Part shown: positions 1 to 46,861 of the stretch, piece by piece
Position numbering within the stretch: the stretch's first letter is position 1
Layout: each line of letters starts with the position of its first letter
Assembly (NCBI GenBank): GCA_944380675.1
Contig: CALWIH010000005.1
Coordinates: forward strand, 1-46,861
DNA length: 46,861 nt
DNA from: an uncultured Clostridia bacterium
GTDB taxonomy: Bacteria > Bacillota > Clostridia > Oscillospirales > Acutalibacteraceae
Direction of reading: 5' to 3'
The notes under the pieces: model-generated
Databases searched by the model: none
Told to the model about the DNA's origin: nothing
What the model saw: only the letters and a program-made list of their open reading frames with translations
Program-made: the position numbers and the translations under genes

Positions 1-153
<153 letters not shown>

Positions 154-165
154 TCAGGTAAAGTC

Positions 166-200
166 AAAAAAACCCGGGCAAACCTGCTTGCCCGGGTTTT
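166..200 (-). terminator. Intrinsic terminator between rpmA and obg
   Basis: A perfect 13-bp inverted repeat (169-181 with 188-200, core CCCGGGCAA) has a 6-base loop. Read on the minus strand it is followed by a run of seven T (positions 172 to 166). It ends the rplU-prp-rpmA transcript or attenuates read-through into obg. Confidence 0.9.
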
Positions 201-214
201 CGTGCGTCGGATGA

Positions 215-496
215 TTACTGCTCAGCGTACACGCTGACTCTCTTGCGATCGCGGCCGTAGCGCTCGAACTTGACCTTGCCGTCCACGAGGGCGAACAGGG
301 AATCGTCGGAGCCTCTGCCCACGTTCACGCCGGGATGAATGTGCGTGCCGCGCTGCTTGACGAGAATGTTGCCGGCCAGAACGAACTGACCGTCGGCACG
401 CTTGACGCCGAGGCGCTTGGACTCGGAATCACGGCCGTTCTTGGTGGAGCCCATACCTTTTTTATGAGCGAACAACTGAATATTGATCTTCAGCAT
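215..496 (-). CDS. rpmA: 50S ribosomal protein L27, with cleavable N-terminal extension
   Basis: 93 aa. The protein starts [17 protein letters not shown]. Bacterial L27 normally begins at the A-H/S-K-K-G motif, which reaches the peptidyl transferase centre; Firmicutes make a precursor with about nine extra residues ending in Phe, which the protease Prp removes. Here the predicted cut is after Phe9, leaving Ala10-His-Lys-Lys-Gly as the mature N-terminus. The remainder ([29 protein letters not shown]) is typical L27. The ribosome site GGAGG at 506-510 lies inside the end of prp, 4 bases upstream, so translation is probably coupled. Confidence 0.98.
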
Positions 497-500
497 TTTC

Positions 501-821
501 TTACACCTCCAAATAACTCACTTGAATGTTCTTCGGATACTGCTCTTCCAGCCCCAGCAGGTGGAGCTTGAGGCCTTCGAGGAGAACGCGGCAGCCGCGC
601 ACGTCGCGATCGGCAAGCCTGACGCTCATATAGCCCTCGTCGGCAGTGATGCGCGCCTGTACGCCCAGGACGTCCGACACGGTGTTCGCGACAAGATACG
701 CCGCGGAGGAAACCGCCGCGCAGACGATGTCGCTTCCCGCTTCCGCCGCGCCGGAATGCCCGGTGATGCGAAAGCCTGTCAACTCCCCGGAAGCGTTCAC
801 GAAAAAGTCAGCCTGGATCAT
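501..821 (-). CDS. prp: Ribosomal-processing cysteine protease Prp
   Basis: 106 aa, the usual family length. The catalytic pair is visible: His22 in TGHSG and Cys34 in [10 protein letters not shown], the same positions described for Staphylococcus aureus Prp. It removes the N-terminal extension of L27 so that L27 can be assembled in a functional form. Its position between rplU and rpmA is diagnostic. It starts 8 bases after the rplU stop and ends 4 bases before rpmA, so the three genes form a tight operon. Confidence 0.96.
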
Positions 822-829
822 CGCGGCAC

Positions 830-1138
830 TCAGCCGTTGATGGCCTCGATCTGAACCTTCGTGTAGGGCTGTCTGTGGCCCATCTTGCGCTGCTCGTTCT
901 TCTTCGGCTTGTAAGTAAACACCGTGATCTTCTTCGCCTTGCCGTTCTTGAGCACCTTGCCCTTCACGGAAGCGCCCTCGACATACGGAGCGCCGACCTT
1001 CAGGCCGTTCTCGTCGTTCAGGGCAATCACCTTGAACTCCACGACGGAGTCCTCTTCAGCCGCAAGCTTCTCGACGTAAATCACATCGCCGTACTGTACC
1101 TTGTACTGCTTGCCGCCGGTCTCGATAACTGCAAACAT
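830..1138 (-). CDS. rplU: 50S ribosomal protein L21
   Basis: 102 aa, full length. It starts [15 protein letters not shown] and contains the conserved [18 protein letters not shown] segment that binds 23S rRNA. It is the first gene of the rplU-prp-rpmA operon, with an AGGCAGGA ribosome site before the ATG and a consensus promoter about 90 bases upstream. The transcribed leader may carry an L21-type autoregulatory element. Confidence 0.98.
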
Positions 1139-1217
1139 GGTAAAGTCCTGCCTTTACTGTAAACTCGCTATTTCCGGGCGGAGCCGAGGCCCACTTGAAG
1201 AGCCCGTAATAAGCGGC
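1139..1217 (-). ncRNA. Candidate L21 leader (autoregulatory 5' UTR of rplU)
   Basis: The stretch between the predicted transcription start (about 1217) and rplU is roughly 79 bases, GC-rich in its middle, and contains AAGTGGGCCTCGGCTCCGCC, which can fold as a short hairpin. Firmicute rplU genes commonly carry an L21 leader RNA at this place. I assign it from position and foldability rather than from a full match to the known consensus. Confidence 0.4.
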
Positions 1218-1223
1218 TTAAAT

Positions 1224-1252
1224 AGCATAGCACAAAGCGTCAAGCTTGTCAA
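1224..1252 (-). promoter_or_regulatory. SigA promoter of rplU-prp-rpmA
   Basis: On the minus strand TTGACA (1252-1247), a 17-base spacer and TATGCT (1229-1224). Both boxes are close to consensus and the spacing is ideal. Confidence 0.85.
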
Positions 1253-1268
1253 CAGGAATTTGCGCGTC

Positions 1269-2606
1269 TCACAGGGCGGAGAGAAGGGCGGTGTAAAACG
1301 CCGCGGCGCCCCAAAGCGACTCGAACGTGATGAACTCGTCCGTGCCGTGGACGCCTCCTCCCTGCCCCTGCCCGCCGAGGATGGGAGAAAAGCGCAGGGC
1401 GTTCTCCGCGAGGGAAAGAAAATGCTTCGAGTCCGTCCCGCCCGCGAGGAGGAACGGCACGGCGGGAAGCTCGCCGAAGACGGCCCGCGCCGTCTCCGCG
1501 AGAAGGCGGAAGGCCGGGCAGTCCGGGTCGGCATAGGGCGAGGCGTCCGCTCCGCCGGCGAGCGCGCATTCGACGCCGTACCGCCGCGCGCGCTCCGTGA
1601 GGAGAGCGGTCAGCTCGCGCTCTCCCTGCACGTCGGAGGGACGCACGTTCGCCGTGAGGACGGCCTTTTCCGGCAGCACGTTGAAGGCTGTGCCGGCATC
1701 CATTTCGGTGAAGGCAATCGTCGCGCCGAGGAGGAGGGGCGCGTCCTGCGGCAGGAAGCGCCGCAGCCTCGCGAAATCGCCGGAAGCGTCGGCGAGAGCC
1801 TCCTCGAGCTCGTCCCGCTCCGGGGCGGGGAGAGCCTGCCCCGCGGCGCGCAGGACGCGCGCCGCGCCGGGCGAAAGCGCATGGCGGAACACCACTCCCG
1901 CGTTTTCCTCCAGATCGGCGACGAGGCGGGCAAGGCGCACAATCGCGGTATCCGGGGGCGGATTCGACGCGTGGCCTCCCGCCGCGCGGGCGGTGAAGCG
2001 GTACTCGAGCGAGCCCTTCTCCGCGACGCCGATCATCGCGCAGCGGCCGGGGAGCTTGCCCCAGAAATTTTCCCCAATGACGCCGCCCTCGTCGATCACC
2101 GCCTCGAAGCGGACGCCGCGCTCCCGCAGCCAGGCGGCTGCGCGGGCCGTCGTCGGCCCGCCAATTTCCTCGTCGCACGAGAGATAGAGCCAGACCGCCC
2201 GGCTCGGGTGAAAGCCCCGCGCGAGAAGGCGGTCGAGCGCCTCGAGCAGCGCGCACTGCGCGCCCTTCATATCCTGCGCGCCGCGGCCCCAGACGCGCCC
2301 GTCCCGGAGCTCTCCGGAAAACGGCGGGACGCTCCACGCCTCCTCCCGCGCGTCCACGACGTCCATGTGGCCGCTGAGCAGATACGGAAGCCTGTCGGAC
2401 GTCCCCGGAATCCGCAGCAGGAGCGCCTCGCCGACCGGCGTCTCCTCCGCGGACGAAAAGACGTGCGGGAAAAGCTCCCGCAGCGTTTCCCGATAGCGGG
2501 CGATCGCATACCGCGGCGTGCCGCAGACGGTCGGGATCCGCACCATGCGGCTGAGCTTTTCCTCGAGGCCGCGGAACGCGTCCGCCGCGCGGGGCGCGCC
2601 GCTCAC
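1269..2606 (-). CDS. M20-family metallopeptidase (carboxypeptidase S-like)
   Basis: 445 aa with a GTG start that overlaps the TGA of the preceding gene (GTGA), which argues for translational coupling; the frame is open further upstream but that part is antisense-like and inside the neighbour. Metal-binding and catalytic motifs of clan MH are present: SGHMDVVD (His80, Asp82), GRGAQDMKG, the Glu-Glu pair in CDEEIGG, and a C-terminal GGTDSKHF histidine. The lid or dimerisation domain sits in the middle third. The C-terminal HGTDEFI segment resembles CPS1/PM20D1-type members, which hydrolyse peptides or N-acyl amino acids. No signal peptide, so it is probably cytoplasmic. Substrate unknown. It forms a two-gene operon with the URO-D-like gene. 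Confidence 0.9.
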   Translation of the reverse strand: MSGAPRAADAFRGLEEKLSRMVRIPTVCGTPRYAIARYRETLRELFPHVFSSAEETPVGEALLLRIPGTSDRLPYLLSGHMDVVDAREEAWSVPPFSGELRDGRVWGRGAQDMKGAQCALLEALDRLLARGFHPSRAVWLYLSCDEEIGGPTTARAAAWLRERGVRFEAVIDEGGVIGENFWGKLPGRCAMIGVAEKGSLEYRFTARAAGGHASNPPPDTAIVRLARLVADLEENAGVVFRHALSPGAARVLRAAGQALPAPERDELEEALADASGDFARLRRFLPQDAPLLLGATIAFTEMDAGTAFNVLPEKAVLTANVRPSDVQGERELTALLTERARRYGVECALAGGADASPYADPDCPAFRLLAETARAVFGELPAVPFLLAGGTDSKHFLSLAENALRFSPILGGQGQGGGVHGTDEFITFESLWGAAAFYTALLSAL

Positions 2607-3568
2607 AGCGAACGGGCCGCTTCCACGACCCAGCGGATGCGCTCGTGGTCGATGGTGGAGTCGAGCGTGCAGTCGCCGCCGAGCATCAGGCCGAGCTTGC
2701 CGGTATTGAGAATCAGGGCGCGCGTGTATGCCTGCACCTCCTCCTTCGTACCGGTGTAAATGATTCCCTGATGGAACGAGCCGTTCCAAAGCGTTTCAAA
2801 GCCGCCGAGAACCGTCTTGCCGCCGAAGAAAAGCCTGCCGTCCGCGAGAGAAAGACCCTCGACGTGCACCGCCCAGTTCACGGCGCGGCACGGATAGTCC
2901 TTCCACAGCGAAAGGCGGTTTTTCTCGCCCGCCCAGCCGCAGCAGTGGATGAGGTTGTTTTCCGAATACCGGTTCGCCTGCTCGAGGACGTACCAATCGC
3001 TTGGGCGGATCGTCCGCACATATTCTTCCTCGCTCATCCTGTCATATTCGCCGCCCTGGACGCAGTAGTAAACGCCGTCGCAGCCCGCTTCGGTGATCAG
3101 AAGGCGCGCGAGCAGCGCGTTGTCCTGCGCGATAACGTCGAGCGCGTGCATGACGGCCAGCCTGTCCTCCCGGAGATGGCGCATGACCTTCTCCTCGCCC
3201 GCGCCGAAGCGGAGCGACGAGAACGGAGCGAATACATTATAAAAGACGCACATCTCGGAGCCCTTCGCCTCGACGATGCGGCGGGCGCGCTCCACCTGCT
3301 CCCGGATGAAGGGGTGATCCTTCCCGAGGGGCTCGAGCCGGTACCAGTCGGACGCTTCCTTCACGTCCTCGGGAACAGGGTAATTGAAGTAGCCGTCGCA
3401 CATGATTTTAATGAAGTCGAGACCGGTCGACTCATAGTAGGCGAGGTGCGCCTTCACGCACGCCTCCCCCATCGCCTCCTCACCGCCGAAGTGATACCAG
3501 AAGCCGACCGGCACATGGTCGACCTCCTGCTTCGCAAGCGCACTTAACACTCTGGTTCTCTTATCCAT
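2603..3568 (-). CDS. Uroporphyrinogen decarboxylase (URO-D) superfamily protein
   Basis: 321 aa, soluble. It starts MDKRTRVLSALAKQEVDHVPVGFW, the N-terminal pattern of URO-D/MtaA/CmuA superfamily proteins, and keeps the TIM-barrel layout (LITEAGCDGVYYCVQGG, then HCCGW, GGFETLWNG near the end). True HemE has an N-terminal arginine-rich substrate-binding signature that is not seen here, so tetrapyrrole decarboxylation is unlikely; methyl or cobamide transfer relatives are the closer group. The ribosome site GGGAGGAAA is strong. The gene is followed at once by the M20 peptidase. The biological substrate cannot be read from the sequence. Confidence 0.85.
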   Translation of the reverse strand: MDKRTRVLSALAKQEVDHVPVGFWYHFGGEEAMGEACVKAHLAYYESTGLDFIKIMCDGYFNYPVPEDVKEASDWYRLEPLGKDHPFIREQVERARRIVEAKGSEMCVFYNVFAPFSSLRFGAGEEKVMRHLREDRLAVMHALDVIAQDNALLARLLITEAGCDGVYYCVQGGEYDRMSEEEYVRTIRPSDWYVLEQANRYSENNLIHCCGWAGEKNRLSLWKDYPCRAVNWAVHVEGLSLADGRLFFGGKTVLGGFETLWNGSFHQGIIYTGTKEEVQAYTRALILNTGKLGLMLGGDCTLDSTIDHERIRWVVEAARSL

Positions 3569-3655
3569 CTGCGTTTCCTCCCTTTCCGCGCCGGGAAGCC
3601 GGGCCGCCCCGAATCGGGCGGCTCCAAAACAGCCGGCGGCTTTTTTATTACTTTC

Positions 3656-3684
3656 AGAATATCGAAAAAAAGGCAGGAATGCAA
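3656..3684 (-). promoter_or_regulatory. Probable SigA promoter of the URO-D-like/M20 operon
   Basis: On the minus strand TTGCAT (3684-3679), a 17-base spacer containing a T-rich tract, and TATTCT (3661-3656). A GC-rich inverted repeat at 3603-3622 (GCCGCCC/GGGCGGC) lies in the leader between this promoter and the gene. Confidence 0.6.
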
Positions 3685-3720
3685 GGCCTCTTTTCGACCA
3701 ACTCCGGCACTGTGAGGCGG

Positions 3721-3759
3721 GAAACAGAAAAGCGCGCGCCGTTTGGCACGGCGCGCGCT
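3721..3759 (-). terminator. Terminator of the rpsB-tsf operon
   Basis: A perfect 11-bp stem (3731-3741 with 3749-3759, AGCGCGCGCCG) has a 7-base loop. On the minus strand it is followed by TTTCTGTTTC. It lies 40 bases past the tsf stop. Confidence 0.85.
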
Positions 3760-3799
3760 GCGGTTTGCGTGGGGCAATTTGCTTTTCGCTCGGAAAAGC

Positions 3800-4708
3800 T
3801 TATTTGATCATGCTGGCGACTTCGTCCGCGAAGTTGTCCTCGCGCTTCTCGAGGCCCTCGCCCTTCTCAAAGCGGACATAGTCCGCGATGGCGATGGAAC
3901 CGCCGAGCTCCTTGGCGACGGAGTCGGTGTACTGCTGGATGGACATCTTGTTGTCCTTCACATACTCCTGCTCAACGAGGCAGACTTCCTTGAAGTACTT
4001 CTTGATCTTGCCCTCGACCATCTTCTCGATGACGTTGGCCGGCTTGCCGGTGCTGGCGGCCTGCTCGGTGGCAATCTTGCGCTCGTGCTCAATGACCTCG
4101 GCCGGAACCACGCTGCTGTTGAGGTAGAGCGGGTTGATGGCGGCGATCTGCATGGCGATGTTCTTCGCGTACTCCTGGAACTCGTCCTTCGCGGCGATCT
4201 CGGCGGTGGTGTCGAACTTCACGAGCACGGCGATCTTGCCGCCCATGTGGATATAAGCGGTGACAACGCCGTCATAGCGCTGGAAGCGGCGAACCTTGAT
4301 GTTCTCGCCGATGGTGAGAACCTTCTCCTTGCGGAGATCCTCAACGCTCATGCCGGCGCCGACAGCCTCGGCGGCGAGGAGAGCGTCCATATCGGCCGGG
4401 TTGGCGGCGGCAACCGTCTCGGCAACCGTCTTCACGAAGGCCTGGAAATCGGCGTTCTTCGCGACGAAGTCGGTCTCGGCGTTGACCTCGACGGCGACGC
4501 CGACGCTGCCGTCGACATACGCGTACGCCATGCCCTCGGCGGCGATGCGGCCGGCCTTCTTCGTGGCGGCGGCGAGACCCTTCTCGCGCAGGAAGTCAAT
4601 CGCGGCGTCCATGTCGCCGTTGGAAGCGGTCAGAGCCTTCTTGCAGTCCATCATGCCGCAGCCGGTCTTCTCGCGGAGAGCAGCTACGTCCTTTGCGGTA
4701 AATGCCAT
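3800..4708 (-). CDS. tsf: Translation elongation factor Ts
   Basis: 302 aa. It starts with the family signature AFTAKDVAALREKTGCGMMDCKKAL (UBA-like domain), followed by the dimerisation core with NAETDFVAKN, which contacts EF-Tu. EF-Ts exchanges GDP for GTP on EF-Tu. The start has the ribosome site GGAGG 8 bases upstream. It follows rpsB in the standard bacterial arrangement. Confidence 0.98.
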   Translation of the reverse strand: MAFTAKDVAALREKTGCGMMDCKKALTASNGDMDAAIDFLREKGLAAATKKAGRIAAEGMAYAYVDGSVGVAVEVNAETDFVAKNADFQAFVKTVAETVAAANPADMDALLAAEAVGAGMSVEDLRKEKVLTIGENIKVRRFQRYDGVVTAYIHMGGKIAVLVKFDTTAEIAAKDEFQEYAKNIAMQIAAINPLYLNSSVVPAEVIEHERKIATEQAASTGKPANVIEKMVEGKIKKYFKEVCLVEQEYVKDNKMSIQQYTDSVAKELGGSIAIADYVRFEKGEGLEKREDNFADEVASMIK

Positions 4709-4746
4709 GTTAATTCCTCCAGTTTATCAGTCTATAACCGCGCACA

Positions 4747-4769
4747 GCACGCCAGGAATGCTGGCGTGC
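4747..4769 (-). other. Hairpin between rpsB and tsf
   Basis: A 9-bp perfect inverted repeat (4747-4755 with 4761-4769, GCACGCCAG/CTGGCGTGC) has a 5-base loop and no T tract. It sits in the 93-base rpsB-tsf gap. It may act as an mRNA processing or stability element that sets the S2 to EF-Ts ratio; it does not look like a full terminator. Confidence 0.6.
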
Positions 4770-4801
4770 CGTGCCGCACTTCATGCTTCTGTTTCAGAAA
4801 A

Positions 4802-5545
4802 TTACTCGGCCGCTTCCTCGTCGGTCTCGTTCTCCTTGGCCTCGGCCTCGGCAGCGCCCATCTGGCCCTCCTTGCCCTCGACAATCGCGTTGGCAATGGT
4901 GCCGGAAATGAGCTTCACGGCGCGGATGGCGTCGTCGTTGCCCGGGATCACATAGTCGATCTCATCCGGATCGCAGTTGGTGTCGACGATGGCGACAATC
5001 GGGATGCCGAGCTTCTTGGCCTCGGCGACAGCGATGCGCTCCTTGCGGGGGTCGACGATGAAGAGAGCGCCGGGGAGCTGCTTCATATCCTTGATACCGC
5101 CGAGGAACTTCTCAAGCTTCTCGATCTCGAGGTTGAGCTTGACGACCTCCTTCTTCGGGAGCATCTCAAACGTGCCGTCGGACTCCATGGTCTTGAGCTG
5201 GTTGAGACGATCGATGCGGCGGCGAATCGTGCGGAAGTTGGTGAGCATACCGCCGAGCCAGCGGGCGTTCACATAGTAAGCGCCGGCGCGCTGGGCCTCG
5301 TCGCGGACGGAATCCTGGGCCTGCTTCTTCGTGCCGACGAACAGCACGCTCTTGCCCTCCATGGAAAGCTCACGAACAAAGTTGTAAGCCTCCTCGAGCT
5401 TGCGGACGGTCTTCTGCAGGTCGATGATGTAGATGCCGTTGCGCTCGGTGAAGATGTACTCCGCCATCTTCGGGTTCCATCTTCTGGTCTGGTGACCGAA
5501 ATGGACGCCGGCTTCCAGAAGCTGCTTCATGGATACTACTGCCAT
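4802..5545 (-). CDS. rpsB: 30S ribosomal protein S2
   Basis: 247 aa. It starts [27 protein letters not shown], the S2 signature, and contains [19 protein letters not shown] and the conserved IVDTNCDPD loop near residue 190. The C-terminus is an acidic tail ([10 protein letters not shown]), common in Firmicutes. S2 sits on the back of the small subunit. The ATG has an ideal AAGGAGG ribosome site. It heads the rpsB-tsf operon with its own strong promoter. Confidence 0.98.
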
Positions 5546-5589
5546 TTTGTATTCCTCCTTGGTTTTTCCTCCGCCGTTCCCTTACGTCG

Positions 5590-5641
5590 GCGCAAAACCC
5601 TTTCGGGCACCGGTTCGCCGGGGACGGCGTGTGTTTTGCGC
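5590..5641 (-). ncRNA. Structured rpsB leader (candidate S2 autoregulation element)
   Basis: In the roughly 95-base 5' UTR, GCGCAAAAC (5641-5633) pairs perfectly with GTTTTGCGC (5598-5590), closing a 34-base GC-rich internal region with its own CCGG-type pairings. S2 represses its own mRNA in several bacteria through leader structures; whether this one belongs to a known class cannot be settled by eye. Confidence 0.5.
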
Positions 5642-5646
5642 GAATT

Positions 5647-5675
5647 ATTATAGCATAAAGTTTTTTTCAATGCAA
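5647..5675 (-). promoter_or_regulatory. Strong SigA promoter of rpsB-tsf
   Basis: On the minus strand TTGCAT (5675-5670), a 17-base spacer with an A tract, and a perfect TATAAT (5652-5647). Confidence 0.9.
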
Positions 5676-5740
5676 CTGAAATCTTGCCGATTTTCGGCCT
5701 TCTCCCCGGGGCTTTCCCGTCATCCGGCACAAGAAGCGGG

Positions 5741-6034
5741 TCACTCGTCGCCGAAAAACGACGCGAGAAGGCCCCGTCTGCGGCGCACGCGCACGCGCTC
5801 CTGATAGTTCACGAGAATCGTGTCCTCGCCGATCACCTGGATGTCCGGCCAGCGGATGACAACGTCCTCCTCCCGGCCGAGCAGGCCGAACAGCCGGGGC
5901 CTCCCGTAGACCACAATCGCCGTGAGCCGCGCGCTCTCCACGTCCATTTCCGCGTCGCAGACGGCGCCGACGCGCGTGCCGTCCTTCACGCTGATGACCT
6001 CCTTGCGGCGAAGCTCCGCCACTCTGCAGGTCAT
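5741..6034 (-). CDS. YlmC/YmxH-family sporulation protein (PRC-barrel)
   Basis: 97 aa. I chose the second ATG (MTCRVAELRRKEVISV) because a GGAGGGAGG ribosome site lies just before it; an upstream in-frame ATG would extend the protein by eight residues but lacks one. The N-terminal half is a PRC-barrel-like beta domain (GTRVGAVCDAEMDVE), as in the YlmC/YmxH family of spore-forming Clostridia and Bacilli. The family's molecular role is not well defined. The C-terminus is basic (RVRVRRRRG). It is divergent from sigG, and a SigE-like -10 element precedes it, which fits expression during sporulation. Confidence 0.85.
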   Translation of the reverse strand: MTCRVAELRRKEVISVKDGTRVGAVCDAEMDVESARLTAIVVYGRPRLFGLLGREEDVVIRWPDIQVIGEDTILVNYQERVRVRRRRGLLASFFGDE

Positions 6035-6081
6035 GCTGCCTCCCTCCTTCCCCGCCATGTCCGGCAGGACATATTTTTTCT

Positions 6082-6110
6082 ATTGTATGCGCGCGGGGCG
6101 CGCCGTATAC
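6082..6110 (-). promoter_or_regulatory. Possible SigE-type promoter for the YlmC/YmxH gene
   Basis: On the minus strand CATACAAT (6089-6082) matches the mother-cell SigE -10 consensus (CATACANT). A GTATAC element at 6110-6105 supplies only the central ATA of the -35 box, with a suitable distance. No SigA -35 is present. Confidence 0.4.
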
Positions 6111-6132
6111 GCGGCGAAATTTTCCCGGGGCG

Positions 6133-6162
6133 GTATGCGCCCGCCGAAAAGCGGCAATACTG
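6133..6162 (+). promoter_or_regulatory. SigF-type promoter of sigG
   Basis: GTATG (6133-6137) approximates the SigF -35 consensus GYWTA, and GGCAATACTG (6153-6162) fits the -10 consensus GGNNANANTW except at its last base. The spacer is exactly 15 bases, the known SigF spacing. In Bacillus subtilis sigG (spoIIIG) is transcribed by SigF. Confidence 0.6.
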
Positions 6163-6184
6163 AAACCGACAGGAGGAAGACGCC

Positions 6185-6967
6185 ATGTACAACAAAGTGG
6201 AAATCTGCGGAGTCAACACCTCCCGGCTCAAGGTGCTGACGGAGGCGGAAAAACGGGAGCTGCTCCTCAAAATCAGAAACGGAACGCCCGCCGAGCGCGA
6301 GCGCGCCCGCGAGGAAATGGTCAACGGGAATCTCAAGCTCGTCCTGAGCGTGATCCAGCGCTTCACCAACCGCGGGGAAAACCTCGACGACCTGTTTCAG
6401 GTGGGCTGCATCGGCCTGATGAAGGCCATCGACAACTTCAATCCCGATTTGCAGGTCAAGTTCTCCACCTACGGCGTCCCGATGATCATCGGCGAGATCC
6501 GCCGCTATCTGCGGGACAACAACAGCATCCGCGTCAGCCGGTCGCTGCGGGACACGGCCTACAGGGCGATGCAGGTCAAGGAAAAGCTGCTCGCGAAAAA
6601 CAACCGCGAGCCGACGGTCGAGCAGATAGCGGCGGAGCTCGGGCTGCCGCGTGAGGACGTCGTCCTCGCGCTCGAGTCGATTGTGGAGCCCGTCTCGCTC
6701 TACGAGCCCGTCTTCAACGACGGAGGCGACACCATCTATGTGATGGACCAGGTCGGAGATTCCCGGGGCGGAGACACAGACTGGCTCGAGGAGATTGCCC
6801 TGCGCCAGGCGATCAGCGATCTCAGCGAACGAGAAAAGCGCATCCTTACCATGCGGTTTTTCCAGGGAAAAACGCAGATGGAGGTCGCCTCGGAGATCCA
6901 CATCAGCCAGGCGCAGGTATCCCGGCTTGAGAAGGGCGCGCTGGAAAAAATCAAGCGGGAGCTGTGA
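6185..6967 (+). CDS. sigG: RNA polymerase sporulation sigma factor SigG
   Basis: 260 aa, the usual length. The N-terminal signature NKVEICGVNTSRL is specific to SigG. Region 2 follows (NLKLVLSVIQRFTNRGENLDDLFQ, KFSTYGVPMIIGEIRRYLRDN), then region 3 and region 4 with the helix-turn-helix GKTQMEVASEIHISQAQVSRLEK. SigG directs late gene expression in the forespore. The ribosome site AGGAGG lies 8 bases before the ATG and a SigF-type promoter lies upstream. In Bacillus subtilis sigG follows spoIIGA-sigE; those genes are not here. Confidence 0.97.
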   Translation: MYNKVEICGVNTSRLKVLTEAEKRELLLKIRNGTPAERERAREEMVNGNLKLVLSVIQRFTNRGENLDDLFQVGCIGLMKAIDNFNPDLQVKFSTYGVPMIIGEIRRYLRDNNSIRVSRSLRDTAYRAMQVKEKLLAKNNREPTVEQIAAELGLPREDVVLALESIVEPVSLYEPVFNDGGDTIYVMDQVGDSRGGDTDWLEEIALRQAISDLSEREKRILTMRFFQGKTQMEVASEIHISQAQVSRLEKGALEKIKREL

Positions 6968-6992
6968 GTTTCATTTTCTAAAAAAGAAATTC

Positions 6993-7021
6993 TTGCACTT
7001 CCCTCCAGAATCCGATATACT
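6993..7021 (+). promoter_or_regulatory. SigA promoter of cca
   Basis: TTGCAC (6993-6998), 17-base spacer, TATACT (7016-7021). It leaves a leader of about 108 bases before cca, in which I see no clear structure. Confidence 0.75.
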
Positions 7022-7135
7022 GAGATAGGATTTGTTGGTCATTTTGATCTGTTCCCCTCTGGAAAGCCCGACGTTTTTCCCCATTATGGCAAGGGCGGCG
7101 CGCTCCGGAAGGGGACGCGGGAAGGAGGGGAAGCT

Positions 7136-8467
7136 ATGGAGCTGCGCGCGCCGGAGTGCGTCAGCGCGTCAATCGAGACGCTGCGCGGAGCCGGGTACGA
7201 GGCGTATCTCGTCGGCGGCTGCGTGCGGGACAGCCTCCTGCGGCTTCCCGTGCACGACTGGGACGTCGCCACCTCCGCCTTGCCGGAGGAGGTCGAGCGC
7301 CTGTTCGCGCCGTATCCGCTCTCGCTCGCGGGCGAAAAGCACGGGACTGTCTCCGTGCAGTATCCCGGCTGCCCCGTGGAAATCACCACCTTCCGCGTGG
7401 ACGGCGGCTATGCCGACCACCGCAGGCCGGACAGCGTTCGGTTTTCGCAAAGCCTGCGCGAGGATCTCGCCCGCCGTGATTTCACCATCAACGCGATGGC
7501 GTACGACGGAGAGCTCATCGATTACTTCGGCGGGCAGGAGGATCTCGGGCGGCGGAGCATCCGCTGCGTCGGGAAGCCGCGCCGCCGCTTCGAGGAGGAC
7601 AGCCTGCGCATCCTGCGCGCCCTGCGCTTCGCCTCCGTCCTCTCCTTCACGCTGGAAAAGCGGACGTACGACGCCGTGATGCAGTGCCGCGGCCTATTGG
7701 CGAAGGTCTCGCCGGAGCGGACGGCGCAGGAATTTCTCCGCCTGCTCTGCGGGAGGAACGCCGTGCGCGTACTGCGCCAGTACCGACGCGTGTTCGAGGT
7801 CTTTCTTCCCGAGCTCGCGCCGATGGCCGGCCTGAGCCAGCGCAGCCCGTATCACCGCTACGACGTGTGGGAGCACACGCTCCACGCGGTCGGCTTCGCG
7901 CCGCGCGACCCGGAGCTGCGGCTCGCCGTGCTGCTGCACGACATCGGCAAGCCCCAGTGCAAAACCATCGACAAATCGGGCCGCGGGCATTTCCACGGCC
8001 ATCAGGAGGCCGGTGCGCTGATCGCCGGGCGTATCTGCGAGCGGCTTCGGCTGAGCCGCCGGATGACGCAGGACGTCACCGCGCTGGTGCGCTGGCATGA
8101 CGTCTCGTGCGTGTGCGGGGAGGCAAATGTGCGCCGCTGGCTCAACCGTCTCGGCCCGAGCCTGTACCGCAGGCTCCTCAAGCTCAACCGCGCCGACACG
8201 CTGGCGCACGCCCCCGCGGCCTATAAACGGCTCGCGATTCTCAAGCAGGCGGAGCGCGATCTCGAGCGCATCGAGCGGGAAAAGCAGTGCTGGTCTCTCG
8301 ACCGGCTCGCCGTCAAAGGGGACGATCTGCTCGCGTACGCAGAGGGGCCGGCGCTCGGCAGGCTGCTGCGCCGCCTTCTCGACGCCGTCATCGACGGGAC
8401 GTGTCCGAACGAGCGGGAAGCGCTTCTCGCCCTCGCTGCCCGGCTCGCGGAAGAGAGCGGCGGCTGA
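7136..8467 (+). CDS. cca: CCA tRNA nucleotidyltransferase with HD domain
   Basis: 443 aa. The class II nucleotidyltransferase head shows GGCVRD (27-32), the metal-binding pair in HDWDVAT (Asp41, Asp43) and RRDFTINAMAY (113-123). RNA- and nucleotide-binding helices follow (RFEEDSLRILRALRFAS). The C-terminal half carries an HD phosphohydrolase motif, LLHDIGKP, near 267-273, with further histidines (HFHGHQEAG, RWHD). The enzyme adds or repairs the CCA end of tRNA; the HD part may add phosphatase or phosphodiesterase activity. The ribosome site GGAAGGAGG is strong. Promoter at 6993-7021. Confidence 0.95.
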   Translation: MELRAPECVSASIETLRGAGYEAYLVGGCVRDSLLRLPVHDWDVATSALPEEVERLFAPYPLSLAGEKHGTVSVQYPGCPVEITTFRVDGGYADHRRPDSVRFSQSLREDLARRDFTINAMAYDGELIDYFGGQEDLGRRSIRCVGKPRRRFEEDSLRILRALRFASVLSFTLEKRTYDAVMQCRGLLAKVSPERTAQEFLRLLCGRNAVRVLRQYRRVFEVFLPELAPMAGLSQRSPYHRYDVWEHTLHAVGFAPRDPELRLAVLLHDIGKPQCKTIDKSGRGHFHGHQEAGALIAGRICERLRLSRRMTQDVTALVRWHDVSCVCGEANVRRWLNRLGPSLYRRLLKLNRADTLAHAPAAYKRLAILKQAERDLERIEREKQCWSLDRLAVKGDDLLAYAEGPALGRLLRRLLDAVIDGTCPNEREALLALAARLAEESGG

Positions 8468-8552
8468 CCACGCGAAGGCCGCGCGTCCCGGCGCGATACG
8501 GCATATCGTAAAATCAGGAAAATGATTCTCATTTTTAAGGAGGAACATACCC

Positions 8553-9869
8553 ATGTGGGCTTATGACGCCAATTTTTATCAGCTCTATCCCCTCGGCTTC
8601 TGCGGCGCTCCCGCCGAAAACGACGGCTGCTCCGAGCCGGCAAAACCCGGCCTGCTGCGCTTTCGCGAGTGGATTCCCCACCTTCTCGAGCTCGGCATGA
8701 ACGCCGTCTACTTCTGCCCGCTCTTTGAGAGCGACCGTCACGGCTACGACACGCGCGACTACCGCCTGATCGACCGCCGCCTCGGCACGAACGAGGACTT
8801 CGCGGCTCTGTGCGCCGCGCTGCATGAAAACGGGATCCGCGTCGTCCTCGACGGCGTGTTCAACCATGTGGGCCGCGGCTTCTGGGCGTTCCAGGACGTG
8901 CTGAAGAACCGCGAGAGCTCCCCCTACCGCGACTGGTTCCACATCAACTTCGGCGGCAACAACGGCTACAACGACGGGCTGTGGTACGAGGGCTGGGAGG
9001 GTCACTACGAGCTTGTCAAGCTCAACCTGCACAACGAGGACGTCGTGCGCCATCTGTTCTCCTGCATCGAGGGGTGGGTGCGCGAGTTCGACATCGACGG
9101 CCTGCGCCTCGACGTCGCCTACTGCGTCGACCGCGGCTTCCTCGCCCGGCTGCGCTCGTTCTGCGATTCGCTCAAGCCCGGCTTCTTCCTCGTCGGCGAG
9201 ATGATCGGCGGCGACTACAATCAGATCATGGGCGACAATATGTGTCACAGCGTCACAAACTATGAGTGCCGCAAGGGCCTGTACTCGAGCCTCAACTCGA
9301 TGAACCTGTTCGAGATCGGCCACTCCCTGCAGCGCCAGTTCGGCAAGGAGCAGTGGTGCCTGTACCGCGGCCGCCATCTACTGAGCTTCGCAGACAATCA
9401 CGACGTCACGCGCGCGGCGTCGATCCTCACGCAGAAGGAGCATCTGCCGCTGCTCTACGCCCTCGTCTTCGGAATGCCCGGCATCCCGTGCGTCTATTAC
9501 GGCAGCGAGTGGGGCGCCGAGGGACGCAAGGAGCAGGGCGACGCGGCGCTGCGCCCGGCCTTCGAGGAGCCCGTGGAGAACGAGCTGACCGCGTGGATCG
9601 GCAGGCTCGCCGGCGCGCGCACCGGCAGCCGCGCGCTGCGGCACGGCGATTTCAAGATTCTCGTCATGACGAACAAGCAGCTCATCTTTGAGCGCTCCTG
9701 CGAGGGCGAACGCGTCCTCGTGGCCGTCAACGCCGACGCCGCCCCCTATGTGGCGCACTTCAACGCCAACGCGGGCAGAGCCGTCGACCTCATCAGCGGG
9801 AAATCGCACGACTTCGGAGGCGGCAGCGAGCTGCCCGCCTACAGCGCCTTCTACTGGCTGACCGAGTGA
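8553..9869 (+). CDS. GH13 alpha-amylase-family glycosidase (intracellular)
   Basis: 438 aa, no signal peptide. The (beta/alpha)8 barrel motifs are in order: DGVFNHVG (100-107), GLRLDVAY with the nucleophile Asp187, VGEMIGG with acid/base Glu216, and SFADNHD with the transition-state Asp284. A short C-terminal beta domain ends the protein (VLVAVNADAAPY). It is smaller than typical neopullulanases or cyclomaltodextrinases and lacks their N-terminal domain. Likely substrates are imported maltodextrins or other alpha-glucosides; exact specificity cannot be told. It starts 85 bases after cca with an AAGGAGGAA ribosome site, and I see no separate promoter. Confidence 0.92.
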   Translation: MWAYDANFYQLYPLGFCGAPAENDGCSEPAKPGLLRFREWIPHLLELGMNAVYFCPLFESDRHGYDTRDYRLIDRRLGTNEDFAALCAALHENGIRVVLDGVFNHVGRGFWAFQDVLKNRESSPYRDWFHINFGGNNGYNDGLWYEGWEGHYELVKLNLHNEDVVRHLFSCIEGWVREFDIDGLRLDVAYCVDRGFLARLRSFCDSLKPGFFLVGEMIGGDYNQIMGDNMCHSVTNYECRKGLYSSLNSMNLFEIGHSLQRQFGKEQWCLYRGRHLLSFADNHDVTRAASILTQKEHLPLLYALVFGMPGIPCVYYGSEWGAEGRKEQGDAALRPAFEEPVENELTAWIGRLAGARTGSRALRHGDFKILVMTNKQLIFERSCEGERVLVAVNADAAPYVAHFNANAGRAVDLISGKSHDFGGGSELPAYSAFYWLTE

Positions 9870-9975
9870 GCCTCTCAGGAGGGCTGACGAAAATTGGAAG
9901 GCGGTTTCGGCGGGCAGGCGCCCGTCTGTTCACAATAATTTCACATTTTCGTGGTATTCTTTCTGACGGTAGAAG

Positions 9976-9996
9976 GCTGCGATCCTGTATCGCAGC
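9976..9996 (+). other. Hairpin in the leader of the HD-domain gene
   Basis: An 8-bp perfect inverted repeat (GCTGCGAT 9976-9983 with ATCGCAGC 9989-9996) has a 5-base loop and no T tract, about 27 bases before the next start codon. The 154-base gap 9870-10023 shows no convincing promoter; a TATTCT at 9955-9960 lacks a good -35. Confidence 0.45.
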
Positions 9997-10023
9997 GCCC
10001 CCTGTTCTGAGAGGAGCCATGCC

Positions 10024-10551
10024 ATGCTTTCCCTTTTGAAAAGAGCCGACGAGTATTACGCGTGCATCGCCGATCTGATCGGCACGCCGGAGGTTCTCTC
10101 CATGGACGCGATCCCGCAGCACGTCGCGGAGGTCAGCTGCCTGTTTCACTGCATCTTTGTGTCATATCTGAGCTTCCGCGTCTGCCGGTTCCTCGGCCTC
10201 GACTACGAGGCGGCGGCGCGCGGCGGCCTGCTGCACGATTTGTTTCTGTATGACTGGCGCGTCGACGGCTCGCACGCCTCGCCGCACGCCTTTACGCATC
10301 CCCGCGCCGCGCTTGAGAACGCCGCCCGTCTGTGCCGGCTCAGTCCGATCGAGAGGGACGTCATCGAAAAGCATATGTGGCCGCTGACGCTGCGCAGCTG
10401 GCCGCGGTACCGCGAGACGCTCATCGTCAGCACGGCGGACAAAATCTGCGCCGTCGCGGAGCTGTTCCGCATCTACCGCCTGCTGCGCCTCGGGACGCGC
10501 TTTTCGGCAGCGGTTCGTCTGCTGCCGCGGCCGGTCTCCGGCAAAATCTGA
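10024..10551 (+). CDS. HD-domain phosphohydrolase-like protein
   Basis: 175 aa, soluble. The HD-fold metal ligands are recognisable: an early His in FHCIF, the His-Asp pair in GGLLHDLFLYDW (about 69-80), further histidines in HAFTHPRAA, and Asp in STADKICA. Relatives are predicted metal-dependent phosphohydrolases of unknown substrate. The ATG is preceded by GAGAGGAGCC. It is followed by a hairpin at 10570-10601. No functional link to its neighbours is visible. Confidence 0.8.
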   Translation: MLSLLKRADEYYACIADLIGTPEVLSMDAIPQHVAEVSCLFHCIFVSYLSFRVCRFLGLDYEAAARGGLLHDLFLYDWRVDGSHASPHAFTHPRAALENAARLCRLSPIERDVIEKHMWPLTLRSWPRYRETLIVSTADKICAVAELFRIYRLLRLGTRFSAAVRLLPRPVSGKI

Positions 10552-10569
10552 ATCGTGTTTCTCCTTCGG

Positions 10570-10610
10570 CCCGCCCTTCTCCCCTCGGGGAGAGAGGCGG
10601 GTCGATTTTA
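10570..10610 (+). terminator. Probable terminator after the HD-domain gene
   Basis: CCCGCC (10570-10575) pairs with GGCGGG (10596-10601), and the inner TCTCCC pairs with GGGAGA over a tight loop. The tail TCGATTTTA is only moderately T-rich. Confidence 0.6.
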
Positions 10611-10659
10611 TGTAAGAAGACAAAATTTCCAGATTCTTTATTTTTTCACCAGAATAATG

Positions 10660-10668
10660 TGATAAAAT
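10660..10668 (+). promoter_or_regulatory. Extended -10 promoter of the MoxR operon
   Basis: TGATAAAAT (10660-10668) is an extended -10 element (TG, one base, TAAAAT) in a local AT-rich patch; no convincing -35 box is present. It lies about 55 bases before the MoxR start. Confidence 0.5.
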
Positions 10669-10722
10669 GAAGAAGAATGTTCCAAGACGGAACGTACCGA
10701 GAAAACAGGAGGAGTCGACAAT

Positions 10723-11703
10723 ATGCCGCAGGAAAACAGGCCGGACGTCGCGCCGGTTCAGGAATTGGGAAACAAGCTGATTCACAACATCGAAACCGTC
10801 ATCATGGGAAAAAGCGAGGTTGTCCGCAAGGTAGTGCTGTGCCTTCTCGCGGACGGACACGTCCTGCTCGAGGACATTCCGGGGACGGGCAAGACGACGC
10901 TCGCGAGAGCAATCGCGCTCTCCATGGGCTCGGCGTTTCACCGCGTCCAGTTCACGCCGGATCTGCTGCCGTCCGATCTGACGGGCGCGAACATCTACAA
11001 TCAGAAGGAGCAGCAGTTCGAGTTCCGGTTCGGCCCCGTCTTCCAGACGCATGTGCTGCTCGCGGACGAAATCAACCGCGCGACGCCGCGCACCCAGTCG
11101 AGCCTGCTCGAGTGCATGGAGGAGCGGCAGGTCAGCGTCGACGGCGTCACCCGCTCGATGTGGAAGCCTTATTTCGTCATCGCCACGCAGAACCCGATTG
11201 AAATTCAGGGCACGTTCCCGCTGCCGGAGGCGCAGCTCGACCGCTTCCTGATGCGCCTCTCCCTCGGCTATCCCGCGGAGCAGGACGAGAAGGAGATGCT
11301 GCTCGGCTTCGCGGAGACGAGTCCGCTGCAGTCGCTGCAGGCGGTGACTACGGCAGAGGAGATCGGAAAAATTCAGGAGCTCTGCCGCAGAGTGCACGTC
11401 AGCGACGCGGTGAGCGGGTACATCGTCGCCATCGCGAACGCGACGCGCACCGACGAGGGCCTGCGGTACGGCGCGAGCCCGCGCGGCTCGCTGGCTCTGC
11501 TGCACGCGGCGCAGGCAAACGCCGCGCTCGAGGGGCGGGCCTACGTCCTGCCCGACGACGTCAAGGCGGTGTGCGGCGACGTGCTCGGCCACCGCGTGAT
11601 CTGCCGCACGGCCCGCGGCGCGCAGGCCAAGGAGGCGGCGGCGGAAATTCTGCGTCAGATCCTCGTGCGCGTCCCCGCGCCGACGGAAGACGCGCTGCGC
11701 TGA
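10723..11703 (+). CDS. MoxR-family AAA+ ATPase
   Basis: 326 aa. Walker A is IPGTGKTTL (near 52-60), Walker B LLADEINRA, followed by TQSSLLECMEERQVSVDG and the sensor-1 segment IATQNPIE, all typical of MoxR. A helical lid domain forms the C-terminus. MoxR ATPases act as chaperones for metal-containing or membrane-linked complexes, usually with a DUF58 partner. The ribosome site AGGAGG is good. The DUF58 gene starts 9 bases after this stop, so the two are co-translated. Confidence 0.93.
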   Translation: MPQENRPDVAPVQELGNKLIHNIETVIMGKSEVVRKVVLCLLADGHVLLEDIPGTGKTTLARAIALSMGSAFHRVQFTPDLLPSDLTGANIYNQKEQQFEFRFGPVFQTHVLLADEINRATPRTQSSLLECMEERQVSVDGVTRSMWKPYFVIATQNPIEIQGTFPLPEAQLDRFLMRLSLGYPAEQDEKEMLLGFAETSPLQSLQAVTTAEEIGKIQELCRRVHVSDAVSGYIVAIANATRTDEGLRYGASPRGSLALLHAAQANAALEGRAYVLPDDVKAVCGDVLGHRVICRTARGAQAKEAAAEILRQILVRVPAPTEDALR

Positions 11704-11712
11704 GAGGCCGCC

Positions 11713-12831
11713 ATGGAGCTGATCGTCTTGCTCGTGCTGCTCTTTGCAGCCGTCTTTCTGCAGGGCTTCCTGTACCGGCGGTACGCCTTCCGCCGCCTCG
11801 ACTACACCTGCTCGCTGGACAGGCGCGAGGCTACGGAGGGAGATCGCATCTGCCTGCAGGAGGTCGTTTCGAACCGCAAGCTTTTGCCGCTGCCGTGGCT
11901 CAAGTCGGAGATCACCACATCGAAGTGGCTGGAGTTCTCAGAGCTGCAGTCCGTCGTCACCGGCGAGACGCGGTTCATTTCAAGCTTCTTCCTCGTGCGG
12001 AGCTTTCAGCGCGTCACGAGGACATGGGAGGGGCGCTGCCTCAAGCGCGGCGTCTTTCGGGTGGAAAAATCGGTGCTTGTCGCCTCGGATCTCCTCGGCG
12101 GCGGCTCGTTCTCCTCGACGGCCCCCGCCGGAAGCGAGGTCGTCGTCTTCCCGAAGGCGCTCGACCTCGAGGAGGAGTACGTCTCCATCAGCCGGAATAT
12201 GGGCGAAATCTGCGTCAAGCGCAATTTTCTCGAGGATCCCTTCTTCATCGCGGGCGTGCGGGAATACCAGACCGGCGATCCGATGAACCGCGTCCACTGG
12301 CTCGCGACGGCGCGCCAGGGGCGGATCATGGTACACCAGAACGAGTCCTCCTCCTCGCAGAGCCGATCCATCGTTCTCAATATGCAGACGAGGGAATTCG
12401 CGAACTCGGGCGCCGTCGTCACGGAGCTGCTCGAGGACGCCATCCGGACGTGCGCCGCGCTCTTTGAGCAGACGGCGGGCGAGGGCATTCCGATGCGCTT
12501 TTTCGCCAACGCGCCGAAGCCGATCGCGACGGAGGAATCCTGGGGCGAGGGCTGCCTGCACAGCCTGCTCGAGACGCTCGCGCGCCTGCCGCTCGACAGC
12601 GGCGAGCACTTCCCCTTCTACCTCAACTCGCTCTATGACACGCTTTCCTCCACCGACGTCATTCTCGTGACGTGCTATCTCGACGAGGCTACCATCCGCT
12701 TCGCGCGGGACAAGATGGACGCAGGCGTCCCCGTGCGCCTGTATGTGCTCGACCCGGACGCCGTCCCGCCGGAGAGCGGGGACCTCGACGTCTACGTCGT
12801 CACGAGACCGAGAGGAGGCGACGCCGCGTGA
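11713..12831 (+). CDS. DUF58 (von Willebrand A-like) membrane-anchored protein
   Basis: 372 aa. A short N-terminal hydrophobic stretch (LIVLLVLLFAAVFLQGFLY) anchors it. The DUF58 core is visible as VREYQTGDPMNRVHWLATARQG (about 185-206), followed by the vWA-like C-terminal half. DUF58 proteins pair with MoxR ATPases and are thought to help assemble or activate partner proteins. It follows the MoxR gene with no room for a promoter, and its TGA overlaps the GTG of the next gene. Confidence 0.9.
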   Translation: MELIVLLVLLFAAVFLQGFLYRRYAFRRLDYTCSLDRREATEGDRICLQEVVSNRKLLPLPWLKSEITTSKWLEFSELQSVVTGETRFISSFFLVRSFQRVTRTWEGRCLKRGVFRVEKSVLVASDLLGGGSFSSTAPAGSEVVVFPKALDLEEEYVSISRNMGEICVKRNFLEDPFFIAGVREYQTGDPMNRVHWLATARQGRIMVHQNESSSSQSRSIVLNMQTREFANSGAVVTELLEDAIRTCAALFEQTAGEGIPMRFFANAPKPIATEESWGEGCLHSLLETLARLPLDSGEHFPFYLNSLYDTLSSTDVILVTCYLDEATIRFARDKMDAGVPVRLYVLDPDAVPPESGDLDVYVVTRPRGGDAA

Positions 12832-14249
12832 GCGAAAAGAAAAAGGGGCCGCGGATTCTGCGCGCGCTGCACGTCCTCGGCGTGTTCTCCGGCTTCCTCT
12901 TCGTCTACCCGCTGTGCTATCTCGCGTGGTTCCTGCGCGGGGAGCCTTCCGACGCGAAGGCGCTGCTCGCGATGGCGGGGGCGGCTGTCTGCGGCTTCGC
13001 GGGCGCGGGGCTTCGCCTGCTGTTCGAGCGAAAGCGTCTCCTCGGACTGTTCTCCGAGATTGCGCTCCTCCTCTTCGCGCTTCTCTGCGCGGCGGGGGCG
13101 TTTGTCCTCGCGGGCGGGGAGCCGCTTCCCGGCCTCCTCGTGGCGCTGGCCTGCCTGGCGGCGTGTGTCATCGGCGAGCGGCTCGTCCTGCTCCCGTACG
13201 ACGCCGTCACGTCGCGCACCTACCTGCTGACGGGAATCGGGGTCTACGCGGGCTGCGCCGTCCTGATGTATCTGGCGGAACGCCTGACGACTCTTTCGGG
13301 CGGCGGATATCTGTCCCTCGCGGCGCTGCTGTTCGTCTTCCTCTCCATTCACGAGGCAGCGGCGAATCAGGCGCAGATCGATTTCCTGATGCAGCGGCGC
13401 AGCCACCGGATGGATCAGCTGCCGAGCAGAATCCGGCGGTACAATCTCACGCTTGTCGCGCTGATTCTCGCCGTGATTCTCTGCGGCCTCCTGTTTTACC
13501 GGCAGGTCGGCGCGGGGCTCAGCTTCCTCCTGGAGACGCTGCGGCAGCTCGTCTCCCTCATCTTCCGCTTTTTTGCCTTCCTCTACTCGCTCATCCCGAA
13601 GTCGGAGGGAACGGAGGAGGAAATCCCCGCCGCCGAGCAGGGGGATTTCCCGTTTCCCGCCGAGGAGACGCAGACGGCGAACACCGATTGGATCACCTAT
13701 CTGCTGATTGCGGGCTTTATCGCGCTGATCGTGTGGAAGCGCCGCGCCATCGCGCAGGCGCTGCGCTCGGCTGTTGCCGCGCTGCTGGCGTGGCTGCGCT
13801 CCCTGTTCACCGTACGCCGCCGCACGCGCGAGGAGCCGGAGGAGGACGGCTATTACGACGAGGTCGAGGAGCTTGCCCGCGAGAGCGGCGGCTTCCGCCT
13901 CTTTGCCCCCTCCGCCGCGCGGCTCTGGAAGCGGGAGTGGAGCGCGCTGCGGAAAACGCCGGACTCCACCGAAAAGCTGCGGCAAAGCTACGCCCTGCTC
14001 GCGCGGGGACTGACGCTGCTCGGCGTCAGGACGGAGCCGTGCGACACGCCGGCAGAGCTGCTCCGCCGCGCGGAGCGCGCGCTGTCCGGCACGGAAGCCG
14101 AGGCGGCCTTCTCCGGCTACGAGCGGGTCCGGTATGACGATCGGGACGCCTCCGCAGAGGAGCTCGGGGCGATGCAGTCCCTGCTCGCGGCGGTCGCGCG
14201 GCAGCTCTCCGGCAAGAGCGCGCGGAGGACGGAGGCTCGCCCGGGATAA
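12828..14249 (+). CDS. Multi-pass membrane protein of the MoxR/DUF58 operon (DUF4129-like C-terminus)
   Basis: 473 aa with a GTG start overlapping the previous stop (GTGA) and the ribosome site GAGGAGG about 7 bases upstream. About seven hydrophobic segments occupy the first 230 residues; another lies near residue 290 (WITYLLIAGFIALIVW). A soluble C-terminal domain follows with conserved-looking leucine/arginine helices (LRKTPDSTEKLRQSYALLARGL), resembling the DUF4129 tail that in other species follows a transglutaminase-like domain. No transglutaminase Cys-His-Asp triad is present here. Function unknown; probably the membrane client or partner of MoxR/DUF58. Confidence 0.7.
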   Translation: MSEKKKGPRILRALHVLGVFSGFLFVYPLCYLAWFLRGEPSDAKALLAMAGAAVCGFAGAGLRLLFERKRLLGLFSEIALLLFALLCAAGAFVLAGGEPLPGLLVALACLAACVIGERLVLLPYDAVTSRTYLLTGIGVYAGCAVLMYLAERLTTLSGGGYLSLAALLFVFLSIHEAAANQAQIDFLMQRRSHRMDQLPSRIRRYNLTLVALILAVILCGLLFYRQVGAGLSFLLETLRQLVSLIFRFFAFLYSLIPKSEGTEEEIPAAEQGDFPFPAEETQTANTDWITYLLIAGFIALIVWKRRAIAQALRSAVAALLAWLRSLFTVRRRTREEPEEDGYYDEVEELARESGGFRLFAPSAARLWKREWSALRKTPDSTEKLRQSYALLARGLTLLGVRTEPCDTPAELLRRAERALSGTEAEAAFSGYERVRYDDRDASAEELGAMQSLLAAVARQLSGKSARRTEARPG

Positions 14250-14310
14250 GAGTCCGAACGCCGTCATAATGCTGTTCTTTTAAATTTTCTAAAAACGATT
14301 TTCAGAACAC

Positions 14311-14339
14311 TTGACATCCCTTAAAAAACAGGATAGAGT
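14311..14339 (+). promoter_or_regulatory. SigA promoter of the small lipoprotein gene
   Basis: TTGACA (14311-14316), 17-base spacer with an A tract, TAGAGT (14334-14339). Confidence 0.8.
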
Positions 14340-14384
14340 ACAGATAGACAGACTTGTTCCGTTTGGGAAGAAAGGGAGGACGCT

Positions 14385-14810
14385 ATGAAAAAAATTCTTG
14401 CTCTGCTTCTCTCCGCCTGCATCGCGCTGTCCTTCGCAGCCTGCGGCGCTGAGCAGGTGGAAAAGCCTTATGCTTCTGTAGAGGAATTTGTGCAGTCGGA
14501 AACGGTCCAGCAGCAGCTCGCGGAGGCCTCCGCGCAGTACAGCGCGCAGGGCCTGACCATCTCGGCGGCGGCGCAGGGGGACAAGCTCGTGTTCACCTAC
14601 TCCGTCTCCACGCAGATCGACGCCGCCTCCACTATCCCCGCGCTCGAAATGGAGCTCGACGCGCAGGCCTCCTCCTTCTCCTCCGTCGTGCAGAAGATGC
14701 GCGAACAGATCGACGTGACCAGTCCGTCCGTCGTCCTGCGCTATCTCAACGCGGACGGGAGCGAGATTCTCTCCCGCGAGTTCACCGGAGGAGCGGCGAG
14801 CGAAGGATAA
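14385..14810 (+). CDS. Small secreted lipoprotein (DUF4854-like)
   Basis: 141 aa. It starts with a lipoprotein signal peptide (MKKILALLLSACIALSFAAC) whose lipobox SFAAC puts the lipidated cysteine at residue 20. The mature part is a small alpha/beta domain beginning with VEEFVQSETVQQQL, the pattern of the DUF4854 family common in gut Clostridia; function unknown. It has its own consensus promoter and a strong GGGAGG ribosome site, and ends at a hairpin terminator shared with the convergent gene. Confidence 0.85.
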   Translation: MKKILALLLSACIALSFAACGAEQVEKPYASVEEFVQSETVQQQLAEASAQYSAQGLTISAAAQGDKLVFTYSVSTQIDAASTIPALEMELDAQASSFSSVVQKMREQIDVTSPSVVLRYLNADGSEILSREFTGGAASEG

Positions 14811-14837
14811 AGTGATTCCCCTGTACAGTTAAATATG

Positions 14838-14873
14838 AAAAGGGATGTTCCTTTACAGGAACATCCCTTTTTT
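14838..14873. terminator. Bidirectional terminator between convergent genes
   Basis: AAAAGGGATGTTCCT (14838-14852) pairs perfectly with 14857-14871 around a 4-base loop. T runs lie on both sides, six T on the plus strand. It serves the lipoprotein gene and the convergent anti-sigma-like gene. Confidence 0.9.
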
Positions 14874-14882
14874 CTGCGTCTG

Positions 14883-15848
14883 TTACCGGCACGCCTCGAA
14901 GACGGCGTCGAACGCTTCGCCCGGCAGCTGTACAAAGATCCAGCTCATTTTGGGATAGCCGACATAGCCGCCCGCAAACAGGCGAAGCTCGACGGTCGTG
15001 CCGTCCGCCTGCTTGAGGAACAGATGTCCCTGCGGCTCCGATTGGTAAAAGCCCTCATGCTCCTGCGAGGAAAGCTTCACGAACGGCGCTTCGCAGAGCG
15101 CGGCGAGGAACGCTTCCCACAGCTCTGCGGAAAGGCCGCTCAGCTCCCGCATCTTTTCATAAGCGCCGTTATTCCAATCCTGGTGAGAGAGGAACGACAC
15201 GCGGACGGTGCCCTCCCTGACGTGCAGACGCTCGTCATACAGATCCGCGCCCGTATTCAGGCCGATGCCGTCGAGGTTTTCGAGGAACTGGAGCGTCTCC
15301 TCCCCGTCGGTCCGCTGGACGAGGCAGAGGCGGAACGAGGGGTCGTATCCGTTCACCGTGTAGACGGGGCCAGCGTAGGTGGAGGCAAACTCCGCCGCCC
15401 AGTCCTCCTGCGTTGCCCACTCCGAAAGGGTTCCCTTCGCCTCGCCGACGTATTCCCCGAGCAGAGCGTCGTTCTCCCCCGGCTCGTCCCCCCACAGCGC
15501 CTCTCCCTGCGTGTACACCTTTCCCTGATAGACGAGGCAGCCTATCATATCGGCCATAACAGTGCTCTCCTCCTCCGGGAGGGTGATGGAATCGGTGTAT
15601 ACCGCGTACGTCTCCGCCGCAGACGGCACGTCCTCCTCGGACGAAACGGCAGCGGCGCTTGCCGGATCGGAATCACATTCCGAATTCACCGCGGGTGCGG
15701 CGGGAGAAAGATTCACGGAGACGGAGACCGCGGCGGCGCAGAGGCACACAAGGCACACCGCCGCGGTTTTGCGTCTTCCGCTCCTCTTTTTCCGCTCCGC
15801 GTGAATGCGATCGAGCACGCTGCGGGCCTTCTCCTCATATGTCTTCAT
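14883..15848 (-). CDS. Membrane-anchored partner of the ECF sigma factor (putative anti-sigma factor)
   Basis: 321 aa. I chose the ATG at 15848 (MKTYEEKARSV): it has a GAAGGAAGGG ribosome site and overlaps the sigma-factor gene by 14 bases, as sigma/anti-sigma pairs often do. The first 32 residues are cytoplasmic and basic, followed by one transmembrane helix (KTAAVCLVCLCAAAVSVSV), then an Ala/Ser/Glu-rich linker and a roughly 230-residue extracytoplasmic domain that I do not recognise. The topology fits an anti-sigma factor that senses a surface signal, but the short N-terminus shows no zinc anti-sigma motif, so the role is inferred from position. Confidence 0.7.
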   Translation of the reverse strand: MKTYEEKARSVLDRIHAERKKRSGRRKTAAVCLVCLCAAAVSVSVNLSPAAPAVNSECDSDPASAAAVSSEEDVPSAAETYAVYTDSITLPEEESTVMADMIGCLVYQGKVYTQGEALWGDEPGENDALLGEYVGEAKGTLSEWATQEDWAAEFASTYAGPVYTVNGYDPSFRLCLVQRTDGEETLQFLENLDGIGLNTGADLYDERLHVREGTVRVSFLSHQDWNNGAYEKMRELSGLSAELWEAFLAALCEAPFVKLSSQEHEGFYQSEPQGHLFLKQADGTTVELRLFAGGYVGYPKMSWIFVQLPGEAFDAVFEACR

Positions 15849-16389
15849 GCGCAATCCCTTCCTTCTCAAGCTCCCTGCGGAGCGCCAGCCTCGCGCGGTA
15901 GGCGAGGGTTTCCACGGCGTGGACGCTCTTTCGCATGACGGCCGCCGCTTCCTTGCCGCTCATCTCCTCGAAATAGAGGAGCCAGAGCGTCTGCCGGTAT
16001 TCCGGCTTGAGACGGCTCATCGCGCGGTGCACCCGGCGCTTTTGTTCCTCACGCAGGAAGCGGCTTTCGAGGAGCTCGCCGTCCGCGAGGCTTACCTCGT
16101 GCAGCGGGACGCGCTTCTCCCGCGCCGCGCGGCGCAGATAGTCGAGCGCGAGGTTGCGGCCAATCGCGTACAGCCACGTCTTGAAGGAGGACAGACCCCT
16201 GTGGCGCGGCCGCTTGAGGCAGAGCTTGACAAACGCGTCCTCCGCGAGCTCGTCGGCAACCGCGAGGCTTCCGACAAAGCCGTTGAGGTAGAGCACGAGG
16301 CCGTCGTTGTAGCGCTCCACGAGATCGAAAAGGGCGCTCTCGTCCCCCTCGAGAAATCTCCGGTAGTTCGCCTGACCGGGATCGTCCAT
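15835..16389 (-). CDS. ECF-type RNA polymerase sigma factor
   Basis: 184 aa. Region 2 is clear (RFLEGDESALFDLVERYND, then DELAEDAFVKLCLK and FKTWLYAIGRNLALDYLRR). Region 4 has the helix-turn-helix YRQTLWLLYFEEMSGKEAA with a recognition helix ending in AYRARLALRREL. No extra C-terminal domain. The ribosome site GGGAGGAGG precedes the ATG. The downstream membrane protein overlaps it. A candidate ECF-type promoter at 16426-16452 suggests autoregulation. Confidence 0.92.
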   Translation of the reverse strand: MDDPGQANYRRFLEGDESALFDLVERYNDGLVLYLNGFVGSLAVADELAEDAFVKLCLKRPRHRGLSSFKTWLYAIGRNLALDYLRRAAREKRVPLHEVSLADGELLESRFLREEQKRRVHRAMSRLKPEYRQTLWLLYFEEMSGKEAAAVMRKSVHAVETLAYRARLALRRELEKEGIAHEDI

Positions 16390-16425
16390 ACCGATTCCTC
16401 CTCCCTGCCGTCTTCCTTCGTCCCT

Positions 16426-16452
16426 TAGACGGCGACACGGGCAAAAACCTCA
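16426..16452 (-). promoter_or_regulatory. Candidate autoregulated ECF promoter
   Basis: On the minus strand TGAGGTTTTT (16452-16443) and CGTCTA (16431-16426) are separated by 15 bases when TGAGGT is counted as the -35 box. The CGTC-type -10 and a TGA-T-rich -35 are typical of Firmicute ECF promoters. No SigA boxes are present in this leader. Confidence 0.5.
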
Positions 16453-16474
16453 CACTTTTTGAGGGTCATCCATG

Positions 16475-16500
16475 AAAAAAGCCGCCCGGCGGGGCGGCTT
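16475..16500 (-). terminator. Terminator of the polysaccharide deacetylase gene
   Basis: AAGCCGCCC (16479-16487) pairs with GGGCGGCTT (16492-16500) around a 4-base loop. On the minus strand a run of six T follows (16480-16475). It separates the deacetylase gene from the downstream ECF sigma gene on the same strand. Confidence 0.88.
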
Positions 16501-16517
16501 TTCGATGCTGCGCGGCG

Positions 16518-17570
16518 TCAGTCCGGCAGGCGGAAGTTGATGGGCGCCACCGTCGGGTCGAGGGCGGCGAAGCGGTAGCCCATCTCCTGCAGCTTCTCGA
16601 TGATGCGCGGGAGCTGGTCGAGCGTGTCCTTCTTGACGGAGCTGTTGTGCATCAGGACGATGGCCTTTTCGTACTTGGACGTCTGCGAAATCACGTTTTG
16701 ATAGATGGACTCCGCCGTCGAGCCGTGCTGCGCGTCGCCGGAATCGACGTTCCAGTCATAGTAGACATAGCCGCGGCGGTTCATCTCGTCGGTGATGGCG
16801 CGCGCCGTCGCCTTATTATAGCTGTTGACGCTGCCTCCGGCATACCGGTAAATCGCAGGCTCCACACCCGTCGTCTCGTAGATGAGATTTCTCATTCTGG
16901 AGAAGTCGCTCAGGTACGCCTCGGGGGAGGCGTAAATCTCGGAATACTGGTGCGTATAGGTGTGCACCGCGAGCGTGTGGCCGCGCTGCACCGTCTGGCG
17001 GAGGGCCTCCTTGTCCGCCTCGGACGTCTTGCCGACGACGAAGAAGGTGCCCTTGACGCCGTATTTGTCCAGCACGTCGAGCACGGGAATCGTCAGATTG
17101 GAAGGGCCGTCGTCAAACGTGAGATACACGACCTTATCGCCCGGCTCATGCGGGACAAACTCCTGCCTCGGGACGTACAGCTCCGGGTACGGGTCGCCCT
17201 CCGGAGCGGAAACGGGAGGCGGTGAGGACACCGGCGCGGCGCTTGACGGCGGAGGCGGAGGCGCTTCGCTCTCCGGGGGAGGAGCTTCGCTCGAAACGGC
17301 GGGAGGCGCGGACGGCGCGGGCGCTTCCATAGAGGCCGCAGCGGAAGAAGCCTCCTCCCGCTGCGCCGGCGACGCCGCCTGCTGCTCCGGGGCGGATTCG
17401 GGGAGGGACGCCGCCTGCGGCAGGCTCACGCCGCCGCTCTCCGCAGGCGCGGAGGCGATGGGCTCGAGCAATCCCTGATAAAAGATGGAAACGCAAAGCA
17501 GAAACAGGCCGACGACGGCCATCGATAAAACCACTGTGCGCAGATGTCTTGTTTTCCTCCGGTTTCCCAT
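16518..17570 (-). CDS. Polysaccharide deacetylase (CE4), membrane-anchored
   Basis: 350 aa from the ATG at 17570 (MGNRRKTRHLR); an ATG five codons upstream (17585) is possible but has no ribosome site, whereas GGGGA precedes this one. One N-terminal transmembrane helix (VVLSMAVVGLFLLCVSIFY) is followed by a roughly 100-residue Pro/Ala/Ser/Glu linker that would span the wall. The NodB domain starts near residue 145: TFDDGP gives the catalytic Asp and metal-binding Asp, and HTYTH gives the two metal histidines; the distal motifs YRYAGG and VLMHNS are also present. Likely substrates are peptidoglycan N-acetyl groups. The gene is monocistronic. Confidence 0.92.
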   Translation of the reverse strand: MGNRRKTRHLRTVVLSMAVVGLFLLCVSIFYQGLLEPIASAPAESGGVSLPQAASLPESAPEQQAASPAQREEASSAAASMEAPAPSAPPAVSSEAPPPESEAPPPPPSSAAPVSSPPPVSAPEGDPYPELYVPRQEFVPHEPGDKVVYLTFDDGPSNLTIPVLDVLDKYGVKGTFFVVGKTSEADKEALRQTVQRGHTLAVHTYTHQYSEIYASPEAYLSDFSRMRNLIYETTGVEPAIYRYAGGSVNSYNKATARAITDEMNRRGYVYYDWNVDSGDAQHGSTAESIYQNVISQTSKYEKAIVLMHNSSVKKDTLDQLPRIIEKLQEMGYRFAALDPTVAPINFRLPD

Positions 17571-17621
17571 ACGTGATTTCCCCAATCCTTCCCCATCGTT
17601 CGACAGGCTTTTCTCACCCCT

Positions 17622-17630
17622 ATTATAGCA
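17622..17630 (-). promoter_or_regulatory. Extended -10 promoter of the deacetylase gene
   Basis: On the minus strand TGCTATAAT (17630-17622) combines a TG extension with a perfect -10 box. No good -35 is present at the expected distance. Confidence 0.65.
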
Positions 17631-17701
17631 TCGGATTTGACATAATCCAGCAAATATTCTGTTAACGTTCGGTTACAGTTGTGAAACTTTACCCCATAAA
17701 G

Positions 17702-17732
17702 AAAGAGCCTCCCCGCGCGGGGGAGGCTCTTT
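17702..17732 (-). terminator. Terminator of glnN
   Basis: AAAGAGCCTCCCC (17702-17714) pairs perfectly with GGGGAGGCTCTTT (17720-17732). On the minus strand CTTTCTTT follows. It lies about 30 bases past the glnN stop. Confidence 0.9.
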
Positions 17733-17760
17733 GAAAAGGAAGGGATGAAAGCAGGTATAC

Positions 17761-19836
17761 TCAAACGTAGAACAGGATATCCTCATAGACCGGGAACGGC
17801 CAGCTCTCCTTGCCGACGAGAACCTCGAGGGAATCGGCGGCGGCTCGCGCCTGCTCCATCGCGGGGATAACCTCGGCGCGATAGTACGCGGCGGCCTCGT
17901 GGACGTCCTGCGGGACGGCGTCCACCTTGCTCTGGAGCAGCTCCTCACCGGCGAGCAGCTCGGCGGACTTGGCGGAAATCCTGCCGGCGAGCGTCTTCTC
18001 CGCGGAGGCGTCGATGCCGAGACCGGCCTTGACGGCGGCGGAGGACGCAAGCTTCCCGGAATAGCCGAGGCAGGCGGGAAGAATCTGGCGGGAAATCATG
18101 CGGAGCATCGTTTCCGCCTCGATGTGAATCGTCTTGCTGTACTCCTCGAGGCCGATCTCCTCACGGGACTTCATCTCCTCGATGGTGTACACGCCGTGAC
18201 GCGTAAAGAGGGTGATGTTCTTTTCGCTGGTGTAGAGCGGCAGGGCGTCCGGCGTGGAGCGCAGGTTCAGCAGGCCGCGGCGGGCTGCCTCCTCCTCCCA
18301 CTCCTTGCTGTAGCCGTTGCCGTTGAAGATGATGCGGCGGTGAGCGGCAAGCTCGCGGCGGACAAGGGCGTTGAGCGCCGTCTCAAAATCTTCGGCTCCC
18401 TCGAGCTCGTCGGCGAAGACGCGCAGCGCCTCCGCGACGGCGGTGTTCAGCATGATGTTCGTGCACGCGATGTTGAAGGAGGAGCCGGGCATACGGAACT
18501 CAAACTTGTTGCCGGTAAAGGCGAACGGCGAGGTTCTGTTGCGGTCGGAATGATCGAGCGGAATCGGCGGCAGGACGGACGCGCCGACGGAGACGTACTC
18601 CTTCTGGCTGTCGCCGCACGCCTTTCCGGAGACGAGCGACTCGATGACGGCGTCGAGGTCGTCGCCGACGTACATCGAGACGATGGCGGGCGGCGCCTCG
18701 TTCGCGCCGAGACGGTGGTCGTTGCCGGCGCTCGCGACGGAGATGCGCAGCAGATCCTGATACTCGTCGACCGCCTTGATGACAGCCGTCAGGAACAGCA
18801 GGAACTGCGCGTTCGAGATCGGGGTCTTGCCGGGATCGAGCAGGTTCTCGCCCGTGTCGGTGGAAATCGACCAGTTGTTGTGCTTGCCGGAGCCGTTGAT
18901 ACCCTCAAACGGCTTCTCGTTGAGGAGGCAGACAAAGCCGTGGCGGCTCGCGACCTTCTTCATCATCTCCATGGCGAGCTGGTTGTGGTCGGTCGCGATG
19001 TTGGTGGTCGAAAAGACAGGCGCCATCTCATGCTGGCAGGGCGCGACCTCGTTGTGCTCCGTCTTCGCCGCGACGCCAAGCTTCCACAGCTCCTCGTTGA
19101 GGTCGTCCATGAACGCCTTGACGCGCGGACGGATCGAGCCGAAATAGTGGTCCTCAAGCTCCTGTCCCTTCGGGGCCGGCGCGCCGAACAGCGTGCGGCC
19201 GCTGAGAATCAGGTCGAGGCGCTTCGCGTAGTCCTCCTTGTTGATGAGGAAATACTCCTGCTCCGCGCCGACAGTCGTCGTCACGCGGCGGACGTCCTTG
19301 CCGAACAGCTTGAGCACGCGGCACGCCTGCTTACTGATGGCGTCCATCGAGCGCAGGAGCGGCGTCTTCTTGTCGAGGATTTCGCCCGTGTAGGAGCAGA
19401 ACGCGGTAGGAATGCACAGCGTGTTGTCCTTAATGAAGGCGTAGGAGGTCGGATCCCAGGCGGTGTAGCCGCGGGCCTCGAACGTGGCGCGCAGGCCGCC
19501 GGACGGGAAGGAGGAGGCGTCGGGCTCGCCCTTCGTCAGCTCCTTGCCGGAGAACTCCATGATGACGGAGCCGTCTCCCTGCGGAGAAAGGAAGGAATCG
19601 TGCTTCTCGGCGGTGACGCCCGTCATCGGCTGGAACCAGTGCGTGAAATGGGTCGCGCCGTGCTCGATGGCCCAGTCCTTCATCACGGAGGCGACGACGT
19701 TCGCGACGCCGGGGGCGAGGGGGCTGCCCTCCTCCATCGTCTTCTTGAGGGCGCGGAAAATATCCTTCGGGAGCCTGTCGCGCATGACGGACTCGTTAAA
19801 CGAAAGGCTTCCAAACATTTCAGGGACTCTGCTCAT
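17761..19836 (-). CDS. glnN: Glutamine synthetase type III
   Basis: 691 aa, far longer than GSI (about 440) and typical of GSIII. The N-terminus [23 protein letters not shown] is the GSIII-specific domain. Catalytic motifs follow: [17 protein letters not shown] (metal-binding glutamates), [12 protein letters not shown], the ATP-site segment [12 protein letters not shown] and the glutamate-binding [14 protein letters not shown]. It makes glutamine from glutamate, ammonium and ATP in the cytoplasm. The ribosome site AGGAG lies 10 bases before the ATG. It lies downstream of glnA and the ANTAR gene, behind a terminator that overlaps a hexaloop hairpin, so expression probably depends on read-through. 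Confidence 0.97.
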
Positions 19837-19903
19837 AACTCAACACTCTCCTGTTCGCCGCGAAGGCGGCCTGTTTTTCCCTCTCCGGGGGGTTCTATAT
19901 GAG

Positions 19904-19955
19904 AAAAGGCGCCGCGGGAAGGGAGTTTTCCCCTTCACCGCAGCGCCTTTGCTGC
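19904..19955 (-). promoter_or_regulatory. Hexaloop hairpin overlapping a terminator, ANTAR gene to glnN
   Basis: On the minus strand GCAGC (19955-19951), loop AAAGGC (19950-19945) and GCTGC (19944-19940) form a perfect 5-bp hairpin with A at loop position 1 and G at 4. The same loop bases start a terminator: AAAGGCGCTGCGG (19950-19938) pairs over 13 bp with CCGCGGCGCCTTT, with an inner GAAGGG/CCCTTC stem and a TTTT tail (to 19904). The two folds exclude each other. The hairpin begins 5 bases after the ANTAR gene stop. I see no convincing promoter between it and glnN. Confidence 0.8.
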
Positions 19956-19960
19956 CTCAA

Positions 19961-20536
19961 TCAATCGTTTTGACTTTCATACTGCCGGATGACCGTCAAA
20001 GCGGCCTCCCGGCGGGAGATGCGCAGATCCATCGCGCGGCGTTCCAGGCAGTGGTGCGCCTCGTCCTCCGTGAGATGAAGACGCTCCACGAGGAGACATT
20101 TCGCGCGGCAGGCCAGACGCGTGTCGTCCAGCTTCTGGAGAAGCTCCGCGTTTTTCTTCTGCAGCTGCGCGATGCGCTGCCGCGAGACGGCCAACAGACG
20201 GATGGCCTGCGTCAGGGCGGAGCGGGAAATGGGCTTTTCCAGGACGAAGATCCCGAGCCGTTCGAGCGGCCGCGCGATCTCCGCGGCCTGCAGCGCGGGC
20301 GCGACGAGCACCACGCCCGCCATGGTGGCGTCGGCGAAGCTTGTCGCGAGCTCGCTGCCGAATTCATCGGGCAGCGGGGCGTTGATCAGTACAAGGTCAA
20401 GGGAAAGCTCGAGAAGCTTCCGCCTGGCCTCCCCGGCGTTGGCCGCCGTCACAAGACGGGAGCAGCCGCAGCCCTTGAGGAGCGACGCCAGTGCGGGAAG
20501 GGATTTCTCCCCGCTCACAATCAAGGCGTTCTCCAT
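19961..20536 (-). CDS. ANTAR-domain antiterminator with degenerate receiver (NitR-like)
   Basis: 191 aa from the ATG at 20536 (MENALIVSGEKSL), chosen for its GGAGGG ribosome site. Residues 1-120 have a receiver fold, but the phospho-acceptor Asp is Asn52 (LVLINAPLPDEFG) and the acidic pair is Ser8-Gly9; only Lys101 (VLEKP) remains. A short coiled coil (RIAQLQKKNAELLQKL) leads to the ANTAR domain (about 138-191) with its conserved Arg, Ala-Lys and Ala-Met pattern (CRAKCLLVERL, LERRAMDLRIS). ANTAR proteins bind hexaloop hairpins in leader RNA and prevent termination. A related nitR gene follows glnA in Clostridium saccharobutylicum. It lies 44 bases after glnA and before glnN; likely targets are the four hexaloop leaders nearby. 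Confidence 0.9.
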   Translation of the reverse strand: MENALIVSGEKSLPALASLLKGCGCSRLVTAANAGEARRKLLELSLDLVLINAPLPDEFGSELATSFADATMAGVVLVAPALQAAEIARPLERLGIFVLEKPISRSALTQAIRLLAVSRQRIAQLQKKNAELLQKLDDTRLACRAKCLLVERLHLTEDEAHHCLERRAMDLRISRREAALTVIRQYESQND

Positions 20537-20580
20537 GTTGATCCCTCCGTGCTGGAACTGAATTCCGGCGCTCATTTGCG

Positions 20581-21885
20581 TCAGATGCGATCGAAATACT
20601 GCTCGATTTCATACCGGTACGGATCGCCCGCCGCCTGATACGCCTCAAATTCTGCCCGCTTCTGGGTCAGATACTGCTCGAGCATCTTCTCCGGCAGAAC
20701 GGAACGAAGCCACTCGCTGGACGCTGCCGTCTCGAGCGCTTCGCCGAGCGACTGCGGAAGACGCTCGCCGGCCCGCTCCGCGAAGCCGTCGAAATCCGAG
20801 GACTGCGGAAGCGTGAGACCGTCACGGACGCCGCTGAGCGCCGCTTCAATGAGCAGCGCCGCCACCACATACGGGCTGCAGGCGGGATCCGGGGAGCGAA
20901 CCTCGATGCGGGAATCCGAACCGGAGGCGGCGGGAAGCCGCACAAGCTGCGCGCGGTTCTGCGCCGACCAGCCGATGGCCGAGGGGGCTTCAAAGCTTCC
21001 AAGGCGCCGGTAGGAGCCGGGAAGGGGGTTCGCGAAGGCGGTGATTGCCGGGATATGCCGCAGAATACCGGCCACCATGGAGGCCGCCTGCGGATCGGGA
21101 GCAGTCAGGAAATTTTCAAAGATGTTTCTGCCGTCTCTCCAGGCGGAGAGATTGAAGTGCAGGCCGCTGCCGCTCTCCTTCTCAATCGGCTTCGGGAGGA
21201 ACGACGCGAACAGTCCGCTCTGCGCCGCGATGGCCTTCACGGCCGTGCGGAGCGTCGCGAGATTGTCGGCGGCCTCAAGCGGCGGGGAGCGGTGGAAATC
21301 CACCTCGTTCTGCCCCGGCCCCTGCTCGTGATGCGAGCGCTCCGGGCGCAGCCCCATCTCCTCGAGCGTCAGGCAGATGCTGCGCCTGACATTCTCGCCA
21401 TGATCGAGAGGCGACATATCGAAGTAGCCGGCCTTGTCGTACGGCTTTAAGACGGGCTCTCCCCTCTCGTCGGTGGAAAAGAGGTAAAACTCGCACTCCG
21501 GGCCGAGCTGGAAGGTGAAGCCCGCGTCGAGCGCGCGCTTTTCCGTCTGCCGGAGCAGGAGTCTGCCGTCCCCCTCAAAGGGTCTGCCGTCAGGGTAGCG
21601 GATGGTGCAGTAGAAGCGGGCCACGCAGCCCTGCGAAGGCCGCCAGGGGAAGATGGCCAGCGTGTCCGGGTCGGGAAAAAGGAACAGATCCGACTCCGTC
21701 ACATTCCCGAAGCCGGGAATCGCCGAGGCGTCAAACGAGACGCCCTTCTCAAAAGCGTGCTCCAGATACGACGACAGAATCGCGATATTCTTTTGTACGC
21801 CGAAGATGTCGCAGAACGCCAGACGGATAAACTTGATGTCGTTTTCCTCGACGAACTGCAGAATATCGGAAATCCCCCGTGTCAT
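20581..21885 (-). CDS. glnA: Glutamine synthetase type I
   Basis: 434 aa from the ATG at 21885 (MTRGISDILQFVEENDIKFIRLAFCDIFG), which has a GGAGAGAG ribosome site. GSI motifs include GPECEFYLF (metal ligands), EQGPGQNEVDFH, SGLHFNLS (ATP region) and SPDPACSPYVVAA. The adenylylation-site tyrosine region of GSI-beta is absent, and the length fits GSI-alpha as in other Firmicutes. It lies between purC and the ANTAR gene on one strand with gaps of 52 and 44 bases and no terminator, so purC-glnA-ANTAR gene is probably one transcript. Confidence 0.95.
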   Translation of the reverse strand: MTRGISDILQFVEENDIKFIRLAFCDIFGVQKNIAILSSYLEHAFEKGVSFDASAIPGFGNVTESDLFLFPDPDTLAIFPWRPSQGCVARFYCTIRYPDGRPFEGDGRLLLRQTEKRALDAGFTFQLGPECEFYLFSTDERGEPVLKPYDKAGYFDMSPLDHGENVRRSICLTLEEMGLRPERSHHEQGPGQNEVDFHRSPPLEAADNLATLRTAVKAIAAQSGLFASFLPKPIEKESGSGLHFNLSAWRDGRNIFENFLTAPDPQAASMVAGILRHIPAITAFANPLPGSYRRLGSFEAPSAIGWSAQNRAQLVRLPAASGSDSRIEVRSPDPACSPYVVAALLIEAALSGVRDGLTLPQSSDFDGFAERAGERLPQSLGEALETAASSEWLRSVLPEKMLEQYLTQKRAEFEAYQAAGDPYRYEIEQYFDRI

Positions 21886-21937
21886 CGGGTTCTCTCTCCT
21901 TTCGCGCGCTTCGCCCCGCGGCGCGTCCAATCAATCC

Positions 21938-22648
21938 TTATTTGCCCAGCAGGCGGTGCAGCACCTCGCGGTACGCTTCCTCCTCGCCGCCGAGATCGCG
22001 GCGGAACAGGTCCTTGTCAAGATGGGCATGAGTCTTGACGTCCCAGAAGCGGCAGGTGTCGGGGCTGATCTCGTCCGCGAGGATGATCTTGCCCTCGGAA
22101 TCGCGGCCGAACTCAAGCTTGAAGTCGATGAGCTCAATACCGGCGGTCTTGAGGTACTCGCCGAGCGCGGCGTTGATCTGCATACTGTAATCGGCGATCT
22201 GGCGCAGCTCCTCGGGAGTGGCGACGCCCAGCGCGGCAATGTGGTACTCGTTGACCATCGGATCGCCGAGCGCATCGTCCTTGTAGCAGTACTCGAGCAC
22301 GGTGGTCTTGAGCTTCGTGCCCTCCTCCATGCCGAGGCGCTTGGCCAGGCTGCCGGCCGCCACGTTGCGGACGATAACCTCAAGCGGGACGATCTGCACT
22401 CTCTTGACGAGCGTCTCAGTCTCGGAAACCTCCTCGACGAGGTGGGTCGGAATTCCCTTGGTCTCGAGGAAACGCATCAGGTGGTTCGTCACCAGATTGT
22501 TGACGACGCCCTTGCCGCGGATCGTTCCGCGCTTGGCGCCGTTGCCGGCTGTCGCGTCGTCCTTATAGCGGACGAGGTAAACGTCAGGGCGGTCCGTTTT
22601 GAATACTTTCTTGGCCTTTCCTTCATAAAGCAGTTCCAGGTTTTCCAT
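21938..22648 (-). CDS. purC: Phosphoribosylaminoimidazole-succinocarboxamide synthase (SAICAR synthetase)
   Basis: 236 aa, usual length. It starts MENLELLYEGKAKKVFKTD, the PurC N-terminal signature, with the ATP-binding YEGKAKKV motif. Further motifs are VPLEVIVRNVAAGS, IELIDFKLEFG and ADEISPDTCRFWD. It catalyses the ATP-dependent addition of aspartate in purine synthesis. The ATG has a GGAAGAGAGGA ribosome site. No other purine genes flank it; instead it leads the glnA-ANTAR unit, with a leader that carries an A1/G4 hexaloop hairpin. Confidence 0.97.
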   Translation of the reverse strand: MENLELLYEGKAKKVFKTDRPDVYLVRYKDDATAGNGAKRGTIRGKGVVNNLVTNHLMRFLETKGIPTHLVEEVSETETLVKRVQIVPLEVIVRNVAAGSLAKRLGMEEGTKLKTTVLEYCYKDDALGDPMVNEYHIAALGVATPEELRQIADYSMQINAALGEYLKTAGIELIDFKLEFGRDSEGKIILADEISPDTCRFWDVKTHAHLDKDLFRRDLGGEEEAYREVLHRLLGK

Positions 22649-22673
22649 ACTAGCATTCCTCTCTTCCTGCGGC

Positions 22674-22742
22674 GTTGTTTCCGTAGATGATCCACAAAGG
22701 GCACTACGGAAGTATGTACCCCGCAGCGCCCTTGCTGTTTAC
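22674..22742 (-). promoter_or_regulatory. purC-glnA leader with hexaloop hairpin and competing folds
   Basis: Three minus-strand folds compete. First, CAGC (22737-22734), loop AAGGGC (22733-22728), GCTG (22727-22724), beginning about 5 bases after the predicted start. Second, a 13-bp stem pairing AAGGGCGCTGCGG (22733-22721) with CCGTAGTGCCCTT (22709-22697), with two or three G-U pairs and only a short TTTG tail. Third, TTCCGTAG (22711-22704) with CTACGGAA (22686-22679), which excludes the second but not the first. Confidence 0.7.
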
Positions 22743-22748
22743 AAATGT

Positions 22749-22777
22749 ATTGTAGCGCTTTGAAATGCGTCTGTCAA
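22749..22777 (-). promoter_or_regulatory. SigA promoter of purC-glnA
   Basis: On the minus strand a perfect TTGACA (22777-22772), 17-base spacer, TACAAT (22754-22749). Predicted start near 22742. The 388-base purC-carA gap holds this promoter, the divergent carA promoter, and both structured leaders. Confidence 0.88.
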
Positions 22778-22888
22778 GTCAATCCGCGGAAAGTCCTCAG
22801 ATTTTATACTTTGCTGTAAAATCATCGCTCCGAGGCTCTCGGAATCGTGCCATCTTCTGAAAATCGCAAAAGGACGGTTTGCAGGATC

Positions 22889-22917
22889 TTGACCTTTCTC
22901 CTGCAAAGTGCTATAAT
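22889..22917 (+). promoter_or_regulatory. SigA promoter of carAB
   Basis: TTGACC (22889-22894), 17-base spacer, perfect TATAAT (22912-22917). Predicted start near 22924. Confidence 0.9.
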
Positions 22918-22925
22918 GCCGTAGA

Positions 22926-22982
22926 TGGACAAAGGCGTTCAGAGGCCGCTTTCACCAAAGGCGGCCCCGGGACGCCTTTTTT
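22926..22982 (+). promoter_or_regulatory. carAB leader attenuator with hexaloop hairpin
   Basis: TGGAC (22926-22930), loop AAAGGC (22931-22936) and GTTCA (22937-22941) form a 5-bp hairpin (one G-U) with A1 and G4 in the loop. The loop is also the start of a terminator: AAAGGCGT (22931-22938) pairs with ACGCCTTT (22972-22979), with an inner GGCCGC/GCGGCC stem, followed by TTTTTTCTTTT. The terminator lies between the only promoter and carA, so it must be conditional. Confidence 0.85.
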
Positions 22983-23036
22983 CTTTTGTATTTTCCGTGC
23001 GCGCGGCTGCGCGGCCACGGGACAGGAGGGTACGCC

Positions 23037-24143
23037 ATGGAAAAAACCTGTTATCTTGTATTGGAAAACGGCGCATGGTTCGCCGGAAAAAGCTTCGGCG
23101 CGCAGCCCGCGAGCGGCGGCGTCGCCGGGGAAGCCGTCTTCACCACGGCCATGACCGGCTATCTCGAGACGCTCACCGACCCGAGCTACTGCGGGCAGCT
23201 CGTCGTACAGACCTTCCCGCTCATCGGGAATTACGGCGTCATCCCCGCCGATTTTGAAAGCGTACGCCCGCGTCTGGCGGCTTATATTGTAAGAGAATGG
23301 TGCCGGGTTCCCTCCAATTTCCGAAGTGAGGGGGATCTCGACGCCTTTTTAAAAGAAAACGGCATTCCGGGTCTTTACGGAATCGACACGCGCGCCCTCA
23401 CCCGAACGCTCCGCGACCACGGGACGATGAACGCCCTTTTGACCGAAGAGGCTCCGCCCTACGGCGAGGAGCTGCTCGAGCGGCTCCGCGGATTCCGGCA
23501 GGAGCCGAGCGTCCCGCTGGTGACGCGGCAGAAGGCGGAGGCTTACGGGGGCAGCGGGCCGCACGTCGTCCTCTGGGACTTCGGCGCAAAGCAGAACCTC
23601 ATCCGGGAGCTCACAAAGCGCGGCTGCCGCGTGACCGCCGTTCCTTCCTTCACGACGGCGGAGGAGCTTCTGGCTCTTCGCCCTGACGGCGTCCTCCTCT
23701 CCAACGGCCCCGGCGACCCGGCGGACAATATGGACATCGTGCGGGAGGCCGAAAAGCTTTTCGCGGCGAAAATTCCGATGATGGGCGTGTGCCTCGGCCA
23801 TCAGCTCATGGCGCTCGCGAACGGCGCCGTGACAGAAAAGCTCCCGTTCGGCCACCGCGGCGCGAACCAGCCCGTCAAGGATCTCCGGACGGGGCGCGTC
23901 GCCGTAACAAGCCAGAACCACGGCTACACCGTCCGGCCCGACAGCCTGCCCGAGACCGCTTCGCTGCGCTTTGTCAACTGCAACGACGGCACCTGCGAGG
24001 GCATCGATTACAGGAACGCCCCCGCGTTCTCGGTGCAGTTTCATCCGGAGGCGTGCGGCGGGCCGCACGACACCGCCTACCTCTTTGATTGCTTTTTGAA
24101 GCTCGTCAATCACGCGGAAAGCGAGGGATTCTCATGCCGGTAA
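23037..24143 (+). CDS. carA: Carbamoyl-phosphate synthase small (glutaminase) subunit
   Basis: 368 aa. The start ATG at 23037 (MEKTCYLVLENGAWFAGKSFG) has an AGGAGGG ribosome site. The N-terminal CarA domain (TTAMTGYLETLTDPSY) is followed by a class I glutamine amidotransferase domain with the nucleophile Cys in MMGVCLGHQL and the His-Glu pair in VQFHPEACGG. It releases ammonia from glutamine and channels it to CarB to make carbamoyl phosphate for arginine and pyrimidines. Its last 10 bases overlap carB. Controlled by a leader attenuator. Confidence 0.97.
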   Translation: MEKTCYLVLENGAWFAGKSFGAQPASGGVAGEAVFTTAMTGYLETLTDPSYCGQLVVQTFPLIGNYGVIPADFESVRPRLAAYIVREWCRVPSNFRSEGDLDAFLKENGIPGLYGIDTRALTRTLRDHGTMNALLTEEAPPYGEELLERLRGFRQEPSVPLVTRQKAEAYGGSGPHVVLWDFGAKQNLIRELTKRGCRVTAVPSFTTAEELLALRPDGVLLSNGPGDPADNMDIVREAEKLFAAKIPMMGVCLGHQLMALANGAVTEKLPFGHRGANQPVKDLRTGRVAVTSQNHGYTVRPDSLPETASLRFVNCNDGTCEGIDYRNAPAFSVQFHPEACGGPHDTAYLFDCFLKLVNHAESEGFSCR

Positions 24144-27100
24144 AGCAGCATCTGAAAAAAGTTCTTGTCGTCGGCTCGGGGCCGATTGTGATCGGCCAGG
24201 CCGCCGAATTTGACTATGCCGGCACGCAGGCGTGCCGCGCCCTGCGCGAGGAGGGCCTCAACGTCGTCCTCGTCAACTCGAACCCGGCCACCATCATGAC
24301 GGACGGCGCGATCGCGGACGAGGTCTACGTCGAGCCCTTAACGCTGCCGTCGCTTAGGGAGATCATCCGCCGCGAAAAGCCGGACGGCCTGCTCTCCACG
24401 CTCGGCGGGCAGACGGGGCTGACGCTCTCCATGCAGCTCGCGCGCGAGGGCTTCCTCGAGGCGCAGGGCGTGGAGCTGCTCGGCGCGCGCCTTGAAACGA
24501 TCGAGAAGGCGGAGGATCGCGAGCTGTTCAAGGAGACGATGGAGTCCATCGGCGAGCCGGTCATCCCGTCGCTCGTCGTCACCGAGGTTGGGGACGCGCT
24601 CGACTTCGCGTCGTCCATCTCCTATCCCGTCATCGTACGCCCGGCCTTCACGCTCGGCGGCACGGGCGGCGGCATTGCCGAAAACGAGAAGGAGCTCGCC
24701 TCCATCGCGGCGAACGGCCTCAGGCAGTCCCCCATTCATCAGATTCTGGTGGAAAAATGCGTCTCCGGCTGGAAGGAGATTGAGTTTGAGGTGATGCGCG
24801 ACGCGGCGGGAAACGTCATCACCGTCTGCTCGATGGAAAACCTCGATCCCGTCGGCATCCACACGGGCGACTCCATCGTCGCCGCGCCCGCTCTCACGCT
24901 CGCGGATAAAGAATATCAGATGCTGCGGACGGCGGCGCTCAACATCATCTCCTCGCTCGGCATCGAGGGCGGCTGCAACTGCCAGTTCGCACTCGACCCG
25001 GAGAGCTTCCGCTATGCCGTCATCGAGGTGAACCCGCGCGTTTCGCGCTCCTCGGCGCTCGCCTCGAAGGCGACCGGCTACCCCATCGCCCGCGTCGCGG
25101 CGAAGATCGCCGTCGGGCTGACGCTCGACGAGATCCAGAACGAGGTCACCGGCAAGACGATGGCGTGCTTCGAGCCGGCGCTCGACTATGTGGTCGTCAA
25201 GTTCCCGAAGTGGCCGTTTGACAAGTTCATCTACGGGTGCCGCCGTCTCGGGACGCAGATGAAGGCGACCGGCGAGGTGATGGCGATCGGCCGCAGCTTT
25301 GAGGCTGCGATGATGAAGGCCGTGCGCGGCGCGGAGCTTTCGCTCGACACGCTCGCAATGCCGAAGCTCGCCGCTTTGACGGACGAGGAGCTGAGGAAAA
25401 AGATCCGCGCGCAGGACGACGAGCGCGTCTTCGCCGTCTATGAGGCGCTGCGGCGCGGGCAGACCATCGGCGAGCTGCACCGCCTGACAAGGATCGACGA
25501 GTGGTTCCTCGCGAAGCTCTGGAACCTTGCCAAAATGGATCGCACGCTCGCAGAGGATCCGCTGACTGAAGAGCTGTACCGCGAGGCAAAGCGGATGGGC
25601 TTCCCGGACAGCGCCGTGCGCCGCCTCTCCGGCGGCGAGCTGCCGCCCGCCCTTCCCGCCGCCTGCAAGATGGTCGACACCTGCGGCGCGGAATTCGAGG
25701 CGGAAACGCCGTACTTCTATTCGTCGCTCGCCGAGGAGGATGAGGCGCTGCCGTTCATCCGCCGCCGCGCTTCCGGGAAGCCGGTGGTGCTCGTCTTCGG
25801 CTCGGGTCCTATCCGCATCGGGCAGGGCATCGAATTCGACTACGCGTCCGTCCACTGCGTGATGGCGCTCAAGCGCGCCGGGTATGAGGTGGCGATCGCG
25901 AACAACAACCCTGAAACCGTCTCGACCGACTTCAACACCGCGGACCGCCTCTACTTCGACCCGCTCACGGCGGAGGACGCGCTGCGCATCGTGGAGCTCG
26001 AGCAGCCCGTCGGCGTCGTCGTGGCGTTCGGCGGACAGACGGCCATCAAGCTGACAAAGCCGCTTGCCGCCGCGGGCGTGCCGATCCTCGGCACGCAGCC
26101 GGACGGAATCGACCTCGCGGAGGACAGAGGCCGATTCGACGCCCTGCTCGAATCGCTCGGCATCAGCCGTCCGGCGGGACGCGCCGTCCTGACCGAGGAG
26201 GAGGCGCTCCGGGCCGCGAACGAGCTCGGCTACCCCGTCCTCATGCGTCCGAGCTATGTGCTCGGCGGGCAGAACATGATCATCGCCTTCTCCGACGCCG
26301 ACATCCGCGAGTACATGAACGTGATACTGACGGCGAATCCGGACACTGACGTTCTCATCGACAAGTATCTGATGGGCACGGAGGTGGAGGTCGACGCCGT
26401 CTGCGACGGAGAGGACGTGCTCATCCCCGGCATCATGGAGCACATCGAGCGCGCGGGCATCCACTCGGGCGACTCCATCGCCGTCTATCCGGCGTGGAAC
26501 CTGAGCGAGAGCCTCACAGAGCAGCTCGTCGACTATTCGAAAAAACTCGCCGTCTCCCTCGGCGTGAAGGGCCTCGTCAACATCCAGTATGTGATTCACG
26601 AGGGGAAAATCTACGTCATCGAGGCGAATCCCCGCTCGTCGCGCACCATCCCGTATATCAGCAAGGTGACGGGCATCCCGCTGGTGGATCTGGCCGTGCG
26701 CGCGATGCTCGGCGAGCGTCTGCGCGACATGGGCTACGGCACCGGCCTCGCCGCTCCCGCCGCCTTCCACGCGGTGAAGGTGCCGGTCTTCTCGTTCGAG
26801 AAGCTCGGCGGCGTCGACACGCAGCTCGGACCGGAGATGAAGTCGACGGGCGAGGTGCTCGGCATCGCTCCGACGATGGAGGAAGCGCTCTGCAAGGGAC
26901 TTCTCGCGGCGGGCTACCGCATCGAGACGGACAAGGGACTGCTCGTCACGGTGCGCGACTCCGACAAGAGCGAGATCGCCCCGATTGCCGCCGCCTTCTC
27001 CGCTCTCGGCTGTCCGCTCTACGCGACGGAGGGCACCGCCGCCGTCCTGCGCAAAGCTGGGCTGACGGTGGAGACGGTAAAGAAGATCCATGAGGCGAAG

Positions 27101-27340
27101 AAAAACACGATGACGCTCCTCGAGAGCGGGACGGTCGGCTGCATCCTCTCGACGTCGGCCAAGGGCCGCATCCCGGCGCGCGACAGCGTCAAACTGCGCC
27201 GGAAGGCCGTCGAGCTCGGGATTCCGTGCCTGACCTCGCTCGACACCGCCGGAGCCCTTGCGTCGATTCTCGGCCGCCATTTCCGGCAGGAGGAGCTCGA
27301 GCCCATCGACATCGCGAAAATTCTTCCCGCAAAAAAATGA
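24134..27340 (+). CDS. carB: Carbamoyl-phosphate synthase large subunit
   Basis: 1068 aa, full length. Two homologous ATP-grasp halves are visible: the first begins KVLVVGSGPIVIGQAAEFDYAG, the second VLVFGSGPIRIGQGIEFDYA near residue 555. Each carries IEVNPR/IEANPR metal-binding motifs. The C-terminal MGS-like allosteric domain (about 930-1068) contains DSDKSEIAPIAAAF. The ATG at 24134 overlaps the end of carA by 10 bases, with GAGGGA upstream, indicating translational coupling and equal subunit amounts. Confidence 0.97.
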   Translation: MPVKQHLKKVLVVGSGPIVIGQAAEFDYAGTQACRALREEGLNVVLVNSNPATIMTDGAIADEVYVEPLTLPSLREIIRREKPDGLLSTLGGQTGLTLSMQLAREGFLEAQGVELLGARLETIEKAEDRELFKETMESIGEPVIPSLVVTEVGDALDFASSISYPVIVRPAFTLGGTGGGIAENEKELASIAANGLRQSPIHQILVEKCVSGWKEIEFEVMRDAAGNVITVCSMENLDPVGIHTGDSIVAAPALTLADKEYQMLRTAALNIISSLGIEGGCNCQFALDPESFRYAVIEVNPRVSRSSALASKATGYPIARVAAKIAVGLTLDEIQNEVTGKTMACFEPALDYVVVKFPKWPFDKFIYGCRRLGTQMKATGEVMAIGRSFEAAMMKAVRGAELSLDTLAMPKLAALTDEELRKKIRAQDDERVFAVYEALRRGQTIGELHRLTRIDEWFLAKLWNLAKMDRTLAEDPLTEELYREAKRMGFPDSAVRRLSGGELPPALPAACKMVDTCGAEFEAETPYFYSSLAEEDEALPFIRRRASGKPVVLVFGSGPIRIGQGIEFDYASVHCVMALKRAGYEVAIANNNPETVSTDFNTADRLYFDPLTAEDALRIVELEQPVGVVVAFGGQTAIKLTKPLAAAGVPILGTQPDGIDLAEDRGRFDALLESLGISRPAGRAVLTEEEALRAANELGYPVLMRPSYVLGGQNMIIAFSDADIREYMNVILTANPDTDVLIDKYLMGTEVEVDAVCDGEDVLIPGIMEHIERAGIHSGDSIAVYPAWNLSESLTEQLVDYSKKLAVSLGVKGLVNIQYVIHEGKIYVIEANPRSSRTIPYISKVTGIPLVDLAVRAMLGERLRDMGYGTGLAAPAAFHAVKVPVFSFEKLGGVDTQLGPEMKSTGEVLGIAPTMEEALCKGLLAAGYRIETDKGLLVTVRDSDKSEIAPIAAAFSALGCPLYATEGTAAVLRKAGLTVETVKKIHEAKKNTMTLLESGTVGCILSTSAKGRIPARDSVKLRRKAVELGIPCLTSLDTAGALASILGRHFRQEELEPIDIAKILPAKK

Positions 27341-27359
27341 TGCCAAGCGGCTTATCCTG

Positions 27360-27406
27360 TGCTATACTGAAAAAGGCGCGGCCTTCCCGGCGGGACGCTC
27401 CCGCCG
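27360..27406 (+). promoter_or_regulatory. Possible dapL promoter and leader hairpin
   Basis: TGCTATACT (27360-27368) is an extended -10 element 20 bases after carB, without a clear -35. Downstream, CGGCGGGA (27388-27395) pairs perfectly with TCCCGCCG (27399-27406) over a 3-base loop, with no T tract. Confidence 0.45.
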
Positions 27407-27454
27407 CGCGCCCAGATCCGGAAGGGAACCGATCAAACACGCAGGAGGTACGAC

Positions 27455-28636
27455 ATGAAAATCAACCGGCATTATCTCTCGCTTGAGGAGAGCTATCTGT
27501 TTTCCGAGATCGCCCACCGCGTCTCCCGCTATACGCAGGAGCACCCGGAGGCCGACGTCATCCGCATGGGCATCGGCGACGTGACGCTGCCGCTGTGCGA
27601 GGCTGCCGTCAAGGCGCTGCACGACGCGGCCGACGACCAGGCGAAGAAGGCAACCTTCCACGGCTACGGCCCGGAGCAGGGCTATGACTTTGTCCGCGAG
27701 GCCGTGAGGGACTACTACGCCTCGTTCGGCGTCGCGGTCGACGCGGCGGACATTTTTGTCGGCGACGGAGCGAAGAGCGACGTCGGCAACATTCTCGACC
27801 TGTTCGACGAGGACAACACCGTCCTCATTCCCGACCCGGTCTATCCCGTCTACCGCGACACGAACCTGATGGCGGGGCGGCGCATCGTCTATCTCGACGC
27901 GAACCGCGAAAACGGCTTCCTCCCGATGCCGAATCCGGAGCAGAAGGCCGATATCATCTACCTGTGCTCTCCGAACAATCCGACGGGCGCCGTCTACAGC
28001 CGCGAGCAGCTGACGGAATGGGTGCGCTACGCGAACGCGCAGGACGCCGTGCTGCTCTTTGACGCGGCCTACGAGGCGTTTGTGCAGGACCCTGCCCTGC
28101 CGCGCAGCATCTTTGAGATTGAGGGCGCGCGCGAGTGCGCGATCGAATTCTGCTCCCTCTCGAAGACGGCGGGCTTTACCGGTATGCGCTGCGGGTATAC
28201 GGTGATCCCCGGCTCTCTCACGCGCGGGGGAGCCTCCCTGCGCGCCATGTGGCTGCGCCGCCAGACGACGAAATTCAACGGTGCGTCCTACCCGGTGCAG
28301 CGCGCCGCGGCGGCCGTGTTCTCGCCCGAGGGACTCGAGGGCTGCCGGAAAAATCTCGCCGTCTACCGCGAAAACGCCCTGCTCATCTCGAATACGCTCC
28401 GCGACCTCGGGATCTGGCACGTCGGCGGCGTGAACTCCCCGTACATCTGGATGCAGTGCCCGAACGGAATGTCCTCGTGGGACTTCTTTGACCTCCTGCT
28501 TGAGAAGGCGCATATCGTCGGCACGCCGGGCAGCGGCTTCGGCAAAAACGGAGAGGGCTTCTTCCGCCTGACGGCGTTCGGCTCCCCCGAGGCCACCCGG
28601 GAGGCCATGGATCGCCTGCGCGCCCTTCTCGCCTGA
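27455..28636 (+). CDS. dapL: LL-diaminopimelate aminotransferase
   Basis: 393 aa. A fold-type I PLP aminotransferase with the DapL signature start (YLFSEIAHRVSRYTQEHP, then VIRMGIGDVTLPL). PLP-site residues appear as SPNNPTG, the Schiff-base lysine in SLSKTAGFTGMRCG, and the C-terminal FFRLTAF Arg. It converts tetrahydrodipicolinate directly to LL-diaminopimelate using glutamate, bypassing the acylated intermediates; the product feeds lysine and peptidoglycan. The AGGAGG ribosome site is ideal. Followed by a terminator. Confidence 0.95.
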   Translation: MKINRHYLSLEESYLFSEIAHRVSRYTQEHPEADVIRMGIGDVTLPLCEAAVKALHDAADDQAKKATFHGYGPEQGYDFVREAVRDYYASFGVAVDAADIFVGDGAKSDVGNILDLFDEDNTVLIPDPVYPVYRDTNLMAGRRIVYLDANRENGFLPMPNPEQKADIIYLCSPNNPTGAVYSREQLTEWVRYANAQDAVLLFDAAYEAFVQDPALPRSIFEIEGARECAIEFCSLSKTAGFTGMRCGYTVIPGSLTRGGASLRAMWLRRQTTKFNGASYPVQRAAAAVFSPEGLEGCRKNLAVYRENALLISNTLRDLGIWHVGGVNSPYIWMQCPNGMSSWDFFDLLLEKAHIVGTPGSGFGKNGEGFFRLTAFGSPEATREAMDRLRALLA

Positions 28637-28687
28637 TGAAGCAGTCTTTTTTGACAGAAAATTAAATATGACTGCATTATGAACGCG

Positions 28688-28737
28688 GCCCCGTTGCTTC
28701 TCAGACGAGAAAAACGGGGCTGTTTTGCGTTGTTTTT
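28688..28737 (+). terminator. Terminator of dapL
   Basis: GCCCCGTT (28688-28695) pairs with AACGGGGC (28713-28720). An inner TTCTC/GAGAA stem caps it. TGTTTTGCGTTGTTTTT follows. Confidence 0.85.
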
Positions 28738-28759
28738 CTCATTTTTGTAGTTTTGCACA

Positions 28760-28818
28760 TTCACAGGCCGTATTGTGAAGATTTGTTTTTGCAATTTAAT
28801 TTATGATAAATTGCAAAA
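28760..28818 (+). promoter_or_regulatory. Palindromic operator candidates upstream of the amt promoter
   Basis: A perfect 12-bp inverted repeat, TTTTGCAATTTA (28787-28798) and TAAATTGCAAAA (28807-28818), has an 8-base spacer and is centred about 56 bases before the predicted amt start, a typical activator position. A second, weaker repeat TTCACA/TGTGAA (28760-28765, 28774-28779) lies just upstream. The AT-rich patch stands out from the GC-rich surroundings. No known regulator consensus is recognised. Confidence 0.6.
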
Positions 28819-28823
28819 TTAGA

Positions 28824-28852
28824 TTGAATTTTTCTCCCTGCGGATCTATAAT
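28824..28852 (+). promoter_or_regulatory. SigA promoter of amt
   Basis: TTGAAT (28824-28829), 17-base spacer, perfect TATAAT (28847-28852). Predicted start near 28859. The 321-base dapL-amt gap holds the dapL terminator, the palindromes, this promoter and the leader attenuator. Confidence 0.88.
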
Positions 28853-28858
28853 ACAAAT

Positions 28859-28903
28859 CGAAGCAAGGGTGCTGCGGTAAGGAAGCCGCGGCACCCTTCT
28901 TTT
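28859..28903 (+). promoter_or_regulatory. amt leader attenuator with two A1/G4 hexaloops
   Basis: First fold: AGC (28862-28864), loop AAGGGT (28865-28870), GCT (28871-28873), extended by CG/CG across an A-G mismatch. Second fold, a terminator: 28865-28878 pairs over 14 bp with 28885-28898 (AAGGGTGC with GCACCCTT at the base), and its apical loop AAGGAA (28879-28884) is itself an A1/G4 hexaloop; CTTTTG follows. The first hairpin prevents the base of the terminator from forming. Confidence 0.8.
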
Positions 28904-28957
28904 GTTATCAGAATGCATGGCCATGCGTTTGACTTAACCAATTCAGGAGGGATTTCA

Positions 28958-30685
28958 ATGGGACTGAGCTATGTTTCCGCTGACGTCATATGGGTTCTGC
29001 TCGGCGCGGCTCTCGTCTTCTTTATGCAGGCAGGCTTCGCAATGGTCGAGACCGGATTTACCCGGGCAAAAAACGCAGGCAACATCATCATGAAAAACCT
29101 GATGGACTTTGCCATCGGCACGCCCATCTTCTGGTTCTTCGGCTTTGGCCTCATGTTCGCGGGCACCGGCTCGCTGATCGGCGGGCTTGATTTCTTCATC
29201 CAGGGCGACTACAGCTTTATGGGGCTTTCCGTTCCGCTGTGGGCGTACGCGATTTTCCAGACCGTCTTCTGCGCCACCGCGGCGACCATCGTCTCCGGCG
29301 CGATGGCGGAGCGCACCAAGTTCATCTCCTACTGCATTTACAGCGCCGTGATCAGCGCCTTCATCTATCCCATTTCCGGCCACTGGATCTGGGGCGGCGG
29401 CTGGCTCGCGCAGCTCGGCTTCCATGATTTCGCCGGTTCGACCGCCGTGCATATGGTCGGCGGCGTGGCCGCCCTCATCGGCGCGAAGATTCTCGGGCCC
29501 CGTATCGGCAAGTACGACAAGAACGGCAAGCCCCGCGCGATTCCCGGCCACAGCCTGACGCTCGGCGCGCTCGGCGTGTTCATCCTCTGGTTCTGCTGGT
29601 TCGGCTTCAACGGCTGCTCGACCATCTCCATCTCGAGCGAGGAGAGCATGGTTGCCGCCGGACGCATCTTCTTCACCACCAACCTGGCTGCCGCCACCGC
29701 GACGGTCGCCGTCATGATCATCACCTGGATCCGCTATAAGAAGCCCGACGTCTCGATGACGCTCAACGGCTCCCTCGCCGGCCTCGTGGCCATTACCTCC
29801 GGCTGCGACGTCGTCACCCCCGTCGGCGCGTTCTTTATCGGCCTGATTGCGGCATTCGTTGTCGTCTTCGGCATTGAGTTTGTCGACAAGGTGCTCAAGA
29901 TCGACGATCCGGTCGGCGCCATCGGCGTGCACGGTATGTGCGGCGCAACCGGCACGATCGTAACGGGACTGTTCGCTTACTATCTGACTGACGACGCCGG
30001 AAACCCGCTCGGCCTGTTCTACGGCGGCGGCTTCTCCTTCCTCGGCACTCAGCTGCTCGGCATGATCGCGGTGATCGCCTGGGTTGCCGTCACCATGACC
30101 ATCGTTTTCACCATCATCAAGAAGACCGTCGGCCTGCGCGCCAGCCGCGAGGAGGAAATCCGCGGCCTGGACGTTACGGAGCACAACCTCGTGAGCTCCT
30201 ACGCGGACTTCCTGCCGATGCCTCCCCAGGTTCTCACCGGCGAGACCGAGAACGCCACCTCCGTCCTGCTGCAGTCTCATGACGCTCCCGCCGCCGCGCC
30301 GGCCATTCAGCCCGCCGCGACCGAGGCAAAGCTGACGAAGCTTTCGATCCTCTGCCGTCAGGAGAGCTTCTCGCAGCTCAAGGAGGCCATGAACGCCATC
30401 GGCGTAACCGGCATGACCGTCACCCAGGTGCTCGGCTACGGCCTCCAGAAGGGCCGCGACACCTACTACCGCGGCGTCAAGCTCGAAGACGCAAAGCTCC
30501 TGCCGAAGGTGAAGGTGGAGATTGTCGTGAGCAAGGTGCCTGTGGACACCGTCATCGAGGCGGCGCGCGAAGCGCTGTACACCGGACGTGTCGGCGACGG
30601 CAAGATTTTCGTCTACAACGTGGAAAACACGGTTCGGATCCGCACCGGAGAGCAGGGCTTCGACGCTCTGCAGGGCGAGGACTGA
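28958..30685 (+). CDS. amt: Ammonium transporter fused to a PII signalling domain
   Basis: 575 aa from the ATG at 28958 (MGLSYVSADVIWVLLG), which has an AGGAGGG ribosome site. Residues 1 to about 415 are an 11-helix Amt channel with FFMQAGFAMVETGF near the start and the twin-His positions in GHWIWGGGW and IGVHGMCGATG. After an Ala/Pro linker (AAPAIQPAATEA), residues 459-575 form a complete PII domain: the T-loop region GYGLQKGRDTYYRGVK, ATP-site GRVGDGKIF and C-terminal RIRTGE. The tyrosine uridylylated in Escherichia coli GlnB is replaced by leucine. The PII domain probably gates the channel by nucleotide or 2-oxoglutarate state. Leader attenuator and upstream palindromes indicate nitrogen control. 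Confidence 0.95.
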   Translation: MGLSYVSADVIWVLLGAALVFFMQAGFAMVETGFTRAKNAGNIIMKNLMDFAIGTPIFWFFGFGLMFAGTGSLIGGLDFFIQGDYSFMGLSVPLWAYAIFQTVFCATAATIVSGAMAERTKFISYCIYSAVISAFIYPISGHWIWGGGWLAQLGFHDFAGSTAVHMVGGVAALIGAKILGPRIGKYDKNGKPRAIPGHSLTLGALGVFILWFCWFGFNGCSTISISSEESMVAAGRIFFTTNLAAATATVAVMIITWIRYKKPDVSMTLNGSLAGLVAITSGCDVVTPVGAFFIGLIAAFVVVFGIEFVDKVLKIDDPVGAIGVHGMCGATGTIVTGLFAYYLTDDAGNPLGLFYGGGFSFLGTQLLGMIAVIAWVAVTMTIVFTIIKKTVGLRASREEEIRGLDVTEHNLVSSYADFLPMPPQVLTGETENATSVLLQSHDAPAAAPAIQPAATEAKLTKLSILCRQESFSQLKEAMNAIGVTGMTVTQVLGYGLQKGRDTYYRGVKLEDAKLLPKVKVEIVVSKVPVDTVIEAAREALYTGRVGDGKIFVYNVENTVRIRTGEQGFDALQGED

Positions 30686-30695
30686 GCCATATCGC

Positions 30696-30732
30696 GGAAG
30701 AAGCCCGGACTGCGGCAGGCCGGGCTTCTTCC
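30696..30732 (+). terminator. Hairpin between amt and purF
   Basis: GGAAGAAGCCCGG (30696-30708) pairs perfectly with CCGGGCTTCTTCC (30720-30732). The tail CTTGTCTC is poor in T, so it may reduce rather than stop read-through into purF, for which I see no promoter of its own. Confidence 0.7.
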
Positions 30733-30763
30733 CTTGTCTCATGAGGAAAGGAAGCAGATTGCG

Positions 30764-32161
30764 ATGAGAAAAATCAACGAGGAATGCGGCGTGTTCGGCG
30801 TCTACCGCGAGGAGGAGGCTCCTCTTCTGACGTACTTCGGCCTGCACGCGCTGCAGCACCGCGGGCAGGAGGGCGCGGGAATCGCCTGCGCGGACGGCCG
30901 GGAAATCACCTGCCGCAAGGGCTGCGGCCTGCTCACGGAGGTCTTCCACACGGAAAACCTCGCCGAGCTGCGCGGCCACAGCTGTATCGGCCACGTCCGC
31001 TACGCGACGGCAGGCGGAAACGAGCTCGAGAACGTGCAGCCGCTCGTCGCGCGCTCCTACCTCGGCAGTGTGGCCGTCGTGCACAACGGGCAGATTGTGA
31101 ACGCCGCCGCGCTGCGGCGCGAGCTTGAGGAGAAGGGCAGCATCTTCCGCGGAACAAGCGACTCGGAGATCATCCTCCACCTCATTCAGGGCGGAACCGG
31201 CACGCTGCTCGAAAAGATCGAGGCCGCCTGCCGCCGTCTGGAGGGAGCCTTCAGCTTTCTGATTCTGACGGAAAAGAACCTCTACGCCATCCGCGACAAA
31301 AACGGCATCCGCCCGCTCTCCATCGGAAAAACTGCCGGCGGCAGCTGGTGCGTGAGCAGCGAGACGTGCGCGTTCAGCATCGTGAACGCGCGGTTCGTGC
31401 GCGACGTGGAGCCCGGGGAAATCGTCAAGTTCTCCGCCTCCGGCGCGGAATCATTCTTCTATGCGAAGGATTGCGCGCACCGCCTGTGCGCGATGGAATA
31501 CATCTATTTTTCGAGACCCGACAGCACGCTCGAGGGCCTCAGCGTCCACGCGGCGCGCAAGGAGACGGGCCGCCGGCTCGCGCGGCTCGAGGAAAGCGCG
31601 GACTTTGCCGACATCGTCGTCGGCGTGCCGGACTCCTCCCTCTCCGCGGCAATGGGCTACAGCGAGGAGCTCGGCCTCCCCTACGAGATGGGGCTCATCA
31701 AGAACAAGTATACGGGACGCACATTCATCCAGCCGACGCAGAAGCTGCGCGACACCGGCGTGCGCATGAAGCTCTCGGCGAACCAGCCGGTCGTCGAGGG
31801 GAAGCGCGTCGTGCTCGTCGACGACTCGATTGTGCGCGGGACGACGTCGCGTCGGATCGTGACGCTGCTGCGCGAGGCGGGGGCGTCGGAGGTACACGTC
31901 CGCATTGCCTCTCCCGAGATGAAATTCCCGTGCTTTTACGGCGTGGACACGTCGACGCGCGCGGAGCTCGCGAGCGCCAACCACTCCGCTGCGGAGCTGT
32001 GCGGCCTGCTCGGCGCGGACTCGCTGCGCTTCCTGCCGGAATCGGAGCTGTGCGCCGCCTGCGGCGGGGACGGCCTCTGCCGCGCGTGCTTTACGGGAGA
32101 GTATGTGACGCCGCTCTTTGGCGGCGCGGAGCGGCCGAGAGACTGGGAGCCGCAGCAGTGA
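30764..32161 (+). CDS. purF: Amidophosphoribosyltransferase
   Basis: 465 aa from the ATG at 30764, with an AAGGAAG ribosome site. The protein starts MRKINEECGVFGVY: the N-terminal seven residues are a propeptide removed to expose the catalytic Cys8 of the Ntn glutaminase. The phosphoribosyltransferase domain carries the PRPP motif RVVLVDDSIVRGTT. Cysteines in FPCFYG and GLCRACFTG match the 4Fe-4S ligands of Bacillus subtilis PurF. It uses glutamine to make phosphoribosylamine, the first step of purine synthesis, so it joins carAB as a glutamine consumer beside the nitrogen genes. Confidence 0.97.
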   Translation: MRKINEECGVFGVYREEEAPLLTYFGLHALQHRGQEGAGIACADGREITCRKGCGLLTEVFHTENLAELRGHSCIGHVRYATAGGNELENVQPLVARSYLGSVAVVHNGQIVNAAALRRELEEKGSIFRGTSDSEIILHLIQGGTGTLLEKIEAACRRLEGAFSFLILTEKNLYAIRDKNGIRPLSIGKTAGGSWCVSSETCAFSIVNARFVRDVEPGEIVKFSASGAESFFYAKDCAHRLCAMEYIYFSRPDSTLEGLSVHAARKETGRRLARLEESADFADIVVGVPDSSLSAAMGYSEELGLPYEMGLIKNKYTGRTFIQPTQKLRDTGVRMKLSANQPVVEGKRVVLVDDSIVRGTTSRRIVTLLREAGASEVHVRIASPEMKFPCFYGVDTSTRAELASANHSAAELCGLLGADSLRFLPESELCAACGGDGLCRACFTGEYVTPLFGGAERPRDWEPQQ

Positions 32162-32189
32162 GGCTCCCCCCCGCTCTGACCATGAAAAC

Positions 32190-32230
32190 ACAGGCTGCCG
32201 TCCCTCTCTCGGGGCGGCAGCCTGTATTTT
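32190..32230. terminator. Terminator of purF, bidirectional
   Basis: ACAGGCTGCCG (32190-32200) pairs perfectly with CGGCAGCCTGT (32215-32225). ATTTTTATTTG follows on the plus strand and GTTTTC on the minus strand, serving the convergent small gene too. Confidence 0.88.
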
Positions 32231-32472
32231 TATTTGTTTTCCTTTTTTGTGCGAAAAACAGCCGTTCTGTCAAAAACGGAGGGAGCGGTGTTGATGCCGC
32301 CGAAGCGCTTTTCTAGTCCCTCGTCGAAGACGCTTTTCGCGGCGTTGAGCGGCTCGTATCGCGGCAGCTCCAGCTCGATTTCCACCTCGTCGGGCTCCTC
32401 CGGCGTGAGGCGGCGGCGCCTCTCCTGCTGCTGCTTCTTGTCGCGAATCATGGTGTCAATGGACCGTTTCAA
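32230..32472 (-). CDS. Small hypothetical protein (TTG start)
   Basis: 80 aa, not recognised. The start is TTG at 32472 because a GGGGGG ribosome-site-like run lies about 7 bases upstream; an ATG eight codons in has none. A consensus promoter (32499-32527) lies 27 bases before, and a terminator follows, so this looks like a real monocistronic gene. The N-terminus is highly charged (RDKKQQQERRRRLTPEEPDE), then comes ELPRYEPLNAAKSVFDEGLEKRF. No transmembrane helix or signal peptide. A soluble small protein of unknown role. Confidence 0.65.
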   Translation of the reverse strand: MKRSIDTMIRDKKQQQERRRRLTPEEPDEVEIELELPRYEPLNAAKSVFDEGLEKRFGGINTAPSVFDRTAVFRTKKENK

Positions 32473-32498
32473 GGCGCATCCCCCCTTTTGTTATTTCC

Positions 32499-32527
32499 AT
32501 TATACCGAAGCGCGCGGAAAAATGCAA
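32499..32527 (-). promoter_or_regulatory. SigA promoter of the small hypothetical gene
   Basis: On the minus strand TTGCAT (32527-32522), 17-base spacer, perfect TATAAT (32504-32499). Confidence 0.8.
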
Positions 32528-32535
32528 CTTCCCTC

Positions 32536-32564
32536 TTGACAGATGGAGCGCGGGAGGGTATGCT
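32536..32564 (+). promoter_or_regulatory. SigA promoter of the antiporter gene
   Basis: Perfect TTGACA (32536-32541), 17-base spacer, TATGCT (32559-32564). It gives a 5' UTR of about 120 bases that holds the riboswitch-like structure. Confidence 0.88.
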
Positions 32565-32584
32565 AAAAAAAGAATAACGGGAAT

Positions 32585-32667
32585 GAAGTGCTCCCCCGGG
32601 AAACCGGAACCGCTTGAAAGAGCTGATGACTTCTGCGATGTTTACGCGGAAGCTGTCGGCTTTTTTT
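32585..32667 (+). ncRNA. Riboswitch candidate with overlapping terminator, antiporter leader
   Basis: A three-way junction can form: P1 GAAGT (32585-32589) with ACTTC (32629-32633); P2 CCGG-GAAA-CCGG (32596-32607); P3 GCTT-GAAA-GAGC (32612-32623). P1 and P3 share bases with a strong terminator: AGCTGATG and CTTCTGCG (32621-32637) pair with CGCGGAAG and TGTCGGCT (32645-32661), followed by seven T. The folds exclude each other, the logic of a transcriptional riboswitch. Known Na+ and Li+ riboswitch classes sit before such antiporters, but I cannot assign the class. Confidence 0.65.
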
Positions 32668-32693
32668 GATGCCGAAAACAAGGAGGAACTAAT

Positions 32694-33908
32694 ATGCTCA
32701 CTTCTCTCGCGCTCATTTTTCTTGTCGGTCTGGCCGCCGCGGCGCTGTGCCAGCTCCTGCACATCCCGCGGATCCTCGGGATGCTCGCAGTCGGCGTGGC
32801 GCTCGGACCGCACGCGCTCAATCTGCTCGACGCTTCCATCCTCTCGATCTCCGGCGACCTCAGGCAGATGGCGCTCGTCATCATCCTGCTCAAGGCGGGC
32901 CTGTCGCTCAATCCGGACGATTTGAAAAAGGTGGGGCGTCCCGCCGTGCTGATGGCGTTCGTCCCGGCGTCGTGCGAGATCCTCGCGTTTATCCTGTTCG
33001 CGCCCGCGCTGCTCGGCGTGTCGCGCGCTGAGGCGGCGGTCATGGGCGCGGTGATCGGGGCCGTCTCCCCCGCCGTCGTCGTGCCGCGCATGGTGCAGCT
33101 CATGGAGAGCGGCTGGGGGACGAAAAAGAGCGTGCCGCAGCTCATCCTCGCCGGGGCGTCGTGCGACGACGTGTATGTGATCGTCCTGTTCACCGCCTTC
33201 GTCTCGATGGCGCAGGGCGGCGAGGTCAGCGCTGCGAGCCTGCTGGAGATCCCCGTCTCCGTCGTGCTCGGCGTACTGCTCGGCGCTGCCGCCGGGTGGG
33301 CGATCGGATGGTTCTTCGAGACCGCCTTCGCGAAGCGGCGGTATGTGCGGAACAGCACGAAGACGGTCGTCGTGCTCGGGCTCGCGTTCTCCTGCCTCGC
33401 GATCGAGACGGCGCTCAAGGGCACGGTGCCCGTCTCCGGGCTGCTCGCCGTCGTGAGCATGGCGTGCGTCCTCAAGCGGAAAAGCGTCTCGTTCGTCTCC
33501 CGGCGGCTTTCGGAAAAGTTCGGGAAGCTCTGGATCGCGGCGGAGCTTCTGCTGTTCGTTCTCGTCGGCGCGGCGGTGGACATCCGCTACACCGTCTCCG
33601 CGGGCGCGGCGGCGATTTTCATGCTGGTGATTTCGCTGATGCTGCGCTCGCTCGGCGTCGCGGTGTGCACGCTGCGCACGCCGCTTTCCGCGAAGGAGAG
33701 GCTGTTCTGCTGCATTGCCTACCTGCCGAAGGCGACGGTGCAGGCGGCGATCGGCTCCGTACCGCTCTCGCTCGGCCTGCCGTGCGGGCAGATCGTGCTC
33801 TCCGTCGCGGTGCTGGCCATTCTCATCACCGCCCCGCTCGGCGCGTTCGGGATGGATCTGACGTATCAGAGGCTTTTGACGAAGGAAAGCGGGGAAAAAT
33901 CCGCCTGA
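32694..33908 (+). CDS. Cation:proton antiporter (CPA family)
   Basis: 404 aa, about 11-12 transmembrane helices throughout, no signal peptide. It starts MLTSLALIFLVGLAAAALCQLLHIPRILGMLAVGVALGPH, typical of CPA2/NhaP-type exchangers, with LILAGASCDDVYVIVLF carrying the paired aspartates of the transport helix. No regulatory TrkA-C domain is present. The AAGGAGGAA ribosome site is ideal. It exchanges Na+, K+ or Li+ for protons; the ion cannot be told from the sequence. Its leader holds a riboswitch-like structure. It converges on lrgAB with a shared terminator. Confidence 0.88.
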   Translation: MLTSLALIFLVGLAAAALCQLLHIPRILGMLAVGVALGPHALNLLDASILSISGDLRQMALVIILLKAGLSLNPDDLKKVGRPAVLMAFVPASCEILAFILFAPALLGVSRAEAAVMGAVIGAVSPAVVVPRMVQLMESGWGTKKSVPQLILAGASCDDVYVIVLFTAFVSMAQGGEVSAASLLEIPVSVVLGVLLGAAAGWAIGWFFETAFAKRRYVRNSTKTVVVLGLAFSCLAIETALKGTVPVSGLLAVVSMACVLKRKSVSFVSRRLSEKFGKLWIAAELLLFVLVGAAVDIRYTVSAGAAAIFMLVISLMLRSLGVAVCTLRTPLSAKERLFCCIAYLPKATVQAAIGSVPLSLGLPCGQIVLSVAVLAILITAPLGAFGMDLTYQRLLTKESGEKSA

Positions 33909-33911
33909 GAC

Positions 33912-33954
33912 AAAAAAAGACCCGCCGCTCAGCACAGAAGCGGCGGGCCTTTTT
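33912..33954. terminator. Bidirectional terminator, antiporter gene and lrgB
   Basis: CCCGCCGCT (33921-33929) pairs with AGCGGCGGG (33939-33947). Seven A precede (33912-33918) and five T follow (33950-33954). Confidence 0.9.
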
Positions 33955-33955
33955 G

Positions 33956-34648
33956 TCACGTCAGAAAAAGGGAGAGCAGCACCGTCAGAATGCCGGAGAT
34001 TGAGAGGGAGATGCCGCTCATGGCGCCCTGCACCTCGCCGAGCTCAATGGCCTTCGAGGTGCCGACCGCGTGGCTCGCCGCGCCGAGTCCGACGCCGGCG
34101 GCGATCGGGTTCTTCACATGGAAGACGCGAATCAGGAGCGGCGCGGCGACCGCCCCGAGGATGCCGGTGACAACGACCATCGCGACCGTGATCGGCACGA
34201 CGCCGCCCGCCTGCTCGGAAAGCTCCATCGCGATCGGCGTCGTCACGGACTTCGGCAGGAGCGAAGCAGTGAGCGAATCGTCGAGGCCGAACAGGCGGCA
34301 GAGCAGATAGACGCTGCCCATCGAGGTCACGCAGCCGGCGAGGCAGCCGAGAAAAATCGGCAGAAAGTTCTTTTTGAGCAGCTCGAGCTGGCGGTAGATC
34401 GAGAGCGCGAGCGCGGCTGTCGCCGGGCCGAGAAACATGGAGACGACGTCTCCGCCCTTGTCAAAATTTTCAAGAGGAATACGGAAGACCTCGAGCACGG
34501 CGATCGTCAGGCCGATCGCGATGAGGAGCGGGTTGACAATCGGAGAGCGCAGCTTTTTGTTGAGCGCGACGCCCGCCGCGAAGGTAACGATGCACAGCGC
34601 GACGCCAAACATCGGCGAGCTCGTGATCTGATCGAAAATCTCACTCAC
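33956..34648 (-). CDS. lrgB: LrgB-family membrane protein
   Basis: 230 aa with a GTG start that overlaps lrgA by 8 bases; GGAAGGGAGG precedes it. Six to seven hydrophobic segments; family motifs FLGPATAALALSIYRQ and the C-terminal GLGAASHAVGTSKAIELGE are clear. In staphylococci LrgAB affects murein hydrolase activity, while related proteins in plants and bacilli export glycolate or pyruvate. Forms a pair with LrgA. Confidence 0.95.
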   Translation of the reverse strand: MSEIFDQITSSPMFGVALCIVTFAAGVALNKKLRSPIVNPLLIAIGLTIAVLEVFRIPLENFDKGGDVVSMFLGPATAALALSIYRQLELLKKNFLPIFLGCLAGCVTSMGSVYLLCRLFGLDDSLTASLLPKSVTTPIAMELSEQAGGVVPITVAMVVVTGILGAVAAPLLIRVFHVKNPIAAGVGLGAASHAVGTSKAIELGEVQGAMSGISLSISGILTVLLSLFLT

Positions 34649-35012
34649 TGCGGCCGCCTCCCTTCCTGTTCTGCAGCCACAGCACGAGGCGCACCGTGCC
34701 GGACGAGGCCGCGAAGGTAAGCACCGTCGTCACGACGCAGATGACGGCGAGCGGGCCGAGGTTTTCGAGCAGCAGAGGAAGCTGCTCGAGAATCCCGACG
34801 CCTGCGGGGATGAAGAAGAAGGCCATATTGCCGAGGAGAAAATCCGACTTCTGATCGATGTGCTCCGGCCGGATGACGCGCAGCATCAGGCAGAGGAACA
34901 GCAGCAGCATCGCGAGGATGCTGCCCGGAATCGGGAGCGGCAGCAGCGCGGAGAGGAAATCCCCCGCCAGACAGATGAGGAAGAACACGCCGATTTGTAC
35001 GATGATTTGCAC
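34641..35012 (-). CDS. lrgA: LrgA/CidA-family holin-like membrane protein
   Basis: 123 aa with a GTG start and an AAGGTGGG ribosome site. Four hydrophobic helices; the family motif LLPLPIPGSILAMLLLF is near residue 24. In Bacillus a homologous pair carries pyruvate. No LytSR two-component genes are nearby, so its regulation here is unknown; it has its own SigA promoter, divergent from marR. Confidence 0.94.
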   Translation of the reverse strand: MQIIVQIGVFFLICLAGDFLSALLPLPIPGSILAMLLLFLCLMLRVIRPEHIDQKSDFLLGNMAFFFIPAGVGILEQLPLLLENLGPLAVICVVTTVLTFAASSGTVRLVLWLQNRKGGGRSE

Positions 35013-35047
35013 GGGTAACCCACCTTCTCGAGGCTTTTTTCTCCCTG

Positions 35048-35076
35048 ATCATAGCAACTTCCCCCTGCCAAGTCAA
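35048..35076 (-). promoter_or_regulatory. SigA promoter of lrgAB
   Basis: On the minus strand TTGACT (35076-35071), 17-base spacer, TATGAT (35053-35048). Confidence 0.82.
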
Positions 35077-35147
35077 TCTGAAAAGGGACGAATTTTTCCC
35101 CCGTTTTCCGATTGTTTTGTGACGCCCCGGGCGGCGTCTTTTCCGCC

Positions 35148-35193
35148 TTGACAAAGGAGGGCTTCGCGGCTATAATAAGTAATTAGTTACTTG
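35148..35193 (+). promoter_or_regulatory. marR promoter with overlapping MarR operator
   Basis: Perfect TTGACA (35148-35153), 17-base spacer, perfect TATAAT (35171-35176). The palindrome AAGTAATTAGTTACTT (35177-35192) directly abuts the -10 box, where a bound repressor would block the promoter. A related site precedes the MATE gene. Confidence 0.85.
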
Positions 35194-35213
35194 TTTAACA
35201 GGAGGGACTTGTG

Positions 35214-35654
35214 ATGGCCGGAAAAATGCCGTTTGGACTCAAGATCGCGATTCTGAATCGGGAATTCCGCAAAAGGCTCGACGAGAAAGCCTCCGCGATG
35301 GGGCTGACCGCGGTGCAGCTGCGCGTTTTGGGCTCCGTCAGCCGTCTGGAAGCGGCGGGGAACGCGGAAATTCACCAGAACGATCTCGAGCGGCTCGAGC
35401 GCGTCACGCATCCGGCGATGACGAAGCTGCTGCAGCGGCTCGAGAGCAAGGGCTTCATCCGCTGCGAACCGAGCGCCGCCGACAGGAGGTACAAGCGCGT
35501 CGTCTGCACGGAGCAGTCCTCGGGCATCCACCGGCTGATTCTGGAGCAGGACGACGAGGTCTTGTCCGAGCTCTGCGCCGGCCTCACCCCGGAGGAGAAG
35601 GAGACGTTTCTGCGCCTGACGGATCAGGTGCTGCGAAACGCCGGCTCCGACTGA
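35214..35654 (+). CDS. MarR-family transcriptional regulator
   Basis: 146 aa from the ATG at 35214; a GTG directly before it is an alternative start. Winged-helix DNA-binding domain: NDLERLERVTHPAMTKLLQRLESKGFI (recognition helix region) and the wing SAADRRYKRVV. Flanking helices give dimerisation. It probably represses itself and the downstream MATE transporter gene, 110 bases away, by binding palindromes with the core GTAAYTAGTT. The ligand is unknown. Confidence 0.93.
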   Translation: MAGKMPFGLKIAILNREFRKRLDEKASAMGLTAVQLRVLGSVSRLEAAGNAEIHQNDLERLERVTHPAMTKLLQRLESKGFIRCEPSAADRRYKRVVCTEQSSGIHRLILEQDDEVLSELCAGLTPEEKETFLRLTDQVLRNAGSD

Positions 35655-35723
35655 GGCGGCGCTTTCCCGCGTTCCGGGCAGCGCTCTGAGAACCGTCTCG
35701 AGCGTCTGCCCTTCCTTCTCCCG

Positions 35724-35744
35724 TAATAGGTAACTAGTTTCATA
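35724..35744 (+). promoter_or_regulatory. Second MarR operator-like site, before the MATE gene
   Basis: The 21-base site 35724-35744 (core GTAACTAGTTTC) matches the marR operator 35173-35193 at 16 of 21 positions. It lies 20 bases before the MATE start codon. Confidence 0.65.
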
Positions 35745-35764
35745 TTGTAAAGGAGAGAGCACCC

Positions 35765-37177
35765 ATGGAAAAAACGGAGGCGGAGCATCAGAGCTCCTTT
35801 GCCACGGAGCCGGTTGGCAGGCTCATCGCAAAATTCGCCATCCCCTGCGTCATTTCACTTCTCGTCAACTCGCTTTATAACATTGTCGACCAGATTTTCA
35901 TCGGCTGGGGCGTCGGCTACATCGGCAACGGCGCGACAAACGTCGTCTTCCCGATCACGATCGTCGCGCTGGCGCTCTCGCTGATGATCGGCGACGGCGG
36001 CGCGGCGTATCTGAGCCTGAAGCTCGGCGAGGGCGATACGGAAAACGCGAGGAAGGGCGTCGGAAACGCCGTCTCGATGGTCGTCGTCGTGAGCATCGTT
36101 CTGGCCGCCGTGTTTCTCGGCTTCCTCGCGCCGATCCTGAACCTGTTCGGCGCGACGGACGCCCTGCTGCCCTACGCGATCGACTACGGCAGCATCATCG
36201 GCATCGGCCTGCCGTTCATGATGATCTCCGGCGCGCTCAACTCGATCATCCGCGCGGACGGCAGCCCGAAATACGCGATGTTCTCGATGATTCTCGGCGC
36301 GGTGATGAACACAATCCTCGACCCGGTCTTCATCTTCTGCTTCGGGATGGGCGTACAGGGCGCGGCCATCGCGACGGTGCTCGGGCAGGTCGGCTCGTTC
36401 GTCGTGTCCGTCGTCTATATTGGGCGGTTCAAGACGCTGCATCTGCAGCTTTCGGCCCTCCGCCCGAAGGCGAGGACGTGCGGCAGCATCCTGACCTTCG
36501 GCATCAGCAGCTTTATCACGCAGTTCGCGATCACCATCGTCATGGCGCTGACGAACAACCTGCTCGCCTCCTACGGCGCGGCCTCCGTCTACGGCTCTGA
36601 GATCCCGCTGACGGCCACGGGCATCGTGATGAAGGTCAACCAGATCCTGATCTCCATTCTCGTCGGCATCGCGGTCGGAACACAGCCGATCATCGGATTC
36701 AATTACGGTGCAAAAAACTATACGCGCGTGAAAAAGGCGCCGGACATCGCCCTCGTTATCTCGGAAATCATTTCCATAGCTGCGTTTTTGATTTTCCAGT
36801 TCGCGCCGATGAGCGTCGTGTCCGTCTTCCGCTCCGAGGAGGGACTCTACAACGAGTTCGCCGTCCTGGCGTTCCGTATCTTCCTGCTGCTCTGCCCGCT
36901 GACCGGTTTCCAGACCGTGGTGGCCGTCTACCTGCAGGCGGTGGGCAAGCCGCTCAAGTCGGCGATTCTCTCGCTCGCGCGGCAGATCATCTTCTTCGTC
37001 CCCGCCGCGCTGATTCTCCCGATTTTTCTCGGCGTCACCGGCGTTCTCTGGACGGGCCCCGTCGCGGACGGGCTGGCGTTCGTCCTGTCGGTCATTTTGC
37101 TCGTCTATGAGAGAAAGCAGCTCAAAAAAGCGGAAGCCCGCGCAGTTCCTGACCGGAAAGGAGAGCAGACAGCATGA
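35765..37177 (+). CDS. MATE-family efflux transporter
   Basis: 470 aa with 12 predicted transmembrane helices in two homologous halves. The N-terminus (FATEPVGRLIAKFAIPCVISLLVNSLYNIVDQIFIG) and QPIIGFNYGAKNYTRVKKA in the second half are typical of the DinF/NorM-type MATE family. It exports drugs or metabolites with Na+ or H+. Ribosome site AAAGGAGAG. It lies behind a MarR regulator, a common drug-responsive pairing. Its TGA overlaps the ATG of the next gene (ATGA). Confidence 0.93.
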   Translation: MEKTEAEHQSSFATEPVGRLIAKFAIPCVISLLVNSLYNIVDQIFIGWGVGYIGNGATNVVFPITIVALALSLMIGDGGAAYLSLKLGEGDTENARKGVGNAVSMVVVVSIVLAAVFLGFLAPILNLFGATDALLPYAIDYGSIIGIGLPFMMISGALNSIIRADGSPKYAMFSMILGAVMNTILDPVFIFCFGMGVQGAAIATVLGQVGSFVVSVVYIGRFKTLHLQLSALRPKARTCGSILTFGISSFITQFAITIVMALTNNLLASYGAASVYGSEIPLTATGIVMKVNQILISILVGIAVGTQPIIGFNYGAKNYTRVKKAPDIALVISEIISIAAFLIFQFAPMSVVSVFRSEEGLYNEFAVLAFRIFLLLCPLTGFQTVVAVYLQAVGKPLKSAILSLARQIIFFVPAALILPIFLGVTGVLWTGPVADGLAFVLSVILLVYERKQLKKAEARAVPDRKGEQTA

Positions 37178-37752
37178 AAAACAGAGTCATCACCATCAGC
37201 CGTGAATTCGGCAGCGGAGGCCGCACCATCGGCAAAAATGTGGCCGAGGCGCTCGGCATTGTGTGCTACGACAACGAGCTGATCCAGAAAATCGCGGCGG
37301 AGAGCGGGTTCAACGCCGACTATATTGAGGACGCCGGCGAGTACGCGCCGGGCGGCGTGATTTCGTCGGCCTTCTCCCGGCGCGGGTTCGGCCAGAACAA
37401 CGCCGACTATCTGTGGAAAATCCAGTATTCCATCATTGAGCAGCTCGCCGCGAAGGAATCGTGCGTCATCGTGGGCCGGTGCGCCGACTACATCCTCCGC
37501 GGCAAGGCGGACTGCCTGCGCGTCTTCATCCACGCGGACATCCGGTTCCGCGCGGATCGCATCGTGAAGGTCTACGGCGAGCGGGACGAGTCGCCTGAGC
37601 AGCGCGTGCGCGACAAAGACAGACGCCGCGCCGCGTACCACCGCTTCTACACGGACATGAAATGGGGTCACGCGCAGAACTACGACCTCACGCTCAACAG
37701 CGGGACGCTCGGCATCGACCGGTGCGTACAGATCATCCAGAGTCTTTACTGA
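37174..37752 (+). CDS. Cytidylate kinase-like P-loop protein
   Basis: 192 aa. It starts MKNRVITISREFGSGGRTIGKNVAEALG, the P-loop variant (REFGSGGRTIG) of the cytidylate-kinase-like family frequent in Clostridia. The rest includes IVGRCADYILRG and an Arg-rich lid (RVRDKDRRRAAYHRF). Family members are predicted nucleotide kinases; the true substrate is not established. Translationally coupled to the MATE gene by ATGA overlap, so the two products may serve the same response. Followed by a terminator. Confidence 0.88.
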   Translation: MKNRVITISREFGSGGRTIGKNVAEALGIVCYDNELIQKIAAESGFNADYIEDAGEYAPGGVISSAFSRRGFGQNNADYLWKIQYSIIEQLAAKESCVIVGRCADYILRGKADCLRVFIHADIRFRADRIVKVYGERDESPEQRVRDKDRRRAAYHRFYTDMKWGHAQNYDLTLNSGTLGIDRCVQIIQSLY

Positions 37753-37755
37753 GTC

Positions 37756-37788
37756 AAAAGGGCTTCCGGGCAGCCGGAAGCCCTTTTT
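37756..37788. terminator. Bidirectional terminator, kinase-like gene and ypeB
   Basis: AAAAGGGCTTCCGG (37756-37769) pairs with CCGGAAGCCC and the following T (37774-37788) around a 4-base loop. A and T runs lie on both sides. Confidence 0.92.
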
Positions 37789-37791
37789 CTG

Positions 37792-39069
37792 TCATCGCGT
37801 GAGGACGCCGGAATCGGTCTTGATGAGGATGAGAATCTGCTCCTCCATGCCGGTTTCCGCGTTGATATAGACGAGGATCTCCTCCCCGTTTTCGCCCGTA
37901 CAGGCAAACTCGTACGTCAGGACCTCGTTCAGGCCGGCTGTCGGGATCAGGGCGAGGCGGCCCTCGTCCGGGGACAGGTGTGGGCTGACGCTCGCCCTCG
38001 CCTCGTCCGCGGTGAGGGCTGCGGCGGCAAGCTCCCGATCGGTGTGGTTCATCAGGAAGCCGGACGCGTTGTACTCGACGATCCCGCCGTTGTCGAGGGC
38101 GACGGAAACCTTGATGAGGTCGGGGTAACAGATCACGCCGTCCTGCGCGAAGGCGTAATTGATGGTGCAGACGCCGTCGCTGACCTCATAGTAGCTCTCC
38201 TTCATCCCGGTAAGTCCATGGCTCTCAAGAAAAGCCGCCGCGGCGGCCTTGGCCTCGTCCACGGAAAGCGTCTCCTCCCCGATCTCCCGCGAGTCAATCA
38301 GCGCGGCCACATGGCCGCCGAGGCGGGTCACGGTGATCCGCTGGGTGTCCCGGGTAAAATTGTACGTCGCGAGATTGCCCGCGGTGTCCCCCTCATGGGC
38401 GAGCTCAGAGGCGCTCACGCCGAGGAAGTCGGCGGCGTTCTTCTGCGCGTTGCCCTGCGGGAGCTCGTCCTCTCCCTCGAGGAAGGCGGGCTGCTTCTGC
38501 GCGATGTGGTCGGAGAACGGGCCGTCGTAGATCAGCGTCGGATAGTCGGCAAACTCCTCCGCCGTGTCCTTAAAGCTGTCCGTGCTGCCCGAGGTGAAGT
38601 CCGGGTCGGCGGAGCGCAGCGTCTCCTGCAGGCGGGCGGCGTACTCGCCGAGCTGGCGGAGCGACTCATACTCCTCGTCGGTGATCGTCCCGCCCGCCGA
38701 GATCCGGCGCGAAAGCGTCATCGCGAAGTCCCCCGCCTGCGTGATGAAGCGGCTCGCCTCGTAGAGGGAACCGTCCGAGACGGGAAGAACGGCGAGCGCG
38801 CCCTTCGCGAGGCTGGCCTCGCGCATCACCCGCGCCGCGAGACCGTTCTGCTGCGTCGGCGTGTTGGCGTAGAGGCTCTTTTCGAGCGTCACCTGCATCG
38901 AGGAAATGCAGTCGTTCAGGTCGCCGAGCGCTCTGTCGTAGGTATACTGCAGGTCGCGGCGCAGGCGCGCCGCCTCGACATAGCCGCTGATCGTCGTCCC
39001 GGCGAGGACGAGAAACGCGGCGGCAACAAACGTAATCATCCTGATTTTGTTCCTTCTCTTTCCTTTCAC
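37792..39069 (-). CDS. ypeB: Spore germination protein YpeB
   Basis: 425 aa from a GTG at 39069 (VKGKRRNKIRMITF) with a GGAGG ribosome site 10 bases upstream. One N-terminal membrane anchor (MITFVAAAFLVLAGTTISGY) is followed by a helical YpeB domain and C-terminal PepSY-like repeats (VDEAKAAAAAFLESHGL, TADEARASVSPHL). YpeB is needed for the spore cortex-lytic enzyme SleB to be placed and kept stable in the spore. sleB normally lies just upstream in Bacillus; here the upstream gene is divergent and unrelated, so SleB must be encoded elsewhere or replaced. No clear SigG promoter was found. Confidence 0.92.
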   Translation of the reverse strand: MKGKRRNKIRMITFVAAAFLVLAGTTISGYVEAARLRRDLQYTYDRALGDLNDCISSMQVTLEKSLYANTPTQQNGLAARVMREASLAKGALAVLPVSDGSLYEASRFITQAGDFAMTLSRRISAGGTITDEEYESLRQLGEYAARLQETLRSADPDFTSGSTDSFKDTAEEFADYPTLIYDGPFSDHIAQKQPAFLEGEDELPQGNAQKNAADFLGVSASELAHEGDTAGNLATYNFTRDTQRITVTRLGGHVAALIDSREIGEETLSVDEAKAAAAAFLESHGLTGMKESYYEVSDGVCTINYAFAQDGVICYPDLIKVSVALDNGGIVEYNASGFLMNHTDRELAAAALTADEARASVSPHLSPDEGRLALIPTAGLNEVLTYEFACTGENGEEILVYINAETGMEEQILILIKTDSGVLTR

Positions 39070-39203
39070 AGTGTCACATCCTCCATGGTTTCTGCCGGTA
39101 TTGTTCGCAGAAGCCCGCGCAATTATCCGCTTTTTCTCATAGCGCGCGGGGGAAAAATCATATACAATGAAGGAAGAAGAAAACATGGCGGGAGGAATCA
39201 CGC

Positions 39204-39908
39204 ATGAAAAAACCGATCATCGGACTGACGCCCACCCTCGACGGCGATCACGGCACGATGCAGACGCGTCTCGACTACGCGAAAGCCGTCGAGCACGCGG
39301 GCGGCGTCCCGCTGCTGCTGCCGCCGCTCGGGCCGGACGCTCTGCGCGAGGCGGCGCTCGCCTGCGGCGGGCTGCTCTTTACGGGCGGGGTGGACGTCCA
39401 CCCCGCGCTCTACGGCGAGGAGCCTCTCGCCTCGTGCGGCGAGATTTCGCCGAAGCGCGACGAGATGGAGCTCGCTCTGCTGCGCCTCGCCCTCGACCGG
39501 GAGCTGCCCGTCCTCGGCATCTGCCGGGGCATCCAGCTGCTGAACGTCGGGCTCGGCGGGACGCTCTGGCAGGATCTTCCCTCCCAGCTGGGGACGCAGC
39601 TCTGCCACAGCCAGCGCCCGCCGTACGACATGACGATCCACACGGTCCGCCTCGAGGAGGACTCGCCGCTGTACGCCCTGATCGGGCGGCGCAGCTATGA
39701 GGTCAACAGCACGCACCATCAGGCCGTGCGGGAGCTCGCCCCGTCGCTGCGGGCCGCGGCGCGCGCGTCCGACGGCGTCATCGAGGCTGTCTGGAGGCCG
39801 GAAAGCCGCTTTTTCCTCGGCGTGCAGTGGCATCCGGAATTCCGGTACCGCATCGACGGCGGCGCTTCGGCTCTTTTCGGCGCGTTTGTCGAGGCGTGCC
39901 GGTCATAA
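39204..39908 (+). CDS. Class I glutamine amidotransferase-like gamma-glutamyl hydrolase (PuuD-like)
   Basis: 234 aa. It starts MKKPIIGLTPTLDGD; the nucleophile elbow GICRGIQLLNVGLGG contains the catalytic Cys, and the VQWHPEF segment supplies the His-Glu pair. The length and GGVDVHPALYGEEP motif match gamma-glutamyl-gamma-aminobutyrate hydrolases and peptidase C26 relatives, which split gamma-glutamyl amide bonds. The ribosome site GGGAGGAA is good. Physiological substrate not clear; the neighbours do not include polyamine genes. Confidence 0.9.
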   Translation: MKKPIIGLTPTLDGDHGTMQTRLDYAKAVEHAGGVPLLLPPLGPDALREAALACGGLLFTGGVDVHPALYGEEPLASCGEISPKRDEMELALLRLALDRELPVLGICRGIQLLNVGLGGTLWQDLPSQLGTQLCHSQRPPYDMTIHTVRLEEDSPLYALIGRRSYEVNSTHHQAVRELAPSLRAAARASDGVIEAVWRPESRFFLGVQWHPEFRYRIDGGASALFGAFVEACRS

Positions 39909-39914
39909 CGGAAG

Positions 39915-39946
39915 GCCCGGAAGCTCTTTTGAGCCTCCGGGCTTTT
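39915..39946 (+). terminator. Terminator of the gamma-glutamyl hydrolase gene
   Basis: GCCCGGA (39915-39921) pairs with TCCGGGC (39936-39942) with an inner GCTC-TTTT-GAGC hairpin. TTTTC follows on the plus strand. Confidence 0.85.
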
Positions 39947-39950
39947 CGCA

Positions 39951-40997
39951 TCAGTCGTGATAATATTTCGCGAGTGCTTCCTTGACGGCATAGTACGCGG
40001 GCTTCGGCTTGCAGTCCGTCGTCACGATGCCCCACCAGCACTCCGCCGGGCAGTCCGGCGCGCCGCAGTGGTAGCAGTGGTACGCGTCGCGCCAGCAGAA
40101 CATGAACGAGCCGAGGCAGTGCGGATGCTCCGCGAAAAGCTTGAGCCCTCTGTCGAAGTAATCGGCCTGCACCTCGGGCGTATGGCCGCCCTTGACCTCG
40201 TGGAACCACTTTCTGACAACGCAGACGTCGGGGAACGCCTCGGGGACGCCCGTCATGTCGGGACGCTCTGCCGCCAGCTCGCCGCCGGAGGAGTAGCCCC
40301 ACTCATTTGCGAGGACGGGCAGGCCGTAGCGCGCGTACAGGCCGTCGATGACGCCGTTCCAGTTGTCGACATCGCCCTCCTGCCAGGAACCGAAATACTG
40401 GTCGACGCCCATGTAGAAGAAGGGATGCCCCTCGCGGTAAACGATGTCGGCAATCCGCAGGGCGTTCTCGTTGTAGCAGGAGATGTTGATGCCGCACCGC
40501 GCGTTCGGGTTGCCGCGCAGGATGCCCTCCGCCGTGGCTCTCGCCGTATCGGCGACGATGTCGTCGGGGTAATCGTTCGAGAAGACGGGGATGTCGATCT
40601 CGTTCATGCACTGCCAGTAGATCCCGGCGTCTCCCCCGAGATCCTCGCAGACAAAGCGCATCGTCTCGCGGATGTTCTCGTAGAACTCCCCCGTGCCCTT
40701 TTTGCCGACGAAATCAGGGAAGCTCTCGTGCCAGCACGCCTTGCCGAGCTTCTCATCGTAGGTAAAGCCGCCGAGCGAGGGCGTCGCGGGCATGACCTGG
40801 AAGCCGCGCGCGTGCGTGCGGCGCACCTCCTCGCGGTCGCGCAGATACGCCTCGCTGAGCGTGCCGAACATCTTGTCCGTCCAGGGGAAAGACACGTTCA
40901 GGCGCATCCACTCGACGCTGAGCTCCCGCACCATCTCATACTCGTCCCCCGTGTTGTACGCATAGACGATTCCCTTGATTTTCTCAGACGCTTTCAT
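39951..40997 (-). CDS. Putative clan GH-A-like glycoside hydrolase
   Basis: 348 aa from the ATG at 40997 (MKASEKIKGIVYAYNTGDEYEM); its GGAAGGGAAGGAG ribosome site lies inside the end of the DUF5107 gene, which it overlaps by 14 bases. No signal peptide. A TIM-barrel pattern with two likely catalytic glutamates: Glu133 in QCMNEIDIP (acid/base, after Asn) and Glu232 in LANEWGYSS (nucleophile). Near the C-terminus is a cysteine-rich stretch (YHCYHCGAPDCPAEC) that could bind metal, unusual for this clan. The exact family is not recognised. Last gene of the glycan operon. Confidence 0.75.
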   Translation of the reverse strand: MKASEKIKGIVYAYNTGDEYEMVRELSVEWMRLNVSFPWTDKMFGTLSEAYLRDREEVRRTHARGFQVMPATPSLGGFTYDEKLGKACWHESFPDFVGKKGTGEFYENIRETMRFVCEDLGGDAGIYWQCMNEIDIPVFSNDYPDDIVADTARATAEGILRGNPNARCGINISCYNENALRIADIVYREGHPFFYMGVDQYFGSWQEGDVDNWNGVIDGLYARYGLPVLANEWGYSSGGELAAERPDMTGVPEAFPDVCVVRKWFHEVKGGHTPEVQADYFDRGLKLFAEHPHCLGSFMFCWRDAYHCYHCGAPDCPAECWWGIVTTDCKPKPAYYAVKEALAKYYHD

Positions 40998-43900
40998 ACT
41001 GCAGCTCCTTCCCTTCCGTTTCCGTGATGGAAACCCACGCGAGCTCCGCGCCCCATGCGCGCGCAAGCTCCTTTTCCCGTTCGGCCTCGGCAAACCGCGC
41101 GAGGCCTGTCAGCGCATACAGCCGGGCCAGATGCGCCTTTCTGTGATTGGCCGTGCGGACGCTGTGCTCGCCCGGCACGTTCGACACAAAGCCGCCGAAG
41201 TACGGCAGCTCATCGTCGTGCCGCAGGATGCCGTCGGCTCCGGCAAGCATCGAGCGGTACAGCGCGGCGGCGTCAAGCTCTCTCCCCAGGCGGCGCAGCG
41301 CGCAGCCGGTGAAGAAATCGCTCTCGTCGAGAACGCCCGTCTGGCAGGCGGCGGCGCGCTCATACCAGGCGCGCGCCTCCTCCCGCTCTCCGAGCGCCTC
41401 GTGCGCCCTCCCGAGGATATAGCACGGCGCGGCCTCGCGCGGAAACTCGCTGCGGCCCTCGTGATAATTCTCGGGATACTCGAGCGCTTTCTCCAGAAGG
41501 GAAATCGCTTCACGGTGCTCCCCGCGCGCCCCGGCGCGCAGGGCAAGCTGGACGTACGCCAGGATGTGCGCCCGCACCAGAATACCCTCTCCGCCCTCAT
41601 ACGGGTGGAAAGAACGCGAAGACAGATACCCGAGCGCGCGCTCCGGCAAACCGGCCTCGTTGCACAGCACAATCCGCTGATGCGCGAGATCCTCGCGGCG
41701 GGAGACGGCGTCGGGGTACCGGTCGAGCAGGGCGAGCAGCGCCTCCGGCGAATCGCCGCAGCGCCTGCGCACGCCGAAAAGCTCGAGGAGATACCGGCCG
41801 TCCGGCTCACTGCCGGGGTTTTCCTGCCGCTCGAGCGCAAAGGCGCGCTCCATCTCGCGGCGGGCTCCCGTGAGATCCCCCTCGCAGTCCATCAGGCCGA
41901 GCGCGAGACAGCGGTGCGCCTGGCGCAGATCGCCGCCGGAAGCGGCCTCCTGCCAGAGGCGGAGTCCCTCCTCCCGGTTGTCGCGGCCGTAGTACAGGCA
42001 GCCGAGCAGATACGCGCAGCGCGGCGCGAGCTCGCCCGCCGCACAGCCGCGCAGCACCTCGGCGTCGCGGTCGGAGTACGGGAACGCGCCGTCGAGCGGG
42101 GCGGCGAGCGCACGGCTCTTGAACGCGCGGGCGTCCTCCTCCTTGCCGAGGCTGCTCGCGGCGTACGCCTCGTACAGCAGAATCAAAAGCTCCTGCGGGG
42201 CGAGGGCGGCGAGTTTCAAAGCCTCCTCGTACGCGCCCGCCGCAAGGTATTCGGCGAGCAGCGTGCGCCACGCCGCCTCCCGGGCGCCGAGGACGGCGCA
42301 GAGCGTTTCCGGCCTGTCCTTCGCTCCGGCGGCGAGCCACTGCTCCGCGAGCGGAGCGTACGCGAGCGGATCGGCGCGCAGAAGGCGGGAAACGCTGTTC
42401 TCCGCCTCCTGCGGCCTGCCGAGGCGGCGCAGCGCGAGGGAGAGCAGCGCTGCCGTCTGCGGGCTGTCGGCGCTGACGGGCAGCGCCTCCCGGACGCAGG
42501 CCAGCGCCTCCTCCGGGTCGCCCCGGCGCAGGGCGAGCTTTGCCGCCTCCCGGAGCCCGGCGGCCTTCCAGCCGGCGTTCCACGCCGCCTTGCGGAAGCA
42601 GCGCTCCGCCTCCTGTGCGTCTCCCGTCTCCGCGAGCGCCCAGCCGAGATTGAAATACGGCTCGCCGTCGCGCGGGTTCGGGTTGCGCAGCAGCTGGCGG
42701 CTGACTGCCGTCCGGAAGAAGGCGAGCGCCTCCGGGAAACGACCCTGCTTCATGCGCAGCAGGCCCATCGCGTTCGCGCACTGCGAATCTCCCGGATCGC
42801 GGCGCAGACCCTCGAGGTAGTACGGCTCGGCGCGCAGCGTCACATGGCGGTACTGCTCGAGGTGAAGGCCCTCAAGGTACAGCTCCTCCGGACTCGCGAT
42901 CTCCTCGGGACGGCGCGCGGGCGTGCGGGGCTGCGGCGTATCCCGATTCTCAAAGAAGGGCGCGCGGTACGCGTACTCGATCACCGTCTTCCCGTCCCGA
43001 TCCGTCAGCGCAATGAAGACGTCCCGATCCGCTGTGTCCGCCGGGACGGCGACCGTCCTGCGGCAGGCCGTGCCGGGCGTCAGGGAGACTGTCTCGTCGA
43101 GCAGCGTCTCGCCGCGCACCGCGATCCGCAGGCGCGCGCCGGGCTGCTCCGCCGTAACGTTGACGCCGGCAGAGAGGACGCCGTCTTCCAGCGAGAAGCC
43201 GACGGCGCCGCTCTTTTCGGCGTTTTTCAGATCGGGCAGCTCCGTCAGGGCGTACCAGGTCTGCTCGAACGTCTTCGTCTCGTCCGGGGCGAGGAAGGCA
43301 AAGTCCGGCTGGTTGTCCGTATAGCAGCCCGTCATAATCTCAAGATAAGGGCCGTCCTCATCCGTGAGGTTCCGGTGCCAGACGTCGCCGAACGCGCGGC
43401 TGCCCCAGGTGAAGAATTTCTTGCCGACGGACACGTTGTGATCGGCGACGTGCACCGTGCCGCGCTGCCGCCCGTGGTCGTATCCGCCCATGAAATTGTA
43501 ATCCGAATTGAGGATGAAGAACGAGGCGGGCGCGGGGATGTTTTTGTACCAGGTGACGTCCTGGCCGTCCCCGAACCAGGCGCGGGCGAACTCGCCCTTC
43601 ACGATCGGGAACTCGGAAACCGCGTCCTTGTTGTGGTACGTCACATAGTCGACGTCCGGCGGGAATTTCAGCTGGTAGTTTTCATTGGCGGCGACGGCAA
43701 GATTTGCCCACCAGTGGAAGGTCTGCGTCGCGTTCGTCGGGTTGTACAGGCGCGAGCGCACCGTGACGTAGGACTTATCCGGCCAGATGGTTACGCCGAT
43801 GGCGCATTTCATGCCGAACAGAGGCTCGTACTCGCCGAGCCAGGCCGTCTCCGAGCCGTCCTCCCCGCGCTCGATACGGCAGTCGACCGGCATATAGGTC

Positions 43901-44265
43901 GTGGGGCGGTGATGCTGCGGCCAGTTGAACTCGATGCCGCCCGACACCCACGCGCCCGCGAGGCCGATGAGGGCGGGCTTGATGACCTGATTTTTGTAGA
44001 CGAAATGGTAGTCCGCCTTCTTGTCATACCCCTCGTAGATGCGTCCGCCGAGCTCCGGCAGGACGACGACGCGGAGGTACTCGTTTTCAAGGCGGACGCT
44101 GTCGTAGACGCGATCCGTTTTCTCGTCGCGGAAGACGTCGCGCATGGGGATCGGATAAATGTTGCCGCGCGTCCCCTGATGGTTGCGCACGTCATAAAAA
44201 ACAGGATTTTTGTCCGCATCCTCCATCTCATAGGTGGGGATGACGAGCGGTTCTCTGACAATCAT
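40984..44265 (-). CDS. DUF5107 and tetratricopeptide-repeat protein
   Basis: 1093 aa, cytoplasmic (no signal peptide). The N-terminal third (about 40-330) is a galactose-mutarotase-like beta domain of the DUF5107 type: LPELGGRIYEGYDKKADY, GGIEFNWPQHHRPTT and the tail NLTDEDGPYLEIMTG. A short beta domain follows, then from about residue 440 many TPR-like helical pairs (YFNLGWALAETGDAQEAERC and similar) to the end. Such proteins occur beside glycoside hydrolases in gut Clostridia; the beta domain may bind or modify sugar and the TPR part may scaffold partners. It lies 66 bases after the ADP-ribosylglycohydrolase-family gene and overlaps the next gene. Confidence 0.88.
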   Translation of the reverse strand: MIVREPLVIPTYEMEDADKNPVFYDVRNHQGTRGNIYPIPMRDVFRDEKTDRVYDSVRLENEYLRVVVLPELGGRIYEGYDKKADYHFVYKNQVIKPALIGLAGAWVSGGIEFNWPQHHRPTTYMPVDCRIERGEDGSETAWLGEYEPLFGMKCAIGVTIWPDKSYVTVRSRLYNPTNATQTFHWWANLAVAANENYQLKFPPDVDYVTYHNKDAVSEFPIVKGEFARAWFGDGQDVTWYKNIPAPASFFILNSDYNFMGGYDHGRQRGTVHVADHNVSVGKKFFTWGSRAFGDVWHRNLTDEDGPYLEIMTGCYTDNQPDFAFLAPDETKTFEQTWYALTELPDLKNAEKSGAVGFSLEDGVLSAGVNVTAEQPGARLRIAVRGETLLDETVSLTPGTACRRTVAVPADTADRDVFIALTDRDGKTVIEYAYRAPFFENRDTPQPRTPARRPEEIASPEELYLEGLHLEQYRHVTLRAEPYYLEGLRRDPGDSQCANAMGLLRMKQGRFPEALAFFRTAVSRQLLRNPNPRDGEPYFNLGWALAETGDAQEAERCFRKAAWNAGWKAAGLREAAKLALRRGDPEEALACVREALPVSADSPQTAALLSLALRRLGRPQEAENSVSRLLRADPLAYAPLAEQWLAAGAKDRPETLCAVLGAREAAWRTLLAEYLAAGAYEEALKLAALAPQELLILLYEAYAASSLGKEEDARAFKSRALAAPLDGAFPYSDRDAEVLRGCAAGELAPRCAYLLGCLYYGRDNREEGLRLWQEAASGGDLRQAHRCLALGLMDCEGDLTGARREMERAFALERQENPGSEPDGRYLLELFGVRRRCGDSPEALLALLDRYPDAVSRREDLAHQRIVLCNEAGLPERALGYLSSRSFHPYEGGEGILVRAHILAYVQLALRAGARGEHREAISLLEKALEYPENYHEGRSEFPREAAPCYILGRAHEALGEREEARAWYERAAACQTGVLDESDFFTGCALRRLGRELDAAALYRSMLAGADGILRHDDELPYFGGFVSNVPGEHSVRTANHRKAHLARLYALTGLARFAEAEREKELARAWGAELAWVSITETEGKELQYESV

Positions 44266-44277
44266 ACAGCGCCTCCC

Positions 44278-44327
44278 GCGGCGTACTCACGCCGCAAAAC
44301 CGGAGAGGCCGGCCATTCCGGCTCTCC
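44278..44327 (-). other. Tandem hairpins between two glycan-operon genes
   Basis: GCGGCGT/ACGCCGC (44278-44284, 44289-44295) is a perfect 7-bp hairpin beside the DUF5107 ribosome site. GGAGAG-CCGG/CCGG-CTCTCC (44302-44327) is a 10-bp hairpin with one bulge, followed on the minus strand by GGTTTTGC. They may lower or time translation of the long DUF5107 gene. Confidence 0.5.
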
Positions 44328-44331
44328 TTCC

Positions 44332-45690
44332 TTACGCTTCCCCGCAAAACCGGCGGGAAAGCGCCTCCAGCCGCCCGCAGACCTCCTCGAGAGGCAGATA
44401 TTCGGGCGTCTCCTTCAAATAAACGTGCATCCTGCCGTGAAACGGGCGGATCCAATGCTCCGGGATGGCGGAAAGGCCGATCACCGCGCCGAGGATGCTG
44501 CCCGCCGTCGCGCCGGTGCAGTCGTTGTCGCCGCTCATGGCGACCGTCTCGCCGATGGTCTTCGTGAAATCTCCGCCGCCGATGGCAAGTCCCATCACGA
44601 CATGGATGGCGTTTGTCAGGGCGCTGCCGTTGAACATCCCGCGATACCGCGCCCACGTTATGTCGTGCGCCTCCTGATAGTTCTTCGGAGACTGCGCGAG
44701 CGCCCAGCGGATCCCCTCGGCAAACAGGCAGTTTTCCGGAATCTCCGTCAGGCCGATGCGCACGGCCTCAAGCGGATCGTCCACCGCAAAGGCGGCGGCA
44801 ATGGAGGCAGCCATGAACATCGAACCGTACACGCCGTTGCGTCGGTGATTGACGGACGCGTCGCGGTACGCAAGGGCAGCGGCTTTTTCAGGATTTCCGG
44901 GGAACACATAGCCGTACGCGTCGGCGCGCGTCCACGCGGCAATGCCCTGAAGGTTCGGGTTTCCTTTCACTCCTGCCTCCGGCAGCGGGATTCCTGCGAG
45001 CAGGTTTTTGAGCATACTCCGCTCGCCCCACCAGCAGCCCTTCTCCCCTCCGTCCACCCAGTCGCGTCCAAGGGGCAAATACCGCTTCCAGATCTCCGCC
45101 AGCTGCTCCGCCGTGAAATCCGCGCCGCACCGCTCCATCGCCAGCAGGGCGAGCAGCGTGTAGATAGTGTCGTCGTCCGGCGGGACGGCGTCCATCCCGC
45201 CGCGGGTGAGATCGCGCTTCTTTCCGACGATGTAGTGCGGCGCGTCGGGATACCGCACCTCGCTCCAGTAATCGGTAAGCGGATAGGAGTCGCCGAAGCG
45301 CTCCGCCCAGCTCTTCGCGGCGGAAATGGGCTCAAACTCGAGCGCCGCGCCGAGCGTGCAGCCCGCCATCCGGCCGTAAAACGCGCCGCGCAGGCGCTCG
45401 CCGTAGTCCGCCGGGAGGCGGCCGAGCAGGCGGCGCGGGCCGGCGGGCCGCAGCGCCAGAATGGAGGGCAGGTCGTCCGGCTCGTCCGGGTCGCGGGCGG
45501 CGAGGACGAGCTTCTCAAAGCGTTCCTTGACGTGCGCGAGCGACGCCTCGAGCTCGCGGCGGCAGTCCTCCCCCTCCTTGGCGCAGCCGAACTCCGCCGC
45601 AAGGCGCAGGTAGCGGCCGATGTCGTCGAGCTCCTCGTGCCAGAAGGCCTCGTTCGCCTCACCGGAATAGTGAATATGCTCCAGCTTCAC
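44332..45690 (-). CDS. ADP-ribosylglycohydrolase-family protein
   Basis: 452 aa with a GTG start that overlaps the GH43 stop (GTGA); AAGGAG lies 8 bases upstream. After a roughly 100-residue N-terminal extension, the DraG-like fold begins at LRGAFYGRMAGCTLGAALE. Metal-binding aspartates occur in VPPDDDTIYT and in GDNDCTGATAGSILGA, where many relatives have Thr at the Cys position. In sugar operons of Clostridia such proteins are common and may act on glycosides or ADP-ribose-like compounds rather than proteins; the substrate is unknown. Confidence 0.9.
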   Translation of the reverse strand: MKLEHIHYSGEANEAFWHEELDDIGRYLRLAAEFGCAKEGEDCRRELEASLAHVKERFEKLVLAARDPDEPDDLPSILALRPAGPRRLLGRLPADYGERLRGAFYGRMAGCTLGAALEFEPISAAKSWAERFGDSYPLTDYWSEVRYPDAPHYIVGKKRDLTRGGMDAVPPDDDTIYTLLALLAMERCGADFTAEQLAEIWKRYLPLGRDWVDGGEKGCWWGERSMLKNLLAGIPLPEAGVKGNPNLQGIAAWTRADAYGYVFPGNPEKAAALAYRDASVNHRRNGVYGSMFMAASIAAAFAVDDPLEAVRIGLTEIPENCLFAEGIRWALAQSPKNYQEAHDITWARYRGMFNGSALTNAIHVVMGLAIGGGDFTKTIGETVAMSGDNDCTGATAGSILGAVIGLSAIPEHWIRPFHGRMHVYLKETPEYLPLEEVCGRLEALSRRFCGEA

Positions 45691-46715
45691 TCCGCTGTCT
45701 CCTTCCGTCTCGGATCCGTGCGGAAGCAGGGCTCCTCGACAACAGGCGCGCGGTAGGCGTACGGCTTCGCGACGCCGCCGATGTGATTGTACCAGTTCCC
45801 CGTGACCTCGTTGTACACATGAAGACCGTCGAACGTTTCCTCCATCTCAAAGAGGAGGATGCGCTTATCCTCGTGCCGGTTCGGGCAGTGGAGCGACATC
45901 ATCAGCTCGCCGCCGAACGTACGGAACAGCATCGAGTGCGCGCCGTCGAGGGCGTAGAGCGGTTCGGGGTGCTGCACCCAGGGGCCGCGCACGTCGCCGC
46001 TCAGGGAACGGGCGTACCCCGTCGTGTACCCGCCGGAGGCCGAAAAGCTCGACCAGAGCATGAGCAGGACGCCGCTTTTGAGGCGATAGAGGAATGGGCC
46101 GTCGGTGACATAGCCGCCGGACGCCCCGCCCTTGGCCGTCCACGGCCCGTCGGACGCGCGGAACAGGACAATGGGCTCGCCGACGGCGGCGGAGAGCTCG
46201 TCGTTGAGCGGGACGGCGCAGATCTGGCCGTCGTAGACCTGAAGCCACTCGTGGCAGAACACCATCCACGGCTTGCCATGGCGATCCTCGTAAAGCGTGC
46301 CGTCGAGGCAGTGCCAGCCCCTCGGCGTCACAGGCCCGTCGCCGACAGGAGCAAACGGCCCCTTCGGCGAGTCCGCGACAAGACATTGACAGCCGCGGTA
46401 GCGCCCCGGCGCGCGGAACGACGAGATGAGATAGTACCGTCCGCGCCAGAGGTGGAGCTCCGGCGCCCAGTAATCGGAATCCGCCCAGAAATCGCCCTTG
46501 CGAAAGCAAATTTCCGGCTTCGACCAGTGGATCAGATCCTCGCTCTCCAGCACATAGAAGCAGGGCTCGTCGCACGCGGCCTCGGGAAAGCGATCCCGGT
46601 CGACAAACTGGACATAGGTGTAATACTTCCCGCTGGCCGGATCGGGAAAGATAAAGGGATCGGAAATATGGACGTCTCTGATGTGGTAGGGATATGGATT
46701 GATTGCTGCATTCAT
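45687..46715 (-). CDS. Glycoside hydrolase family 43 protein
   Basis: 342 aa, no signal peptide, so it acts on imported oligosaccharides. Five-bladed propeller motifs: HISDPFIFPD near the N-terminus (general base Asp), SDYWAPELHLWRGRYYL, HCLDGTLYED, and VTDGPFLYRLKSG, where an aspartate stands at the place of the general acid glutamate seen in many GH43 enzymes. Likely activities are arabinosidase or xylosidase. The AAGGAGGAG ribosome site lies about 11 bases before the ATG. First visible gene of the glycan operon. Confidence 0.9.
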   Translation of the reverse strand: MNAAINPYPYHIRDVHISDPFIFPDPASGKYYTYVQFVDRDRFPEAACDEPCFYVLESEDLIHWSKPEICFRKGDFWADSDYWAPELHLWRGRYYLISSFRAPGRYRGCQCLVADSPKGPFAPVGDGPVTPRGWHCLDGTLYEDRHGKPWMVFCHEWLQVYDGQICAVPLNDELSAAVGEPIVLFRASDGPWTAKGGASGGYVTDGPFLYRLKSGVLLMLWSSFSASGGYTTGYARSLSGDVRGPWVQHPEPLYALDGAHSMLFRTFGGELMMSLHCPNRHEDKRILLFEMEETFDGLHVYNEVTGNWYNHIGGVAKPYAYRAPVVEEPCFRTDPRRKETAE

Positions 46716-46771
46716 TTCGATCGTACTCCTCCTTGTTGCGCGGATGCCCCGAGGGCAGGTGCAAAACCGTC

Positions 46772-46801
46772 AAAAATTCCTTTCGGAACTCCGGGAATTT
46801 T
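46772..46801 (-). terminator. Terminator or attenuator upstream of the glycan operon
   Basis: AAAATTCC (46773-46780) pairs perfectly with GGAATTTT (46794-46801), with an inner CGG/CCG stem over a 4-base loop. On the minus strand TTTTT follows. It lies 57 bases before the GH43 start and no promoter is visible between them, so it either ends an upstream gene or attenuates this operon. The remaining 60 bases to the window edge show nothing else. Confidence 0.65.
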
Positions 46802-46861
46802 ATCGATCCTGATCGCCCCCATTATCGTACTTTCCTCCGCGCCTTTCCTCCTCATTTTGCA

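Follow-up and report, generated by a model that had tools for sequence, protein, structure and literature searches.

Results and Discussion

Architecture of the Locus

The window, i.e., the whole analysed stretch of 46,861 nucleotides (contig CALWIH010000005.1 of an uncultured Clostridia bacterium, family Acutalibacteraceae, order Oscillospirales), carries purC, glnA, an ANTAR gene and glnN on the reverse strand, and carA, carB and amt on the forward strand (Table 1). A purF ORF follows amt and, judging by the spacing, is probably part of the amt operon. Hexaloop hairpins had been predicted in the leaders of purC, glnN, carA and amt, and all four were found, with closing stems of 4, 5, 5 and 3 bp, respectively. 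Each loop has the expected A at position 1 and G at position 4. The loop was also thought to open the 5′ arm of a terminator-like stem, and loop base 1 proved to be stem base 1 in all four leaders (stems of 14–20 pairs). Because of this double role, the hexaloop and terminator folds are mutually exclusive. GCTGCGG, said to come next in three leaders, does so in three of the four, the exception being carA (GTTCAGA). The weakest features in the window are the U-tract of purC and the short hairpin stem of amt.

Table 1. Genes and predicted leader features of the locus.
Feature	Positions	Strand	Remarks
purC-glnA-ANTAR promoter, TTGACA, 17 nt, TACAAT	22749..22777	−	11/12 matches; preserved in relatives
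purC leader hexaloop hairpin, CAGC[AAGGGC]GCTG	22724..22737 (loop 22733-22728)	−	covariation; 5 nt from predicted +1 to stem
purC terminator-like stem	22697..22733	−	hexaloop and 3′ arm in common with hairpin; poor U-tract TTTGTGG
purC leader third arm, CTACGGAA	22679..22686	−	complements TTCCGTAG (22711-22704) of terminator 3′ arm; by eye; also in relatives
purC, SAICAR synthetase	21938..22648	−	
glnA, glutamine synthetase	20581..21930	−	ORF, true start perhaps downstream; best NCBIfam type I, under its cut-off
ANTAR protein, 191 aa	19961..20536	−	sole ANTAR match in assembly
glnN leader hexaloop hairpin, GCAGC[AAAGGC]GCTGC	19940..19955 (loop 19950-19945)	−	within operon
glnN terminator-like stem	19905..19950	−	hexaloop and 3′ arm in common with hairpin; tail TCTCATATAG
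glnN, type III glutamine synthetase	17761..19836	−	
carA promoter, TTGACC, 17 nt, TATAAT	22889..22917	+	11/12 matches
carA leader hexaloop hairpin, TGGAC[AAAGGC]GTTCA	22926..22941 (loop 22931-22936)	+	2 nt from predicted +1 to stem
carA terminator stem	22931..22979	+	strong U-tract
carA, carbamoyl phosphate synthetase small subunit	23037..24143	+	
carB, large subunit	24134..27340	+	ORF; named by position after carA
amt promoter, TTGAAT, 17 nt, TATAAT	28824..28852	+	10/12 matches
amt leader hexaloop hairpin, AGC[AAGGGT]GCT	28862..28873 (loop 28865-28870)	+	3 nt from predicted +1 to stem
amt terminator stem	28865..28898	+	14 pairs
amt, ammonium transporter with fused PII domain	28958..30685	+	ORF from 28913; start 28958 read from sequence
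purF ORF	30734..32161	+	begins about 50 nt past amt

The ANTAR gene, placed inside the set by the original prediction, was found between glnA and glnN. Its ANTAR domain (PF03861) matched with E 3.4e-11. The protein has a receiver-like domain lacking the phospho-Asp, a helical linker and the ANTAR domain. The phosphorylatable Asp is Asn in the window protein, and none of the 13 aligned proteins has Asp there. Mapping the EutV hexaloop contacts by hand onto the alignment showed that K149, E160, M172 and R175 correspond to K146, E157, M169 and R172. K143 and K147 are changed to Arg and Y164 to His, and R142, R168, N173 and R177 are not preserved. In 11 of 12 named loci, the first gene upstream of ANTAR is a glnA match, at a distance of 12 to about 400 nt. 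The gene for NitR/GlnR, the glnA-linked ANTAR regulator of solvent-forming clostridia, adjoins glnA in the same way.

Chance and Covariation

In the window count, an AARGGY loop had to be closed by 3 bp or more and to open a terminator-like stem of 10 or more pairs, and the 10 bases that followed had to include 4 or more T. Four hexaloop–terminator overlaps were obtained, as compared with a mean of 0.03 and a maximum of 1 in 100 dinucleotide shuffles; seven control loop patterns yielded 0 or 1 each. In 19 homologous leaders, covariation was 0.496 for the hairpin (0.202 shuffled) and 0.492 for the terminator (0.250 shuffled), values reached by none of 500 shuffles. With 55 leaders, the hairpin value was 0.484 versus 0.200 shuffled. 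The covarying columns of the hexaloop stem were 3-16, 4-15 and 5-14 in the 19-leader set and 48-61 in the 55-leader set. Since the A3 sequences had been selected for A1/G4 and for 3 or more closing base pairs, freedom from bias is limited there to the outer pairs. Hairpin pairs changed on both sides were not unusual (67/500 shuffles for 19 leaders, 125/500 for 55), nor were further pair types (284/500, 19 leaders). The homologous leaders, where the original prediction was open to refutation, preserve the overlap, and both folds carry compensatory changes. Chance hexaloops within terminators were ruled out by the shuffles, the covariation and the glnN control described below.

A known riboswitch or Rfam leader was likewise rejected: at the Rfam gathering score, the whole window yielded only a fluoride riboswitch elsewhere, and the purC–carA region gave sub-threshold matches only. 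The short pattern ARGGYGCTGCGG was discarded as a regulon finder, as its genome count (124 forward, 113 reverse) was not above that of the backward control (145/138).

Position at the Transcript Start

R1 itself contains no promoter, and promoters were sought up to 95 nt upstream of its matches. After removal of two opposite-strand duplicates from the 80 matches listed, 78 were classified, six of which are R1 seeds. In 59 of 66 matches with a hexaloop, the best promoter preceded the loop by 9–20 nt, as opposed to 2 of 12 without a hexaloop stem; the latter divide into 10/78 that also lack the promoter and 2/78 with the promoter only. In the 59 promoter-borne leaders, the hexaloop sits a median of 4 nt past the predicted transcript start, and the terminator finishes near +45 in 58. 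The terminator stems of the three promoter-borne window leaders end 40–56 nt past the predicted start.

R2 itself contains no terminator 3′ arm. Among the R2 matches listed, 60 were retrieved: 51 with E < 1e-4, five additional ones from ANTAR-negative genomes and four just above that limit. Of these 60, 57 have the hexaloop stem. Of the 57 further hexaloop matches among those listed, 45 have a terminator-like stem of 9 or more pairs with 4 or more T on the loop, versus 4.65 with shuffled tails. A looser rule (7 pairs, no T required) was passed by 49 of the 57 listed, versus 16.2 with shuffled tails, and the stricter rule was therefore preferred. R2 alone was rejected as a finder in its own genome: apart from the three promoter-borne window leaders, which ranked above them, matches had E 0.015 or worse, a level expected of promoter background. 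The asnB and gltB leaders were not among its 49 own-genome matches.

Association with the ANTAR Gene

An ANTAR gene was found in 69 of 72 leader-bearing genomes of the family versus 91 of 150 overall, and in 104 of 112 genomes of the order with a raw R1 match (no hexaloop filter) versus 233 of 394 overall, with Fisher tests uncorrected for relatedness. Upstream of glnN, 20 sampled ANTAR-negative genomes yielded no element; G011 and G077 were omitted from this sample as known leader bearers, and one sequence was just 235 nt long. On the ANTAR-positive side, the 20 glnN genes were hand-picked, eight being already among the R2 matches listed, and they gave the element in 8/20 by the strict rule (absent from 12/20) and in 15/20 including partial matches. 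The other 12 genes comprised two strict, five partial and five with nothing.

These results bear on the alternative that the leaders are plain attenuators or terminators governed not by ANTAR but by a different RNA-binding protein, by a small ligand or through constitutive partial termination, with the hexaloop as a by-product of the terminator sequence. R1 also matches plain terminators without a hexaloop stem (e.g., G000:C58, 39.7 bits), and some hexaloop matches occur in genomes without a detected ANTAR gene. Leaders precede assigned genes in G011, G077 and G151 (completeness 96, 84 and 75%), where no ANTAR gene was detected. Among 123 hexaloop matches, 11 have no assigned gene, five of them in ANTAR-negative genomes of varying quality (G009, G103, G121, G122 and G152); in G152, which is 99% complete, a well-formed element precedes an ATP synthase gene. 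However, covariation links the two arms of the hexaloop stem even though the 5′ one is not shared with the terminator. The co-occurrence, the glnN control, the similarity of the gene set to ANTAR targets predicted elsewhere and the fact that no Rfam family reaches threshold on the leaders also argue against a by-product, which makes this alternative highly improbable.

Predicted Regulon Membership

The element also precedes asnB and gltB in the same genome; in both cases, the promoter rule used identified none at the usual spacing. Thus, the four leaders of the supposed local set do lie in the window, but these two members are on other contigs. Control of the listed genes by one protein was also proposed. 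The overlap is conserved and tracks the ANTAR gene, in line with this proposal, but the proposed regulon extends beyond the window. In most cases across the family and order, the element stands upstream of nitrogen-assimilation genes. Outside the genus, a nitrogen-metabolism gene followed 52 of 58 R1 matches with the hexaloop versus 1 of 11 without. Genes at unassigned matches were judged by eye first, ten then via Pfam, and a truncated amt (G124:C19) by eye alone. In relatives, gdhA, asnA, a GOGAT-domain gene and citrate synthase additionally bear leaders. The purC and carA leaders are present in all six genus members examined, and purA-carA bears one in another genus (L023).

One Hexaloop or Two

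Well-studied ANTAR targets carry two hexaloop hairpins, P1 and P2, and the published target searches considered here used two-hairpin models (PMC3369931). Mutation of EutV targets indicated that both hairpins are required, and deletion of P1 abolished induction (Ramesh 2012). Our leaders could accordingly be canonical dual-hexaloop sites whose P1 was missed, because the transcript starts further upstream or the P1 loop is odd. P1–P2 pairs do stand before a terminator in the relatives L249 and L263, P1-like hairpins lie upstream of the predicted promoter in L218 and L220 (two of 23 order-level loci), and the P1 search covered six-base loops only. Against this, P1 was found in the predicted transcript of none of the 23 further order-level loci (60 nt upstream were searched for two promoterless ones), although the same finder recovers the P1 of L249 and L263. 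The glnN leader has no nearby promoter to limit its transcript, and still no P1 occurs within 60 nt ahead of it in any of six genus members. Together with the promoter spacing given above, this leaves a missed P1 very unlikely.

Since P1 was not found and the predicted starts leave no room for it, we did not file the leaders as the dual-hexaloop RNA of Ramesh 2012. The notion of an ordinary ANTAR site holds for the A1/G4 hexaloop overlapping a terminator, but not for the second hairpin, which is absent. By their sequence, the leaders are a single-hexaloop, transcript-start variant, for which protein binding and read-through would be expected.

Proposed Mechanism

We consider it very likely that the leaders act as co-transcriptional on/off switches of the ANTAR antitermination type, with just one hexaloop, which as a rule sits at the 5′ end of the RNA. 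The switch is probably a hairpin at the tip of the transcript that overlaps the stop signal and is flipped by a regulator encoded nearby. By default, as sequence, folding and covariation show, the nascent RNA forms the terminator. Under nitrogen limitation, the ANTAR protein would bind the A1/G4 hexaloop as it leaves the RNA polymerase and hold the 3–5 bp hairpin. The terminator 5′ arm would be sequestered and transcription would therefore continue, by analogy with EutV and NasR. As the receiver-like domain has no phosphorylation site, the signal probably arrives via a partner or ligand instead of a kinase; GlnA or PII may be such a partner. The predicted targets of this one protein are amt-PII (perhaps with purF), both glutamine synthetases, purC, carAB, asnB and gltB.

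The read-out at purC is less certain owing to the weak U-tract and the conserved extra arm. purC alone might use a different mode, e.g., pairing of this third arm with the terminator 3′ arm, or control at the translation level. The TTTGTGG tail, the complementarity of the two segments and the enforced hexaloop fold, just 7.7 kcal/mol above the best fold, point in this direction. The promoter spacing, the hairpin and the overlap nevertheless match the other leaders, the U-tract is better in L022 purC, and another genus also has a purC leader (L172, where the script found no terminator). A separate mode for purC is thus possible but rather doubtful, and we retain the common hexaloop switch.

Comparison with Known Systems

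The leaders of Enterococcus faecalis eutP-eutG-eutS-eutA resemble the present ones in that a genome has several, with A1/G4 hexaloops of which the second overlaps the terminator, and EutV is also an ANTAR protein with a receiver domain. They differ in requiring P1 and P2 at tight spacing, while here one hexaloop lies mostly at the transcript 5′ end, and EutV is phosphorylated on Asp54, where our protein has Asn (PMC3369931; PMC8934654). EutV binds isolated P1 or P2 with about the same affinity as both (PMC3369931; PMC8934654). NasR/nasF of Klebsiella oxytoca shares the A1/G4 hexaloop, the terminator overlap and the link to nitrogen assimilation, but has two hairpins, a NIT sensor domain and one operon; the affinity of NasR for P2 by itself is low, about 12 versus 1 µM (PMC7496416; PMC3369936). 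ANTAR leaders were predicted in Desulfotomaculum and others at genes for PII, ammonium transporters and glutamate, glutamine and arginine synthases; the passage describing them does not name purine genes, and single-hexaloop leaders are not expected there because a two-hairpin model was used (PMC3369931).

One ANTAR dimer contacts one hexaloop according to Walshe et al. 2022, who considered that single-hexaloop targets may exist, suggested EutX RNA and certain Mycobacterium tuberculosis stem-loops as candidates, and called for bioinformatics on such targets (PMC8934654). They expect single hexaloops where there is no polymerase time limit, whereas ours stand on terminators ending near +45 (PMC8934654). 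We lean toward the view that ANTAR antitermination across the order works largely through a single 5′ hexaloop, with no recruitment hairpin. The protein would have to engage the hairpin before transcription has passed roughly 45 nt, in contradiction to the present rule that co-transcriptional ANTAR control needs P1. The role of P1 would fall to the polymerase while it is still early and promoter-proximal, or to the RNA 5′ end, and in some genera the same switch would couple the synthesis of purines and carbamoyl phosphate to nitrogen assimilation.

Conclusions

The leaders form a natural set of putative single-hexaloop attenuators in many genera of one order, with terminators ending near +45, and the set makes the P1-recruitment model directly testable. 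To our knowledge, regulation in these gut bacteria has been little studied. We propose a nitrogen regulon for them, one that in some genera would bring the synthesis of purines and carbamoyl phosphate under nitrogen control.

The two folds of the window leaders

A hexaloop hairpin with A and G at loop positions 1 and 4 was found in all four window leaders (upstream of purC, glnN, carA, and amt). In each, the loop forms the beginning of a terminator-like stem of 14–20 pairs, which bears out the original prediction that the loop doubles as the start of the terminator 5' arm. This combination with an AARGGY loop occurs four times in the window, as compared with 0.03 per dinucleotide shuffle. RNA folding yielded −37.8, −33.2, −30.5, and −36.6 kcal/mol for the terminators of the glnN, carA, amt, and purC leaders, versus −21.7, −19.8, −11.1, and −28.9 kcal/mol, respectively, with the hexaloop enforced. 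The lone RNAs favor the terminator fold, and therefore the hexaloop state needs help. Read-out is least certain for the purC leader, whose U-tract is weak and which carries a third, conserved arm.

The host assembly (2.70 Mb, 92.88% complete) comprises the window as one contig, and the ANTAR gene of the window is its sole ANTAR match. Relatives that have names include Candidatus Caccousia and Anaeromassilibacillus; locus L020 comes from the cultured isolate Anaeromassilibacillus sp. An200. The purF ORF opens approximately 50 nt past amt. A gene similar to the Peptidase C26 gene of the window follows a promoter-bearing match of the terminator model R1 (see below) without a hexaloop stem at another locus (L102).

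Features of the window and their positions
Feature	Position	Strand	Remark
purC leader arm CTACGGAA	22679-22711	-	Can pair with the 3' arm of the terminator; relatives retain it in altered form
purC, glnA, ANTAR protein gene, glnN		-	
carA, carB, LL-diaminopimelate aminotransferase, amt-PII, purF		+	carB named by position
amt with fused C-terminal PII domain	28958-30685	+	
Fluoride riboswitch (Rfam RF01734)	32570-32642	+	44.9 bits; upstream of the exchanger ORF
Sodium/hydrogen exchanger family ORF	32694-33908		
Peptidase C26 / glutamine amidotransferase gene	39204-39908	+	

Conservation and covariation

The contig scan of genomes with an ANTAR alignment gave 12 loci. Such leaders were detected by script in the five other members of the genus and at more distant loci, and a covariance model built on the terminator pairs without the promoter (R1) recovered further ones that the script had overlooked. 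Across 19 leaders, both sides of a pair had changed in 22 cells of the hairpin (8.3 expected) and in 29 cells of the terminator (7.4 expected). The covariation scores were 0.496 for the hairpin and 0.492 for the terminator, versus 0.202 and 0.250 after shuffling, and neither was reached by any of 500 shuffles. For the hairpin, the number of covarying pairs (67/500 shuffles) and the pair types (284/500) were unremarkable in this set. Shifting the pairs by 1–3 columns resulted in a far lower covariation score. The pair of columns 48–61, which lies outside the selection rule, was CG in 31, GC in 16, AU in 2, UG in 1, and other in 5 of 55 family leaders. The hexaloop–terminator overlap is thus kept in homologous leaders with covariation in both folds; a common arm that pairs and covaries with two different partners is the pattern expected of two mutually exclusive functional folds.

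The extent of the proposed regulon

In the host genome, R1 gave 16 matches with the four window leaders at the top. Two more leaders precede an asparagine synthase gene (GGAC[AAGGGC]GTCC, 29.6 bits) and a glutamate synthase gene (TTTGAC[AAAGGC]GTCAAA, 25.0 bits). Both are outranked by some plain terminators that lack the hexaloop stem. Such terminators, among them the strong match C58:42-84 with 39.7 bits, are common false positives of R1. The regulon proposed as local is supported for its four leaders, and the set is wider than the window.

The leaders recur when related genomes are searched with the covariance models. In the family survey (150 genomes), 78 of 80 listed R1 matches were classified, six of them being R1 seeds; two opposite-strand duplicates were left out. 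Hexaloop stem and promoter were both present in 59, the stem only in 7, the promoter only in 2, and neither in 10. Of those with both, 53 precede glnN (21), amt (11), a GOGAT amidotransferase-domain gene (10), asnA (5), glnA (2), carA (2), or purC (2). Such target genes lie downstream of none of the ten matches with neither element and of one of the two with the promoter only. A second model of promoter and hairpin without the terminator 3' arm (R2) gave 57 further hexaloop matches among 60 fetched from the matches listed; 45 of the 57 carried a terminator-like stem on the loop, versus 4.65 with shuffled tails. Genes for glutamate dehydrogenase and citrate synthase were among the added targets, as were circularly permuted ATP-grasp genes, these in two genera (L196 and L072, in genomes G104 and G125). 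The leader upstream of citrate synthase (L190 in G095) could link the supply of 2-oxoglutarate to the demand for nitrogen.

Leaders of purC and carA were present in all six genus members examined. Locus L023 has a purA–carA leader, L172 a purC leader in another genus, and at L025 carA comes after the ANTAR gene. At the order level (394 genomes), R1 matches occurred in 112 genomes of 69 genera, and 19 of 23 further loci viewed precede glnN, amt, asnA, asnB, or gltB.

Co-occurrence with the ANTAR gene

A hexaloop match before an assigned gene was found in 72 of the 150 family genomes, 69 of which carry an ANTAR gene, versus 91 of 150 overall (Fisher 2.9e-19, relatedness not corrected for). Of the 112 order genomes that had a raw R1 match, 104 were ANTAR-positive, versus 233 of 394 overall. 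As a gene-content control, glnN itself was present in 118 of 150 genomes. The leader was upstream of glnN in none of 20 sampled ANTAR-negative genomes; the exceptions, G011 and G077, lie outside the sample. For 20 ANTAR-positive genomes, the corresponding figures were 8 under the strict rule and 15 with partial matches. Eight of these genomes were already among the listed R2 matches; the remaining 12 gave two strict matches, five partial ones, and five with nothing. In 11 of the 12 named loci, the next upstream neighbor of the ANTAR gene is a glnA match.

Genome G152 (99% complete) shows a promoter and hexaloop leader before an ATP synthase A-chain gene (L059) and no ANTAR match above the cut-off.

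One hairpin instead of two

The well-studied ANTAR targets contain two hexaloop hairpins, P1 and P2, as described in PMC3369931, where EutV induction was lost on P1 deletion, and in PMC8164766. In contrast to the EutV targets, the leaders here have a single hexaloop directly after the promoter, which resembles TTGACA-17-TATAAT and sits immediately 5' of the hairpin. The promoter search covered up to 95 nt of upstream sequence, and its best site was 9–20 nt 5' of the loop in 59 of the 66 hexaloop matches, versus 2 of the 12 others. Taking the seventh base past the −10 box as the predicted +1, the stem begins a median of 4 nt later (n = 59; range −1 to 10), and the median end of the terminator stem is +45.5 (n = 58; range 34 to 65).

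Although the glnN leader has RNA upstream of it, no P1 was found in the preceding 60 nt in any of six genus members; nor was one found within the predicted transcript at 23 order-level loci, two of which had no promoter by the rule used. At two of the 23, P1-like hairpins lie upstream of the predicted promoter. The same finder reported P1 in L249 (G007) and L263 (G094), where P1 and P2, joined by a linker of 22 nt in the former and 32 nt in the latter, precede the terminator upstream of glnN; L263 has an additional single hexaloop beside a promoter. Upstream of glnN, three hexaloop hairpins occur at L264 (G102) and two at L265 (G105), apparently as tandem hexaloop–terminator units. Single and double forms thus coexist in the group. 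Since the two-hairpin feature was sought and not found, these RNAs were not assigned to the dual-hexaloop family. Their mode of action appears to be that of ANTAR antiterminators, and single-hexaloop variant is the most fitting name for them.

Implications for the probable mechanism

According to Walshe et al. (PMC8934654), the EutV dimer contacts one hexaloop, and either P1 or P2 in isolation is bound by EutV roughly as well as the two together; P1 was termed a recruitment hairpin. Single-hexaloop targets were expected there where the time limit of the transcribing polymerase is absent, whereas here they occur on terminators very near the start, where that limit is severe. Binding by the window ANTAR protein may be faster or tighter, or it may be assisted by the early elongation complex. 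Among the key EutV contacts, E160, K149, M172, and R175 are kept in this protein, and R142, R168, N173, and R177 are not. In the main texts of the open-access papers searched, we found none that dealt with ANTAR leaders of the single-hexaloop kind from this group; among these papers, a single hexaloop was discussed by Walshe et al. only, who name EutX RNA and certain stem-loops of M. tuberculosis as potential examples (PMC8934654).

The phospho-acceptor Asp is absent in 13 of 13 aligned ANTAR proteins, so the signal probably arrives via a partner or ligand. GlnA or PII would be candidate partners, because the ANTAR gene adjoins glnA and a PII domain sits on Amt, a fusion that makes the transporter and the nitrogen sensor a single protein.
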